Below the pieces are notes generated by a model. It was not told the origin of the DNA, ran no database searches, and was given only the letters and a program-made list of their open reading frames with translations. Shown in pieces: positions 1 through 64,000 of a stretch of 64,000 bases of DNA. Source of the stretch: Cordylochernes scorpioides (lineage: Eukaryota > Arthropoda > Arachnida > Pseudoscorpiones > Chernetidae); contig CP092874.1 in the NCBI GenBank assembly GCA_030710605.1, forward strand, positions 38,911,063-38,975,062. Reading direction: 5' to 3'. Every line of letters begins with the position of its first letter. Positions within the stretch are counted from its first letter, which is position 1. Made by a program: the position numbers and the translations under genes.

Positions 1-129
1 TTATTAATACATTCTAATAATAATGATATTAATATATTAGAAGGGGTCAACAGCTTCATTATTATTATTATTAGTTTGCCTTCTCTTAGAGAATTAAAAG
101 ATACTTCGGCCAGTAAATCTTTTTTACTA

Positions 130-419
130 TAAGGTTGTCCCAAAAGTTCGCGTTTTTATTAAAACGTTGTTTTTCTTATTACTTGGCGAATAATATTATT
201 ACGGCGAAGACATAATAAAACATAACACAAAGTATAATCAAATAACGTAAAACATAAAAGAAGATGAACTCATGAAAAGAAACTCATCTTCCTTTATGTT
301 TTACGTTATTTGATTATCCAAACAGAAAGAGTTCTATCGCTTATTTACAAAGTATAATGGCGATTAATATTGGTATTTCATTCTTTTGCAAACGTTTACG
401 AACTTTTGGGATAACCTTG
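130..419. mobile_element. mariner-type MITE, copy 1 (290 bp)
   Basis: Terminal inverted repeats read AAGGTTGTCCCAAAAGTTCG at the left and its near-perfect reverse complement at the right, flanked by TA dinucleotides (128-129 and 420-421), as expected for Tc1/mariner insertion. There is no coding capacity. The centre (about 234-322) is itself an inverted repeat containing 'gaaactcatcttc'. Two shorter relatives lie at 12221-12398 and 13227-13411. The TIR resembles published mariner ends, so a mariner transposase probably mobilised it. Confidence 0.75.
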
Positions 420-576
420 TATCTCGGTGTTTCGACAAAACTCTTTTGTCCTCGTCAGGAACAAATAAAATTGAAGTATTTGTTAAGGCGTTAAAATTAA
501 TTAAAGCCTTGCCAAATGCTTTAATTTTTATTTATTCCTGACGAGGATAAAAGAGGTTTTACGAAACGTTGAGATA
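420..576. repeat. Foldback (inverted-repeat) element abutting the MITE
   Basis: The left arm begins 'tatctcggtgtttcg' and runs through 'cctcgtcaggaacaaataaaa'. The right arm is its imperfect reverse complement ending 'cgaaacgttgagata'. There is no ORF. It starts exactly where the preceding MITE ends, sharing its right TA, so one inserted at the other's edge. The class is unknown. Confidence 0.55.
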
Positions 577-858
577 ATAAAAATATTTTCTGGGCGAAGT
601 GTCTTTCAATTTTAAGAACTATGAATGCCGGCCAGGCAACTATTATCTTAATGATAACAGTTTACCCATAATTTCCTCAAAACGTTAGCATAGATTCTAA
701 CATAGTTAAAACCGTCCTATAAAGATTTGCTATTCTTTAGTTAAAACCTCTCACCTAAATAGGCGAAGTAACCTTTGGTTATAATTGAGTTTTTATAAAG
801 AGAGAGGTTTTCAATTCCAAAATGACCTATTTCATCTTGATTATAAAATATACATTCG

Positions 859-1240
859 GTTGCACGATAAGTAGATGCCTTTTTCATAATTTATGCACCT
901 TATCCCAGTACAATATCATATTTGTACTATTATTTTCACATTGTGTCGCGGTCTCACGCAATTCTAGCCTTAACTACCCGTTTCGTGATTTTTAAAGATG
1001 CCTGAAGGACCAGTTTCTTTTTGTTGTTGTTGTTGAAGTACAGTTTGCACCCCGCTGATGAGGGCCAACAGCCCGAAACGCGTACGTGGTTAGCTTTTCT
1101 TGATTAATCAAGAATGGGTAATTGACCGATTCTGGAATAATTAGAAGTCAACGAGAATAGTTTATATTTATTCCGATAGATGGCGCAAGCCATCAGTAAC
1201 TTTCAGTTGCACGATAAGGAGATGCCTTTTTCATAAGATA
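859..1240 (-). repeat. Interspersed repeat 'family C'
   Basis: Recurrent block containing 'gttgcacgataaggagatgc', 'agatggcgcaagccatcag' and 'cttgattaatcaagaa', with an internal (TTG)n run near 1021. Related blocks occur at about 4140-4195, 9922-10050, 19190-19340, 29265-29600 and 29690-29830. A ~34-bp direct repeat brackets this copy. No protein is encoded and the class is unassigned. Confidence 0.55.
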
Positions 1241-1245
1241 TATAT

Positions 1246-2010
1246 TGTTAATATCATTACAATAAACGCTGGGAGTGCAAATTTCATCCTAGATAAACAT
1301 GGCAACAATTTTGACGCTCTCAAATATGTTAATGATGATTTATAAAATAGTGTTTTAAATTCAAGAAATAGCGTAAATGATTATTGCGTTATGTGTTATA
1401 TTATTAAATAACAAATTATTGTAACTATAATAAAATTATAACCCTATTTAAGTGTATAAAAAAGAGCAAACTAATTTAGATTCCTAGAAATTCTACGGCC
1501 AGTAAATTCAATGAATTCTGAAAACTGCCAAAAGTAGTTGGAAAAGACATTTAGAATTGATAGTGGCCATAAAATCTAAAAATATTTCAGAGAGTAATTT
1601 TAGAAATAAATTCTATATCCTAAAAAAAATAATACTAAATATATTTAAATTTCTAACCATCCTCGATGGTAAGAGAAAAATGCATATAATTATTATATGT
1701 ATATAATATATAAAAAAGAAAAAAAAAACCTGTGGAGCGTAAAATAAATAAATAAATAGTTTTATATATTGCAGACGATGTAGCAGACAGAAATGGCTGC
1801 TGCACAGAGTAGAAGTGACAAATGGGCCCAAGGAAAGCATCCATATTTCCACAGCAGGTCATGATTTAAGGCCAAATTTGGAACGCTTGTTGGCATCTGG
1901 GTTCTAGGCTAATTAATTTATGGCCAGACGAACCATTACGTCCAAGATGGACGACAGCTAAGCCTATTTTAAACCTACTTCTTTTGGTAATAAATGGTAT
2001 CCATTACTTC
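1246..2010. other. AT-rich stretch, nothing assigned
   Basis: Only short chance reading frames are present. I see no repeat boundary, RNA gene or coding signature. Confidence 0.5.
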
Positions 2011-2280
2011 TCGCCCTGGACAATTTCATCAATGATAATTATTGATTTTTGGCTTTTGATTTATTCTATGACTTTTTACCTTGTTGTTAACAAAGTATTA
2101 GAGAAGATTTGTGGACACTGTTTATTAATAAACTTTACGCCCTGGGCAATTTTATCAATGAGAATTATTGATTTTTTCCTCACTTTTGATTTATTCTGTG
2201 ACTTTTTAATTGTTACCAGAGTATTAGAAAAGATATTTGAACGCTAAATATTAATAAAGTTTTCGCCCTGGACAATTTTC
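2011..2280. repeat. Tandem duplication, period about 126 bp
   Basis: Two full units and the start of a third, each beginning 'cgccctggacaattt' (about 2012, 2139 and 2264) and containing 'gtattagaaaagat'. The short open frame across it is a by-product of the repeat, not a gene. Confidence 0.7.
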
Positions 2281-3008
2281 TTACACACAAATTGTGACAA
2301 TTATATATTTTTACTTAATATTTTTTACTTTAAATTTTCACCATGATGTTAAATATGAGTATTGAAAAATATTTGTGAACACTGGTTATTAATATCTTGA
2401 ATAGGAGGTTTGAATGCGTTTGCGTCGTTTGTTATTTTATATTTTTCTTAGAAAATGAGTTTGTTATACATGAATGCATTTCTATACTGAATTTTAGAAT
2501 TCGCTTTAAATTGGCAACACTGTTCCTACAATTACTATTGAAAGAAGGTATACGCAGATGATCCGCGTTTTATATATATATAAAAAACAACTTAGATATT
2601 AAGGCTTCAATTCCAGAAAAAAAATAATCCCTTTTATAATTTCATTTGAAAAAAAAAATCCATGCAAAGAAGAGTTTTTTACTAAAATTATAATTTAATT
2701 GACTCGATTTTTCGTGTCACTCTTTTTCAACCTATCTGACCCTACCACTCCAATATCAATATCGAAAAACAACGTTTAATTCTGGAAGTCCTTATAACCA
2801 AATCACCACTAATCTATCAATAGATGATATGAACTACCTAATATTTGACCAACTATTATTTGTAAATTAAAACTTAATATGTAGCATATGGATTTTTTAA
2901 GGTAGTCATATCTGTCGGTTTTTGTTCTATTGGTTGGTGGCAGTTAAGGATATGTTAATTGTAGTTATTTTAGAATGCCTATAAACATTAATATCTTTTC
3001 ATATAAGA
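2281..3008. other. AT-rich stretch, nothing assigned
   Basis: No feature recognised on either strand. Confidence 0.5.
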
Positions 3009-3148
3009 TTAAAGGAATTAAAAGCACGAATGTTTCTTTTATACATAATACAAATTTCTACTGCCCTTACTGCAATTTTCATTGCAGTAAGGGCAGTAGA
3101 AATTTGTATTATGCATAAAAGAAACATTCGTGCTTTTAATTCCTTTAA
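3009..3148. repeat. Near-perfect palindrome built from family B arms
   Basis: Two 68-nt arms around a 4-nt loop (3077-3080). Each arm contains 'tctactgcccttactgcaat', the signature of family B. Flanking sequence to about 3190 includes 'agatggcgcgtcattgc', also family B. This looks like two family B copies joined tail to tail with the GGGAGGG hairpin end deleted. Confidence 0.75.
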
Positions 3149-3451
3149 TTTTATATGTATAGATGGCGCGTCATTGCTTTGTGTTAATTTATGTCTAACT
3201 GACCTTGTCTTTATTGATTGCGGAAGAGTATTGCTCGATGCAAATATTTGAATGTAATTCTACTGTCCTATAAGCTTATGTCCATAGTTTTCTTGAAAAC
3301 CATTTCTGAGATTCCATCCTTCAGTGCTGCATATATAAGTAGAATCGTCCAATACAGTATGAGCCTTAGAATGCTTACCTAATAGCATGTAGAAGGCGGA
3401 ACAATTGTTACGTCCAATACAGTATTAGAGCTCTGAGAAGCGGTCTGGTGG

Positions 3452-3630
3452 ATTAAATTAGCGAAACCGCTGGGAGGGTTCACCACTGATGAGCCAAGCC
3501 CTCCCAATAATTTTTTTTTTCATTGCAGTAAGGGCAGTAGAAATTTGTATTATGTATAAAATAAACATTCGTGCTTTTAATTCCTTTAATTGTATATGTA
3601 TAGATGGCGCGTTATTGCTTTGTGTTAATT
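3452..3630 (-). mobile_element. Family B short repeat, full-length-like copy
   Basis: On the minus strand the order is the 'gatggcgcgc' end, 'ctactgcccttactgcaatg', then 'GGGAGGGctt..tcatcagtgg' with a CCCTCCC partner, and 'gcggtttcgc'. The other copies listed share this order. It encodes no protein. The 11-bp duplication at the 17220 copy suggests retroposition. Confidence 0.65.
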
Positions 3631-3640
3631 AATATCTTTA

Positions 3641-3835
3641 TTCGAAACTATTATAGACGTGTAAAATTCTTAAAAAAAAAAAAAAAACAATTTCTACTGC
3701 TCTTACTGCATTGAAAAATATATATATATTTTTTTCCCAATGCAGTAAGGGCAGTATAAATTGTTTATTTTTAAAAAGAATCATACGCGTCTATAATAGT
3801 TTCGAATTTTGATAACAGATGGCGCGCTAATGCAT
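3641..3835. repeat. Family B inverted dimer
   Basis: Arms start 'ttcgaaactattatagacg' (3641) and end with its complement at 3806; the centre is an AT run. 'gataacagatggcgcgctaa' follows. It is the same family as 3009-3148 but a different subfamily of arms. Confidence 0.65.
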
Positions 3836-4205
3836 CATTAATATCTGTTTAAAATTAGTCTTTTAGATTATAATCCATTTTATCATATATGTAAATATAT
3901 CTATTTTCTCTCTAAAGTCAGTTATGTAAATCGTGCAATTGCTGTATGTGTGTCTCGTGACCTCGTTAGTCCACCAATAAGATAAAACATTCCCCTCCCA
4001 ACTAAACAACTGTAGGAATAAATATCAAGTAATCTTTGCTTTTTTAACGTTCCAGAATCGCCAATTACCTTTTTATTATTAATATAGAAAGAGGTTATTT
4101 GACCAATTCGGGTTTAATTAAAAATCAACGGTTAATTTATATTTATTCTGACAGATGGCACAAGTCACCAGCAACTTTTAGTTGTACAATCAGGAGATGA
4201 TTTTC

Positions 4206-4604
4206 TCTTGATATTTTAGGTGATTATATATAAAGATGAACAAAGAGGAAAGGCATATAAAAGAGTAATTTCATTAGAAAGCTTAGGTATTTTGAAAATT
4301 TATTAAAGATAATTATTACAAAAAACGTGATTTTGTACATTTTTATAGATTCTTCTGCAATTTTCCACGCGATAATAAATATAACAAGTAAATAATAAAA
4401 GTAAAAACTATCAGAAAATGTATTCCTCTTGATATTCTAAATATATCTATATATAAAAAGTGAACTAGAAGAGGAAAGGCGCCTATAAAAGAGTCATTCC
4501 ATTCAAAAGCTTACCTATTACAAAAATCATTTAAACTTGTTACAAAGAACGTGATTTTGTACATTTTTTAGATTTCTGCAATTTTCTATACGATAGAATA
4601 TAAA
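4206..4604. repeat. Diverged tandem duplication, about 220-bp unit
   Basis: Two units (about 4206-4390 and 4427-4604) share 'gaggaaaggc', 'tataaaagagt' and 'aacgtgattttgtacattt'. There is no ORF. Confidence 0.6.
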
Positions 4605-4907
4605 AGGTAAATATTTAAAAGATGAATTGAGGTATAATTCTAGACCTAATTTCTTTAAATAAAAAAAGATAAGAATATTTTGGGATAAGGGCGCATGAGT
4701 CTTGTAACGTCCTTGTGTTTGTTGAATATTATTCAGAAAGAAGTGATTGGAAAGTTAGAAAAATTTATTTATTTACGCATCCGACATATTGCACATTGTT
4801 ATATATTGACATCCATTTTTACAATCTACAACTCCTCACAGAGTATCATCAGTGATAATAATAATGTTTTTTACTCACTGATATATAGTTATTTAACAAT
4901 ATATACA

Positions 4908-5455
4908 ATTCGAAACTATTGTAGACGCGTATGATTCTTTTAAAAATAAAACAATTTCTACTGCCCTTACTGCAATGGAAAAAGATGCATTGAAGAAAAA
5001 TGAAACTTGGGATTTTGTAAATGCTGAAGAAGTTAAAGGAAAGAAGATACTCAGTTCTAGATGGATATTCAAGATAAAGGATGGTGAACATTATAAAGCA
5101 AGACTTGTTTCTAGAGGATATGAACAAAAAGAACTTGATTTTGATGAAACCTTTAGTCCGGTAGTCAGTACAATTTCTTTAAGAATGTTGTTATCCTTAA
5201 GTGTTAAGAAAAATCTAAAGTTCAAAACTTTTGATGTCAAAACTGCATTGGAAGGGCCTGGCTCATCAGTTGTGAATCCTCTCAGCGGTTTTGCCAATTA
5301 ATCTACCATTTGAGGGGGCCACTGATGAACCAGGCCCTCCCATTAATTTTCTTCATTGCAGTAAGGACAGTAGTGATTGTTTTATTTTTAAAAATAATCA
5401 TACGCGTCTGTAATAGTTTCGAATTGTTATAACAGATGGTGCACTAATGTATCAT
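4908..5455. mobile_element. Family B inverted dimer enclosing a copia fragment
   Basis: The left arm (about 4908-4975) and right arm (about 5350-5435) are family B in opposite orientations. Between them lie 272 bp of copia reverse transcriptase followed by a pair of GGGCCTGG/CCAGGCCC hairpin ends. Both copia junctions fall at short stretches shared by copia and family B ('tgcaatggaaaaa' on the left, 'actgca' on the right). Confidence 0.65.
4975..5246 (+). pseudogene. Ty1/copia reverse transcriptase fragment
   Basis: This ~90-residue piece matches the start of the copia-type RT domain (RVT_2): a Trp in 'KNETWDFV', then 'SSRWIFKIK', 'YKARLVSRGYEQ', 'FDETFSPVVS' and 'FDVKTA', the block just before the first catalytic Asp region. 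In the family this enzyme copies the element's RNA into DNA. Only the N-terminal part of RT is present; gag, protease, integrase and the YVDD box are absent. The reading frame is open across the fragment, so capture was recent or the fragment is short enough to have escaped stops. Downstream the frame runs into family B sequence, ending at 5301. It is not functional. Confidence 0.85.
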
Positions 5456-5511
5456 AAAATAAATACAATAAGAATTAACTATGAGAGACTGTAGGCGTGC
5501 TAGCGCTGCCG

Positions 5512-5730
5512 TTACAAGTCTATCCGTCCATGGTATCCACCAAAGGCTAAGTTCATAAGAAAATCTTCCGGAATGGCCCATGGTGGGTACGATGATGGAC
5601 GTCCCATAGTAATCACGCTGGACAAATGGGACATCTCACGCGACAATTCCTCCTTAATAAGTCCTTCCATACCTTCCTGACAAATGGACTCCCCTTCCTC
5701 TAATAGAACTCTGTGAATATTTGATGATAT
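5512..5730 (-). pseudogene. Unidentified coding-like fragment
   Basis: On the minus strand an open frame of about 72 codons with no usable ATG near its start ends at a TAA. It contains 'SREMSHLSSVITMGRPSSYP' and 'PWAIPEDFLMNLAFGG'. Its composition is more protein-like than its surroundings (balanced bases, Pro/Gly/Glu-rich). It could be a remnant of a retroelement polyprotein or an exon scrap of a host gene. I do not recognise the family. Confidence 0.3.
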
Positions 5731-6208
5731 TCATTGATTGCGGTGTCAGATTGCCTTTTTCAACTTTTAACACTCCAATTGAGATCGTAATTATAGATAT
5801 ATATTTTTATTGCGACCTTCTTACAGAATAATTTTTAAAAATATTATTTATAGATAAATATTTGAATATGGAAAACTTGATCTTTGAACAAAGGGTTTCT
5901 TTTTATTTTAAGGTATTGCAAGTTTTCGAGCGAAACCAACGGACAAAAACAAATGAAGAGAGATGTTATCGAGAGTGGATATGACTATATTACAGCTAAA
6001 TATAAAAATAAAATAGGGACATGATAAATTAGAGTTTATATTAAACTTCTACCTTGTATCAATGAAGATAGAGAAACAGAATATACAAGTGAACTGTTCC
6101 TATCAATGACGTGAAACTGAAAAGGAACAGAGATTCGTATTATGCTACAGCGATGTTAGAATTTAAGAAGGAAATTTCTCTAAAAAATGTATTTTATTAT
6201 TATTATCT
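5731..6208. other. AT-rich stretch, nothing assigned
   Basis: No repeat boundary or coding signal seen. Confidence 0.45.
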
Positions 6209-6504
6209 CTAGTACATCTGGTACAGGCCATGATAATCATGGTGGGTAGATGTTGGCGACTGCTTTTACTGTAAGTTCAGCACATGTCTACACATGTGAA
6301 AAGCAGTTCGACTTTTGTCCTTACAAATGTGCCAGAGCCCCGTTTGGTTACTTGCATTCGCTGTTCTAATAGGACTTTTGCAAGAATCGGGGGCCATTGG
6401 AGCGTTTTTTTTTTTATTAAAAAAAAAAGTGTCCAATGCGGGATTCGATCCCAGGTCGCAACGTTCGAAAACCAACAGTTTGGACCACCCTTCCTCCGAT
6501 CCCC
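6209..6504 (-). mobile_element. tRNA-derived SINE, copy 1
   Basis: Read on the minus strand, the head has a pol III A-box-like 'gggtggtcc' and a B-box-like 'gggatcgaatcc', ending 'ttggacac' and an oligo-T run. A ~200-bp body follows with 'cgggggccattgg', 'agtcgaactgcttttcac' and a tail 'ctggtacaggcc..agtac'. The same head and body occur on the plus strand at 14801-15079, which confirms an interspersed SINE. Such elements are copied by LINE machinery. Confidence 0.75.
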
Positions 6505-6655
6505 TAAAATATATTTTTAAAATAATGAATCAATTGGTAATGAGAAAAGACAATAGCTAACAAGCAATCCGAAAATAACTCCCAAAATATGAAAATTTAT
6601 ATGTGTGTTATTTGTTAGATGACATAAGCGCTGTATTTGTAATTGAAAATATAAA

Positions 6656-6866
6656 CTACACTCATAGACAAAACTCAATAAGTGGAAAGTCTCTGATGTC
6701 ATCGGTTGTCAATTATTTTTTAAGTAGATAGAGGCAATTTAGTTCACACTTAGTTATCTCGTATGTCTTCAATAAAGGTCACTGTAATATCTTTCCGAGT
6801 TATTGTCTTAAACCCGATATACACGCTAAAAGGTACAACTTCCTGAAGTTTTGTTTATGAGTGTAT
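6656..6866. mobile_element. Tc1/mariner-type MITE 'family A', copy 1
   Basis: Terminal inverted repeats start 'acactcatagacaaaact' and end with the complement 'agttttgtttatgagtgt'. Internal 'caataaaggtcactgtaat' is shared with copies at 17837, 18990, 19596, 24134 and 26974. Length is about 210 bp and there is no ORF. Confidence 0.75.
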
Positions 6867-6997
6867 TTTAAAATAAATATTTCTCTAAAGACAATTTAAA
6901 CAATTTAATTGATTCTTTCAATCAAATTTTACAAAGGAGAAAATATAAAAGAGTAAATGGGCATATAAAGTGTAGGGGAATATATATACAAATATCT

Positions 6998-7690
6998 TCA
7001 GCAAGGAAGGCTTCCCCACCTTGAGAGAGTCCTCCTCCAGACAAGGAGGGGCTCTTCTTGTACACTCCTCAGTTCCGCGCCGAGGAAGTGCCTATAGATG
7101 CGCGTCTTGGCAGACGCCAGGATGGCCAGGGAGTCATCGTCTAGGCCATGCCCGAAGACCCTGCCCTGTAGGTCAGGGGGCCGCCCGATGATGGTAAATG
7201 CCTCCCGGATGAGAGGCCTGGAGTAGCGGCAGGACCAGTGCCTGTGAACCAGCGACAGGTCGCCGGACCCACAGGCGATGCAAGACTGTTGTGCCGATGC
7301 TGGATGGGGCAGGGCGTGCAGAGCTACCCTCACTGCCACGTCCGCGTTGTGCCCGGAGAAGGCGCAGCGCCGAAGCGACGACCAGCCGATGTTGATGGGT
7401 AGGTTTATATTTTCCTCCCACCTTCTAGCGAACTGGATGATGGGCAGGGCAGTCAGGCGTGGACGCTCTAAGATGCGACGGGCAGTTCGGGTGATGACTC
7501 GCAAGAACGGCGTAGTCGTCCCGCGCAGCACTACGGCCTGGCCGATGGTGTTTACTCGGTAGGTCCCGCGTAGATTTTCGTCGATAAGACGACGGCAGAA
7601 GCTGGTCAGCGACGCGGCGTCAGCCAGGGCGCAGCGCGTAGGGCGAGTGAGGGGAGGGGCAGGGCCAGCGAAGCCCCCAATGCAATGATT
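6998..7690 (-). pseudogene. Non-LTR retrotransposon C-terminal fragment
   Basis: A GC-rich minus-strand frame, open from about 7690 to the stop at 6998, ~230 codons, much more GC-rich than its AT-rich surroundings. The C-terminal half has a Cys/His cluster 'SCIACGSGDLSLVHRHWSC', followed by 'GHGLDDDSLAILASAKTRIY' and 'LLVWRRTLSRW'. The position of the cluster resembles the zinc-binding tail of non-LTR retrotransposons. A second copy of the last ~50 residues is on the plus strand at 30096-30260, so it is a repeat. No RT or endonuclease is attached, so this is a 5'-truncated insertion. I am fairly sure of the retroelement origin and unsure of the clade. Confidence 0.55.
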
Positions 7691-7696
7691 CCCCTA

Positions 7697-7792
7697 CTGC
7701 GCTCTTACTGCGATGATATAAATATTGAGAGGGCCTGGCTCATCAGCAGTGAGCCCTCCCAGCGGTTTTGTTAGTTTAATCTATCATTATTT
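7697..7792 (+). mobile_element. Family B fragment
   Basis: 'gagagggcctggctcatcag' with its CCCTCCC partner and 'agcggttttg' marks the hairpin end. A degraded 'ctactgcgctcttactgcga' precedes it. Confidence 0.6.
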
Positions 7793-7814
7793 TTGTTTTC
7801 TCATTTTTTCGTTA

Positions 7815-8225
7815 ATATTTGCTTCTGGCTATCCTTTTGCTACCCATTAAACATGAATTCTAAAACCTTTGCTGTTTTAATTCCTGCCATCAACATATGC
7901 TTTTCTGTTTTCTCATTTTTAATCATTTACTGTCTAGCTATCCTTTTACTACCCAAGTACACGTGAATTCTAAACCTTTTACCGTTTAAATTCCTACTAT
8001 CACAATCTATCATTATTTCTGGTTTTTTTTGTTTTGTTTTTTTTTTTCATTTTGAGTTATCAATTGCTTTCTAGCTATCCTTTTAATACCCAATCAACAT
8101 GAATAATTCTCTAAACCTTTTGTTATTTGAATTTCTACCATCTTCCATCACATTCATCTGCTTTCTGGCTCCCTTTCTACCCAATCACCATGAATTCTCT
8201 AAACTCTTTGCCATCTTATCTAACT
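7815..8225. repeat. Degenerate tandem repeat, about 100-135 bp units
   Basis: Four units share 'ctagctatccttttactacc', 'catgaattctaaacctttt' and 'tttaaattcctaccatca'. Thymine-rich; no gene. Confidence 0.65.
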
Positions 8226-8647
8226 TATCACTACACCATTTTCTGTTCATTTCCAATATCACATCATCGAAAGTTCGTTTGATAGATTTTTCTTTCGAGA
8301 GATGGCTTTTCTCTTTTTAAATCTACTAGAGCTGGGTTATATTCTATCTCTAGAAAGATTGGTATAGTCATTATTATTGTTATAAAAATATAGAGAATAT
8401 CATTATTGTTGGTCGGCTTGTGATCAACAAGGGATGAACACATCAACGTTTATTGCACTTGTTTCGGCGACAACATTCACTTTTACTGTTTCTTTACACG
8501 TTCTGTGATCCACTCTCTTCTGGCCTTTTCAATGCATTAAACTTAAAACTTTAGCCGATGTTGGCCTTGACAAAGACGATAGTTATTGGCAGAAATGAGA
8601 AACAATGATTTTAAAAAGTAAAATAAAAATATGTAAAATATACAATT
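8226..8647. other. Unassigned sequence
   Basis: No coding or RNA signal. Short open frames on both strands look like chance. Confidence 0.45.
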
Positions 8648-8715
8648 ATGATGCACTAGCGCGCCATCTGTTATCAAAATTCGAAACTATTTTAAAGGCG
8701 TAAGATTCTTTTTGA
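8648..8715 (+). mobile_element. Family B 5' fragment
   Basis: 'tgatgcactagcgcgccatc' and 'aattcgaaactattttaaag' match the 5' end of family B. The hairpin end is missing. Confidence 0.55.
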
Positions 8716-8751
8716 AATTTCAAAATAAAATAAGTTTCGAATATCAATATA

Positions 8752-9067
8752 TAATTATAACGAAATCAATCTAAGACATCTCAATCGTTAAAATTTATTG
8801 TTCGTATAAATAATAAAGAAAACGGCCTTCGAGGATGAGTATTTTGCTTTATTTTATATTACCTCAAGCTTTCGGGTATTATAGACCCTTTTACAGGAGT
8901 ATATGACAAGTCAGATACTCCTGCAAAAGTGTTTGTGATACCCGAAAGTTTGAGAAAATATAAAATTAAGTTAGAAACTCATCCGTTGAAGTCGTTTTGT
9001 TTATTATTTATACTAACAATAAATTTTGAAGGTTGAGGTGGTCCCTCATTGATTTCGTTATAATTGT
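8752..9067. repeat. Long imperfect palindrome (316 bp)
   Basis: The outer arms are 'acaattataacgaaatcaat' and its complement ending 'cgttataattgt'. Arms stay complementary through 'tttattgttcgtataaat' and 'ctttcgggtatta..', meeting near 8909. The inner 'tttcgggt' and 'gaaactcatc' words also occur in the hairpin at 12566-12773, suggesting one foldback family. Confidence 0.7.
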
Positions 9068-9915
9068 CACAATCTCCAGCATATGTGAAAAACAATTTCT
9101 GATTAATCTTATCCGACAACTTGTGGAATAAGTTTGTCAGAAATTATCTCGTCCAGCTAAAAGACCAACATCCTATACTTCATATAGATTTGTATCAATT
9201 CAAATATAGTTCACATCACGTGGTATCATCTTAGCTGCTGGTGATCTTGATAAGAAAGTTAATCACTTTGGTAAATTATTAGTTGATAGGCAGGTTCAGC
9301 TGATAAGCTTGTAGATTGGGACCTTCACATCGGGGATAGAAAAAATTAAAGCAAATTTAGCTTCAATAAAAAGTCCTCAAGAATCCATAAGAGATTAGAA
9401 ATGTTAAATTGACACAAGTATTTTCTTACTTCAGCGTATAGATAGAATATAAATATATTCGGGAATTTACCTTATAAAAAAACAATTCCCCTGTACTAAA
9501 TTAAAATGAAAACATTAAGACTTCCTGAGATAAGTTTCTCTTTAAAATATTTACTAAACCTTCTAGCTTTCAGACCTAAAATTTCTTCTTCAGTAGAACA
9601 AGATAAACTAAATTACCATTAAAGTACGATTATTTTGTTTTCTTGAGAAAGGTCCTTTAAGCCTGAAAGCTAGAACGTCATAATATATATCAAAAAGAAA
9701 CTTTACAAAGAATGTAAAAAATAGTTTAATGTGAAATTGTACTGTGATAAGGTGGCCTTTTTCTTAATTTATATTTACCAACAAACCTGATGTTTTCTCT
9801 TTATTCAGAAGTGCGAATATGATGTAAATGTGTAAATATATATTTCAACTGCAAATGTGTAAATATATATAACTTATTGCAATTATCTTGATTGTAAATG
9901 AAGAAACCTATTAAA
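9068..9915. other. AT-rich stretch with a weak inverted pair
   Basis: Only a short inverted pair 'ttctagctttcag' (about 9570) / 'ctgaaagctagaa' (about 9663) stands out. No gene seen. Confidence 0.45.
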
Positions 9916-9921
9916 ATATTT

Positions 9922-10050
9922 AAAAAGGCATCTCCTTATCGTGCGACTGAAAGTTGCAACTTTCAGTTCAACGATAAGAAGATGCCTTTTTTCTTTCCTG
10001 ATTTATCTACCTTATCCCAGTACAATATCATATTTGTACTATTTATTTCA
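9922..10050. repeat. Family C hairpin and tail
   Basis: 'aaaaggcatctccttatcgt' is followed almost at once by its inverted copy (hairpin 9922-9993), then 'ccttatcccagtacaatatc' as in the copy near 900. It is a head-to-head dimer of the family C end. Confidence 0.65.
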
Positions 10051-10484
10051 CTATTAAAATTATGTTGAATAAAGAATATTTTTGTAATTTATATAATTGT
10101 GATGTTAGAGTGATGCTAGAAACTCTTACCTTGTGTATGTATGACTGCATCTTCAACAAAAGATTTGATATTATAGAGCACTGTGAATTTAACATGAACA
10201 TAATCGTCTGGATATAAATGAATATTGAAATTATTGCTGAATATTTGCATATTTCACTGAGCAATATATTTGAAATCAATTCTTCATATCAAATCTAAAT
10301 TGCAATAGAAGAGTCATAATCTTTTCACGTTTTTTTAATTGCTATATGCAAAATATTGACACAAGTTGGTTAAATTTTCTTTTGTTTCTTTTTTGATCAA
10401 TTGAGCTCTTTTTAGTAAAGATTTGCATATAGTTATATAGAAATATGAAATTTTATTTAATCAAATTTCACATAGAGTTTCAAT

Positions 10485-11615
10485 TTTGAAAATAGAACAA
10501 TCCATAAATTATTTAAATTAAAAATGCATACATTAAATCAAAATATTATTTATTTACAAATATTTTAGTTGGTTGAACGCCAACCTTTTTTAAAGCATAA
10601 AGTTTCAATCATAAATTATTATTTTTCTTACAAAGATTTGATATATTATTGAGGATTAATTCTCTTCTATTTTTTATTTTATATATATTGATAGAGAGTG
10701 GAAAATAACCAAAATATTAGATTTCTTTGAAAAATATAACTTGCATGACTTGAAACTTATTTGAAAAAAGTCCTTTAGAGATCATAAGTGTTGTTATTTC
10801 TCTTTCCATGAATAAATATTACACATATTTCATTAGTTCCATGATCTTATGGGATTGAATATAGGTGTCAGAATTCGTTGATCATATGATACAGGCATAC
10901 TTTAGTAAAAGTCTGAAAGATCATATGTACACATTTTAGGAATATAATTATGTCTATGGCTTTTAACCTCATTGTTGGCCAAGTTTGACTTTAAAAAATT
11001 TAAACCAAAATTTCTGAATAAATATGAATAAATTCTGATATAATTTTAAATATATTATTATTTTTGAAATTATAAAAGGAATTTGTTCATCACAAGAATA
11101 GCGCTTCTCTACCTATTATTTTCTACAATTTACATGTTCAGCTTTTATGGGATTTCAACGTACGAATCTTTATAATTATAAATTCAATTGCCATCTATCG
11201 TTAAATTCTAATATTTATTTTTGACAATCTGTGTCTTATCGCATAGACCATCATGAATCATAATTACAGACCTCACCGCAATGATATGTTATTGAATAAG
11301 AGAGTTTTGCTCATCAGTGGTGAACCCTCTCAGCGATTTCGCCAAATTAATCTCCAGACCGCTCTCTACTATTGTATTGGATTTGTTATATACTCTGTAT
11401 TTCCTATGGAAGGCAGCTTAAAAGATGCTTAGAGAACCTATGGACACAAGCTTATAGATCTGTATATATGACGCTGAGTTTGTTGTTGACATAAATATGT
11501 TATAATATCTTAAAAAGGTTGGCGTTCAGCCAACTGAAATATTGGTAAATAAATTATATTTTGATCCAATATATGACTTTTTAATTAAAAAAATATATAA
11601 ATGCATAAAGAGGAA
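10485..11615. repeat. Pair of inverted arms with quasi-palindromic ends
   Basis: Arms at about 10485-10605 and 11505-11615 are inverted relative to each other. Each includes GTTGGC..GCCAAC ('gttggctgaacgccaacc' type) next to 'aatatttcagttgg' and 'ttgatccaatatatg'. A compact version of the same foldback is at 38743-38995. The ~900 bp between the arms is AT-rich with no ORF and includes a decayed family B piece (about 11276-11365). Whether this is one element or two neighbouring halves is unclear. Confidence 0.5.
11276..11365 (+). mobile_element. Family B fragment, diverged
   Basis: 'tgctcatcagtggtgaaccc' followed by 'tctcagcgatttcgcc' marks the hairpin end; the upstream part is degraded. Confidence 0.5.
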
Positions 11616-11619
11616 ATTA

Positions 11620-12220
11620 ATGATAGATATAAAAGTGTTTAAATAAAAAATATAAAAAAGAAAAATATATTTTCATGCAAAAAAATAGAAGAAGAATAAA
11701 AAGGTAGTTTCATTATCGTCTGAATAGGCCGCCATTTTGAAAAGATGGCCGTATCTGTTTAAGGAAAAAGACGAATACTGGGAATAATGAAATCTTATTA
11801 AGAAGGATGTATGTGTGGAATGTTGCTAATTCCTTTAGCACCCAACAGAAATATCTTTATTTGTGACAAATGTAGTCTTCTATTCGGCAACATTTCCTTT
11901 TTATTGCAGACGCCTGAAGATGTGTCGTCGTCGTTTATTTAGCTTGTATTATTTTCGCTCCCTTATAAATGAGCAAGAAGAAAAAAAGAAGACAAACATT
12001 CTTTATATTCTTTTTTAGCTGTTTATTTTTATGATGGTAGTTCCGACGAATTTATTTTGTACATGGAATGTCTGTGATTGTTGTTCAACACACAATAAAT
12101 AAAAAATATTACTTTCATCTTGTGCATTTTAAACATATTTTTTGAAGAATATTCGCGGAGTAATTTCTTATGTATATTTTACATTGTATACTTAGTGTCA
12201 TAAAATGAATTAGATCATTA
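11620..12220. other. AT-rich stretch, nothing assigned
   Basis: No repeat ends or coding signature recognised. Confidence 0.45.
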
Positions 12221-12398
12221 CAAGGATGTTCCAAAAGTTCGTTAGCACTTGCAAAATATTGAAATACCAATATTATTTGCCGTTATGTACAATGTCTTTG
12301 TATTATGTATTATTATGTATTCACCGTAATAATATTATTCGCTAAGTATTAAGAAAAACAACGTTTTAATACAAGCATGAACATTTTGAAAAACCTTA
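12221..12398. mobile_element. mariner-type MITE, copy 2
   Basis: Starts 'caaggatgttccaaaagttc' and ends with the degraded complement 'aacattttgaaaaacctt'. Internal 'attattcgctaagtatt' and 'aaaacaacgttttaat' match copy 1 in the opposite orientation. About 178 bp. Confidence 0.65.
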
Positions 12399-12565
12399 TA
12401 TTAACGTGATTTTTTATTCAAAATTTAAATTGAATATTTTATTATTATACAGATTATGTATTATTTTATAAATACGTATATTTTAATTAATATTATATTT
12501 TAAGAAGATTTTTGTATTTATATATGAGGAATTATGTAACTAGATTCGAGTGGGTTATCAATGAA

Positions 12566-12773
12566 TATCAATTAAGGAGGATCAGAAAATGAGTTTCTTT
12601 TATTGTAAGAATGCTACGAGCTTTCGGGCAAAAGCCCTTCGACAGGCAAAAATATAACTATACAAAGAAAGATAAATATAGTTATATTTTTGCCTGTCGA
12701 AGGGCTTTTGCCCGAAAGCTCGTAGCATTCTTACAATAAAAGAAACTCATCTTCTGATCCTCCTTAATTGATA
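12566..12773. repeat. Nearly perfect 208-bp hairpin
   Basis: Two ~97-nt arms, one mismatch seen (gaaaatgag versus ctcatcttc), loop about 13 nt ('caaagaaagataa'). Arms include 'tatcaattaaggaggatcag' and 'gagctttcgggcaaaagccc'. There is no ORF. The near-identity of the arms means a recent origin or active gene conversion between arms. As RNA it would fold into a long duplex. Confidence 0.85.
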
Positions 12774-13049
12774 TAACTTACTAGAAGAGTCTTTACTTTT
12801 ATCAATGAATATAAATAAGAATTATAGGCTTTGACTATTACTCTCTCTATAGGTGAGGCCATAATATGCAAATATGGTTTTACATAGTTAGATTATTGAT
12901 ACTTGAAGTAAGGTACATAGGAAAGTCTATTTTTATTGTGTTTGTGCAAATTTTATTTAGAAATCAAATTTTATCTTGAGAATCATAAAAATATTGAACA
13001 TTTGGGCAAATAAAACAAGAAAACATTTATCTAATTTTCCCCTTTTCAA

Positions 13050-13160
13050 ATAAAACAACTTCCTACTGTCATTGCGATGTGAGAAAAGTATTGGGAGGGC
13101 CTGGCTCATCAGTGGTGAATACTCCAAGCGGTTTCGCCAGTTTAATCTACCATATACCGT
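13050..13160 (+). mobile_element. Family B fragment
   Basis: 'ctactgtcattgcgatg' then 'gggagggcctggctcatcag' and 'gcggtttcgccagtttaatc', the canonical 3' half of the family. Confidence 0.65.
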
Positions 13161-13226
13161 TATAATGTTGCACTGGGCTAATTCACTGATATATCCGGTA
13201 ATTTAGAGAAATTTTTGGCTCAGCTA

Positions 13227-13411
13227 TAAGGTTGTCCCAAAAGTTCGTGTTTTTCTTATTACTTGGAGAATAATATTATTACGGCGAATATACATAATAA
13301 TACATAATACAATTACTTTATACATAATACAAAGACATTATACATAACGGCAAATAATATTGGTATTTCAATTTTTTTTGAAAGTGTTTATGAACTTTTG
13401 GGACAACCTTT
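13227..13411. mobile_element. mariner-type MITE, copy 3 (185 bp)
   Basis: The left TIR 'taaggttgtcccaaaagttc' and right 'gaacttttgggacaacctt' are almost perfect, with TA on both sides (13225-13226, 13412-13413). It lacks the central palindrome of copy 1, so that palindrome is either an insertion there or a deletion here. Confidence 0.75.
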
Positions 13412-13639
13412 TATTTAATGTATCTTTAACATAATTGTTCTAAAAGCCAATATCGGTATTTATTTCTTAAACTCTTCAACCAAGAAATCCTCTCTAAAGT
13501 CTCGGATATATAAGCCAAACAACCCAATACAATATTATAACGGTATGTTGGATTGAATTCAGAGTGCTATGTGAATAGATAAATGGACAAATATTTCAAT
13601 CATTAACGAAATTAATCTTTATAAATCCCTAGAATATCC

Positions 13640-13874
13640 CAAATAGAGAGAGAGGCAAACAAAGACTAACCTACTTCGTACATATTAGAGTAAATGGTGT
13701 AAAAAAGATGTTGATGTTGGGGAAATTGAAGGAAGAGAGGTACACCTGCAATGAGCTGGATATATGGAGTCATGGAAGCTACCAGAAGGTCACTAGATGA
13801 GCTGCGAGTGATGGTCACTAACAGATCATATTAGAGAATATTTGTACATAGTGTCACCAAAGGTCGACTTGATG
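13640..13874 (+). pseudogene. LINE reverse-transcriptase ORF 3' end
   Basis: Two overlapping frames carry the tail typical of jockey/CR1-like LINE ORF2 proteins: 'KKDVDVGEIEGR' in one frame, then 'PAMSWIYGVMEATRRSLDEL' and 'RVMVTNRSY' in the next, and a post-stop 'FVHSVTKGRLDGH'. A CAA-rich tail ('taacaacaacatc') follows. A frameshift around 13735 and premature stops make it dead. It is a 5'-truncated insertion; the upstream RT domains are absent. Confidence 0.5.
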
Positions 13875-13894
13875 GTCACTAACAACAACATCTT

Positions 13895-14060
13895 TTATTA
13901 AACTAGCGAAACTGCTGGAAATGTTCACCACTGATGAGCCATTCCTTTCCAATATTTTCTATTGCAGTACGAACAGTAGAAAGTTGTTTTATTTGAAAAT
14001 AAAAAATAAATTACATTAAATAATATATAATAATCTAAGCGCCATCTATCACTGGAGATT
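13895..14060 (-). mobile_element. Family B copy, minus strand
   Basis: 'actagcgaaactgctgg', 'caccactgatgagcc' and 'tattgcagtacgaacagtag' are the reverse of the canonical order; it ends near 'agcgccatctatcac'. Confidence 0.6.
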
Positions 14061-14061
14061 A

Positions 14062-14115
14062 AAATGACGAAAGCGCTGGGAGGGTTCACCATTGATGAGC
14101 CGTGTCTCTGCCCTC
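14062..14115 (-). mobile_element. Second family B hairpin-end fragment
   Basis: 'gacgaaagcgctgggagggt' followed by 'tcaccattgatgagcc' directly abuts the previous copy, giving a partial direct repeat. Confidence 0.55.
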
Positions 14116-14257
14116 TTTAAATTTTGACTCATTGAGTATAAGTACTTTATAGAAATAGATTTTAATACATATATATTTAAAATAAAATTTCAAATATATT
14201 TCTATAATAATATAAAGAACATTTATTTTAACAGAAAAAGTAGCCTTTTTATTGATT

Positions 14258-14330
14258 TTATTTCGACTTAGAGCGCTATGTATATCCCCCAGGGACACTT
14301 GCACTTTAAAGATAAACTAAACAGAGAGAG
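14258..14330 (-). mobile_element. LINE 3' end sequence
   Basis: On the minus strand 'gtgtccctgggggata' and 'agcgctctaagtcgaaataa' match the 3' end of the LINE fragment at 34668-35350. It marks a very short 5'-truncated copy. Confidence 0.45.
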
Positions 14331-14800
14331 AGAAAAAAAATAAAGATAATTTGAAATATATACAAGAATTAGTATGCAAGTTATTTAAATGAAAAAAAAA
14401 TCAACATAATTGAAATATGTACAAAGGGTTGGTATGCAAATTTAGTTAAATGAAATCATATATATTCACTTTTAGATAAATATATAAACACACCGCTGGG
14501 ATATATTATATTGCTATATACATTATGTAAATATATATTCCTCGTTGCATATTTCCAACCTGTAGGTTTGAATTTTAATAAAACGCCACCAAACATCAAA
14601 TATATTTCATATCAAATATTCCAAGACATTCCTGACTTCAAAGATACTTTCATTCAATATATATGTATACATAGCAATACCCTGTCATATTCTTCATATT
14701 TTAAACACAATGCCAAGATATTCAGATATTCTATATAGAAATGGTCCGTTATAATTGAATAGTTTTGAAGGTATATTTTGCTATTCCATATAGATCTCAG

Positions 14801-15079
14801 GGGGTCGGTGGTAGGATGGTCTAAACCGTTAGTTTTCGACCGCTACGACCCGGTTACGATTCCCGCCATGGGCACTTTTTTCTGCTCCAATGGCCCCCGA
14901 TTCTTGCAAAATTCCAACCCCACCAGCGAGTGCAAGTAATCAAACGGGGCTCTGACACATTTGTAAGTGCAAAGTCGAACTGCTTTTCACACATGCAGAC
15001 ATGTGGTGAACTTACAGTAAAAGCAGTCGCCTACTTCTACCCACCATGATTATCATGGCCTGTACCACGTGTACTAGGA
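14801..15079 (+). mobile_element. tRNA-derived SINE, copy 2
   Basis: The head has 'ggtcggtggtaggatgg' (A box), 'cggttacgattcc' (B box) and 'atgggcac' plus oligo-T. The body with 'tggcccccgattcttgc', 'aaacggggctctgacac' and the tail 'gcctgtaccacgtgtactag' matches the reverse copy at 6209-6504. Confidence 0.75.
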
Positions 15080-15116
15080 ATAAGCAATATATATATATCG
15101 TATATTTTAAACTGTA

Positions 15117-15694
15117 TGACACTTTTAGTATATGTCACATATCTTCCAATTAGTTAGAACCGATGCCTTAAAAGATCCTGCCCTTCTTTTGGAATGTACA
15201 CCGTTTCTGTTTGCTGCCACCCCCATATTTCTATATATGCTATATCTTTATTGATAATACCTATAAACCCCTATTTGTATGTAACACTAAAAATGTTGAC
15301 GTCAAAATAAAGATCCAAAGAGTGTTCGGTCAGCTGGTGGCAGGGACAGTGAGGAGGAAAAGCCAATGCCCAGCCCATGTGGGGCCCCCAGGGACTCTTT
15401 ATAGACGACCCCTGAAAACAGGACAGGTTTAGGCAGGGGTCACAGATGTTCTAGAAGGTGACCATCGACAGACGGCTTCTGTCTCGCGCAGTGTCTCTTT
15501 CTCCATGTCTCGGTGATAGGCATCCAAGTTTGTGTCATGGCCTCTACCTCTGTCCCGTGGGCTGTCCCCGATCACTCTCTGTGCTAACATCTAGCTCTGC
15601 TTCTTGTTGTCAGCGTGTGGGAAGAACCTCAACACTCGCCTCATGTACACGACTGCCAGCTTATCCATACATCGACATTTGCAACAATATTCCA
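15117..15694 (+). mobile_element. Solo LTR-like repeat, type 1 (578 bp)
   Basis: Starts TGACACTTTTAGTATATGTC and ends 'gcaacaatattcca' (TG..CA). A second copy of nearly equal length is at 34055-34634. Internal CT-rich 'ctccatgtctcggtg' and 'ccgtgggctgtccccgatc' are shared, and a distantly similar 3' half occurs at 41191-41624. No target duplication is clear because the flanks are TA repeats. LTR nature is inferred. Confidence 0.5.
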
Positions 15695-16129
15695 TATATA
15701 TATATATATTATATTTAAGAAAAGAGATTTGATTTTCTGTTTGAATTTAGATCATGTTGAGGATTATTGTAATGGTGATGCAGTCGTGGCTAAAATCTTG
15801 AAATAAAAATAATATTGAAGATCATAGATTTCTTTATTTGAGCTGAGTAATATATATGAATAACATAATTTGATAAAAGTAATGCCTGGCTTAAGGCGTA
15901 AGAATAAAAAAAATGAAAAGAATATTTACATATTGTACAAAAGTTTTGGGTCGGCCAACGGGGAAGAACAACAATGAGATTTTATATGGTAAGCGCGACC
16001 TCTGGTGGTCGATTAAAACAGAGTATTTATATCTATGAAATTATAATTTTAAATAAAATAACATTTTAACATATAACATTTTTAAATAAAATATTTCAAT
16101 ATAACATATATATATATATTAATATATAT

Positions 16130-16410
16130 ATAGTCACGACCGTCTGTCGTGGCCTTTGTCACGGATAATATACAGTTATCATCGTCATGCGTTCTTAATT
16201 CTGTCACCGTTTGCTTTTGGTTGAGTGGTAGAATGCTCGCCGGCAGGCGAGGCGCCCCGGGTTCGATTCCCGGCCGATGCATTTTTTTTTTTTTACAATT
16301 TTTAAAACTCATTTATATATTATACAAGAATTACATCCACGGCGCCAATTTATAATTGTAACGAATAGTATTTGAATAAAAGCATTTAATCGGGTAAACC
16401 CCGGGCGTTG
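16130..16410 (+). repeat. tRNA-Gly-containing repeat unit, left copy
   Basis: About 270 bp starting 'agtcacgaccgtctgtcg' and ending 'aaaccccgggcgttg'. A second copy with the same order lies at 16814-17110. The two bracket the minisatellite between them, as if the array had expanded inside, or been captured between, tandem copies. Confidence 0.65.
16213..16281 (+). pseudogene. tRNA-Gly-derived pseudogene, copy 1
   Basis: The A box 'tggttgagtgg' and B box 'gggttcgattcc' are intact, and the 3' end 'cccggccgatgca' equals that of arthropod tRNA-Gly(GCC). The 5' acceptor strand is replaced by 'gcttttgg' and cannot pair. The anticodon arm has become a perfect 6-bp hairpin CTCGCC-GGCA-GGCGAG, losing the GCC anticodon. 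Oligo-T follows, which could end pol III transcription. Not a functional tRNA. Confidence 0.7.
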
Positions 16411-16411
16411 T

Positions 16412-16813
16412 AGATTATAAACACAAGGTAATAAGACCACATCCATGATAAGGTACAGTTTGGATTATAGATTATAAACACAAGGTAATAAGACAACATC
16501 CATGATAAGGTACAGTTTGGATTATAGATTATAAACACAAGGTAATAAGACCACATCCATGATAAGGTACAATTTTGATTATAGATTATAAACACAAGGT
16601 AATAAGACAACATCCATGATAAGGTACAGTTTGGATTATAGATTATAAACACAAGGTAATAAGACCACATCCATGATAAGGCACAATTTGAATTATAGAT
16701 TATAAACACAAGGTAACAAGACCACATCCATGATAAGGTACAATTTGGATTATAGATTACAAACACAAGGTAACAAGACCACATCCATGATAGGTACAGT
16801 TTGGATTATTACT
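16412..16813. repeat. Minisatellite, about 59-bp unit, seven copies
   Basis: Units read 'attataaacacaaggtaata', 'agaccacatccatgataagg' and 'tacagtttggattatag'. Units differ by single bases (accac/acaac, cagttt/caattt), with two variants alternating. The long minus-strand frame through it is a repeat artefact. Confidence 0.9.
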
Positions 16814-17110
16814 ATATATAGTCACGACCGTCTTTCCTCATCGGCCGCCTCTGTCACGGATAATATACAGTTATCATCGTCATGCGTTCTTAATTCTGTC
16901 ACCGTTTGCTTTTGGTTCAGTGGTAGAATGCTCGCCTGCCACGCCGGCGCCCCGGGTTCAATTCCCGGCCGATGCATATTTTTTTTTTTACAATTTTTAA
17001 AACTCATTTATATATTATACAAGAATGACATCCACGGCGCCAATTTATAATTGTAACGAATAGTATTTGAATAAAAGCATTTAATCGGGTTAAACCCCGG
17101 GCGTTGCCCG
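16814..17110 (+). repeat. tRNA-Gly-containing repeat unit, right copy
   Basis: Same order as 16130-16410, from 'tagtcacgaccgtctttcc' to 'aaaccccgggcgttgcccgg'. It continues into 'gtcattcggctagt', which is missing after the left copy, so the array sits at an internal break of the unit. Confidence 0.65.
16908..16976 (+). pseudogene. tRNA-Gly(GCC)-derived pseudogene, copy 2
   Basis: From the A box 'tggttcagtgg' through 'gctcgcctgccacg' (anticodon GCC retained) to 'cccggccgatgca' it follows tRNA-Gly(GCC). The 5' acceptor strand is degraded ('gctttt') and about 4 nt are missing before the D arm, so the acceptor stem does not close. The B box has one change (ttcaatt). Oligo-T follows. It may be a SINE head rather than a gene copy. 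Confidence 0.7.
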
Positions 17111-17129
17111 GGTCATTCGGCTAGTATAT

Positions 17130-17485
17130 ATATATAGAACGGCTCTTTGGATGTGAAGCTGCGTGTAGTACTTGTAGAAATAAAAACTTTATTTATGTGA
17201 GTACTCTCTATTTATTGTTATGATGCATTAGCGCGCCATCTGTTTTGAAAATTCGAAAATATTATAGACACGTATGATTCTTTTAAAAATTAAACAATTT
17301 CCACTGCCCTTACTACAATTGAAAAATTAATGGGAGTGCCTGGATCATCAGTGGTAAACCCTCCCAGCGGTTCGCCAGTTTATTTATTGTTGCAAGAAAA
17401 ATTGTATGGCTCTTTGAAAACATTGAAATTTTAAAATTGTAATTTTTGACTCTTCTGACTCAAAAGGTTTCCGACCCGTGGTATA
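17130..17485 (+). mobile_element. hAT-type MITE split by family B
   Basis: The left part 'cggctctttggatgtgaagc' (to 17219) and right part (17381 on: 'tgtatggctctttgaaaac', 'caaaaggtttccgacccgtg') together match the hAT MITE at 39300-39499. The interruption is exactly the family B copy with its target duplication. The extreme left TIR is lost. Confidence 0.65.
17220..17380 (+). mobile_element. Family B copy with 11-bp target duplication
   Basis: Flanked by TATTTATTGTT on both sides (17209-17219 and 17381-17391), which fixes the element ends: start 'atgatgcattagcgcgccat', end 'gcggttcgccagttt', 161 bp. Middle: 'tccactgcccttactacaat' and the GGGAG..CTCCC hairpin. This copy defines the family. 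The duplication length points to LINE-type retroposition. Confidence 0.8.
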
Positions 17486-17836
17486 GAGGGAGTTATAAAA
17501 CAGCTAATATATATATTGTCACAGAAGAAACTGTGGTGGCCTACTCGACTTATCATCATGAGTCACGTGACGTCAGCATTTTATATGTAAATAGTTTGTT
17601 TATATATATCTCGGTTGTATTGATCGATCTGAAAAACTTGTAAATAACTTTCTTGTAGAAATAGATTATTCCGGAAGCTACTTAAAGTAAGTTATCTCTC
17701 TCATTATTCCCTTATATAAATTGGTAGGATGGTTGAAACACGTTCTGGAAAGATGCACGACAATGAGAGAGAGAAATAATTGTTAATAATTAAAAAAAAT
17801 CGATCAAAAAATTAAAAATTAAAAATGATTAGTAAT
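17486..17836. other. Unassigned sequence
   Basis: No repeat boundary or coding signal recognised. Confidence 0.4.
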
Positions 17837-18045
17837 ACACTTATGGACAAAACTTAAGGAAGTTGTACATTTTAGCATGTATATCGGGATTCATACAATA
17901 ACTCTGGAAGATATTACAGTGGTCTTTTTTGAAGACACACAAGATAACCAAGTGTGAACAAAATTGCCTCTGTCTCCTAAAAAACCAGACGACCGGCGAT
18001 ATCAAAGACTTTCCACTTCTTCAAGTTTTTTTCTCCATGATTGTA
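17837..18045. mobile_element. Family A MITE, copy 2
   Basis: 'acacttatggacaaaactta' at the left, 'caagtttttttctccatgat' at the right; internal 'gaagacacacaagataacca' and 'ctcctaaaaaaccagacg' are shared with the 26974 copy. Confidence 0.7.
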
Positions 18046-18277
18046 TATAATAATAACAATAGATATACAATAAGGAACCTTTGATCTAAAAAATTCGGCC
18101 TTCAATAAGGCAATAATTAATACAGTACAATTATCACATCATACTTATCAATTATCAATATTACTCAGTTATTGTGAATAATAATTGGTTTTTATTCTTA
18201 TTTAATTAGTAGAGCAAGATATTTCTCTCTTGTGTTTCAATCTATAGTTTTGTTTAATAATAATGGCACATAGCATC

Positions 18278-18330
18278 TGTCCGGTAAGCGGAACACTGTG
18301 GGTTCGATTCCCATCCCTGGACACTTTTAT
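18278..18330 (+). mobile_element. tRNA-like SINE head fragment
   Basis: 'gtgggttcgattcccatcc' (B box) followed by 'ctggacac' and 'tttt' matches the 3' end of the SINE heads at 6209 and 14801. No D arm is present. A 5-bp TGTCC/GGACA pairing is visible but a full cloverleaf is not. Confidence 0.5.
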
Positions 18331-18345
18331 TTTTCCGTTTATCAT

Positions 18346-18985
18346 TACTCTTTACAATTCATCCTTTCATACTTCATCTCTAAGATATGAAATAATCGTT
18401 ATTTCTCCTTAAAAATAAATCTCGATTTTTCGTTCAAAAGAAATACATGCGAGATAATTATCAAATGTCGTTTTACAATCATGAGCCGCATTATATTATA
18501 TTATAAATTACCTCAAATAATATTAATATAATAATATCAATCAAACATGATACAGCAATATATATGAATAAAACTCCCTAAATAATTAACAATCCAATCA
18601 CAAAGTCCAAAAATCAATCGAACCCATATCAGTATCAATCCATTCACACTACCTAACACAGACACCCACCAAAGTTGTCACCAACTCAAACACAAAGTGT
18701 TCTATTCAGAGAAGTAATAACAAAAAAAGAGAAAACCAGGTAAAACGTCCTGAAGGAATCAATAAACCATTAAATCTAACCTAATTATACCCAGGTAGTA
18801 TTGACTTAATTAAGTTACCACGAGAGAGAGAATAAAATTAATCAACAAATGGAACATGGGGTTAGCTTCAACAACGTCACGGCAACATAAAAAGTCATGG
18901 CTGGATACATCTTTATGATTTATTTTATTGATTTCTCTTTCTCAGTTTCTCCTGTTTGGGTGTTTGTGTGTCAAGATTATCATCA
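18346..18985. other. AT-rich stretch, nothing assigned
   Basis: No coding or repeat signature recognised. Confidence 0.45.
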
Positions 18986-18989
18986 ACTA

Positions 18990-19376
18990 CACTTATAGAC
19001 AAAATTTAAGCAAGTTGTACCTTTAACATGTATTTTTAATAGTTATATTATGGTTATTAATTATTTTTAAAGGAGAACGTTCGAATTGACATATATGGGA
19101 AATCCGCCGTTATATAAGCAAATAAGGAGTGATTCATACTTCTTGAAACTTCCTTAGGTTTTTCGTGGAGAAAAAATAGTACAAAAGTGAAATTGTACTG
19201 GGATGAGGTAGAAAATTAAGAAAAAAGGCCTCTCCTGATCGTGCAACTGAAAGTTGCTGATGGGGGGGGGGGGGGGGGTTTGCGCCGTTATTCAAAAAGA
19301 TGGTACAAGCCATCAGCAACTTTCAGTTGCATAATAACGAGATTCTTAATTTTCCTTAAGTTTTGTCCATGAGTGT
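18990..19376. mobile_element. Family A MITE, copy 3, carrying family C
   Basis: Outer ends are family A ('acacttatagacaaaattta' and 'ttaagttttgtccatgagtg'). The interior is family C ('ctcctgatcgtgcaactgaa', 'aagccatcagcaactttcag') in inverted arrangement, broken by a 17-G run at 19262-19278. Either family C inserted into A or the two form one longer element. Confidence 0.55.
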
Positions 19377-19595
19377 AAATGTCTGTGGGTATTTGAAGCC
19401 TTATTTATTTAAATATTTATTTTAAATAATAAATTCATTGTGAGAGATATTTTGTAACTACATGATTATATAGCCCCTCTCTCTCTAAGAGATTTTATGC
19501 ATAGTTGGGTAAAATATAAAGATATATATTGGTAATTTTTAAATAATTATATATATAATATCTATAGAGAATACATAATATAACGAAATAAATAT

Positions 19596-19806
19596 ACATT
19601 AATTGACAAAACTAAAGGAAATGGAAAGTATTTGATATCGCCAGTCATCTGTTTCTTTGAAGGAGACAGAGACAATTTTGTCCACAGTTCATTATCTCTA
19701 AAGTATCTTCATACAATAAAGGTCATTGTCTATCAAATATCTTTGAGAATTATGGTCTGAATCCCGATATGAATGCTAAAATGTAAGTTTTGTCCATGAA
19801 AATATA
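19596..19806. mobile_element. Family A MITE, copy 4
   Basis: 'acattaattgacaaaactaa' to 'aagttttgtccatgaa'; internal 'caataaaggtcattgt'. More diverged at the left end. Confidence 0.65.
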
Positions 19807-19930
19807 AAATTCGCTTCTCACGTCAAAATAGACGCTAAATTCCAAGCGTCATCTATTGACCGTCTTCGAAAACTATCGGATTTAGGTCGGTGACATTAGC
19901 CCGAAACCATGGTCTCCAAGTGGACACTTC

Positions 19931-20347
19931 TCAGTTTTCCAAAGCTGGTGTTGTGGCTTTGTCACCCGACTGATATGTGGAGACGGCGCTCAGTTCTAGC
20001 GTTTTTTTTTTTAGGTAGAGGCGATCTTTATTTTTAAAAATCAATATCCTCCCGATAAAATTTCTATCCATATAAAACATATACAATGTTTTCATTGGTG
20101 GCATCCATCGCGGGAAATATTCCACCACACATTTGATAGACCGCGAGAGTTCTTTCACACAGAGTGGTACAGTTGTGTCGATGTGGTCGTTCACATTGTC
20201 CACCTCATTGGCGAGGAGAAACGGACTCCCGCGCCATGTAGGATCACTGGCGGTGGGTCTGCCTTGAGTTTTGAACTCTTGGGTATTTGCTCTGTGTGCG
20301 CGCGATTGGGAGCGTCCTTGCCGAACGCGTCATGGAATACCAAGGTG
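19931..20347 (-). pseudogene. Unidentified repeat-derived coding fragment
   Basis: A minus-strand 90-codon frame (from 20203) with 'HIDTTVPLCVKELSRSIKCV' and 'FPRWMPPMKTLYMFYMDRNF'. Part of the DNA ('acaatgttttcattggtggc') recurs at about 27478-27510, so it is an interspersed repeat. The surrounding GC-rich sequence runs to the mariner insertion point at 20348. No family recognised. Confidence 0.3.
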
Positions 20348-20349
20348 TA

Positions 20350-21673
20350 CTACTCTGATCAAAAAGTTTCGACACTTTGCACATAAAATCCTGAAAATTC
20401 AATATATTTTCTCCCGGTTTGTGGCAAACGCAAGCGTCGCCCTTTTGGCTTGGAGACCTGCCAATTTCAAAATTCACGCGCCACAACAGCGCGAGCAGCG
20501 CCTGTTCGAAGTGAAGCCATTTTGCCCGTGCTTCGATTTCGTTAGTCACCGAAATGGAGGATCAACGAATTTGCATCAAGTTCTGTGTGAAAAAGGATTC
20601 AAGGGTGCCGAAATTTTTTGGATGTTGCAAACAGCCTACGGGGATGCCGTCATGAGCCGAAGACGAGTTTTCGAGTGGTACAAGCGCTTCAAGGAGGGTC
20701 GGAAAGAGACCGCCGACAACGAGCGTTCCGGGAGACCGTCCACATCAACCACGCCTGAAAAGGTGACCAAGGTGTTGGAACTGGTGCGTGAAGACCGACG
20801 AATAACTGTCAGGGAGGTCGCCGAAGAAGCAGGGATATCATTCGGGTCGACTCAATCGATAATGAAGGACATTTTGGGAGTGAGAAAACTCAACGCCGCG
20901 TTCTCGTTCCCAAAGATTCGACTTTTGATCAAAAGAACGCCCGGAAAGAAACGGCCAGTCTCAATCTCGAAGCGACAACCGACGACCCCGAATTGCTGAA
21001 GAGGGTCATTACTGGAGACGAAACATGGATTTACGGCTTTGATTCGGAAGCTACCCAACAGGCATCGGAGTGGCGCTTCAAAAATGAGCAGAGACCAAAG
21101 AAAGCGAGGAAGGCTCCCAGCAAAGTCAAGGTCATGTTGACGGTGTTCTTCGACTGCCAGGGCATCGTTCATCATCAATTTCAACAACAAGGCTCTACAA
21201 TAACTGCTGACTCCTACCTGGGAGTTTTAAGGCGATTGAGGGAAGCGATCAGGCAGAAACGGCCGGAGCTGTGGAGGAGCAAGTCGTGGATTCTCCACCA
21301 CGATAACGCGCCGGCGCACACAGCCCTCAAAATCTCGAAGTTCCTGCAGGACCACTCAACCTCTGTATTCCCCCAACCCCCCTACAGTCCCGATTTGGTC
21401 CCCTGCGACTTCTTCCTTTTTGGAAAGCTCAAAAAAAGTTGAAGGGTTGGCAATTTCAGAGCATAAAAGAGATCAAAGTGGAATCGAAGAAGGCCATGAA
21501 GGCGATCCCGAAAACAGACTACCAGAGGTGTTTTGCCGACTGGAAAAAAAGGTGGCTGAAGTGCATCGCGGCCAACGGGGACTACTTTGAAGAGAACAAT
21601 TTGAATTTCGTAGAATAATAAAGTTTTTTTTTTAACTTATGAGCAAAGTGTCGAAACATTTTGATCAGTGTAG
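20350..21673 (+). mobile_element. mariner transposon, 1324 bp, complete ends
   Basis: Left TIR 'ctactctgatcaaaaagttt' continues 'cgacactttgc'; the right end is the complement ('gcaaagtgtcgaaaca..tgatcagtgtag'). TA flanks both sides (20348-20349, 21674-21675). Length and layout are typical of mariner. It interrupts a GC-rich region that continues on both sides. Confidence 0.9.
20554..21618 (+). pseudogene. mariner transposase (DD34D), three frameshifts
   Basis: The enzyme would bind the TIRs and cut and paste the element. ATG at 20554 ('MEDQRICIKFCVKK'). The first shift is at an A run near 20595. The main frame then has the helix-turn-helix region 'GRPSTSTTPEKV..VREDRR' and 'VREVAEEAGIS'. The second shift lies near 20920-20990. 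Next come the catalytic blocks 'VITGDETWIYGF' (first Asp), 'WILHHDNAPAHTAL' (second Asp) and 'YSPDLVPCDFFLFG' (third Asp, 34 residues after the second). A third shift at an A7 run (about 21430) precedes the C-terminus 'NGDYFEENNLNFVE'. All three Asp are present, so damage is by indels only, two of them at homopolymers; sequencing error should be excluded. Confidence 0.9.
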
Positions 21674-22019
21674 TACACACAGCAGTTAACACCCCCCGCC
21701 TTCGCGCGGATCCCCGTGTCAACCTCGTACCTCTGAGATCCCTAATTCGTCGGCAGATTCAGGGAGTACTGGGAACAAAGGGGGGAGTCCTATTCCTATT
21801 GGAGCGTAGGACGGATTTCCAAGTCCGTACGAGAGGGCCCGGACGACAACCTGACTAAGTAACTCTCGAAGACGCCTGTGGGTGCCTGGTCGACTCCACT
21901 GAACTAGACCATAAAGGCGGGCGCGAGGGGCCATACAAATGGCCGCTCGGTACATGGAGAATACATCATTCTTCTGGCTGGGCGACCGAAGGGGGTAACC
22001 GGGATGAAAGGACCTTGGA

Positions 22020-22723
22020 GTCTATATCATCCCTGGCTCTGCTTTTTGCAGGCCGAATCTCTTTTCTGCCCACCTCATGAGTGTGCACCGAGAAAAACAT
22101 CAGCCCGGATCGCCTCTATTCAGATTGTATGCCGGCCCTGGTCGCCATCAACCTGGAGAAAAGGCAGCGCGCGCATCAAATAATCCAGGAGCTGGATATG
22201 ATCCTGCGGGCGCCGGAACTCCATTGGGTTAGATGACACAGCCTTATCGAAGGTAATGAGTTCGCAGATAGGCTGGCTAAGGCGGGTTGCCTCAGAGATA
22301 GATCGGTGGAGACTCCAGTGACCAAGAAAGAGGTGTATAGGAGGATAAGAGGGCACGTCCAGGACCTATGGTTGGACAGATGGAGGAACAGTGAGAAGGG
22401 GAGAGAGGTATTAAATTGGGTGACTTACACCCAAGTACCTCTGTAAGGTAATGTCCCACAAACACACCAGAGTAGATTCGGGACATGGGCCCCTCCCCAG
22501 GAGTCCCCACGGAATTAAACTCAAAATCAATCCTGATTGCGTCTGTGGAGAAAGGGATGTGGGTGCACGCCACTACGTCTTGGATTGTACAAGAGTGGTG
22601 GGTGTGGAACAGGAGAGAAGGAGGGCGAGGGGCGCGATCGAGAGTGAGCTGATGGAAAAGCACAGCAAGCTTCTCGAGAAAGCCCACGACGTGGCAGCTA
22701 AGCTTTTCCTCGGCTGTGAGTGA
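22020..22723 (+). pseudogene. LINE ORF2 C-terminus: RNase H and CCHC finger
   Basis: The first frame has an RNase H region: 'DRLYSDCMPALVAIN', then 'ELHWVR' stop 'HSLIEGNEFADRLAKAG', where GNE-x-AD holds the last catalytic acid. It continues 'RIRGHVQDLWLDRWRNSEKG' to a stop near 22442. After a frameshift, 22451-22723 encodes 'DCVCGERDVGARHYVLDC', the Cys-x-Cys-x7-His-x4-Cys finger found at the end of I/R1/jockey-type LINE proteins, followed by 'KLLEKAHDVAAKLFLGCE'. RT and endonuclease are absent. The 3' part runs on GC-rich to an A-run near 23206-23215. Dead by in-frame stops. Confidence 0.7.
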
Positions 22724-23215
22724 ACACGGTCGACCGGTGGCCGCGGTCCCTGCTGGACACAGTAGATAGTTTCTCTATTTTGCTGTGACTGAAGGCCACC
22801 GGGATAGAAATCCTTTCAGACACTCTATCTGGGAGATGGTTTTTCCAGGTACAATATCCAAGCACCAGTTTGAATACCGTTATTCGGCTTATGAGTTGAA
22901 CAGGGTAGCAGCGAAGGGCATGCTTTGCATGCCGGCTTATGGACCGAAAGGTCTGGGAGGCCATCTGCTTCTAGGGTGGACAATGTTCTCTTCCCCGACT
23001 TGTGTTTCTTCTTTTAGAACTTTAATAAGGCATAGAACTGGCTGTCATTCTAGACGCATTCGTAGAACGGGCTGATCTTCTAGTAAGGGATATTTTCGTA
23101 GAACGTGGGTAAGCCTAGTACGGAATATTACAATCGGCTGGAAAATTTCACTCCAGCCGCTAAAATGAGTATCCCAGCGCGGTCTGACACCTAATAAGGT
23201 AATTAAAAAAAAAAC
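22724..23215 (+). mobile_element. Probable 3' UTR of the LINE remnant
   Basis: GC-rich sequence continuing from the finger domain to 'taattaaaaaaaaaac', where composition drops abruptly to AT-rich. The A-run is consistent with a poly(A) tail. Confidence 0.4.
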
Positions 23216-23500
23216 GAAACTGTATTTCCCTATTAACAACATTTTGATTAATTAGTGAGGCCTAATTTAAAATTGGAATTTATTTTGGTGCAGACGATTA
23301 AATTAACCACCGCGAGCTGTCTTCTGCAATTATTACTCGGCTGATTTATAGCCACGTGACAAAAACGACCAATCAATTTTAAGTAAGCCCTTCAAACCAA
23401 ATTATCCAAAATGGCATTCGGCAACGTGGCAGGTGTTATGATGATAGTATTATGATGATAAGACGTTTAGGTTTAGCCACTCATAGAGTAGAAAATGATT

Positions 23501-23975
23501 AATGGCCGTTTCACTCTGTTGCTAAGTTTTTCTTTTCTTAAAATTATGTGAATAACGTCATTTTTTAATCATTTATAGCCCTTTCTTTCCAATATATTAA
23601 GGCGTGCTATTTTATTCTAGTCTTAAGTCAAATTTTGACTACCTATATGCAAATTTGGACTTGGGAATTCCCAAATGTAATTGGCGTTATTTCTCTGTTG
23701 CTAAGTTTTTCCCCTAATCTTATGTGAATGACGTCATTCGAATCATATATAGCTCTTACTTTCAAATAAAGGTATCTGGTATTTTAGTCTAGCCTTGGGT
23801 CAAATTTTGACTACATATATGCAAATTTGAACTTGAGATTTCTCAAATGTAGTTGGCATTATTCTTATGTGAATGATGTTGTTTGAATCATCTTTATAGC
23901 CCTTTCTTTCCAGAAATATTGATATTTTATTCTAGTCTTAAATCAAATTTTGACTACGTATATGCAAATTTGTGG
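23501..23975. repeat. Diverged tandem repeat, three ~180-bp units
   Basis: Units share 'ctgttgctaagttttt', 'tagccctttctttcca', 'ttattctagtcttaa' and 'tcaaattttgactac', at about 23501, 23680 and 23853. Confidence 0.7.
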
Positions 23976-24285
23976 ATTTTGGACTTCACAGATGAAGTAA
24001 ACAGGTATGTTAAAATTATAAAGTAAATTTCCATGCAAAGTATTTATTCTACAATATAAATGTGTATATTAATTTTCGAACACGAGTTCTTCTACAAGGT
24101 GCAGAAAAAAAGTATTGAAAATTTTAACACTATATACTCATGGACTAAACTTGAGAAAGTTTCTAATTTTTATGTTGCCGGTCGTCTGTTTTGTTGAAGG
24201 GGATTGTTTAAAATTGGTTATCTCAGGTGTCTTTACAATAAAGGTCACTGTAATATCTTTCCGAGTTATTGTCTGAATCCCTATA

Positions 24286-25610
24286 AACAAGGATTACTCC
24301 AAAGGTTTTTGCAATCACTTATTTTTATTAAAGCTGCAACTTTCAAATTTTCAGAGTTTCTCAAAGTATTCGCCCTTAGCACCTATGCAATATTTTATCC
24401 GTGAAAACCAATTATCGAAGCACTTAAACAAGTCATCTTCGGGGATGGAATTTACGACATTGATAAAGGCTTGCAGTGCTTCATCATCAGTGTCAAATTT
24501 TACCCCTTTCAACAATAACTTAACTTTTAGAAATAAAAAAGTCACAAGGTACTAGGAATGGTGAATATGATGGATGATAGAATAATTGGACACCAGAGTT
24601 GGCTAAAAGTCTAATGTTTGGGCTTAGGTGTGCGGTCTTGAATTGTCATGGTGAAGAAGAATTGCTCTAAGTTGAGCTCTTGGTGTACTTTGCTTGATTG
24701 TTTTCCAATACTGCTGGAAGGCATTTTGTTGTACTAGTCCCTATTAACTGTCTTCCTATCTTCTAACTTCACAATATCACTGAAACCACTTTAAAATAAA
24801 AAAAAAACAAGCGATCATTTGTTTTCCAACACTTCGAGCTCTGCGAACTTTCTTAGGAGGAGGTGATTTTGAAGAGCACCAAAGAGTATATTGCCGTTTT
24901 GTTTCTGGATCAAAATTGTAAATCCAAGTTTCGTCACCTGTAATAATATTAAAAACATCCTTTGATTTGCTTTCATCAGTTTATTTCAACATGAAATTAC
25001 ACCATTTAACGCGACCAAGTTTTTGGTCTTCAGTCAAGCTGTGAAGTACCCATCTACTAACAAGTTTTCTGTATTTTAAATCATCAATAATGATGGTGTT
25101 GATTGCTGCCGATCCAATGCCCACACTTTTCTCTAACTGCTGATACGTAATTCTTCGATCTTCTCTAAGTAAAAATTCTACTACCCCAATTTCTATTGGG
25201 TAGGTGCTATTGGTGGTCGACCTGAACGAGGTTCATCTTCAAAGTTGGTTTTTCCAAATTTAAATTCATTAAACCAATTAAAAACTGTTTCAATAGAAGG
25301 ATCTTTATCTCCTAAAGCTTTCATCAATCTCTCTTTCATGGGATTCTTTAGGATTTAAATTACACTTTCATAATGATAAAATATCATGGCATCTAAACTT
25401 TCTCTAGTCAACTCCATTGTGTCTGATCCAATGTTTAGAAATTGCCGCTGTAAACAAAGTCGCGCCCTCTATGAGTCATTGTTGGTAATATTTTAGAAAA
25501 ATGTTTATGTTAGGTAAAAAATACATGTAGATTTTAATGGTATAATTTATTTTTAAATATTTTAAAATTATTTAATATTGAGATTGCAAAAACCTTTGAA
25601 ATGACCCTCG
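24286..25610 (-). mobile_element. mariner transposon nested in a MITE (1325 bp)
   Basis: TA duplications at 24284-24285 and 25611-25612. Ends 'aacaaggattactccaaagg' and complement of 'aacctttgaaatgaccctcg'; both continue '..tttttgcaatc'. Transposase on the minus strand. Confidence 0.8.
24351..25417 (-). pseudogene. mariner transposase, heavily decayed
   Basis: Minus-strand start 'MELTRESLDAMIFYHYES', then 'FNWFNEFKFGKTNFEDEPRS' and 'GRPPIAPTQ' before a stop. Further blocks: 'ITGDETWIYNFDPETKRQ' (first Asp), 'KSPPPKKVRRARSVGKQM', 'LLHHDNSRPHT' stop (second Asp), and a C-terminal frame with 'KVKLLLKGVKFDTDDEALQA', 'WFSRIKYCIGAKGEYFEKL'. The region of the third Asp reads 'CDFF'. Many shifts and stops: older than the 20350 mariner and a different lineage. 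Confidence 0.8.
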
Positions 25611-25895
25611 TACATGCTAAATAGTACAACTTCCTTAAGTTTTGTCCATGAATGTAGATCCATTTTATTTCACCTCTACTATTGGCACAATTCAATCGGT
25701 TTAAATATATAATTACGTTTTTAAGACAGAGGTAATTCATCTTTAAAGGCTTAAATATTTATGACATTTCGCTCCCGTATTAGTTAAAGGTTTTAAATAG
25801 AGAGAATAAATGGCCTCACATCGCAACCAATAATTGGTTTATTTTTATATTATTCTCCCCATGTGTTTTTCTGTTTAAAGTTAAGGAGTGAATAT

Positions 25896-26613
25896 TGTAG
25901 CAAAGTATTTATTTTTTATTTACAGATAGTGAATTTTGTTGTTTATATTGTAGGAAAGTATTTATTATTTTATTAACATAGTATTATTTTTATGCTTATA
26001 TTTTGCTACACTGTAAACTTCCCTCATTGCTTATCTTTTGTTTATCATTCATAGTTTGTTCTTGCCTGAAATAAATTTCTGTGTCATCCCGAAGTTTGTC
26101 TTTCCTAATTTTCCATGTGGCAATATTTTGCTACTCTGTTTAACTTCCCTCATTACTTATATTTTTATCAATTATAGTTTATTCTTGCCTGAAATAAATT
26201 TCTGTGTCATCCCGAAGTTTGTCTTTCCTAATTTTCCATGTGGCAATATTTTGCTACTCTGTTTAACTTCCCTCATTACTTATATTTTTATCAATTATAG
26301 TTTGTTCTTGCCCTAAATAAATTTCTGTGTCATCCTGAAGTTTGTCTTTCCTAATTTTCCATGTGGCAATATTTTGCTACTCTGTTTAACTTCCCTCATT
26401 ACTTATATTTTTATCAATTATAGTTTGTTCTTGCCTTAAATAAATTTCTGTGTCATCCTGAAGTCTGTCTTTCCTAATTTTCCATGTGGCAATATTTTGC
26501 AAGTCTGTAAACTTCCCTCATTACTTATATTTTTATCAATTATAGTTTGCTCTTGCCTTAAATAAATTTCTGTGTCATCCTGAAGTCTGTCTTTCCTAAT
26601 TTTCCATGTTACA
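25896..26613 (+). mobile_element. Solo LTR with internal 122-bp tandem expansion
   Basis: Starts TGTAGCAAAGTATTTATT, ends 'ttttccatgttaca', flanked by ATAT on both sides (25892-25895, 26614-26617). It is the same LTR as 35387-35557 and 36749-36926 (171-178 bp), but the block 'gtttgttcttgcctgaaata' to 'cttatatttttatcaatta' is repeated five times (starts near 26055, 26177, 26299, 26421, 26545), giving 718 bp. Each unit carries an AATAAA-like site. Confidence 0.75.
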
Positions 26614-26973
26614 ATATTAATGTGGAAACATCAGACTTCCAGTATCTAACTTTCGGGTATGAAAGCCTTTCTGTAGCTATATCCTATGGCACAATACCTG
26701 TCTTATCCATAGAACCTCTAGTCACACCTCAAAGTCCCTCTCATGTCCAACAGACAACTCGTAAATAACTGACGAACACATAATCCAGGCGTTAGAATCA
26801 ATTAAGATATTGTTGGGGTGTAATTAGGAAAGCTAATGAGGAAATTTGATTAATTAGGGTCACAGGGGGAATTTACTGAATAGTTAGCTGGGCTTCTCTG
26901 TTTTGATAGTAAAACGCCATATAATTTAACTCCCGAAAGAATTTAGAAACAATATTATGTCGGTATACTAAAT

Positions 26974-27179
26974 ATACACTCATGGACAACACTTAAGGAA
27001 GTTATACCTTTTAGCATGTATATCGGGATTAAGACAATAACTCTGAAAGATATTACAGTGACCTTTTTGAAGATACAATAGATAACCAAGTGTGAACCTT
27101 GCCTCTGTCTCCTAAAAAACCAGAAGACCGGCGACATTAAAGACTTTCTTCTTAAGTTTTTTTCCATATGATGAGTGCA
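26974..27179. mobile_element. Family A MITE, copy 6
   Basis: 'acactcatggacaacactta' to 'cttaagtttttttccatatg'; internal sequence 'aagatacaatagataaccaa' matches copy 2. Confidence 0.7.
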
Positions 27180-27284
27180 CGAGAGTACAATAGTGATAAT
27201 AAAACTTATAGATAAAAAAAACTTGTTATCATCTTCGCAATGGGGGCGCTGCTTGCGAGTTAAATCTACAAATCTGCAAATAAC

Positions 27285-27510
27285 TCTAAGGATATTCAAG
27301 ATATTCAAGAAATTATTTTTCAAAAACCTTCCCGGGGATATACCTAATAATATCCCAAAATTTCACGGCGATTAAACGTATGGTTTTTGAATCCAGAGAA
27401 CAAACATACAGACAGACATTCAATTATATATATATATATATTTCCTCCCGGAAAAATCTTCATCCATATAAAACATATACAATGTTTTCATTGGTGGCAT
27501 CCATCGCGAA
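27285..27510 (+). repeat. Interspersed repeat fragments
   Basis: 'ctaaggatattcaag' recurs near 39765 and 52960. 'acaatgttttcattggtggc' recurs at about 20085. These are pieces of unidentified dispersed repeats. Confidence 0.45.
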
Positions 27511-27515
27511 ATATA

Positions 27516-27702
27516 TCCTTACCCTTATATTTTTGCTCAATTTAACCATTGTAATGTCTATCTATTTTTACTCTGTTTTCAATTCCGTTTATAAAATTAA
27601 TGATTATACATTTTTTATGAATTGAATATTTCTTTGTTTATAGCTTAATGAATCCAGTGGCTTCTACTAAACAACTGTGTGAATGAACTAATTAAGTAAG
27701 AT
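27516..27702 (+). repeat. Dispersed repeat shared with 31953-32140
   Basis: 'tttgctcaatttaaccattg' through 'ctgtgtgaatgaactaatta' is nearly identical in both places. The other copy lies in a LINE 3' region. Confidence 0.7.
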
Positions 27703-28104
27703 TATATATTCCAATGAGAGTACGTATATACTAATAACAATGTTTATACAATAAGATACCTTTTCAAAGACTCAAACTTTGACCTAAAAAAGCGGCCGTC
27801 AATAAGGCAATAATTAATACTGTACAATTATCACATCATACTTATCAATTATCAATATTACTCAGTTATTATGATTGATAATTGGCTTTTATCCTTATTT
27901 AATTAGTAGAGCAAGATTTCTCTCTCGTGTTTCAATCTACGAGGGGTGTCCCATAAGTCCGTGGCCCGACCATGAGAACGAAATATTTTAAATTAAAGCC
28001 TTGTATAAATATATGTAAATTTTTAAGTTTCTACAACTAAACGTTTTTTTTTTTTTTTTTTGTTATGGGTTCTGAAAGATGACAAGAAACAGGAATAATC
28101 TAAA

Positions 28105-29163
28105 ATGGAGACAAACGAGATTCGTGCTGTAATAAAATATCTTTGTAAGAAAGTAATGTCGCCGAAGGAAATCTATGAGGATATGGTGGGTACATTAAGG
28201 GAAGATGCTCCTTCCTATAGCACAGTAAAAAATGGGTAGCTGCGTTTAAATTAGGGAGGATCAGCATCGAAGACGAACATCGACCAGGAAGACCTGTTGA
28301 GTCAGTTACTCAAGGAAACATCGACAAGATACATGTTTTGGTTATGTTGGACAGAATAATGACAGTTCGTCGGATAGAAGAGACCTTGGGTATTCTAAAA
28401 ACAACAGTGGATCGGATTATGAGAGAACACTTGGGCCACAGGAAGCTTTCTGCCCGTTGGGTTCTCAAACTTTTGATACCCGATCAAAAGGCTGTAAGGA
28501 GAAAGTTATTTTCGAACAATCTTGCGTTATTTGAAGCCAACCCAGAGGAATTTGTCAGTAGATTTGTTACCATGGATGAAACTTGGGTCCATCACTTTAC
28601 ACCAGAGGCCAAGCAACAATCCATGCAATGGAGATACTCCGGTTCCCCCCCCCCCCCCCCCCCCCAAGAAAGCCAAGACAGTTCCATCAGCAGGGAAGGT
28701 TATGGTGTCTGTCTTTTGAGATTCCGAGGGTGTACTTCTTCTAGACTTTCTGAATAAGGATCAAACCATCACTGGCAATTATTATGCAAATCTTGTGAAG
28801 CAACTACGAGGAGCTATCAAGGAAAAGAGAAGAAGAATGTTGTCCAGGAAGATTGTTTACCATCAAGACAATGCTCCGAGTCATCGGTTGCTGCAAGCCA
28901 TGGCTACTATTTATGATTCTGGCTTTGAACCTTTACCACATGCACCCTATTCACCAGATCTAGCTCCGTCTAACTTCCACCTATAACCTCATTTGAAAAA
29001 TTCACATTCTGGCATTCATTTTAGGTCAGATGAAGAGGACATTGATACTGTAATCTCATTTTTTGAGTCACTTGAAACATCGTTCTTTTTGGAGGGCATA
29101 AAAGCATTAGAACATCGCTGGAAAAAGTATATAGACCTTGAAGGGGATTATGTTGAAATATAA
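28105..29163 (+). pseudogene. mariner transposase with Asn at third catalytic site
   Basis: ATG at 28105 ('METNEIRAVIKYLCKK'). A one-base loss near 28228 shifts the frame, after which 'GRISIEDEHRPGRPVESVT' and 'GHRKLSARWVLKLLIPDQK' follow. Catalytic blocks: 'VTMDETWVHHFTPEAKQQS' (first Asp), 'IVYHQDNAPSHRLLQA' (second Asp), 'YSPDLAPSNFHL' (third position Asn instead of Asp), then a stop where Phe/Leu is normal. A 21-C run (28645-28665) shifts the frame mid-domain, and a TGA replaces the usual Trp near 28720. It ends 'RWKKYIDLEGDYVEI'. Dead by several lesions; the Asp-to-Asn change alone would abolish normal cutting. Confidence 0.9.
28645..28665 (+). repeat. Poly-C run (21 C) inside the transposase
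   Basis: Expanded from the short Pro-coding C tract usual at this position ('GS-P-RKKAKT' region). It is unstable by nature; its true length needs long-read support. Confidence 0.8.
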
Positions 29164-29264
29164 ATCATAATCATTATATTAGTCATTTTCTTTATATGTC
29201 GGGCCACGGACTTATGGGACACCCCTCGTATAGTATTGTTTAATAATGATATCATTAAGGGGGA

Positions 29265-29600
29265 AAAAACATCTCCTGATCGTGCAATAAAAGTTGCTGA
29301 TGGCTTGCGCCATCTATCGGAATAAATATCAATTATTCGTTTGTTTTTTTTATATATTTCAGAATTGGCCAAACACCATTTCTTGTTTAATCAAGAAAAG
29401 CTAATCACGTACGCGCTTTAGAATGTTGGCCCTCATCAGCTAGGTATCCTGAAACAGCGACATCAACAAATAATGAAGAAGTTACATACGCCGAGGCGTG
29501 GATCAACTTATATATTTGCATATTTAAAGAAGGTTTTGTTTCCTGCCAAAATAAACAACAACAACAATTTATTTCTCCTGTGTACATCATTCACTTTATA
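29265..29600 (+). repeat. Family C copy
   Basis: 'catctcctgatcgtgcaata', 'gatggcttgcgccatctatc', 'cttgtttaatcaagaaaagc' and an (AAC)n run near 29552. Same order as the reverse copy at 859-1240. Confidence 0.55.
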
Positions 29601-29689
29601 CGGACAACACGTTACCATCTGTCTTACTCAAACTGTCTACAAAGGATTATGATACAAGGTTATATTTGTGAAAAATAGTACAAAAGTGA

Positions 29690-29830
29690 ATTTTTACTTG
29701 GATCAGGTGGGGATAAATTGAGAAAAAAGAGCATCTCCTGATCGTGCAACTAAAAGTTGCTGATGGCTTACGCCATCTATCTGAATAAATATCAACTAAT
29801 CGTTGAATTTTAATGATTCCATAATTGGCC
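29690..29830 (+). repeat. Family C fragment
   Basis: 'gcatctcctgatcgtgcaac' and 'gatggcttacgccatctatc'; it stops before the oligo-AAC part. Confidence 0.55.
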
Positions 29831-30095
29831 AAATAGGTAATATATGCTATATAGGTGTTCTATATGGTGTAAGATAAACATGTGATGGATAGAATCCTAT
29901 TAACTGGAGCATGAGTGCTAGTAGCTAGGTTTAAGTTGGATAAAATTAAAGCTTTTTGACTTTTTTTTAATTCTGAGGCTAGGATTTAGCCTGTTTGATA
30001 ACCCCAAAAAATATAAGGTTACTTCAAATCTTCTAGAATTAAAAATGAAGTATTTTACAGTTACTGGAGGATGTTCCGGCCAAAATAAAATTGTT

Positions 30096-30260
30096 TCTCT
30101 CTCAGGGCCTAAAGGACGACGCTCTGGCCATCCCGGCGTCTGCCAAGATGCGTATATATAGTCACTTCCTGGCCCTGGAGTTAAGGGGAGTCAAAAAAGA
30201 CCCTCTCCTTGTTGTCTGGAAGAGGACCCTATCAAGATGGTGGAGCCTTCCTCACTCATA
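30096..30260 (+). pseudogene. LINE C-terminal scrap, same family as 6998-7690
   Basis: Plus frame 'GLKDDALAIPASAKMRIYSH', 'FLALELRGVKKDPLL', then after a slip 'WKRTLSRWWSLPHS' stop. This aligns residue for residue with the C-terminus of the minus-strand frame at 6998-7690. Only about 55 residues remain. It supports that fragment being a dispersed retroelement. Confidence 0.65.
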
Positions 30261-31375
30261 AATCATTGTGAATATCCCCATTATTTTTCATTCATTTGTT
30301 TAAGATGTATTATTGACTAGATGCCAATCTTCTTCTTCTTTCTTATCTTCTTCACCCCCCTAGATGTCAATATAAGTGTTTAAATGTCTCTCTCTTTTTC
30401 TTGAAAATTATCTCCCTTGAAAAAAAATAAAATCATGACAAATGTGCTCTAAATGAATCACTGAATCAATTAAATCACTGAATCTCTCTCTTGTGAGGTA
30501 AAACAACCCGGAGCCACCACGTACTGAAGTCACAAACTATCCAGGTTGTCTAATGGTGGACATCCAATTTATCAGATGTCGCCAGGCTGATTTGTACTTG
30601 GGAATGTTCTGCAGGTTTTCAGGGGTAAATATACTTATTCCTGAGTAGGATGGCTGTTTGGAACCTATAAAGGTGGTAGGTCTGTGGTGGTCGACATTTA
30701 AAAGAAAAGAGAGAAAATATGGTTTTGCGGGCTACTAACCAAAGTGTATTATCTTCGAGCCCGAAAGTGGATGTAGTAAGCAGACAAACCGCAAAGTATT
30801 CTAGCTAAGTACCAAGGTGCTGCCCGCCACCAAGGTTGTTCAAAAAAATGTAGATTCCCCAGACTAGGGAAGATAAGAGAGACAGGTTTTGATGAAAAGA
30901 AAATGGAAATATCTTTATTTACGGGGATGCTAACCGAAATAGATGGTTTTAAATTGAAAGAAAACAACGACAATGAATTTATATAGTGTAAAGTGGCGCC
31001 ATCTCTCTTGCGTTTGACTTTTCACAGAGTTATTCTAGAAAATATTTTTAAATAAAAAAGAGAAAGAAAATTCTATTTACCACATTTATATATTCATTTG
31101 AGTAATTTAGGTTAATTAAACGTGCAGATATTCGCTAATTATCCAATGAATTTCAATATATAATGGTATATATGTAGTAAAACGTTATTTTTAAAATCCT
31201 TATCTAAGAAAAGATTAACAATTTTATTAGCTCTATTGTCAAATAAAAAGTCAAAATAAAATATTTATTCTAATGAGGTAATGACTTGTTTTCTTTATTT
31301 TCTCTAAAATGAATCTCGAGTTTAATGATGTTTATCCGTAAGTCAATAAAAACCTTTTTGTGTGTGTGTTCTTTG
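30261..31375. other. Mostly unassigned, AT-rich
   Basis: No recognised domain. Short frames such as the minus-strand 74-codon one near 30750-30973 look like chance. Confidence 0.4.
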
Positions 31376-31379
31376 TTTC

Positions 31380-32490
31380 CAAACGAGAATTAAGAGAAGC
31401 AGCAGACGAACTGGCCAAAATACGAGCTCCTAAGTGGTGCTGTGGGAATATTTTAATGAACAATTTGTGACTGCAATTTTGGCGGGAGAATTCTCATATC
31501 TTTCATTTGGTCCCTTGGGTTTTTCGTTTGCTTTTTATCTCTAATCTTCAAAAGACTTTTGATTGCCCTAATTTTTTTAACTTGATTTTTTTTAGATACG
31601 TTATGCCCAATTTACCTATTTTTCTACAGGCTCTTCGTCTGATGTCGAATTTAATGTTCTTCCTTTCTCCATCCCCATCTAATCATTCGTCTGCACACAT
31701 TTTCACAGATGGAAACTACACATAATTTGATTCCCAGATGCATTGTTTTCATTTTTTCCCCGTTGTTTATGCTGATAGTGATGTTAGGCCTAATTACAAA
31801 TCGTTTTTAATCTTCTTTATGATTTCTTTACTGTGATTTGCTTATTTGGCATGTATTTATTTTTAAGCCTAATTCGTGTTTCTTTTTGTGAATTAGAAGG
31901 AAATGTTTTGTTATTTATTTTTTGCTATTTTCTATTAAAAAATAAATATATTATTACCTTTATATTTTTGCTCAATTTAACCATTGTAATGTCTATCTAT
32001 TTTTACTCTGTTTTCAATTCCGTTTTTAAAATTAATGATTATACATTTTTTATGAATTGAATATTTCTTTGTTTATAGCTTAATGAATCCAGTGGCTTCT
32101 ACTGAAAAACTGTGTGAATGAACTAATTAAGTAAGATTTTATATCCCAACTATAGATAATCTTCTGCCCTTGATCCATCCATGTATAAAACTGCATAGAT
32201 GTCTGATAATTATGTATTGTTGTATATTCCTTTTTTACTTGTACTAATCTAAATTTCGGTCAATTCTACTAATTATTGTTCTTTAAGAAAAGGAACTGTT
32301 TGTTCTCGTTAGCTTGTATTTAAGTTTAAACTAAGCCCTTTCTTTCCTCTTTCCCTCTACTTGATACACTGTAAATAACATTGCTGATTATTGTTACTGT
32401 TATTCCTGTATATACCCTCTTCTACTCGGAGAATCTGTAGAAGACCAAAATGTCTTAATAAAGCTTTTTGTTGTTGTTGTATATTTCCGA
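31380..32490 (+). mobile_element. LINE 3' end with (TTG)n tail
   Basis: A plus frame near 31385 gives 'KRELREAADELAKIRAP', resembling the end of a LINE RNase H domain (x-AADELAK). About 1 kb of non-coding sequence follows, ending 'ccaaaatgtcttaataaagc' and TTGTTGTTGTTG, a tail typical of some arthropod LINEs. The RNase H assignment rests on one short motif. Confidence 0.45.
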
Positions 32491-32499
32491 TTATATCTA

Positions 32500-32960
32500 A
32501 TACTAGCGGATGTGTACCCGGATTCGCCCGGGTTTTATCCGAGTGAAAGTTTGCCTAACGAATATTATATATTATGAAGTATAATAAACAATGTTAAAGA
32601 TTAGTTTTAATTATTAATCAAGATTGTGTGTGAATATGTGAGAAGGATGTAATATCGTTTTTTTTTTTTTGGCCGACTGTTTTACATATGGTGTTATCTT
32701 AAAATTGCTTGTTTTGAATATTTTTTTAGATTGAGTTGAATGAATTGCTGATTTTTTTTTGTATTTATATTTAAATAAAATTAACTCTGTTGATTTTTTT
32801 TTGTATTTAATCGATAACAGCGAAGTTACGCATGTTAAAGTTAGGAAAAATATTTTGATGTTAAGCAAAACCTGCTCCATCTCGTTTTACATAAATGTTG
32901 AAAATTTGGTCGAAATTGATGCATTGTAACGAAAGTTTTTAGCGAACACCGCTAATGAAA
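32500..32960. repeat. Dispersed repeat with CCCGG-rich end
   Basis: Begins 'ctagcggatgtgtacccgga' and 'ttcgcccgggttttatccg'. Similar CCCGGGC/GCCCGGG ends occur at 17095-17125 and 38109-38150. Several T8-T11 runs follow. Class unknown (possibly a Penelope- or RTE-type end). Confidence 0.4.
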
Positions 32961-34054
32961 TTTGCATTTTATTAATATAGATATGTATTTATAAAAGTTT
33001 ATTTTTGAAAAAGAATAAATATTTCTAAACCGAATCACATTTGTACATATAAAAACTATATAATCTAAAATTATAATTTTTTTCAAATTCCCACCAATTT
33101 AATAATACCGTTTTTAGTATTGTAAAAAAATCGCTTGAATAAAAATGTCACGAGAATTTCCTTTTTTACTAATTTTATAAGAGAAAGAATTGATACAATA
33201 TATATAAAAATAAAGTATATAAATCTCTTTAGTATTAAAAATATTCCTTTAAAAAAATAAAAAGAATATATCTAGGTTTTTATCGCTGTTGTATCAAACA
33301 AATTTGAACAGAAGATAATTCTAAATTAGAAAGTCAAGTAATATATGTTTAAATGTCGTATTAAATAAACGTATTTTGAATTCTGTACTAAATGGTCAGA
33401 TTTTTAAGAGAGTAAATTAGAGAAAATTGAGGTAAATTTGACCAAAAGAAAAACTGCAGTTTTAATCCAGCCTACGTCATTCCACCAATCGAAATGCACC
33501 TTAAGACCTTATCTATAAAATGAGAGGTATTTAATTAAATTTTTAATTACGTGTAAGCCTCGAGAGAGAGAGAGAGGATCTTCTGTTGTTTTTATTTTTC
33601 AAAATGGCGACCCCTCCTTTGTGTTCGAGATCGTCTGGTATGCTTTACTTTGGAAAAGGGGGGGGAAGGAAAAATCTTCGAATGTAGACTTAATTTTGTA
33701 AATTACATGGAAAATATTGACTTCTGGTTAATTGAGTTTTTCTTATTTTTGTTCTTTTTTAATTAGTGGAAAGGAAAAAAATTCTTTCAATTTCGTTTAA
33801 TTGAGTACTTGTTTTAAATTTCAAATAGACATTTACACCGTTGTAATAAAACTTCCAATTGAAATGAGGCCTAAAATAGATTGTTTTTTTAAATGTAATA
33901 TGTTGAATAAATTTTTGATATAGAGAGTAAATATACGTATATAGTTTCCAATATTAAATACCAAACCTCGCTATAACTATATACAACACATATAACAAAA
34001 CTAATATAAATATATATTTAAAATATATATAGTATAATTTAAACTATATAATAA
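32961..34054. other. AT-rich stretch, nothing assigned
   Basis: No repeat boundary or coding signal recognised. Confidence 0.45.
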
Positions 34055-34634
34055 TGACACTTTTAGTATATGTCACATATCTTCCAATTAGTTAGAACCG
34101 ATACTTTATAAGATCCTACCCTTCTATTAAAATGTACACTGTTCCTATTTGCTACCACCCCAATATTTTGTATATATGCTATATCTTTATTAATAATACC
34201 TGTACACCCCTATTTGTATTTCAACTAAAAATGATGATCAAAATAAAAACCGCAAGAGTGGTCAGCTGATGGCAGCTGCGGGCAGAGGGGGAGGAAATAG
34301 CCAACGCTCAGATGGGCCCCCCCCCCAGGAGTTTTTGTAGGCGACCCCTGTCAACAGGACAGTTTTAGCTGAGTGCCAGGAGAGAGTGTGCTACCGTGTG
34401 CCCATTGACAGACCGCTTCTGTCTCTCTCTCCATGTCTCGGTGTTAGGAATCCAAGTTTGTGTCAGGGCCTCTACCTCTGTCCCGTGGGCTGTCCCCGAT
34501 CACTCTCGGTGCTAAAATCTAGCCCTGACTCTGCTTCTTGTTGTCCGCGTGTGGGAAGAACATCAACACTCGCCTCACGCAGACGACTGCCAGCTTATCC
34601 ATACGTCGGCAGGATCATTTGCAACAATATTACA
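34055..34634 (+). mobile_element. Solo LTR-like repeat, type 1, second copy (580 bp)
   Basis: TGACACTTTTAGTATATGTC to 'gcaacaatattaca'; collinear with 15117-15694 and similar in length. Differences are scattered with a few small indels. Confidence 0.55.
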
Positions 34635-34667
34635 TATATATAAATAAATATATATAAATTCTAATTA

Positions 34668-35350
34668 TTTCGATTTAAAGCGCTATGTCCCCTTTGGGAC
34701 ACCTGAGCTGTCGGTACAAGTATGCCTCTACACATTTGACTATACATATTTACAATAATTTTAGGCCGTAAAGAAAAGTCATACCTTATTAACAGGGCGA
34801 AATAGAGAAAATTAAAAATATAATAAAAACATTGCCATCAAATATTTACACCAAAAAAAACTGTTCATTTATCATTATTGTTGAAAAAGAAGAGAAAAAT
34901 TATGTAAGAGTTTAAACATTTTAAGGAAAAATTAAATCTTAACGATAGAACAGAGAACTGTGTACATACAAAGAAAAAGATGTCTGGCAATATCTACAAT
35001 CAACATAATATAAATTATCAGTTTCCTGAAAGATATATTTGTTGCTATATAATTCAAAGATATATCTGCAAAAGGTATTAAATTTGATATACGTTTCTTT
35101 ACTGAAAATAAAAATACTTGGATCTGTTACTATTAAATTATTGTCGATTCTGTAGTCTTGAAAAACAAGACAATCCAGTAAAAGATGTATTGAGGTTTGT
35201 TCCTCATGCCCGCAAAAACAACTCGAGTCTTCCACCGCTTTAATTCTTTTTAAAAACGCTTCAGAAATTTCCATGATTAGAAATGAATTGAGAATTATGA
35301 AAGTTTGGTCGGAAATATTTTGGTATGTTGTTAGGGAAGAAGCTTTGAAA
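34668..35350 (-). pseudogene. LINE ORF2 C-terminus (CCHC finger), minus strand
   Basis: Minus frames: 'FRPNFHNSQFISNHGNF' then a frameshift into 'SSCFCGHEEQTSIHLLLDC', a C-x-C-x7-H-x4-C finger, and 'FCRYIFELYSNKYIF'. It matches the plus-strand copy at 35898-36341 ('FRPNFYNIQFITDHGNF', 'CFCGGEIQDARHLLLEC'). Its 3' end 'agcgctttaaatcgaaata' recurs at 14258-14330. A 5'-truncated, frameshifted copy; in the family this domain follows RT and probably binds nucleic acid. Confidence 0.7.
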
Positions 35351-35386
35351 AGTTTGTTATAACCTTAAACGCTCTATTAAATATAT

Positions 35387-35557
35387 TGTAGCAAAGTATT
35401 TGTTATTTCATTCACAGAGTAACATTTTTGTTTATATTTTGTTCTCTGTAAACTTCCCTCATTGCTTATCTTTTGTTTATCATTTATAGTGAGTTCTTGC
35501 TTTGAATAAATTGCTGTGTCAACCTGAAGTTTTGTGTTTCTAATTTTCCACTTGGCA
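35387..35557 (+). repeat. 5' LTR (171 bp)
   Basis: TG..CA ends; contains 'ttgaataaattgctgtgtc', an AATAAA-type site at the place expected for the R/U5 border. Confidence 0.75.
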
Positions 35558-35560
35558 TTC

Positions 35561-35576
35561 TGGTGGAGATGCTGGG
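35561..35576 (+). promoter_or_regulatory. Primer-binding site, tRNA-Ala type
   Basis: TGGTGGAGATGCTGGG, 3 nt after the 5' LTR. Its first 12 bases complement the ...GCATCTCCACCA 3' end that I recall for arthropod tRNA-Ala. The remaining bases fit apart from one or two positions. Confidence 0.65.
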
Positions 35577-35616
35577 TAAATTGGGGGAGATACACTGAAG
35601 ATCGTCGAGAAGACCT

Positions 35617-36463
35617 GTACTTACATACGGTTCTGAAATTTGGTTCAAATATTTAAACAATCGTTGTAAACAAAAACTGAACTCCATGCAGTACCAGATC
35701 ATTTTATAGGCAGTTAGAGCATACAAAAACCACTTCATCAAACTGTGTGCATAGCTTGGCAAAAAATCCACTCCTAACAAACTATATACATAGAATCCAG
35801 AATAATCAAATTTGATCTAGCTCAACTGTCCATTGAAGATCTAATTACTTACGAACCCCATGCTCCAGGTATAGTCAAATCATTCTAACACGCAAAAATG
35901 AATGGAATTTTTGATAATACTAATGAAATATTCAGAAGCTTTTTCGTATTTGGAATTCCAAGTTTTTTCCGTCCAAATTTTTATAATATCCAATTCATTA
36001 CAGATCATGGCAATTTTGGGAATTTTTTGGCAACTATCGGCGCGGTGAAGGAACCAGGATGCTTCTGCGGAGGTGAAATTCAAGATGCGAGACATCTACT
36101 TCTAGAGTGCCCAATTTTCCGGGATTTTAGGGAAAATAGATTTTGTCGTATTGTACAGCTTGACGAATTTGTAGACAAAAAGGAAAAGTATAAAAATTTT
36201 GATCAATTTTGTAAATACATATACAACTTTCTTTTGAATTGGAAAAAAAGAGAAGGAATCTTAGGGGAAAAAAGAACTGCGATGCTTGCTTTGTGTGTTT
36301 TGCTTTGTTGTTTGTTTTTCTCTTTGGACAATTTTCTTTAGTTAAATTATGTAAAATAATGAATTGAACAGGATTGTATATAGCCGAATTGCTGTGATGC
36401 AGTGAAAGGTATTGACGCAAATATCCCTGAGTTTGGGATATCGCGTTTCATGATGTTAATAAA
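35617..36463 (+). mobile_element. 5'-truncated LINE with 13-bp target duplication
   Basis: Flanked by GTCGAGAAGACCT at 35604-35616 and 36464-36476. It begins inside the RT thumb ('TYGSEIWF', 'KQKLNSMQYQI') and ends 'gatgttaataaa'. It inserted into the LTR element above, so it is younger than that element. Confidence 0.8.
35898..36341 (+). CDS. LINE ORF2 C-terminal fragment, CCHC finger
   Basis: An open frame of 147 codons. The first 30 residues come from a frame slip. From residue ~21 it reads 'IPSFFRPNFYNIQFITDHGN', a spacer, then 'GCFCGGEIQDARHLLLECP' (C-x-C-x7-H-x4-C), then 'QFCKYIYNFLLNWKKREGI' and a hydrophobic tail 'LALCVLLCCLFFSLDNFL'. In LINE proteins this finger follows RT (and RNase H when present). 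The ATG is internal and not a real start. It is a truncated protein with no catalytic domain. Confidence 0.6.
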   Translation: MNGIFDNTNEIFRSFFVFGIPSFFRPNFYNIQFITDHGNFGNFLATIGAVKEPGCFCGGEIQDARHLLLECPIFRDFRENRFCRIVQLDEFVDKKEKYKNFDQFCKYIYNFLLNWKKREGILGEKRTAMLALCVLLCCLFFSLDNFL

Positions 36464-36735
36464 GTCGAGAAGACCTTGAGGCCATGGGTGCTGTGATCTA
36501 CATTTTCAGAGACTGACACCAGGATTTCACCGACGTGTCAAAGCCAAGAATTTCCTCCAAGATGACGATGTCCCTATAGACGATACGACGACAAAGCCGC
36601 TCTTCACGCCGCAAGAAAAAGGACGCAAAGATACTAAGGACAATGTTCAAAGACTTCGATGGTATCCTTGGCAGAAGCACGTCATATCCAGATCAGTAAC
36701 AACTATAATTGCAAGCTGTGGGTCACAGCTCCCAT

Positions 36736-36745
36736 AGGGAAGGAG
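36736..36745 (+). promoter_or_regulatory. Polypurine tract before the 3' LTR
   Basis: AGGGAAGGAG lies 3 nt upstream of the 3' LTR start (36749), the position of the plus-strand primer in LTR retroelements. Confidence 0.6.
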
Positions 36746-36748
36746 CTA

Positions 36749-36926
36749 TGTAGCAAAGTATTTGTTATTTTATTAACAGAGTATCATTTTTTTTATATAT
36801 TTTGTTACTCTGTATATAAACTTCCCTCATTGCTTATCTTTTTTTTATCATTCATAGTTTGTTCTTTCCTTGAAAATATTTGCCGGGTCATTCTGAAGTT
36901 TGTCTTTCCTAATTTTCCACGTGGCA
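36749..36926 (+). repeat. 3' LTR (178 bp)
   Basis: Collinear with the 5' LTR; differences are scattered substitutions and a few small indels. Confidence 0.75.
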
Positions 36927-36930
36927 ATAT

Positions 36931-38105
36931 AAATCCTACATTATATCACAATATTATATATCAAATATCTTATTACAATAACAATATCTTCTAAATCAAA
37001 TTTTATTTATATCATTTCCACAAATGCTTTACAAATTCATATGTTCCTTTTAAAACTGAAAGGTTGTAAATATTATAAATAAAGTTGTGTGCAGATAAAA
37101 ATATTGAAAAGTTTGAAATTAACATTTAAATGCCTTATTTAAACTTGAAATGCTATACCTATGAGAGAAAATAAATAATTTTTTATTCAAATCAAAATGC
37201 CAAAAATATCTGTTTATATTAAATTCGACGGAATTTTCTTTTTATTTAAATAAATAAATAATTTAAAATCAATATATTTATTTACGAAATTTTACATTCA
37301 ATTTTCAAAATGGGAAAAGAAATTCATTTAATTTATACGTTACATTTTAGAAAAGGAGGAAAATAAATTATTAAAACAGATTAATAGAATAGAAATAAAG
37401 GTAATCTAATATTTCTACGAAAGTAAAAAAGAGAATAGAAAGCCAAAAGATGAGATAAAATGGGTCATGAAAGATTAATAAGACAAAATTTATATCCAAA
37501 AGATAAGTATGGAAATGTTTGCAACTTTTTGTTTTTCTTTCCACGTAATACGCTCGTCTGCAATAAAAAAGCCTCCATTTAATTTCCCAGAAATGTAATT
37601 ATATAAGAGTTAAATGGGTAAAATTTTGAGCTAAATATATGTGCTCAAATGTCGAGAGTAAAAATGTTATCTTGCTTTTAAAATTAATTTAATTTTTTAT
37701 TAAGATACATATATATATATATATATATCTTCCTTTATGTATTAGTATATATTTAGCATTTAAAATTTTAAAACATATTAAGCTTTTAGTTATTAAACTT
37801 TCTTAAATATTTTAGTAAAGCTTTTTTTTTCTGGTAAATTTTAATATTTTTAAAAAATGGCTTATAATTCATGTCGAAATATTATCCCTCTCTTATTAAG
37901 ATTTACGATAAATTTGTTATAATTTTATATCGAATTGATTTCTATGCGAAATATTAAAATATTTCATGAAGGTATGTAATACCTCATTACTAGAAATTGG
38001 CTAATAATCATTTCGTCGCAAAACCATGAAAACAACTTATAATTTGCGTTTTTAATTAATATTGAATATCTATTAGTAGATTTTCGTTTTAATTAAGTTG
38101 AAATA
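36931..38105. other. AT-rich stretch, nothing assigned
   Basis: Very AT-rich with a (TA)n run near 37709. No coding or repeat ends recognised. Confidence 0.45.
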
Positions 38106-38164
38106 AAGTTTTATCACCTAACTAGCTAAATGAACCCGGGCATTGCCGGGGTTTTACCCTAGAG

Positions 38165-38352
38165 CAGGGACGGCAAACTTTTGAGTAGGAAGTGTCAAAA
38201 CTTACAATTTACAACATTTCAAAGTTTTTAAAAAGCCACATCATTTTTTTCTTACCAACAATAAATAGTACTCGCATAAATAATATATGCGTAAGGAACT
38301 ATATAAAGAGCCGCAGCTTCACATCCAAAGAGACTCAGTTTGCCGACCCCAG
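38165..38352 (-). mobile_element. hAT-type MITE, copy 2
   Basis: Ends 'cagggacggcaaacttttga' and 'ctcagtttgccgaccccag'; the interior is the reverse complement of 39300-39499 ('gccgcagcttcacatccaaa'). Possible decayed 8-bp duplication ccctagag/acctatag. Confidence 0.65.
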
Positions 38353-38742
38353 ACCTATAGCATTTCTTGCCTCTACGCCGTCATTGCGTCTTATGTCACT
38401 TTTATGAAACGTTCTGCCCCCCCCACCGATACCTATCCCCGTCGCGCCGCCAGGATTCCATCATCTTCACCAACTTTACTTCTCGCAGTTTCCGCAGTAA
38501 GTCGCTGGTTGCGAGACTACTGCAGAACTACAAGATCTCAGAAAATGAATTTCATCACTATTTTATTGATCTTTCTACATCTCCTAAAAAAGGAATTGTG
38601 TCACGTTCTTCCATACCCTAATTGACTTCTGTACTGGGAAAACTGCTTCTTTTGGTGCCTGAGAATGCTATTATCCCGCAACTTTATATTTTATACATAT
38701 ACATATGTTATATACATATATACATTTATGTATGTTTTTGAA

Positions 38743-38995
38743 AATAGAACAATCCATAAATAGATATTTAATTAAAAAGACATATATTGGATCAAAATAT
38801 AATTTAATTCACCAATATTTCAGTTGGCTGAACGCCAACCCTTTTCAAACTATTATAACATATTAATGTGTGCCTTAATTATAATACCTTAGTTATAATA
38901 TCTTGAAAAAGGTTGGCGTTCAGCCAACTGAAATATTTGTAAAATAAATTATATTTTGATCCAATATATGCCTTTTTAATTAAAAAAATATATGT
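38743..38995. repeat. Foldback element with GTTGGC..GCCAAC arms
   Basis: Arms 'tcagttggctgaacgccaac' and its complement are separated by ~60 bp; the outer arms extend through 'attggatcaaaatataattt'. The same arms, far apart, are at 10485-11615. Confidence 0.75.
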
Positions 38996-39000
38996 ATGTG

Positions 39001-39299
39001 TATTGGAATATATTTCTCTACTGACAAGCAGGGATTACAGTAGCGGGTACTCACCCATAGATTGGCTTAGCCAGGTAGAAAAGAGTGGACTTTATCCAGC
39101 CAACTTCAAAGAGGTCGGCGATTAACGGCGACCCGATGGTCGGGATGGAAGCTTTCCCCGGTCCCACCATCCCGTGGGTTCTGTCAGACAACAGCCAGAA
39201 GTTCTGAAACACACGCCTCACATGCTGAACATGTTTGGGCTTTAATAGAAATAAGTTGGTTCTTAGTTAATGGGACGTAAAGGCTTCTTTTGCCTAGAT
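39001..39299. other. Unassigned, moderately GC-rich
   Basis: 'gggattacagtagcgggtac' and 'ctttccccggtcccaccatc' suggest a repeat fragment; family unknown. Confidence 0.35.
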
Positions 39300-39499
39300 C
39301 AGAGGTCGGCAACCTGCGGCTCTTTGGATGTGAAGCTGCGGCTCTTTATATAGTTCCATATGTAAATATTATTTATATGAATACTCTATTATTTTTTTTA
39401 TTGTTGGTAAGAAAAAAATGTGTGGCTCTTTAAAAACTTTAATATTTTGTTAATTGTGATTTTTTTTATTCTTCCTACCCAAAAGGTTGCCAATCCCTG
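39300..39499 (+). mobile_element. hAT-type MITE, 200 bp, with 8-bp duplication
   Basis: Ends CAGAGGTCGGCAACCTG and complement ('aaaaggttgccaatccctg'). Target duplication GCCTAGAT (39292-39299) / GCCTAGTT (39500-39507), one mismatch. No ORF. Eight-base duplications and CAG..CTG ends are hAT hallmarks. Confidence 0.8.
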
Positions 39500-39895
39500 G
39501 CCTAGTTAGTTTCAGCCCAAATAAATCCTTGAATGAATCTCAGCTAACAAGCTAATGAACTAAATAGTTCTAAATGTCCTTCAATAAAGCTTGGAAACGT
39601 CAAAGAGTAATTGGGTGGATTTTCATATAAAGCCTCTTCTCAACAATGTCAAAATGTGTCATTTAGAAGAGAAAATGAGATCGTCTACTCAAACCTGTCT
39701 TCACCCCAGTGGGGCGCTGGTGAAATCGATAAATTTGTTCACAAATTTGTAAATAAAATTCTAAGGATATTAAGATAGAGACCTTAAAATATGACTAACC
39801 TTTTCCAGATTTAACTCTATATACTTTAAAATTTAAGCCATATTAGTTACGTATTGTGAACGTGTATAGCCGACAAAATATATTGAGAGTACAAA

Positions 39896-41160
39896 TAGGT
39901 TTTGAGGGATTTGTAAAAGAAGCCACAACAAATATTATATAAATAGCATCGGACATTGTAAGGTTTCATGTAAAGGCTCCATCATTTCCCCAAAAAAATC
40001 AGAAGGAGTCTTTTCACTCAAGTGTAAGGAACATTTTTTTTTGCTGCTCTAACCATGTCAACCTTTGTGCCAACAAAACACAATTTGCGGGAAGCGCTGC
40101 TTTTATATTTTAATTTGAAGAAAAGTGCAGCTGATGGACATCGATTGCTGTGTGAGGCATATGGGGAACATACTCTATCAATAAAAGCATGTGAGTACTG
40201 GTTTCGGGGTTTCAAAAGTTGCGATTTTTGACACCAGAGACAAAGAACGCGGAGAGAGGCCAAAAAAGTTCGAAGACGCTGAGTTGGAGGCTTTATTGGA
40301 CGAAGATTCAAGCCGAACTCAAGAGGAGCACGCTGAAACCTTGGGAGTGACTCAACAAGCGATTTCGAACAGTCTCAAGGTCATGGGTATGGTGCAAAAA
40401 CAAGGAAATTGGGTCCCATATGAACTCAAGCCAGGAAACATCGAGCGCCGTATTTGCACGTGAGAACTACTGCTCAAAAGACAAAATCGGAAGGGTTTTT
40501 TGCATCGAATCGTGACGGGGGACGAAAAGTGGATTCACTACGACAACCCAAAGCGTAGAAAATCGTGGGGTAAGCCCGGTCATGCATCAACTTCAACGGC
40601 CAAACCGAATATTCATGGCAAGAAGCTAATGCTGTGCATCTGGTGGGATCAGCTCGGAGTAATCTACTATGAGCTACTTCAGCCCAACGAAACCATCACT
40701 GGAGAACGTTACCAACAACAATTGATGCGATTAAGCCGAGCATTGAAGATCAAACGCCCACTATATGCCAAAAGACATGACAAGGTGATCTATCAGCACG
40801 ACAACGCTCGGCCACATGTTGCAAAAGTTGTCAAGGAGACTTTTGAGGCGCTTCAATGGGATGTCCTACCCCACCCGCCGTATTCACCAGACATTGCTCC
40901 TTCAGACTACCACATGTTCCGTTCGATGAGACATGGCCTGGCCGAGCAGCACTTTACTTCTTACGAAGAGGCGAAAAATTGGGTGGATGTTTGGATCGCC
41001 TCAAAAAAACGAGGAATATTTTCGACAAGGAATCCGTATGCTGCCTGAAAGATGGGAAAAAGTCGTAGCTAAAGATGGACAATACTTTGAATGAAAAATA
41101 CTGTACTGATTTCTCTGAATAAAGCTTCGAATTTATAAAAAAAATCCCTCAAAACTAATA
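39896..41160 (+). mobile_element. mariner transposon, about 1.27 kb
   Basis: The left end 'taggttttgagggatttgta' and right end 'aaatccctcaaaactaata' form inverted repeats of ~17 bp. The exact TA duplication is less clear than for the others. Confidence 0.75.
40055..41094 (+). pseudogene. mariner transposase, intact DDD, shifted twice
   Basis: ATG at 40055 ('MSTFVPTKHNLREALLLYF'), then 'LSIKACEYWFRGFKSCDF'. A one-base insertion near 40230 moves the frame into 'DTRDKERGERPKKFEDAELE' and 'VTQQAISNSLKVMG' (helix-turn-helix). A TGA replaces Cys near 40461. Catalytic part: 'RIVTGDEKWIHYDNPKRRKS', 'IYQHDNARPHVAKVV', 'PYSPDIAPSDYHMFRSM', all three Asp present. A shift in an A7 run near 41008 precedes 'MLPERWEKVV' and 'DGQYFE' stop. 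Few lesions: the youngest-looking mariner here apart from the 20350 one, and a different lineage. Confidence 0.9.
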
Positions 41161-41190
41161 TTTATTATAACCCATATCTATATAAAAATA

Positions 41191-41624
41191 TGTATCGACC
41201 TTGTAAAAATGGATGTAACAAATAAACAAAGAGGCAGAGGTAGACCAAACGACGACAATGAGTTCAATCACCCCGTCAAAACGGCGCCAGGAAGTGGCGT
41301 GATTACAAGAACCAATCAGGACTCTCCGCCATATGCGAAGTCCAGTATAAAAGGGCCCAGAAAATAAGGCAAGGGAGTTGTTTTCAGAGTGACGCCGTTA
41401 TACTGTCGGTCGGATCTCTCACCCACCCTTCTATCCGTAAGTAGGCTTAGGGCATCCGCGGCGCCCGTGGTTCGACTGCCTTAGTCTGTGGTCTAGCTCT
41501 ACCTCTTGAAGCTACCATCTAGACCTGCCTCTGTTCCTTGCTGTCCCCGTGCGGGAATCCCATCACGCATCCACGACCACGACTGCCCAGTACATTCCAC
41601 GTCGGCTTGGTCGGGATTACTACA
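41191..41624 (+). mobile_element. Solo LTR-like repeat, type 2 (434 bp)
   Basis: TGTATCGACC to 'cgggattactaca'. A TATA box 'gtataaaagggccc' sits near 41345. The 3' third ('gaccacgactgcccagtac', 'gtcggcttgg') parallels the type 1 LTRs. Target duplication unclear in TA-rich flanks. Confidence 0.5.
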
Positions 41625-41638
41625 TATATTTATATATA

Positions 41639-42419
41639 TGAAATAAAGGTTGAAGTCCTGGTAGCTCTTGTTGTACTGTGTTGACCAAGAGGAACAGTCA
41701 GGATGTAGAGTTTTCCAGTACCTCTCTGCACCTTGGAAGACCTTTAAAAGTTCTCACAAAATACAGGCAGTCGTGGTCGAGGCAGAGTGGAAAAGCTTAG
41801 GGATATCCACACAAAAAACGAAGACACAATTGCACTAAGAAAGTTCCGTTAACAGATAAAAGTTGAGCTAGAAGCGCAAGATGGAGATAGACGAGTTCTT
41901 CCCAACTACATGTTGGATGAGATCGACATAACATACGACCGACGCGGCTTGCACTAAGGGTGAACTAAAATCAACTGAGCTGAACTCAACTGAACTGTCA
42001 AGAGTCTGTAAGGTGATGATTTATAGGTTAAAGACGGGGCGACCTTATGTGACAGGGGCGTTTCTGAGAAAGGGGGCCCTTACCTGCCCAGGTGTGAGAG
42101 GGGTCTCTGCATTCCACCACATGTGACAGTGTGGGTGGCCTTGTCGTGGAAATTGTAAATCTACCTGATTTATGACTTCCATCTTTAGACTTTGCTATTT
42201 TGGCAAACCTATATGCTCGATCTCTGCTTTAGCTCAACCATTAAATCTATTACAGATTTTATTTATTTATCTTCAATTTGTACAAAGTACATTACATATG
42301 GCGATGCAATGACACAGATTAATCATGAGCATAATTATTTATAGATGTGTTTCTATATACAACATGACAATCTTGTTATAAGTAATTATAGAATATAGGG
42401 TTGTTGGTTTAAATTACCA
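41639..42419. repeat. Element 1 left terminal repeat (781 bp)
   Basis: TG..CA ends. Contains 'gaccttatgtgacaggggcg' and a run with 'aaatctattacagattttat'. Confidence 0.75.
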
Positions 42420-42483
42420 TAGATGAGCCCCGGGAGTGAAAGGGTTTATCCGGGTTTAGGCGGGTAAAGCCTCTCTAACACAG

Positions 42484-42489
42484 GTAAGT
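42484..42489 (+). promoter_or_regulatory. Conserved splice-donor-like site, plus strand
   Basis: CACAG|GTAAGT sits ~65 nt inside the left terminal repeat of element 1 and recurs at 47934 in element 2. A strong donor match by sequence; use unproven. Confidence 0.35.
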
Positions 42490-42654
42490 AATTAAAATTT
42501 CTTTTAATTAATTTAAACTGTGAGGGTTAAAAAGGGCTATAACAAGATGATATTTGTTGGATATATAAAAGTGAAATAAAAATGACATTTTGTGTGATTA
42601 ACAAAAAAGATGATTAAAATAAAATGATGTTCTAAGAGATTGTTGGCGGGCGTT

Positions 42655-43010
42655 GGAAAGTGTTAGGAATTAAAGAATAAGCAATTGTGAGATTTACACA
42701 TGCAATCAAATACTTAGGTCCAGGTGCAAAGCGAGTAATTGACTTGAGCCTCTTCCTAGGCAATGTTTCACCTGTGATCCTGTATAGGGTAACAGTGCTT
42801 TGTCACAATTGTAGTGTTATTGGGTTGAAAAGTTGTTGAAGAATATGCAATTGTTAGAATTGCACATGTAAACCAAATACTCAGATCCAGGTGCAAAGCG
42901 AGGATATAGACTTGAGCTGTCTTCCTTGGCAATGTTTCTCTTGCGATCCTATATAAGGGTTACAGTGCTTTGTCACAATTTTAGGATTATTGGGTTAAAA
43001 GTTGCTGAAG
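42655..43010. repeat. Internal ~180-bp tandem duplication (element 1)
   Basis: Two units with 'aggtgcaaagcgag', 'ggcaatgttt', 'acagtgctttgtcacaatt' and 'attgggttgaaaagttg'. The same two-unit arrangement is in element 2 at 48110-48470, so it predates both insertions. Confidence 0.75.
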
Positions 43011-45668
43011 AAAAGTTGTTTATTTATATGATTGGGAAAGGAGTGAAATAGAGCCATGCGATAAGTAGAATTGTAGCGACAGTAGGTGATCTGACTTGAC
43101 TCGAAATCAAAGGTTGAATGTGGTCCGCTAGAGCTGAAAAAAAAAGTTGAAAGTTGAAAAAAGTGAACGCTTTGTGAATGCGTTGGTGATTTGCTCTGCG
43201 GATGAAATGAAATAAACTCTTGAAGCTTGTTCAGACCAGAAGTTTGGATTTGTAAGTCTGGGGAACTGTGTTCAAGGCGTTTGTTGAATTACGAAATCAA
43301 AAATAAATTGTCAAGCAGTGCTGTCGTTTTTCTACGTTGATGTGACGCAATGACTGAAAAGATAGTGATGAAAAATATAGGGAATTGGTTAAAGAATAAG
43401 ATTGTTGAAAACGATTGTTGTAGATGCCCGATAGTGGATGATAAACATTGTCAGATAATAAAGGTATTTAAACAAATATAAAATATAGTGAATAAAAATA
43501 TAGAAATATGATTGCGGGTACAAAAAGTGTAAGTGGATAAAATTAAACCTGTAATATATAAAATATATAATATATAATAAAATAAAAATAAATTTTTGAA
43601 ACAATTAGATGTTTTACAATACTAAAATAATATCATGAAAAATAAAAGTAAATTTGATTAAAGTTTTTTTTTTGTTCAACGTTGGATTATTAAAAATTTG
43701 ATTATATAATTGAAAGGTGAAAATAAAAATAATTATTCAAGATTTTATACAAAAATTCAAATATAATTAAAGGTTATTAATGATTGGATAAATTTTAAGT
43801 AGTGTAAAATTGAACAAAAATTGTCTCTTTTTAAGAAAAGTTACAGTTGTGGTGTGTGACTAGATCATATCCCTTTGGTAAACATCGGTGTTTTGATGAT
43901 TCTCTGAAGCGGGAATATGTGAAATGATCCCTTCGTTTGTCCACAATGTTGGTATGTAGAGAATGATTTCTCTTTCGCGTTATAAAGTCTATATAAGACA
44001 ACCAAATTGTTTTAATTGGTGTTATCAATTAACATGTAAAATGTTTAATGTATGTTGTGTGTGTTGTGATATCTCGTTGGTGAGATTCTCGAGGAAATCT
44101 AAATGATTAGTATGAAACATGTGTTCAAACTAGCGTCATGTAGCTAACGGTCAAGATGACTGCTTGAGGGGGGAGAGAAGATATTCTCAAAAGATAACAG
44201 TGACCAAGGGAGTGACGTCATAAAGAGCGTCCACTTCCTTTTTTTCACGGAAATTCTATTTGTGGGGTGGTCACACGTGCGGGGTGTTTATTTTCTGTCT
44301 TACTTGAAACTGACTTTCTCCTTTTGTTGAGTTGGCAATTTACTGTTATAATTGAAAAATATGATTTTCTCGGTGTTCGTAGTTGTTGTGTTTCGAAATC
44401 AGTTTAGACTTAGTAAAATTGTTATACGATGATTTCAGGCTAGAAGTGAGTGAAAGATATGACTTTCGACGTGGACACGCTTTGAGGTGAGAAGTGTCAC
44501 AGGCGTGAAGGGCGTCTTTGGCCTGAAAAGTGAGAAAAGTTTTGTTGTGTTGCCTTGTGACACTTGTGAAGTGAATTGAATGGAAAGGTGTCACGTGAAA
44601 TCATAGTTTGGTACAAAATCTAACCTGTTTCACCATAAATAACAAATTTAATAAAGTCATGGGTGATGGTTGTATGAAACACATCGAGAATTTTTGACTG
44701 TTAGTGGATATGGCATGCTTAATGTGAATTTTTTTTATTGTGGCGACGATATAGAGCTAAGTGGAGCTCGAAATTGGATTTGTGTGTTAAGTCGCGCACT
44801 AAAAATTGTTGCCAATTGGAGAAGGTTATGTGTGAGGGTGTTGTAACGTTTGTTGAGAGAGATTTATTGATGCTTAATTATGCATGTAAAAAGTAGAGAC
44901 GAGGGAGTGTATCTAAGTTAGAATAAAATGTTGTTAATAAGTTTGGTAGGTTGTGACCTAATTTAGCTACTGGCAATAAAGTGGAGGGAATCTTTATTTT
45001 CAACTTGTTTTGGGAAAGATAGTTGTTTTCCCTAGTGGTGTTTTTGAAGATATTGTATCTTCCGATTTTTACAATTAAAAAAAATGCGTTTCACCTATGT
45101 TAATTTATATTTAAAATTTGAATATACTTATTAAATTGCTGATTATGGTAGTTAAAATGATTCTTTTAAAAGGGCAATGTCGTGAGAGTTACCAATAATT
45201 TGAATTGGACGCTTACTTAAAATGGTGAACATTACCAAATTTTAAGAATTGATAAAGATATTGGTCTTTTGGTATAAAGATAACTAATAAGTAAAACAAA
45301 AATAAGTTTAGTATTATGATGAATGAGAGATTTTAAGAAATAATAATAATGATTTTTTTTTTAAGTTGTAGATTTGGATAATATTATTATAGGTGAATTT
45401 AAGAACGACATGTAAGATTGGCAAATTTGTAAAAATGCGTGATGGGTGATTAATAAAATTGAGAGTAATAACTTGAAATTTATAATCTGATTAAAAATTA
45501 AAATAAATTTGATAAATGAGAGTGTGAAAGTTTTAAAATTTGAATAAAAAATGATATAAAAAAGGTAAAAATTGATTTTAAAATGCTTAAAGTGAAAATA
45601 TAAATACAAAATTTATGGGGAATCAAGTTGTAAAGTTGAGGATGAGGTTAAGGTAGGTTTTTTTAAAA

Positions 45669-45674
45669 ACTTAC
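45669..45674 (-). promoter_or_regulatory. Conserved splice-donor-like site, minus strand
   Basis: Minus-strand T|GTAAGT at the downstream end of the minus-strand reading frame region; also present at 51144-51149 in element 2 (plus-strand acttac). Confidence 0.35.
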
Positions 45675-45815
45675 AATTTTGAAGATAGTTCAATCAGGAG
45701 ACGTGTTCTTTGGTTGTTTTCCTGTTGACGTGGTAGTCGCTCCATGTTGGACTTGTAGAAGCTTGTAGATTTTGTGAAGTTGATTTGCAGGTTGTTGCCT
45801 TGAGCATTGTCTCGA

Positions 45816-46103
45816 CTATGTCAGGTCGAAGGTGAAGAACTTCTCACAGGGTTTGGGCCACATCGCTGCTCGGTTTCCATGTCTTGTGGGATTTTCGGCT
45901 GTGTCGTTGGGGTGGTCAGCTTGCTCCTGGCGTTGGCGATCGGTTAGCGGGTATGCGGAAGTCCGTTGGGGCGGCGTTTCTTCCGTAAATATCTTGGGGA
46001 GAGATTGCTTGGACGTTTCGTTGGAATGGTCGGGCTTGTTCCTCCATCTTCGCTCTTTCTCGCTTCCTATCTGAACAGTCTTCTTACCTCTTCGTTGTGT
46101 CAT
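45816..46103 (-). CDS. Element 1 minus-strand ORF, 95 codons
   Basis: Starts 'MTQRRGKKTVQIGSEKERRW', rich in Arg, Lys, Gln and Thr, with 'TEETPPQRTSAYPLTDRQRQ'. The start lies ~28 nt from the terminal repeat, the usual place for a gag-like leader. It stops at 'FFTFDLT'; the element 2 copy runs on to 151 codons, so this copy is truncated by a stop and later shifts. No known domain recognised. Confidence 0.3.
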   Translation of the reverse strand: MTQRRGKKTVQIGSEKERRWRNKPDHSNETSKQSLPKIFTEETPPQRTSAYPLTDRQRQEQADHPNDTAENPTRHGNRAAMWPKPCEKFFTFDLT

Positions 46104-46131
46104 CCTTCGTTTTGGTCATCCTGTCGACTAC

Positions 46132-46912
46132 TGAAATAAAGGTTGAAGTCCTGGTAGCTCTTGTTGTACTGTGTTGACCAAGAGGAACAGTCAGGATGTA
46201 GAGTTTTCCAGTACCTCTCTGCACCTTGGAAGACCTTTAAAAGTTCTCACAAAATACAGGCAGTCGTGGTCGAGGCAGAGTGGAAAAGCTTGGGGATATC
46301 CACACAAAAAACGAAGACACAATTGCACTAAGAAAGTTCCGTTAACAGATAAAAGTTGAGCTAGAAGCGCAAGATGGAGATAGACGAGTTCTTCCCAACT
46401 ACATGTTGGATGAGATCGACATAACATACGACCGACGCGGCTTGCACTAAGGGTGAACTAAAATCAACTGAGCTGAACTCAACTGAACTGTCAAGAGACT
46501 GTAAGGTGATGATTTATAGGTTAAAGACGGGGCGACCTTATGTGACAGGGGCGTTTCTGAGAAAGGGGGCCCTTACCTGCCCAGGTGTGAGAGGGGTCTC
46601 TGCATTCCACCACATGTGACAGTGTGGGTGGCCTTGTCGTGGGAATTGTAAATCTACCTGATTTATGACTTCCATCTTTAGACTTTGCTATTTTGGCAAT
46701 ACTATATGCTCGATCTCTGCTTTAGCTCAACCATTAAATCTATTACAGATTTTATTTATTTATCTTCAATTTGTACAAAGTACATTACATATGGCGATGC
46801 AATGACACAGATTAATCATGCGCATAATTATTTATAGATGTGTTTCTATATACAACATGACAATCTTGTTATAAGTAATTATACAATATAGGGTTGTTGG
46901 TTTAAATTACCA
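46132..46912. repeat. Element 1 right terminal repeat (781 bp)
   Basis: Nearly identical to the left repeat of element 1, more so than to element 2 repeats (for example 'ggaaaagctt' here and in the left repeat, 'ggaaagctgg' in element 2). Confidence 0.75.
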
Positions 46913-46938
46913 TATATATAAATGTGATGAGTTGAGTT

Positions 46939-47859
46939 GCTGTCGACTTATCTGTGATGAGATCCTGTCGACTCATGTAATGAAGATGAGAATTCCAGTA
47001 GCTTTTGTAGAGATCCTGTCGACTCATGTAATAAGAGATCTCCTGTCGACTCACTGTAATAATTTGTTGAGTTTGATGTCGACTACTGAAATGATATTTG
47101 AAGTCCTGGTAGCTCTTGTTGTACTGTGTTGACCGAGAGGAACAGTCAGGATGTAGAGTTTTCCAGTACCTCTCTGCACCTTGGAAGACCTTTAAAAGTT
47201 CTCACAAAATACAGGCAGTCGTGGTCGAGGCAGAGTGGAAAGCTGGGGATATCCACACAAAAAACGAAGACACAGTTGCACTAAGAAAGTTCCGTAACAG
47301 ATAAAAGTTGAGCCAGGAGCGAAAGATGGAGACATAGAAGTTTCTTGCTCGTCTACATGATAGTTGAGATCGACATAAGGTACGACCGACGTGAGCTGAC
47401 GCTAAAGGTGAACTAAACTCAACTGACCGAACTGTACTGAGCTGTCAAGCCACTGTAAGGTGATGATTTATAGGTTAAAGACGGGGTGACCTTATGTGAC
47501 AGGGGCGTTTGAGAAAGGGCGCCTTTACCTGTCCAGGTGTGAGAGGGGTCTCTGCATTCCACCACATGTGACAGTGTGGGTGGCCTGTCGTGGGAACTGT
47601 GAATCTACCTGATTTATGACTCCCATCTTTAGACTCTGTTGTTTTGGCAATTCTATGCTCGATCTCTGCTTTAGCTCAACTATTAAATCTATTACAGATT
47701 TTATTTATTTATCCACTTTGTACAAATTACATTACATAGGTGATGCAATGACACAGATTAATCATGCGCATAATTATTTATAGATGTGTCTCTATATACA
47801 ACATGACAATCTTGTTATAAGTTATCTACACAATATGAGGTTGTTGTTTTAAATTACCA
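46939..47859. repeat. Element 2 left terminal repeat (~0.92 kb)
   Basis: Begins with four to five loose copies of 'cctgtcgactcatgtaat' (46939-47087), then the same ~773-bp core as element 1. Confidence 0.65.
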
Positions 47860-47933
47860 TAGATGGGCCCCGGGAGTGAAAGGGTTTATCCGGGTTTAGG
47901 CGGGTAAAGCCTCTCTAACACAGGTAAGTAATT

Positions 47934-47939
47934 AAAATT
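47934..47939 (+). promoter_or_regulatory. Conserved splice-donor-like site (element 2)
   Basis: CACAG|GTAAGT, same place as 42484 in element 1. Confidence 0.35.
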
Positions 47940-48109
47940 CCTTTTAATTAATTTAAACTGTGAGGGTTAAAAAGGCTATAACAAGATGATATTGGTTGGA
48001 TATATAAAAGTGAAATAAAAATGACATTTTGTTTGATTAACAAAAAAGATGATTAAAATAAAATGATGACATAAAAATTCACATTCTAAGAGAATATTGG
48101 TGGGCGTTG

Positions 48110-48470
48110 GACAGGGTTAGTAGTTAAAGAATAAGCAATTGTGAGATTTACACATGCAATCAAATACTTAGGTCCAGGTGCAAAGCGAGGATATGGACTT
48201 AAGCGTCTTCCTAGGCAATGTTTTACCTGTGATCCTGTATAGGGTAACAGTGCTTTGTCACAATTGTAGTGTTATTGGGTTGAAAAGTTGTTGAAGAATA
48301 TGTAATTGTTAGAAGTGCCCATGTAAACCAAATACTCAGATCCAGGTGCAAAGCGAGGATATAGACTTGAGCTGTCTTCCTTGGCAATGTTTCACTTGCG
48401 ATCCCATATAAGGGTTACAGTGTTTTGTCACAATTTTAGGATTATTGGGTTAAAAGTTGTTGAAGAAAAG
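48110..48470. repeat. Internal ~180-bp tandem duplication (element 2)
   Basis: Same two-unit duplication as 42655-43010, each unit matching its counterpart more closely than its neighbour. Confidence 0.75.
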
Positions 48471-51120
48471 TTGCTTATTAATATGATTGAGAAAGGAGTG
48501 AAATAGAGCCATGCGATAAGTAGAATTGTAGCGACAGTAGGTGATCTGACTTGACTCGAAATCAAAGGTTGAATGTGGTCCGCTAGAGCTGAAAAAAAAA
48601 GTTGAAAGTTGAAAAAAGTGAACGCTTTGTGTATGCGTTGGTGATTTGCTCTGCGGATGAAATGAAATAAACTCTTGAAGCTTGTTCAGACCAGAAGTTT
48701 GGATTGGTAAGTCTGGGGAACGGTGTTCAAGGAGTTTGTTGAATTACGAAATCAAAAAATAAATTGTCAAGCAGTGCTGTCGTTTTTCTACTTTGATGTG
48801 ACGCAATGACTGAAAAGATAGTGATGAAAAATATAGGGAATTGGTTAAAGAATATGATTGTTGAAAACGATTGTTGTAGATGCCCGATAGTGGATGATAA
48901 ACTTTGTCAGATAATAAAGGTATTTAAACAAATAAAATATAGTGAATAGAAATATAGAAATATGATTGCGGGTACAAAAAGTGTAAGTGGACAAAATTAA
49001 ACCTGTAATATATAAAATATATAATAAATAATAAAATAAAAATAATTTTTGAAACAATTAGATGTTTTACAATACTAGAATAATATCATGAAAAATAAAA
49101 GTAAATTTGATTAAAGGTTTTTTTTTTTTTTTAAATGTTGGATTAAAAAATTTGTTTATATAATTGAAAGGTAAGAATAAGAATAATTATTCAAGATTTT
49201 ATACAAAATTTATAATATAATTGAAGGTTATTAATGATTGGATAAATTTTAAATAGTGTAAAATTGAACAAAAATTGTCTCTTTTGACGAAAAGTTACAG
49301 TTGTGGTGTGTGACTAGATTATATCCCTTTGGTAACATCGGTGTTTCTATGACTCTGAAACTGGGAATATGTGCAATGATCTTTTCGTTTGTCCTCAATG
49401 CTGGCATGTAGAGAATGATTTCTCTTTCGCGTTAAAAAGTCTGAGATTTAACCAAATTGTTTTAATTGGTGTTATCAATTAACATGTAAAATGTTTAAAG
49501 CATGTTGTGTTGTGATATCTCGTTGGTGAGATTTGTGAGATTCTCGAGGAAATCTAAATGAGTAGTGTGACACATGTGTTCAAAATGGCGTCATGAAGCT
49601 AGCGGTCAAGAAGATCTGCCTTGAGGGGGAAGAGAGAAGATATTCTCAAAAGGTAGTAGTGACCAGGGGAGTGACGTCATAAAGGGCGGTCACTTCCTTT
49701 TTTCACGGAAATTCTATTTTTGGGGTGGTCACACGTGCGGGGTGTTTATTTTCTGTCTTACTTGAAACTGCTTTTCTCTCTCTCTCTCTTCTTTTGTTGA
49801 GTTTGGCAATTTTCTGCTATAATTGAGAGATATGATTTTCTCGGTGTTCGTAGTTGTTAAGACTTAGTAAAAATGTTATCCGATGATTTCAGGCCAGAAG
49901 TGAGTGAAAGATATGACTTTCGACGTGGACACGTTTTGGGATGAATTGTGGTGTCACAGGCGTGGTGAAGGCGTCTTTGGCCTGAAAAGTGAAAAAGTTT
50001 TGTGGTGTGGCACTGTAACACGAAGTGAGAAATGTGAATAAAAAGGTGTCACGTGAAGTCTTAGTTTGGTACAAATCTAACCTGTTTCCATGAATAACAA
50101 ATTTAATAAAGTCATGGGTGGTTGTTGTATGAAACACATCGAGAGAATATTTGACTGTTAGTGGATGTGGCACGCTTAATGTGAAATTATTTTATTGTGG
50201 CGACGATATAGAGCTAAGTGGAGCTCGAAATTGGATTTGTGTGTTGAGTCGCGCACTAATAATTGTTGCCAATTTTAGATAGTGATGCGAGGGTGTTGTA
50301 AGGTTTTTTGAAAGAAATGTGTTGATGACCAATCATGCATGTAAAAAGGAAAAGACGAGGGAGTGTATTTATCCTCGAATATTAACGATTGTAATCGTTT
50401 TGGAAGGCTGTGACTTAAATTAGCTACTGGCGGTGAAGTGGAGTGAATCTTTATTCCTAACTTGTTTTGGGAAAGATAGTTGTTTTCCCTAGTGGTGTTT
50501 TTGAAGATATTGTATCTTCCGATTTTTGCAATTAAAAAAAAAATGCGTTTCACCTATGTTAATTTATATTTAAAATTTGAATATACTTTTTAAATTGTTG
50601 ATTATGATAATTAAAATGATTCTTATAAAAGGGCAATGTCGTGAGAGTTACAAATAATTTGAATTGGGCGCTTACTTAAAATGGTGAACATTACCAAATT
50701 TTAAGAATTGATAAAGATATTGGTCTTTTGATATAAAGATAACTAATAAGTAAAACAAAAATAAGTTGAGAATTATGATGAATGAGATTTTTTTTTAAAT
50801 AATAATAATGAATTTTTTTTTTTCAAGTCGTAGCTTTGGATAATGCCATTTTAGGTAAATTTAGGAAAGGCATGTAAGATTAGTAAATTAGTAAAAATGC
50901 GTGATGGGCGATTTTTTTTTTAAAGTAAAATTGAGAGTAATAACTTGAAATTTATAATCTGATTAAAAATTAAAGTAAATTTGATCAATGAAAATGTGAA
51001 AGTTTTAAAAATTGAATTAAAAAATGGTATAAAAAAGGTAAAAATTGATTTTAAAATGCTTAAAGTGAAAATATAAATACAAAATTTATAGGGAATCAAG
51101 TTTTGAACTTGAGGATAAAG

Positions 51121-51576
51121 TTAAGGTAGGTTTTTTTTTTTAAACTTACAGTTGTGTGAAAGTTCAGTCAGGAAACTTGGTCTTGGCTTGTATTCCTGCT
51201 GACGTTGAAGACGCTCCATGTAGAGCTTGTAGACGCTTGTAGCTTCTGTGAAGTTGATTGTGGCTTGTTGCCTTGAGCATTGTCTCGAAGATGTCAGATC
51301 GAAGGTGGAGAACTTGTCACAGGGTTTGGGCCACATCGCTGCTCGGTTTCCATGTCTTGTGGGATTTTTTGCTGTGTCGTTGGGGTGGTCAGCTTGCTCT
51401 TGGCGTTGGCGATCGGTTAGCGGGTATGCGGAAGTCCGTTGGGGCGGCGTTTCTTCCGTAAATATCTTGGGGAGAGATTGCTTGGACGTTTCGTTGGAAT
51501 GGTCGGGCTTGTTCCTCCATCTTCGCTCTTTCTCACTTCCTATCTGAACAGTCTTCTTACCTCTTCGTTGTGTCAT
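51121..51576 (-). CDS. Element 2 minus-strand ORF, 151 codons
   Basis: The longest reading frame in the pair. 'MTQRRGKKTVQIGSEKERRW', 'RTSAYPLTDRQRQEQADHPN', 'HGNRAAMWPKPCDKFSTFDL', then 'SVYKLYMERLQRQQEYKPRP'. Basic and glutamine-rich, no membrane segment, no zinc knuckle. A GTAAGT donor lies just inside its 3' end (51144), so translation might continue after splicing. The first ~95 codons are conserved in element 1. It could be a gag-like remnant, or an open frame by chance in C-rich minus-strand sequence. Confidence 0.35.
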   Translation of the reverse strand: MTQRRGKKTVQIGSEKERRWRNKPDHSNETSKQSLPKIFTEETPPQRTSAYPLTDRQRQEQADHPNDTAKNPTRHGNRAAMWPKPCDKFSTFDLTSSRQCSRQQATINFTEATSVYKLYMERLQRQQEYKPRPSFLTELSHNCKFKKKNLP

Positions 51577-51592
51577 CCTTCGTTTTGGTCAT

Positions 51593-52514
51593 CCTGTCGA
51601 CTACTGAAATAATGTTGATCCTGTCGACTCATGTAATGAAGATGAGAATTCCAGTAGCTTTTGTAGAGATCCTGTCGACTCATGTAATAAGAGATCTCCT
51701 GTCGACTCACTGTAATAATTTGTTGAGTTTGATGTCGACTACTGAAATGATATTTGAAGTCCTGGTAGCTCTTGTTGTACTGTGTTGACCGAGAGGAACA
51801 GTCAGGATGTAGAGTTTTCCAGTACCTCTCTGCACCTTGGAAGACCTTTAAAAGTTCTCACAAAATACAGGCAGTCGTGGTCGAGGCAGAGTGGAAAGCT
51901 GGGGATATCCACACAAAAAACGAAGACACAGTTGCACTAAGAAAGTTCCGTAACAGATAAAAGTTGAGCCAGGAGCGAAAGATGGAGACATAGAAGTTTC
52001 TTGCTCGTCTACATGATAGTTGAGATCGACATAAGGTACGACCGACGTGGGTGACGCTAAGGGTGAACTAAACTCAACTGACCGAACTGTACTGAGCTGT
52101 CAAGCCACTGTAAGGTGATGATTTATAGGTTAAAGACGGGGTGACCTTATGTGACAGGGGCGTTTGAGAAAGGGCGCCTTTACCTGTCCAGGTGTGAGAG
52201 GGGTCTCTGCATTCCACCACATGTGACAGTGTGGGTGGCCTGTCGTGGGAACTGTGAATCTACCTGATTTATGACTCCCATCTTTAGACTCTGTTGTTTT
52301 GGCAATTCTATGCTCGATCTCTGCTTTAGCTCAACTATTAAATCTATTACAGATTTTATTTATTTATCCACTTTGTACAAATTACATTACATAGGTGATG
52401 CAATGACACAGATTAATCATGCGCATAATTATTTATATATGTGTCTCTATATACAACATGACAATCTTGTTATAAGTTATCTACACAATATGAGGTTGTT
52501 GTTTTAAATTACCA
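51593..52514. repeat. Element 2 right terminal repeat (~0.92 kb)
   Basis: TGTCGACT-rich start (51593-51742) and core 51743-52514; differs from the left repeat of element 2 at only a few places ('gtgagctgacg'/'gtgggtgacg'). Confidence 0.7.
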
Positions 52515-52539
52515 TATATATATATATATATTAGTAATG

Positions 52540-52910
52540 TAGTGTTGTTTATGCTGTTTGATGAATGCAGTGTGCCATGTTGGTTGTAGTCGTGGTGGGC
52601 ACAATGTTTAGAGTGGGTTCAGGCGTGGAATTGGGATTGCACACAAAGAAGAGACATGTTGGATGTCACCATAGAGATGGCGAGAGAGCAAGTGAAGCCG
52701 ACGCCGGTCAGGGCAGATCAGTCTAGAGGAGTCTGTCAATCCTCGTGTCTCAAAGTGGACTAATCTGTTTGAACAAGAAAGGGGCACACCTGGGAACCCG
52801 ACTTGTTTTTCGGACCTTTTTCCTCTACCGGCGCCGACTGTAACTCACTCGAAATTTTATTTCTGTCAACTTGGCAATTACACTATGACTATGCAACACA
52901 TGGAGATATA
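52540..52910. other. GC-richer block, unassigned
   Basis: 'gtgaagccgacgccggtcag' and 'ctaccggcgccgactgtaac' stand out from the AT-rich flanks. It may be another LTR or repeat fragment; no ORF. Confidence 0.3.
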
Positions 52911-53866
52911 GGATATATAGGTATATATTGGAATATATTACAACATATATATACTCTAAGGATATTCAAGATATGAAAATATGACTATAACTTTTTCCAG
53001 GTTCAACTTTATATACTGTTAAAATTTCAGCCAGATTAGTTACATTATCCGCACTACTTAATAAAAATTGGATCAGCACGGCATCAATATATCAGTTTAT
53101 TATTATTATTTATAATATATGAAGAAATATAAGGTAGAAATATCACCATTTATCAATTTTTTTGTTTGCCATCTTAGGAAGGTAAAAATATTTAAATGAT
53201 AGAAATCCAAGTTTGAGCTATTCCTTTGATAAATTAAATTCCATGTTTCATAATATTAAAATTCTATATTTTATTTTTTAAAATTCTCTATACTTATTTA
53301 TGGATCGCTTTATTTTAAATAATGATTGTTATCTTTTTAGTCTAACAATGGAGTAAACCAAATTTTATAGAGAGAAAAAAACTATTATATTTTCCTTCGT
53401 ATAAATATAATCTTCCTTCCATAATTATATTTCTATAAATATATATTTTGAGAATGAATATGATCTAAATTACAAAAAGGAAAACTAATATTTTGATATC
53501 TTTACTTGTCAATGAAACACAAAATTGATTTTCTAAAAATCCTAATCCTTATCATAGCAATTTAAAGAAAAAATTTTCATTGATTTATCATAATAGTTTT
53601 ATTGAAATTTGACCATGGGAAAGGTCCAATTGACAATAACACAACAAATAAAACAAATACAATTAATTATCTATCTCTCTCTGCTGTATATGATAAAATA
53701 AGAAATTAAATAAGTTCATTGGACAATTTTTCCCACATTATAACGAAATAATGATAAAATTAGAAAAGATATGAGGAAAATTATGATTATACTGGCACAA
53801 ATTTAGAAGGAAGAAAGAAGCAATACAAATATATAGTAACACAATATTACAAACTTTATTGTGAAT
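52911..53866. other. AT-rich stretch, nothing assigned
   Basis: Only a dispersed-repeat word 'ctaaggatattcaag' near 52957 is recognised. Confidence 0.45.
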
Positions 53867-54112
53867 TTATATAAAAAATATATTGAAGAATGCAGGTAAG
53901 ATTTCTAATGATATTATACTCAGACAATCATACTCAAGACATTTTTTAATTAAACCAGATGAATCCAACTCTTTTATATCAATCTCAGATGTCAACTCTG
54001 GTGTCGCCTCTCTACTGATGAGGGCCGCAATTTCCTTGTCAGATGACGTTGATTCTCCATCTTGATCACCAAATCCTGATGTACCATTAGCCAGAAGTTG
54101 GATAAATATCAT
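53867..54112 (-). CDS. Unidentified 81-codon frame
   Basis: Acidic, Ser/Glu-rich: 'MIFIQLLANGTSGFGDQDGE', 'STSSDKEIAALISREATPEL', 'SEIDIKELDSSGLIKKC'. Composition is more protein-like than neighbouring frames. It resembles the acidic tails of some transposases but there is no diagnostic motif. It may be an exon scrap or chance. Confidence 0.2.
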   Translation of the reverse strand: MIFIQLLANGTSGFGDQDGESTSSDKEIAALISREATPELTSEIDIKELDSSGLIKKCLEYDCLSIISLEILPAFFNIFFI

Positions 54113-54610
54113 GTGATGTGAACTGGTCCAACTGATTTGTTGGATTGATAGGAAGCAATATGACCCCAGTATAGATTATTTTAATCCAATCTTAATATTA
54201 TTTAAGAAATTTGTCCCACATATTTCTGCACTAAATTTATTTAAATTTGACCATCACATATGCTGAGATAGCAACTATTGTCAGGAGAGTAGAAGCTCAG
54301 CTCTTATATTTAAGGAAGGAAAAGCTCTATATGTTAGTCAATTGGATTTAAATTGAAAAGGAATACCATTCTGATGAAACAACAACAAAATATTTAAAAG
54401 TTTCAAAATAAATTTGAAAAATGTTATTAGCAACCCAAGCTAGATATATGAGGATATCCTTTAGAGAATTTTGGCTAAAAATAATTGTTTTTGTTTATAT
54501 GAAATACCCGAGTGTGTAAAATTGTATTGAAAAAGATCTCAAAGAAAGGACTGAAAATTCTAATCATATATTCACAAAATATTCAGTTACCTTTTAAATA
54601 AATATAGTTG
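54113..54610. other. AT-rich stretch, nothing assigned
   Basis: No repeat boundary or coding signal recognised. Confidence 0.45.
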
Positions 54611-54611
54611 T

Positions 54612-54770
54612 TTTATCAAATTACGAAACCATTTTAGACGCGTAATATTCTTTTTAAAATAAAAACAATTGCTACTGCCCTTACTGGAATGGAAAAATTA
54701 AAGGGAGGGCCTGGCTCATCAGTGGTGAACCCTCCCAGCGGTTTCGCCAGTTTAATATACCATACCGCTG
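54612..54770 (+). mobile_element. Family B copy, well preserved
   Basis: 'acgaaaccattttagacgcg', 'tgctactgcccttactgga', 'gggagggcctggctcatcag', 'gcggtttcgccagtttaata' in canonical order. Confidence 0.75.
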
Positions 54771-54797
54771 TTATATTGCATTTTTGGAACTTCCTTT

Positions 54798-55090
54798 TAT
54801 ACAGGGTGATCCAAAAGTCCCGCACAACTTTAAAAATTAATAACTCCGCGAATATTTGCGCTAGAGCAATGCGGTAAACACCATTGGGTTCAGGATGCAA
54901 TGGGATTTTTTATGGCAAATAATGAAAAATTCGAAATTGATTTTAGTTTCAACTTTATTCGCTAGATGGCGCTCTACCAGAATCGGCGATTCAGCGGCCA
55001 AATTGTTTGATAAATTGAAAAATATAACTGAACGACACGTATTTTTCCTTTTTGAATATCAGGAAAGAACCCTAATAATATCAAATGATA
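54798..55090 (+). mobile_element. Possible DNA-transposon end
   Basis: 'acagggtgatccaaaagtcc' is the kind of end (CAGGGTG..CAAAAGTCCC) seen on Tc1/mariner-related elements. The matching right end was not found. Confidence 0.35.
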
Positions 55091-55344
55091 AATTAATAAA
55101 ACACCATTTCGCCAAAAGTTAGAATAAATGGTTAACGATTTTTAAATACAATCTGAGATATGTAAAATAGGTATATGCAAATTAAAACATGTAGCGAAAA
55201 AAAAAAAGATATTTTAGATACGGTTTGTTTTCGAAGATAATAAATTTCTAATTTTTTAAATTCAACTTTCTCTCAGTATCGATTATATTTATTTTAATTC
55301 ATTTGAAAAATAGGCATCTATCCCTGATAATTTATTTTACTCTG

Positions 55345-56185
55345 GAATGCCGTTGCTGTTGTTGTCGTGTCCATTAAAGAGTCTCAGATGTCTCCATGCA
55401 TCTCCATCACAGCAACAGCAATATCCACTATCTTGGGTGTGTAAAGCTGCTGCTCTGGGTCTGTGTCAATTTTCTGCAAGGCTGCGGCCATTTCTGGGTA
55501 TGAGAATATGTGGGTAGGTGTTAGTTCCACTAAGGACAGTTGTTGCATGTCCTATAGGTTCTTGTGCCATCTGGATGTATTGTCATTCCTTTATAGAGTG
55601 TTTTGTTCTAAGTCTTGTTATAGGTTTTGTCATTTTTCTCTCAGAGTTTATTTAGCATTTTGATCTTTTCTTATTTTTTGTTTAATTATCTTGTATTTTG
55701 ACAAAGCATCAGCGTCAAATAATGACATTTGTTCTTTCCTTTGGCCCAACTTTCTGGCTTCCTTAGCCAATTCAAATGCCATTTCATTACCCCCGATCCC
55801 AACATGGGCAGGAATCCTTTGTAGAATGCAGTTCTTCTCCAATGGTTCCAGTTGGGTAAGTAACGAGTGTATTTTCTGTGTGATTTTAGTATTGCCCTTC
55901 TGAATTGCTTCTAGAGCGGATATTGAGTCGCTGTATATTAAAATTCCTTCTGCTTGATGCAGGGATGGTTGGTTAAGGCATACATCAAGGGCTTTCCAGA
56001 TAGCTGTCAGTTCACAAGTGAAGTTTGACGAAATCTGTCCTGCTCCTTCTTTGATTTTGATGTGTGTTCCATCTTGCAGTATTATGTTAATTCCGGCCCC
56101 TCCATTACTCAGGCTAAGGTCAGAAGATCCATCTGTATATACTGTTAAAGGGGGTGACCTAGCATTTTTAATCAAGGATTTGTAC
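55345..56185 (-). mobile_element. LINE 3' half (RNase H to (CAA)n tail)
   Basis: On the minus strand RNase H (56175-55648) is followed by ~290 bp and the 3' end 'gatggagatgcatggagaca', 'gtctcagatg' complement and a 'gacaacaacagcaac' tail near 55350. The same 3' end, with (CAA)n, is inserted at 58259-58321. Confidence 0.7.
55648..56175 (-). CDS. LINE RNase H domain fragment
   Basis: A 175-codon open frame. RNase H would remove the RNA strand during reverse transcription. Acidic sites: 'LTVYTDGSSD' (first Asp), 'SNFTCELTAIWKAL' (Glu), 'GILIYSDSISALEAI' (Asp). The last block reads 'IPAHVGIGGNEMAFELAKEA', where GNE-x-A-D is expected; Phe replaces the fourth acidic residue. The initial Met is internal and the RT domain is missing upstream because of the inversion at ~56200. 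The frame is otherwise free of stops, so it is a recent copy, probably inactive for RNase H. Confidence 0.75.
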   Translation of the reverse strand: MIKNARSPPLTVYTDGSSDLSLSNGGAGINIILQDGTHIKIKEGAGQISSNFTCELTAIWKALDVCLNQPSLHQAEGILIYSDSISALEAIQKGNTKITQKIHSLLTQLEPLEKNCILQRIPAHVGIGGNEMAFELAKEARKLGQRKEQMSLFDADALSKYKIIKQKIRKDQNAK

Positions 56186-57087
56186 TATGAGGACATAGCC
56201 GTTATTACAACACATTAGACCTCGAAGCCCAAGGTATCAAAGTCTACCACAATCAAAACAAAGCCATCAACATATACAATATGTATCACCCTACAAACAA
56301 TAAACCTATTAACGATGAAAAATGGCTCAATTTCTTACAGGCAACACTATTATTGTAGGTGACCTTAATGCCAAAAATCAACTATGGGGATGTTCCACGC
56401 CAAACCCAAGAGGCAAAATACTATCAAACATATTTAACGACAATGCCTTCATGTGCTAAATGATGGGAATCCTACCCATCATTCCTACAGCTATAATACT
56501 GCACAAGCACTTGATATAAGTTTTTACTATCCTGACATTTTCCACAAATGCAAATGGCAAATATTAAAAAGTATTGGAAGTGATCATTTGCCTAATTTGA
56601 TTGAAATTAGCACCAAGACCAAAACCAGCTCAATTAAAAAAAATTCTGGAACTTCAAAAAGGCTAATTGGATATCTTTCAAAAACACCATTATTAAAGCA
56701 GCCAAAGTTTCAATACCAAGAGGTAATATTAAGAATTGGATTCCAAATTATACACACCAGGCAAAAAATATTCAAACACTTATAACTAAAAGAAATGAAC
56801 TACGGAAAAGTGCACCCAAAACCAAACAAATTGTAGAACTGAACTGAACATTGTGAATGCAAAAATAAAAAGATTATACGTAAATGTCAAAAGGGAAAAA
56901 TGAAAACAAACTTGTGAAAACATGAAACCAAGAAACCCAAATACAAAACTTTGGCATTTGGCAAAACAAATTGAAAGATCCCAGCCACAAACTGAAAACA
57001 CAAATATGATTAAGAATACAGTTGGTCACCAGCAACTAATGACAAAAATGCTGCCAATCTTTTAGGTAATTCATATCAAATAAGTAG

Positions 57088-57727
57088 TAAAATCAAATTT
57101 GAAATAAAAGTTAAGAAAGTTGAAAAAAGGCCCGAAAGATTATTCATGACTGTAAAAATGTCACCAGCACATAATATTTTTCCAGGAAAAAATTCAATAT
57201 GAAAGAGCTAGCTTATGCATTAGAAAACACTGACCTAAACAAGACTTTTGGGCCAGATGGAATCCATAGCCAAATGATATCAAACTTGGGCAAAATTCGC
57301 AAAATCAAATTTGAAATAAAAGATAAGAAAGTTGAAAAAAAGGCCCGAAAGATTATTCATGACTGTAAAAATGTCACCAGCACATAATATTTTTCCATGA
57401 AAAAATTCAATATGAAAGAGCTAGCTTATGCATTAGAAAACACTGACCTAAACAAGACTTTTGGGCCAGATGGAATCCATAGCCAAATTATATCAAACTT
57501 GGGCAAAATTGGCAAAATCAAATTTGAAATAAAAGATAAGAAAGTTGAAAAAAGTCCCGAAAGATTATTCATGACTGTAAAAATGTCACCAGCACTCATA
57601 ATATTTTTCCCTGAAAAAATTCAATATGAAAGAGCTAGCTTATGCATTAGAAAACACTGACCTAAACAAGACTCTTGGGCCAGATGGAATACATAGCCAA
57701 ATGATATCAAACTTGGGCAAAATTGGC
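57088..57727 (+). repeat. Three tandem ~213-bp units inside the LINE
   Basis: Units start 'aaaatcaaatttgaaataaa' at about 57088, 57301 and 57513, each including 'gaaagagctagcttatgcat' and the FGPDGIHSQ coding block. They are almost identical, so the triplication is recent and postdates or accompanied insertion. Confidence 0.85.
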
Positions 57728-58258
57728 AAAGAAAGACTTCTTAATATTTTCAATAACTCCTGGAAAACTGGATAATTGCCTCAAGACTAAAAACTGCAAC
57801 AATAATTCCCATTAAAAAACTTGACAAATCTGCTGATGACCCAAAACACTACTGATCTATATCCCTCACAAGTATTTGCTGCAAATTAATGGAAAAAATT
57901 ACACTCAGACGACTCACCTACCACCTCAATACAAAAAATCTCTTACCATAAGAACAATATGGATTTAGGAAAGGACATGGGACAATAGACCAACTCTAAT
58001 TTTTCACACAAAAGGTAAAAGATGCACAAAACAGAAAACCAACTAACCACACCATAGCTGCTTTTTTAGACCTTACACAAGCTTTTGATAAAGTATGGAA
58101 AAACAAGTTAATTACAAAATTATACAAACATTTCAAAATTGATGGAAAAGCTATCACTTGGATAAATGATTTCCTTAAAAATAGATACATCAGGGTCAAA
58201 TATAATGGCACTCTATCTAAAACCTTCAAATTTTTAAAGGATTACCACAAGGATCAGT

Positions 58259-58321
58259 GATGGAGATGCATGGAGACATCTGAGACTCTTCTTTGGACAC
58301 GACAACAACAACAACAACAAC
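58259..58321 (+). mobile_element. 63-bp LINE tail inserted in the RT motif
   Basis: 'gatggagatgcatggagaca' .. 'ggacacgacaac' plus (AAC)n, flanked by AAGGATCAGT on both sides (58249-58258, 58322-58331). It is the extreme 3' end of the same LINE family as 55345-56185, splitting LPQGS-V of the RT. Confidence 0.85.
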
Positions 58322-58607
58322 AAGGATCAGTCCTTAGCCCAAATCTATTCACCCTATTTATTGCAGGCATAGAAGAAAAAAAATTCACTTAAAACAAAAT
58401 TGGACTTTTCGCTGATGACATTATTCTATGGAGCAGCAGTACTAACTGGAAAAAAGCTGAAAGAGATTCGAACAAGACTCTTCTCCATCTAGAAAATTTG
58501 CTAATGAACATAAATTAGAATTTAACCCCCGATTGGCTCGACACAGGAGAGGTAGAGGTTCCTAAAAATAGTACCCTCCTTCCTATTGGTCATCCTATTG
58601 ACCAACG

Positions 58608-59159
58608 CTACCCTCCGTCTTCCATCCGGATAGCCGGCTTGTGTTCCCATTTGATCCCTTTCCTTTTAGTTCTTATCTCCCTAGATTTAAAGCTGAGGGC
58701 TTTAGTTTTGGAGACATTGAACTTAAGGCCAGAGTCATGGGCCCAGTTCGAGGGGATTTGGAATGAAGTTTCAACACACTTCTCAGCCTTCGCTCTCGAA
58801 GCAGCCTCAATGATGAGGAACTGGTCGTCGGCATAGAGAACCAGCCTGGCTCCCTCAGGTAGCTCCTCTTGGAAAACGGTGTTTACCAGGAGATTCCACA
58901 GAATAGGTCCGCAGCAAGAGCCCTGGGGGCAACCCCTAGCACAGTTTCTTTCCAACTTCAGCCCACCAAAACCGAGGCTAATCCGTCTATCCCTCAGGAA
59001 GTCACGAACCAAGCTGCACAAATTATCTGGACAACCCATGTCCATCAAATTTCTCATCAGCTTGTTCCAGTTCATGGAGTTGAACGCGCCATCAATGTCT
59101 AGGGCCACGAGAAGAACCCAAGCACCCTTATTTAAGCCCATATCAACCCCCTCTAACAC
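58608..59159 (-). pseudogene. LINE reverse transcriptase, catalytic half
   Basis: 183 codons containing 'LLVALDIDGAFNSMNWNKL' (first catalytic Asp), 'CARGCPQGSCCGPILWNLLV' and 'LVLYADDQFLIIEAASRAK' (Tyr-Ala-Asp-Asp). The GCPQGS-x-x-GP-x-LWN block resembles R1/I-superfamily enzymes. It is separated from the upstream RT half by a small frameshift near 59160. C-terminal part ends 'EHKPAIRMEDGG'. Confidence 0.85.
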
Positions 59160-59164
59160 CTCGT

Positions 59165-59980
59165 TTAGAGCTGTGGTTGTGGACTTTCCTTCCCTAAAAC
59201 CATGTTGGAAAGAGGAAAGGAGCTCATTACCTCTAGCCAGTGCTTCAGTCGCTGAGCTAGTAGGCTATCCAGAACCTTACCTAGACACGCTAGTAAAGAA
59301 AGCGGACGATAATCATTAGGAGAATTACCCTTTCTACCAGACTTTTCTAGAAGCACTACTCGGGCAACCTTCCATGCCTCAGGAAAAGTACCAGTGTCCA
59401 GGCACCTATTGAATAACCTGGCAAGAAGCGATAGGTGCATCCTCACCAGGGCTTTCACGACCGTGTTATCGATCCCGTCGGGACCAGGAGATTTCCTGTT
59501 CCCGAACTTGAAAGCCACCAGTTTCACCTTATTCTCAGAAAAGAGCGGATCCACCAAACCACAAGTGGTCAGAGAGATCTCGTCCTCTGGTTCTCGTTTC
59601 CGAAGTTCCGATCCAAGATGAGGTCCAGGGTCCTTCAGGTCCTGAGTCTTGAACCCATCTTCCCCTTCAAGTAGCCTCAAGTTAGCGGAGCACCTTATCT
59701 TCCCAGAGACAGCCCTGTAAGGGAGACCGTATGGATTAATCTCCAGTACGGTTTTGCACTGCTCCCTCCAGTGTTTCCTCTTCTCCCTTTTGGTGTGTCT
59801 CTTGTACCCTGCTAAGACCTTCTGGAAAGTTATTCTTCTCCTAACTCTCTCTTCGCCCGTACTATTCTGGAATAGTTTCCTCATGGCCCTGACTCTCTTC
59901 CTCTCGATCTCCAGCTCCTCGTTCCACCAAGGCTGTTTAAACCTTTTAAACGCGGTAACCTTTCCAGATCCAGGCCCCAA
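59165..59980 (-). pseudogene. LINE linker and N-terminal reverse transcriptase
   Basis: 271 codons: 'QPWWNEELEIERKRVRAMRK' (linker typical after LINE endonuclease), 'FGNRKSPGPDGIDNTVVKAL' (RT block 0/1), 'FPEAWKVARVVLLEKSG', 'NDYRPLSLLACLGKVLDSLL'. The frame is lost at 'FPLSNMVLGKES', where an xGFR-type motif is expected, and resumes in the next frame downstream. Confidence 0.85.
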
Positions 59981-60851
59981 GGTTTTGCACGTTGGTTATA
60001 TCCTGGTGGAGCTCATTGACCATGCTATTAATAGAAATTCTGTCAACTGCTCCAGCCAATCTATCCCCAAGTGTGCAAGCAAACCGGCGTCTGAATCTTT
60101 CAAGGTTAAGCCCCCTGATGCTGTACCGAAGAACTCTCTCCACTGATGGCGGTTCCACTTCACAACTGGTCTCAAACCTGATGAGTATGTGGTCGCTTAC
60201 GTCTGTGGGGTCCGTTTCCCACCTCAAACGCCGCATCCTGCTCGTTCTTGCCAGGGAGAAGTCTATGATGTTTTCACCGTTTTCCGTGGCAAACGTCGAT
60301 TCACCATAGACGTTCGAAATCTCCAGACTCTGACCAATAACAAGATCGACCACGCCTTTCCTTTAGAATTTTCCTCCCTGTCCCCAAACAGCTGGGTGCG
60401 CGCGTTAAAATCTCCGCCAATCAGGATCTCATGCCCTTCCTTCCCAACCAAAAAAATCATTTAGGAAGTCCAGCTTACCGAGGTCGTTGTCCTGAGGTGG
60501 TATGTACGTAGAGAGGCAGACCAGTTTCAGATCCGCCGCCTCGATCTGTACAGCCACCGCCTCCTCCCAGGACCCACAACCCAAACAAGAATCTCCCCGG
60601 ACCAGTAAGGCGGCTTTGTTGCTCTCGCTAGAGAAAAAACTGTAACGAGTATCTAGACCCATCCTCCCGTCATCCTCCAGGTACATCTCCTGCACCAGGA
60701 TAACATGAGGGCGATCACTTTTAATGATCCGGTCTAGCTCCTCGGAGCTCCTCCTCGAAAGAGCGCAATTTAGCTGCACGAACCTCCACACCTCCTTGTT
60801 TTGCCCCTCTACCATCGCCTCCCGTTCACGTACCAGGCCTTCACCGAGCAC
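59946..60851 (-). pseudogene. LINE endonuclease (APE-like), frameshifted
   Basis: First frame (60851-60429): 'FVQLNCALSRRSSEELDRII', 'VILVQEMYLEDDGRMG' (catalytic Glu). Second (60460-60263): 'ILIGGDFNARTQLFGDREE' (Asp-x-Asn). Third (60353-59946): 'SNVYGESTFATENGENIIDF', 'DPTDVSDHILIRFET' (Ser-Asp-His). All key residues survive but lie in three frames. The enzyme would nick target DNA to prime reverse transcription. Confidence 0.8.
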
Positions 60852-60949
60852 TGCGTACTCCGGGGGCGATGATTATTCCTGTCGTACCTCTTGTTGTCCT
60901 CTAAACAGAGTCAACAACCCGGTTCCATATAGCATCCCTGTTCTTGGGA

Positions 60950-63092
60950 GTGCACGCCCTAGCACCTCCCACACCTCTTAGGATGTTCGCAGGTCCTTGC
61001 GAAATGACCGGGCCTAAGGCACCTGAAGCAAGTTGACACTGCCTAATTCACCCTGATAGGTACCATCCTGGCACCTATCTTCAACCTCTTCTTGACCAGG
61101 AGGGATTTCACGGTGGCCTCCTTTAAGCCCGAAATGACCCAATTCGTTGCGTAGGGCCTCCTTGTACTCTTTGTATAAAATCTCATGTATCCTTCCAAGA
61201 AGTCCCCACACCTCGAATTTTGGAGCACCACCATTTCTTTAGCGTCTCCTCTTTGATGTTAGAGTTGACACCCAAGAGAATCAGCTCCCTCCTGTCCCTC
61301 TTGAGGCTCCTAGCCTCAGTGCAGGCTCCCTCTCTTATAGCCTCCACGGCCAGATTCTTTTCATCGGGGTTCTTGAGGTCATAGCAGTGCCTAGGAATGC
61401 TACCAGCGATGCTTTTCAGCACCGCGAGCATTAACCCGGACCCCGCATCCTCACTCCACTCAACTACCAGGGTCAGGTCCTCCTTCCATCTAAGGGGCCC
61501 TTAACCTTTGGGGGTTCTGGCTTGGTAGTCTTGGCCGCCTTGGGGGGATCCTTAACCTCTTTAGCCCTGATCTTCTTCGGGGGAGGAGGTTCTTTCACCT
61601 CCTCTGTAGGCGTCGCTCTCGGTGGGTCCTCTTTTGATCCGGCTGTCACCTCAGTCCTACCCTCTTCCTCTTTTGCTGAAGGCTTCTTAACCCTTTTCTT
61701 CTTTCTCTTCTTTTCCACCATCTCGCTGTTCCTAGTGTGAACAGGTTGTTTTGGGGGAGATGGCGGAACAGCTTTCTCGTCTCTAGTTGGTATTTGGACC
61801 GAGGCTCCCTCTACCTTGCCCTTGTGGGCTCCTCCGTCTTCTCGTTTCGAGGCGTCTCTCGTTTAGGGAGAACTGGGGAAGCGTCATTGGGAGTACATAC
61901 CTCGACCTCAGCTAGTTTCAGCGAGTCTAAAAGAGCCGCTGCCACTCCCCTCTCTATGCCATACTGCAGGGTGGTCGACTGAGGATCTTTTCCTCCAGGT
62001 TCCGCTTCTCCACCCGCAGGAGCTCGAGCTCTCCAAGGGCCGACCTATGTTTCTTGAGAAGCTTATCGAAGCATTGCTCGAGGATGTTCGGGTGAACATT
62101 TCCAATCTTCCTCCCTCGACGTATGGTGTCTAGGGAGTCCTGGAACGCCTCGGCAAGCTCCTTAAGCTTCGTGCACCACTTCTGGGGTGTCAATGCCTTA
62201 TTTAGAAACTCATTCTTTCATTCAGGTCATTGAGGTACCCTGCCTTGGTGACATCCATCGCAGCCCCCGACTCCTGGACTATTGAGCCGATTCTCGTTTC
62301 AGACGAAGGGTCAAACAACAGGAAAGGATCCACAGAGATCTCCATGTTGATGATCCTGTTGAGGGGGATATCAGGGGGAAGGGGGGGGGGGAGGGGGGTG
62401 GACGGTCCTTCCTATCCTTTCGCTCTGGGATCCAGAGCTAGCTGCGCGGAAGGCACCTGAGCTCAAATTCTCAGGCGGCCGCGTCGCTTTTCGAAGACTC
62501 AAGTGGGCACCCTGCCTATCCTCTCGAGTCGTGTCGACTCTCGCTGTGTGGAGGCTGCCTGCTTCATAGGGGACTTCCCTGGGCCATTAGTGGGCGCGGC
62601 AGGGGAATTATTAGAAATATCCAACGAGGTATTATTGGGCATACGCTCGGAGCCCGAAGGAATTTGAGCGTCCTCGGGCTTACCCTTGTCTTCAAGAGGG
62701 ATGCATGAGAAGTTACTAGACCCAATACGTCGAGCTGGCCTATCAGCTCTGTCTAGGTCGTTCACTCCACGGCAAGAGGGATCTGCCTCCCACCCGTTCT
62801 CAGGCGCTACCGGAGCCTCATTGGTAATGTCAATCTTTATATTTTGTATTGGCATTATTGGGGGGGGGGGGGGGGGCTGTATTATAATGACACCAGAACG
62901 CCACCATGTTACGCAAGGCTGAACTGGGCATATCCGTCTTTCCAGACTTGTCAGACGAGCTGTCAGCGTTGGCCACGTTCTTGTTAGAAACTTGCTCAGG
63001 ACGCACCACGGGAAGGTGCTGCTCAGCATATGTAGGTAGCCGTCAAGCCTCCCTACTTTGCGTAATCTACAACTGGACGTCACTCCTGTCAC
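60950..63092 (-). pseudogene. LINE ORF1 (gag-like) with CCHC zinc knuckle
   Basis: Broken into several frames: 63092-62499 (with 'DITNEAPVAPENGWEADPSC'), 62193-61954 ('KLKELAEAFQDSLDTIRRG', coiled-coil-like), 61721-61473 (Lys/Pro/Glu-rich linker), 61431-61183 ('VLKSIAGSIPRHCYDLKNPD', 'RRELILLGVNSNIKEE', as in R1/I-type ORF1). It ends with 'CFRCLRPGHFARTC' (C-x2-C-x4-H-x4-C) at 61030-60989 and a second half knuckle 'CGRC' then a stop. ORF1 proteins bind the element RNA. 17 G at 62860-62876 encodes a proline run. Confidence 0.75.
60989..61030 (-). other. CCHC zinc-knuckle motif of ORF1
   Basis: Exact C-x2-C-x4-H-x4-C spacing in CFRCLRPGHFARTC, reading minus from 61030. Confidence 0.8.
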
Positions 63093-63279
63093 AGACCCCT
63101 ATTAGCATCGCTAACTCTTCCACTGAGTTCCACAATGGTCTGTCGTGATCAGTTAGCCCCTACCACCCTCTTTCAGGCAGCCAGGTACAGACCGCTACTA
63201 CCCGCGAGTCGGGTGCCAAGGGCTGCAGATGCAAGGCACATAGTCCTACCCACTCTCCATGCTCAGAACTAGGGCCCCG

Positions 63280-63480
63280 GGCCCAGCACAGTTGGTACAT
63301 CCCTGGAGCAGTAATGGCTACCCAGACCTCGAAGGTCCACAAGCCGGCTCACAGTTGGTACATCCTAGAAGGAGTGGCCACCCAGACCTTACGGTCCATA
63401 AACCGCCACAGTTGGTACATTCTAGGATCAGATTACTACCCAGGCCTGGGAGGCCCATAAGTATTTAACCCTCCTTCTTA
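63280..63480. repeat. Tandem repeat, ~60-70 bp units
   Basis: Three to four units with 'cacagttggtacat', 'ctaggatcagattactaccc' and 'agacct..aggtccataa'. It lies upstream of the minus-strand LINE, so it may be that element's 5' UTR monomers. Confidence 0.65.
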
Positions 63481-63499
63481 TAACGAAACCTTTACAGCC

Positions 63500-63784
63500 C
63501 TCTGGTTTCACAATTGGTACAGTGGAGTGGACCCAGGAGGAGCTCTGAACATCAGAAATAGACAGCATCAAACGACACTTACAAGATTTAGAATAGGCCA
63601 TCTCAAGCCATTGAAAATAGAAAATAACAACAAAATCTACCCCACTTGCCCAAAATGTAGCTTGGCACCTGCAGCTCCAGAAGACATTGTGGCTTGCATT
63701 AGATGCACTAAAAAGGACCTTTGGGAGAGGCCGCTGCTTATCATAAAACAGCTCGAGGAGCATGAACTCATGGAATTCGTGTAG
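63500..63784 (+). CDS. LINE C-terminal fragment
   Basis: Frame ending at the TAG after 63781: 'QTTLTRFRIGHLKPLKIENN', 'YPTCPKCSLAPAAPEDIVAC', 'LLIIKQLEEHELMEFV'. The Cys-x2-Cys..Cys pattern resembles the terminal finger of LINE proteins with one His replaced. 'aagaaacaacaacaacaacg' follows about 15 nt later, the same kind of CAA tail as the LINE at 55345. The 5' part is missing; plus orientation, opposite to the R1-type LINE beside it. Confidence 0.6.
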   Translation, partial: LWFHNWYSGVDPGGALNIRNRQHQTTLTRFRIGHLKPLKIENNNKIYPTCPKCSLAPAAPEDIVACIRCTKKDLWERPLLIIKQLEEHELMEFV

Positions 63785-64000
63785 ACTTCACACAAGGGGA
63801 TAAGAAACAACAACAACAACGAATAATTTCTCTGATCGTTTAAATCAATTGTGCCAAGTCCTTTCTTTTTAAGTATGTTTTTGTTCTCTTTTTTTTTTGT
63901 GCAGGGTTCATTCAAGATTGATGATTATATTTGTTGGCACTGGGGTAGGAAATATCGGTTCTTCTTGAATTTGAAAGTCATTATGTTTCATATTTATGCC
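63785..64000. other. LINE tail and unassigned edge
   Basis: (CAA)n tail near 63805, then AT-rich sequence to the window end. Confidence 0.5.

Follow-up and report, generated by a model that had tools for sequence, protein, structure and literature searches.

LARD-like, very probably non-autonomous Ty3/gypsy LTR retrotransposons and their pol-bearing relatives in the pseudoscorpion Cordylochernes scorpioides

Large retrotransposon derivatives (LARDs) are known mainly from plants. Like them, the family described here from C. scorpioides possesses LTRs, a long conserved non-coding interior, no gag-pol and a high copy number; unlike them, it shows no canonical polypurine tract, retains the decayed start of a first reading frame and has an identified pol-bearing parent family. 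The cqUNK elements of Culex quinquefasciatus are likewise non-autonomous arthropod LTR elements with tandem repeats and no coding sequence; their authors report no master copies (PMC3286476), whereas pol-bearing relatives accompany the present family. PbTRIM of the ant Pogonomyrmex barbatus is another non-autonomous arthropod LTR element with TA-rich targets, and its commonest target duplication is ATAT. However, it measures 480-781 bp with LTRs of 152-184 bp, and carries a primer site of ~15 nt for tRNA-Leu and a polypurine tract (PMC3532108). The animal Helenus elements resemble our family in being non-autonomous and in having primer sites common to gypsy elements, but they are TRIMs with 4-bp duplications and a tRNA-like sequence in the LTR, in contrast to the TATA-type promoter found here (PMC10886601). 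Troyka, likewise an unusual retroelement, was considered as an identity and set aside, because it has 3-bp duplications and CG..CG ends, unlike the present family (PMC12440569).

Two adjacent copies and their dispersal in the genome

The window is the whole stretch of 64,000 nucleotides analysed (contig CP092874.1, positions 38,911,063 to 38,975,062). It contains two copies with the following parts.

41639-46914, minus strand: copy 1, whole element (minus taken as the sense strand)
46132-46914, minus strand: 5' LTR of copy 1 (sense orientation), 99.1% identical to 41639-42421
41639-42421, minus strand: 3' LTR of copy 1 (sense orientation), left edge TATATA followed by TGAAATAAAGG
46921-52516, minus strand: copy 2, whole element, left edge uncertain
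51617-52516, minus strand: 5' LTR of copy 2 (sense orientation), 99.6% identical to 46961-47861
46961-47861, minus strand: 3' LTR of copy 2 (sense orientation), repeat partner of 51617-52516
46913-46918, no strand: TATATA between copies 1 and 2, target sequence common to both insertions

The copies lie head-to-tail, only ~6-50 bp apart, with interiors of 3.7-3.9 kb. Alignment of the four terminal repeats gives 99.1% identity over 783 bp in copy 1 and 99.6% over 901 bp in copy 2, and 90.7-91.3% between the copies (90.5% for entire units). The repeats are therefore closer within than between copies, each LTR matching its own partner, as the initial annotation had described for two separate retroelement insertions. 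The two copies are independent insertions into one (TA)n target. The left edge of copy 2 (~46921) is inexact because the repeats of this copy start inside a variable array. Reverse transcriptase, integrase and protease were found in neither copy. Pfam gave no domain in the three element frames submitted, and 11 pol proteins or pieces used as tblastn queries had no match in the two window copies and 18 other main-family copies, which bears out the earlier observation that pol is missing inside the copies. Rfam returned no family above threshold on the element, with two sub-threshold matches at E 4.4.

The family is abundant and dispersed. The interior search produced 6,598 first-look candidates; all 40 places that were scored were positive (39 besides the query copy), and they lie on 19 of 24 contigs. 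Exact LTR/interior junctions number 2,081 genome-wide, against 0 for the control, and LTR ends come to about 9,000. Both LTRs flank the interior in 18 of 20 fetched copies. As in LTR retrotransposons, the direct LTRs are alike within each copy, with a K2P divergence of 0-1.74% and a median of 0.39% (20 copies, namely 18 fetched and the two in the window). A second head-to-tail pair was found at L014, where the neighbouring LTR is 91% and the own partner 99.9% identical, with TATATA between. No gap below 5 kb occurs among the first 100 exact junctions listed on C1, so such pairs are not frequent. Probe L050, which gave no hits, sits in a LINE-like insertion (L054, named by eye).

All 19 edges that could be resolved by hand carry direct repeats of 5 bp (29 loci examined, ten edges not resolvable). 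The tally leaves out L024 and L011, the latter with an insert that we take to be a Tigger-like DNA transposon. The sixth base agrees at 15 of the 19 edges, and 4 bp is equally possible. A first reading of 6 bp was dropped because L012, L014, L082 and L084 mismatch at the sixth base. At L053 and L086 the apparent edges lack such a repeat. The TG..CA ends that had been proposed need correction: on the plus strand the right end reads CCA with an almost invariant TA after it, so that the target duplication is 4-5 bp and not a clean 6 bp beside TG..CA.

Sense strand, promoter and primer-binding site

46512-46520, minus strand: TATA box CCTATAAAT of the copy 1 5' LTR, initiator TCAGT ~33 bases downstream
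46118-46129, minus strand: copy 1 primer-binding site AGTCGACAGGAT, the complement of tRNA-Ser as encoded in this genome
51591-51602, minus strand: copy 2 primer-binding site adjoining the leader, tRNA-Ser complement

Of 20 copies, 19 have TATAWA paired with TCAGT at a spacing of 24-40 bases in minus sense, and none has the pair in plus sense. A leader-adjacent primer site with at least 12 bases complementary to tRNA-Ser, as found in LTR retrotransposons, is present in 19 of 20 copies; nine sites match one isoacceptor form and ten the other, and the site of L009 differs by one base. The statement that neither strand gives a convincing primer-binding site was thus wrong, since the minus-strand LTR is followed by this 12-nt match. 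The match does not include the last six bases of tRNA-Ser, and of the five tRNA-Ser genes fetched, two end in a different 3' form with a poorer match. A plus-strand site of the Copia type for initiator-Met was set aside, with ~8 matching bases judged by eye. We infer that minus is the sense strand of the elements.

Further primer-site-like units are arrayed at the U5 end.

51603-51745, minus strand: array of extra primer-site-like units of copy 2, with three exact 12-mers including the leader-adjacent one
46941-47090, minus strand: counterpart of this array at the copy's other LTR, outermost units different

A tentative reading, to which we give somewhat less than an even chance, is that primer sites form a fast-evolving tandem array at the U5 end, with a shortened tRNA-Ser primer and a moving LTR edge. 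Each unit would combine a fossil LTR end with 12 bases complementary to tRNA-Ser, and the primer would be a tRNA-Ser lacking six 3' bases. Any unit could prime, which would shift the LTR edge, and misaligned strand transfer between units would make the array grow or shrink. We know of no 3'-shortened tRNA primers in Ty3/gypsy elements. They are reported for some Copia lineages (PMC10886601). A literature search on multiple or duplicated primer sites showed no such case among the papers listed.

Interior of the elements and pol-bearing relatives

45917-46131, minus strand: leader plus decayed beginning of the first (gag-position) frame, 74-75% DNA identity to the pol-bearing relatives L090 and L091
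45816-46115, minus strand: reading frame MTQRRG.., called by gene predictors, without conservation at the protein level
42422-44320, minus strand: 3' non-coding region (~1.9 kb), common to pol-bearing relatives
42670-43012, plus strand: tandem pair of ~175-bp units inside the 3' region
42481-42489, plus strand: splice-donor-like CAGGTAAGT, antisense to the elements, present in every one of 20 copies at interior offset 59

Interiors measure 3.65-4.09 kb, and pairwise identity in their first 1 kb is 0.97-0.99 among 20 copies, dropping to 0.62 at 44922-45021; as in LARDs, the long non-coding interior is conserved among copies. We rejected the MTQRRG frame as a protein-coding sequence, since copies carry frameshifts and stops (an internal stop or a length not divisible by 3 in 12 of 20). 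Six gene models at other genomic sites rest on the same frame. In the five copies checked, neither end shows a canonical polypurine tract, in agreement with the initial annotation; the best purine run is AGAGAGG, ~48 bases from the LTR. This lack looks like a family trait, because the pol-bearing relatives share the same 3' region.

The pol-bearing relative that had been sought was found in the same genome. Relatives with Ty3/gypsy reverse transcriptase, RNase H and integrase, all in minus sense, share with the window copies the LTR ends, primer site, leader, first-frame start and ~1.9 kb 3' non-coding region. Seventy-six pol copies were scored, at 96-100%. Gypsy pol in minus sense occurs in the middle piece of each of two long LTR pairs, with RVT_1 in L089 and RNase H, H2C2 and rve in order in L088 (pieces of two different copies). 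The 5' piece of one long LTR pair has the last 31 LTR bases (97%), the same primer site, the leader and an open first frame. At the protein level the first-frame start of copy 1 matches L090 and L091 at only 46% over 35 aa (E 0.01-0.04); the frame that follows the leader is open for 163 aa in L091 and 180 aa in L090, as far as read. It is a putative gag, named by its position only, and no Pfam gag domain was found in the relatives' gene models P0007 and P0016. At the other end, window positions 42600-44320 have matches of 92-93% at three of the 40 interior places, each with pol 202 bp beyond, and INT 17-413 matches L092 at 86%. Four collinear pol scraps are kept in L053 inside the same kind of LTRs. 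Window positions 44320-45917 were traced to no part of the relatives. The nearest named pol matches are spider proteins of the transposon 17.6, 297 and opus-like types. BEL pol is plentiful in the genome, but BEL was set aside as partner: the 11 places listed for it on C1 are all more than 20 kb from any listed family place, a weak test.

Origin of the elements and alternative explanations

Both elements are very probably non-autonomous Ty3/gypsy LTR retrotransposons lying on the minus strand and presumably mobilised in trans. Judged from their sequence, the window copies are LARD-like non-autonomous derivatives that keep a decayed first-frame start and lack pol, in keeping with the LARD-like family proposed initially. 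RNA from the minus-strand LTR promoter would be packaged and reverse-transcribed, and the product would integrate at TA-rich sites. The proteins for these steps would presumably be supplied by the pol-bearing relatives, which are candidate trans partners.

The elements could instead form an undescribed class of their own, with terminal repeats but unrelated to pol-bearing elements. This would accord with the missing pol and polypurine tract and with the empty Pfam and Rfam searches, but we regard it as extremely unlikely. The parts shared with pol elements from LTR ends to 3' region already refute it, unless all pol copies are nested, and pol scraps persist in L053. The suggestions of a different class and of something undescribed accordingly fall, because Ty3/gypsy relatives in the same genome share these parts; a match to a known element class had been named beforehand as the result that would count against novelty. 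Equally hard to credit is a single element that was duplicated locally in tandem, or an artefact of assembly. The close head-to-tail order would fit it, but LTRs pair within and not across copies, L014 repeats the arrangement, and the family is spread over many chromosomes, so that local duplication alone does not describe it.

An improbable, though less remote, alternative takes plus as the sense strand of a spliced long non-coding RNA element with CAGGTAAGT as donor and a G-rich intron. The fixed position of the donor and a GC skew of 0.29-0.35 in 20 interiors speak for it; against it, the TATA/initiator pair never occurs in plus sense, and pol, first frame and primer site are all in minus sense. 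A plus-strand transcript might coexist as antisense RNA with the minus-sense, non-autonomous Ty3/gypsy elements that we favour.

These elements provide a chelicerate case of a large pol-less LTR family with pol-bearing relatives in one genome, and the shared LTR ends, primer site and 3' region make parasitism in trans testable. The leader exon of the family is also entering annotations as host genes. Which site was used for each insertion may be recorded in the primer-site arrays, and these may show how elements change or multiply their primers.

Terminal repeats, dispersion and insertion edges

Two head-to-tail units occupy window 41639-52516, copy 1 (41639-46914) and copy 2 (about 46921-52516), and are separated by TATATA. 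Self-comparison puts the identity of the terminal repeats at 99.1% and 99.6% inside each unit, and at about 91% from one unit to the other. Alignment of all four repeats groups them unit by unit, and in the pair of copy 2 alone the left end of the repeat holds an array. Because the repeats pair within units and only copy 2 has the array, we read the pattern as two separate insertions and not as a duplicated unit, in agreement with the initial annotation. TATATA also lies between L014, another family copy, and its neighbor, whose LTR is 91% identical, compared with 99.9% for L014's own pair. A third adjacent pair is a candidate by appearance among the 100 LTR ends listed. Other features of the window are as follows.

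40464-41048, + strand: mariner-type transposase fragment (PF01359), directly left of copy 1
20268-21442 and 28221-28757: other mariner-like frames, recognized by eye
4897-5301, + strand: Copia-type RT fragment (RVT_2)
55648-56184, - strand: RNase H frame
59165-59995, - strand: weak RVT_1 match below cut-off, in the GC-rich right end
16118-17106, 25998-26618 and 57089-57730: tandem repeats (period about 57, 124 and 213 bp; self-comparison)
16908-16976, + strand: tRNA-like match (Rfam RF00005, 34.8 bits; no ARAGORN call), possibly a tRNA-derived repeat

The genome of Cordylochernes scorpioides (2.62 Gb, 24 contigs; window at C12:38911063-38975062) was searched with the interior, giving 6,598 first-look candidates. 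Every one of the 40 places scored is a match, 39 of them besides the query copy, with long matches at 89-95%; the listing is incomplete, as copy 2 of the window is missing from it. Genome-wide, 2,081 instances of the exact 31-base LTR/interior junction were counted (control, 0). These junctions, and matches spread over 19 of the 24 contigs, show a dispersed family and not the purely local duplication that the initial annotation had set against it. The 12-base LTR end occurs 8,967 times (control, 1,212), which makes it probable that many LTRs are solo or partial. Matches to the non-coding family interior were obtained for 39 of 40 junction probes, the remaining one being a LINE-like piece; at least two of the 40 probed junctions (34.44 and 79.61 Mb) sit in pol-bearing copies, and thus the probe by itself is no proof of a pol-less copy. 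Among the first 100 exact junctions on C1 there is clustering on a scale of tens of kb, with six gaps below 30 kb versus 1.7 expected if uniform, and none below 5 kb.

Twenty copies were fetched: the 19 places ranking next below the query copy, and one lower-ranked place on C24. Both LTRs flank the interior in 18 of them; L011 has a nested insert and a far LTR extending beyond the fetched stretch, and a single flanking LTR was seen in L024. LTR cores without any difference in two of the 18 complete copies, together with 914 identical bases in the LTRs of the subfamily copy L053, indicate recent insertion.

Edges were inspected in 29 loci, comprising the 18 complete copies, the two window copies, L053 and eight further loci (L011 and L024 excluded). 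A 5-bp direct repeat is present at all 19 edges matched by hand, and the sixth base also agrees in 15. With TA-rich targets and a TA after CCA in nearly every case, 4 and 5 bp are indistinguishable. The ten loci not matched by hand are L021, L022, L026, window copy 2, L053, L080, L081, L083, L085 and L086, of which L085 has no LTR match whatever and L053 and L086 display no direct repeat at their apparent edges. An automatic scan, with some edges misplaced, returned a 6-mer in 12 of 21. The older-looking L080, L081 and L082 (C1:34459290, 35403415 and 43403595) carry CATATA, not TATATA, after the LTR end.

Sense strand and primer-binding site

Of 20 copies, 19 have TATAWA followed by TCAGT at 24-40 bases in the minus sense of the LTR; none has the pair in the plus sense. 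Adjoining the LTR in minus sense are CA, two to four variable bases and AGYCGACAGGAT. Using a tRNA query, tRNA-Ser genes were located in the same genome, and five were fetched with these 3' ends.

ATCCTGTCGGCTGCG: one gene, TGA anticodon
ATCCTGTCGACTGCG: two genes, AGA anticodon
ATCCTGCCGGCTGCG: two genes, TGA anticodon

The 12-base site is the exact complement of the first two forms. A match of at least 12 bases to one or the other was found at 19 of 20 leader-adjacent sites (nine TGA, ten AGA), which overturns the earlier impression that neither strand offers a convincing primer-binding site. The leader-adjacent site of L009, a copy whose row in the 20-copy scoring used an inner unit, differs by one base. 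Among 20,000 shuffles the maximum was 11 and never 12, a guide and not a probability, as the sites were chosen by motif. By tRNA numbering, the match ends where an 18-base primer site would end, but the first six bases of a full site are absent. The details of priming are inferred from this anatomy.

In 21 copies the U5 end carries one to four exact 12-base units. In L018, L019 and L023 one LTR has its integrated edge at an inner unit of the array, which is longer in the other LTR. L016, L021, L026 and window copy 2 have arrays that differ between the two LTRs in other ways, and recombination could also explain these differences.

Coding potential and pol-bearing relatives

The longest interior frames, 99 and 155 aa, are near the Markov-1 expectation (medians 107-108, 95% points 152-158). 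The leader frame beginning MTQRRG (window 45816-46115, - strand) is disrupted in 12 of the 20 copies and occurs in six gene models, three named transposase-related by their sources. The annotated protein of P0002, a gene model from the 64.6-Mb contig, has the leader frame running on into a signal-peptide-like start (MLVVLLLVSLAAVSVRGHG..), possibly through LTR-driven exonisation or as a predictor artefact. On the plus strand the interiors of the 20 copies are rich in G (skew 0.29-0.35). An antisense-strand splice donor, CAGGTAAGT (window 42481-42489, + strand), keeps its offset in all 20 copies, suggesting conservation of an antisense transcript, or another constraint.

Two pairs of LTR ends on C1, among those listed, are spaced 6.4 and 7.1 kb apart and the others 3.8-5.2 kb. 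The search for a pol-bearing relative, suggested in the initial annotation, found gypsy pol in the middle pieces of both long pairs, RNase H and integrase in L088 and RT in L089, both reading in the minus sense of the family. In the second pair, the 5' piece L091 contains the last 31 bases of the LTR (97%), CA-GT-AGCCGACAGGAT, the leader and an open frame from MEEQ. The DNA of window 45917-46131 has 75% identity to L091 and 74% to the corresponding part of L090, from the first pair; at protein level the window's match to the MEEQ frame is weak, with 46% over 35 aa and E 0.01-0.04. This first frame, similar to the beginning of gene model P0007 (81-93%), is called gag by position; no Pfam gag domain was found in gene models P0007 or P0016. 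The positional label and the weak protein match lower our confidence by a hair, and we still hold it very probable that the window elements are non-autonomous Ty3/gypsy derivatives.

Against the whole genome, L088 gave 84,039 first-look candidates and at least 76 copies at 96-100%, itself included. No stop lies within the match in 60 of the 76 scored (counted from the table), and three are 202 bp from interior places with 92-93% identity to window 42600-44320. Of the six pol copies listed on C1, four are followed 1.8-2.1 kb downstream by a family junction in matching orientation and two are not. L053 retains four collinear scraps of this pol inside its LTRs, and such scraps are absent from the 20 main-family copies. 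The LTR end, leader and 3' region shared with the pol copies, with the scraps in L053, argue that these elements of the window are derivatives lacking gag and pol, and not the different class that the initial annotation offered as one alternative. Outside C. scorpioides, the nearest named relatives are proteins of spiders that bear the names transposon 17.6, 297 and opus. From their anatomy, the pol-less window elements would be transcribed and mobilised in trans.
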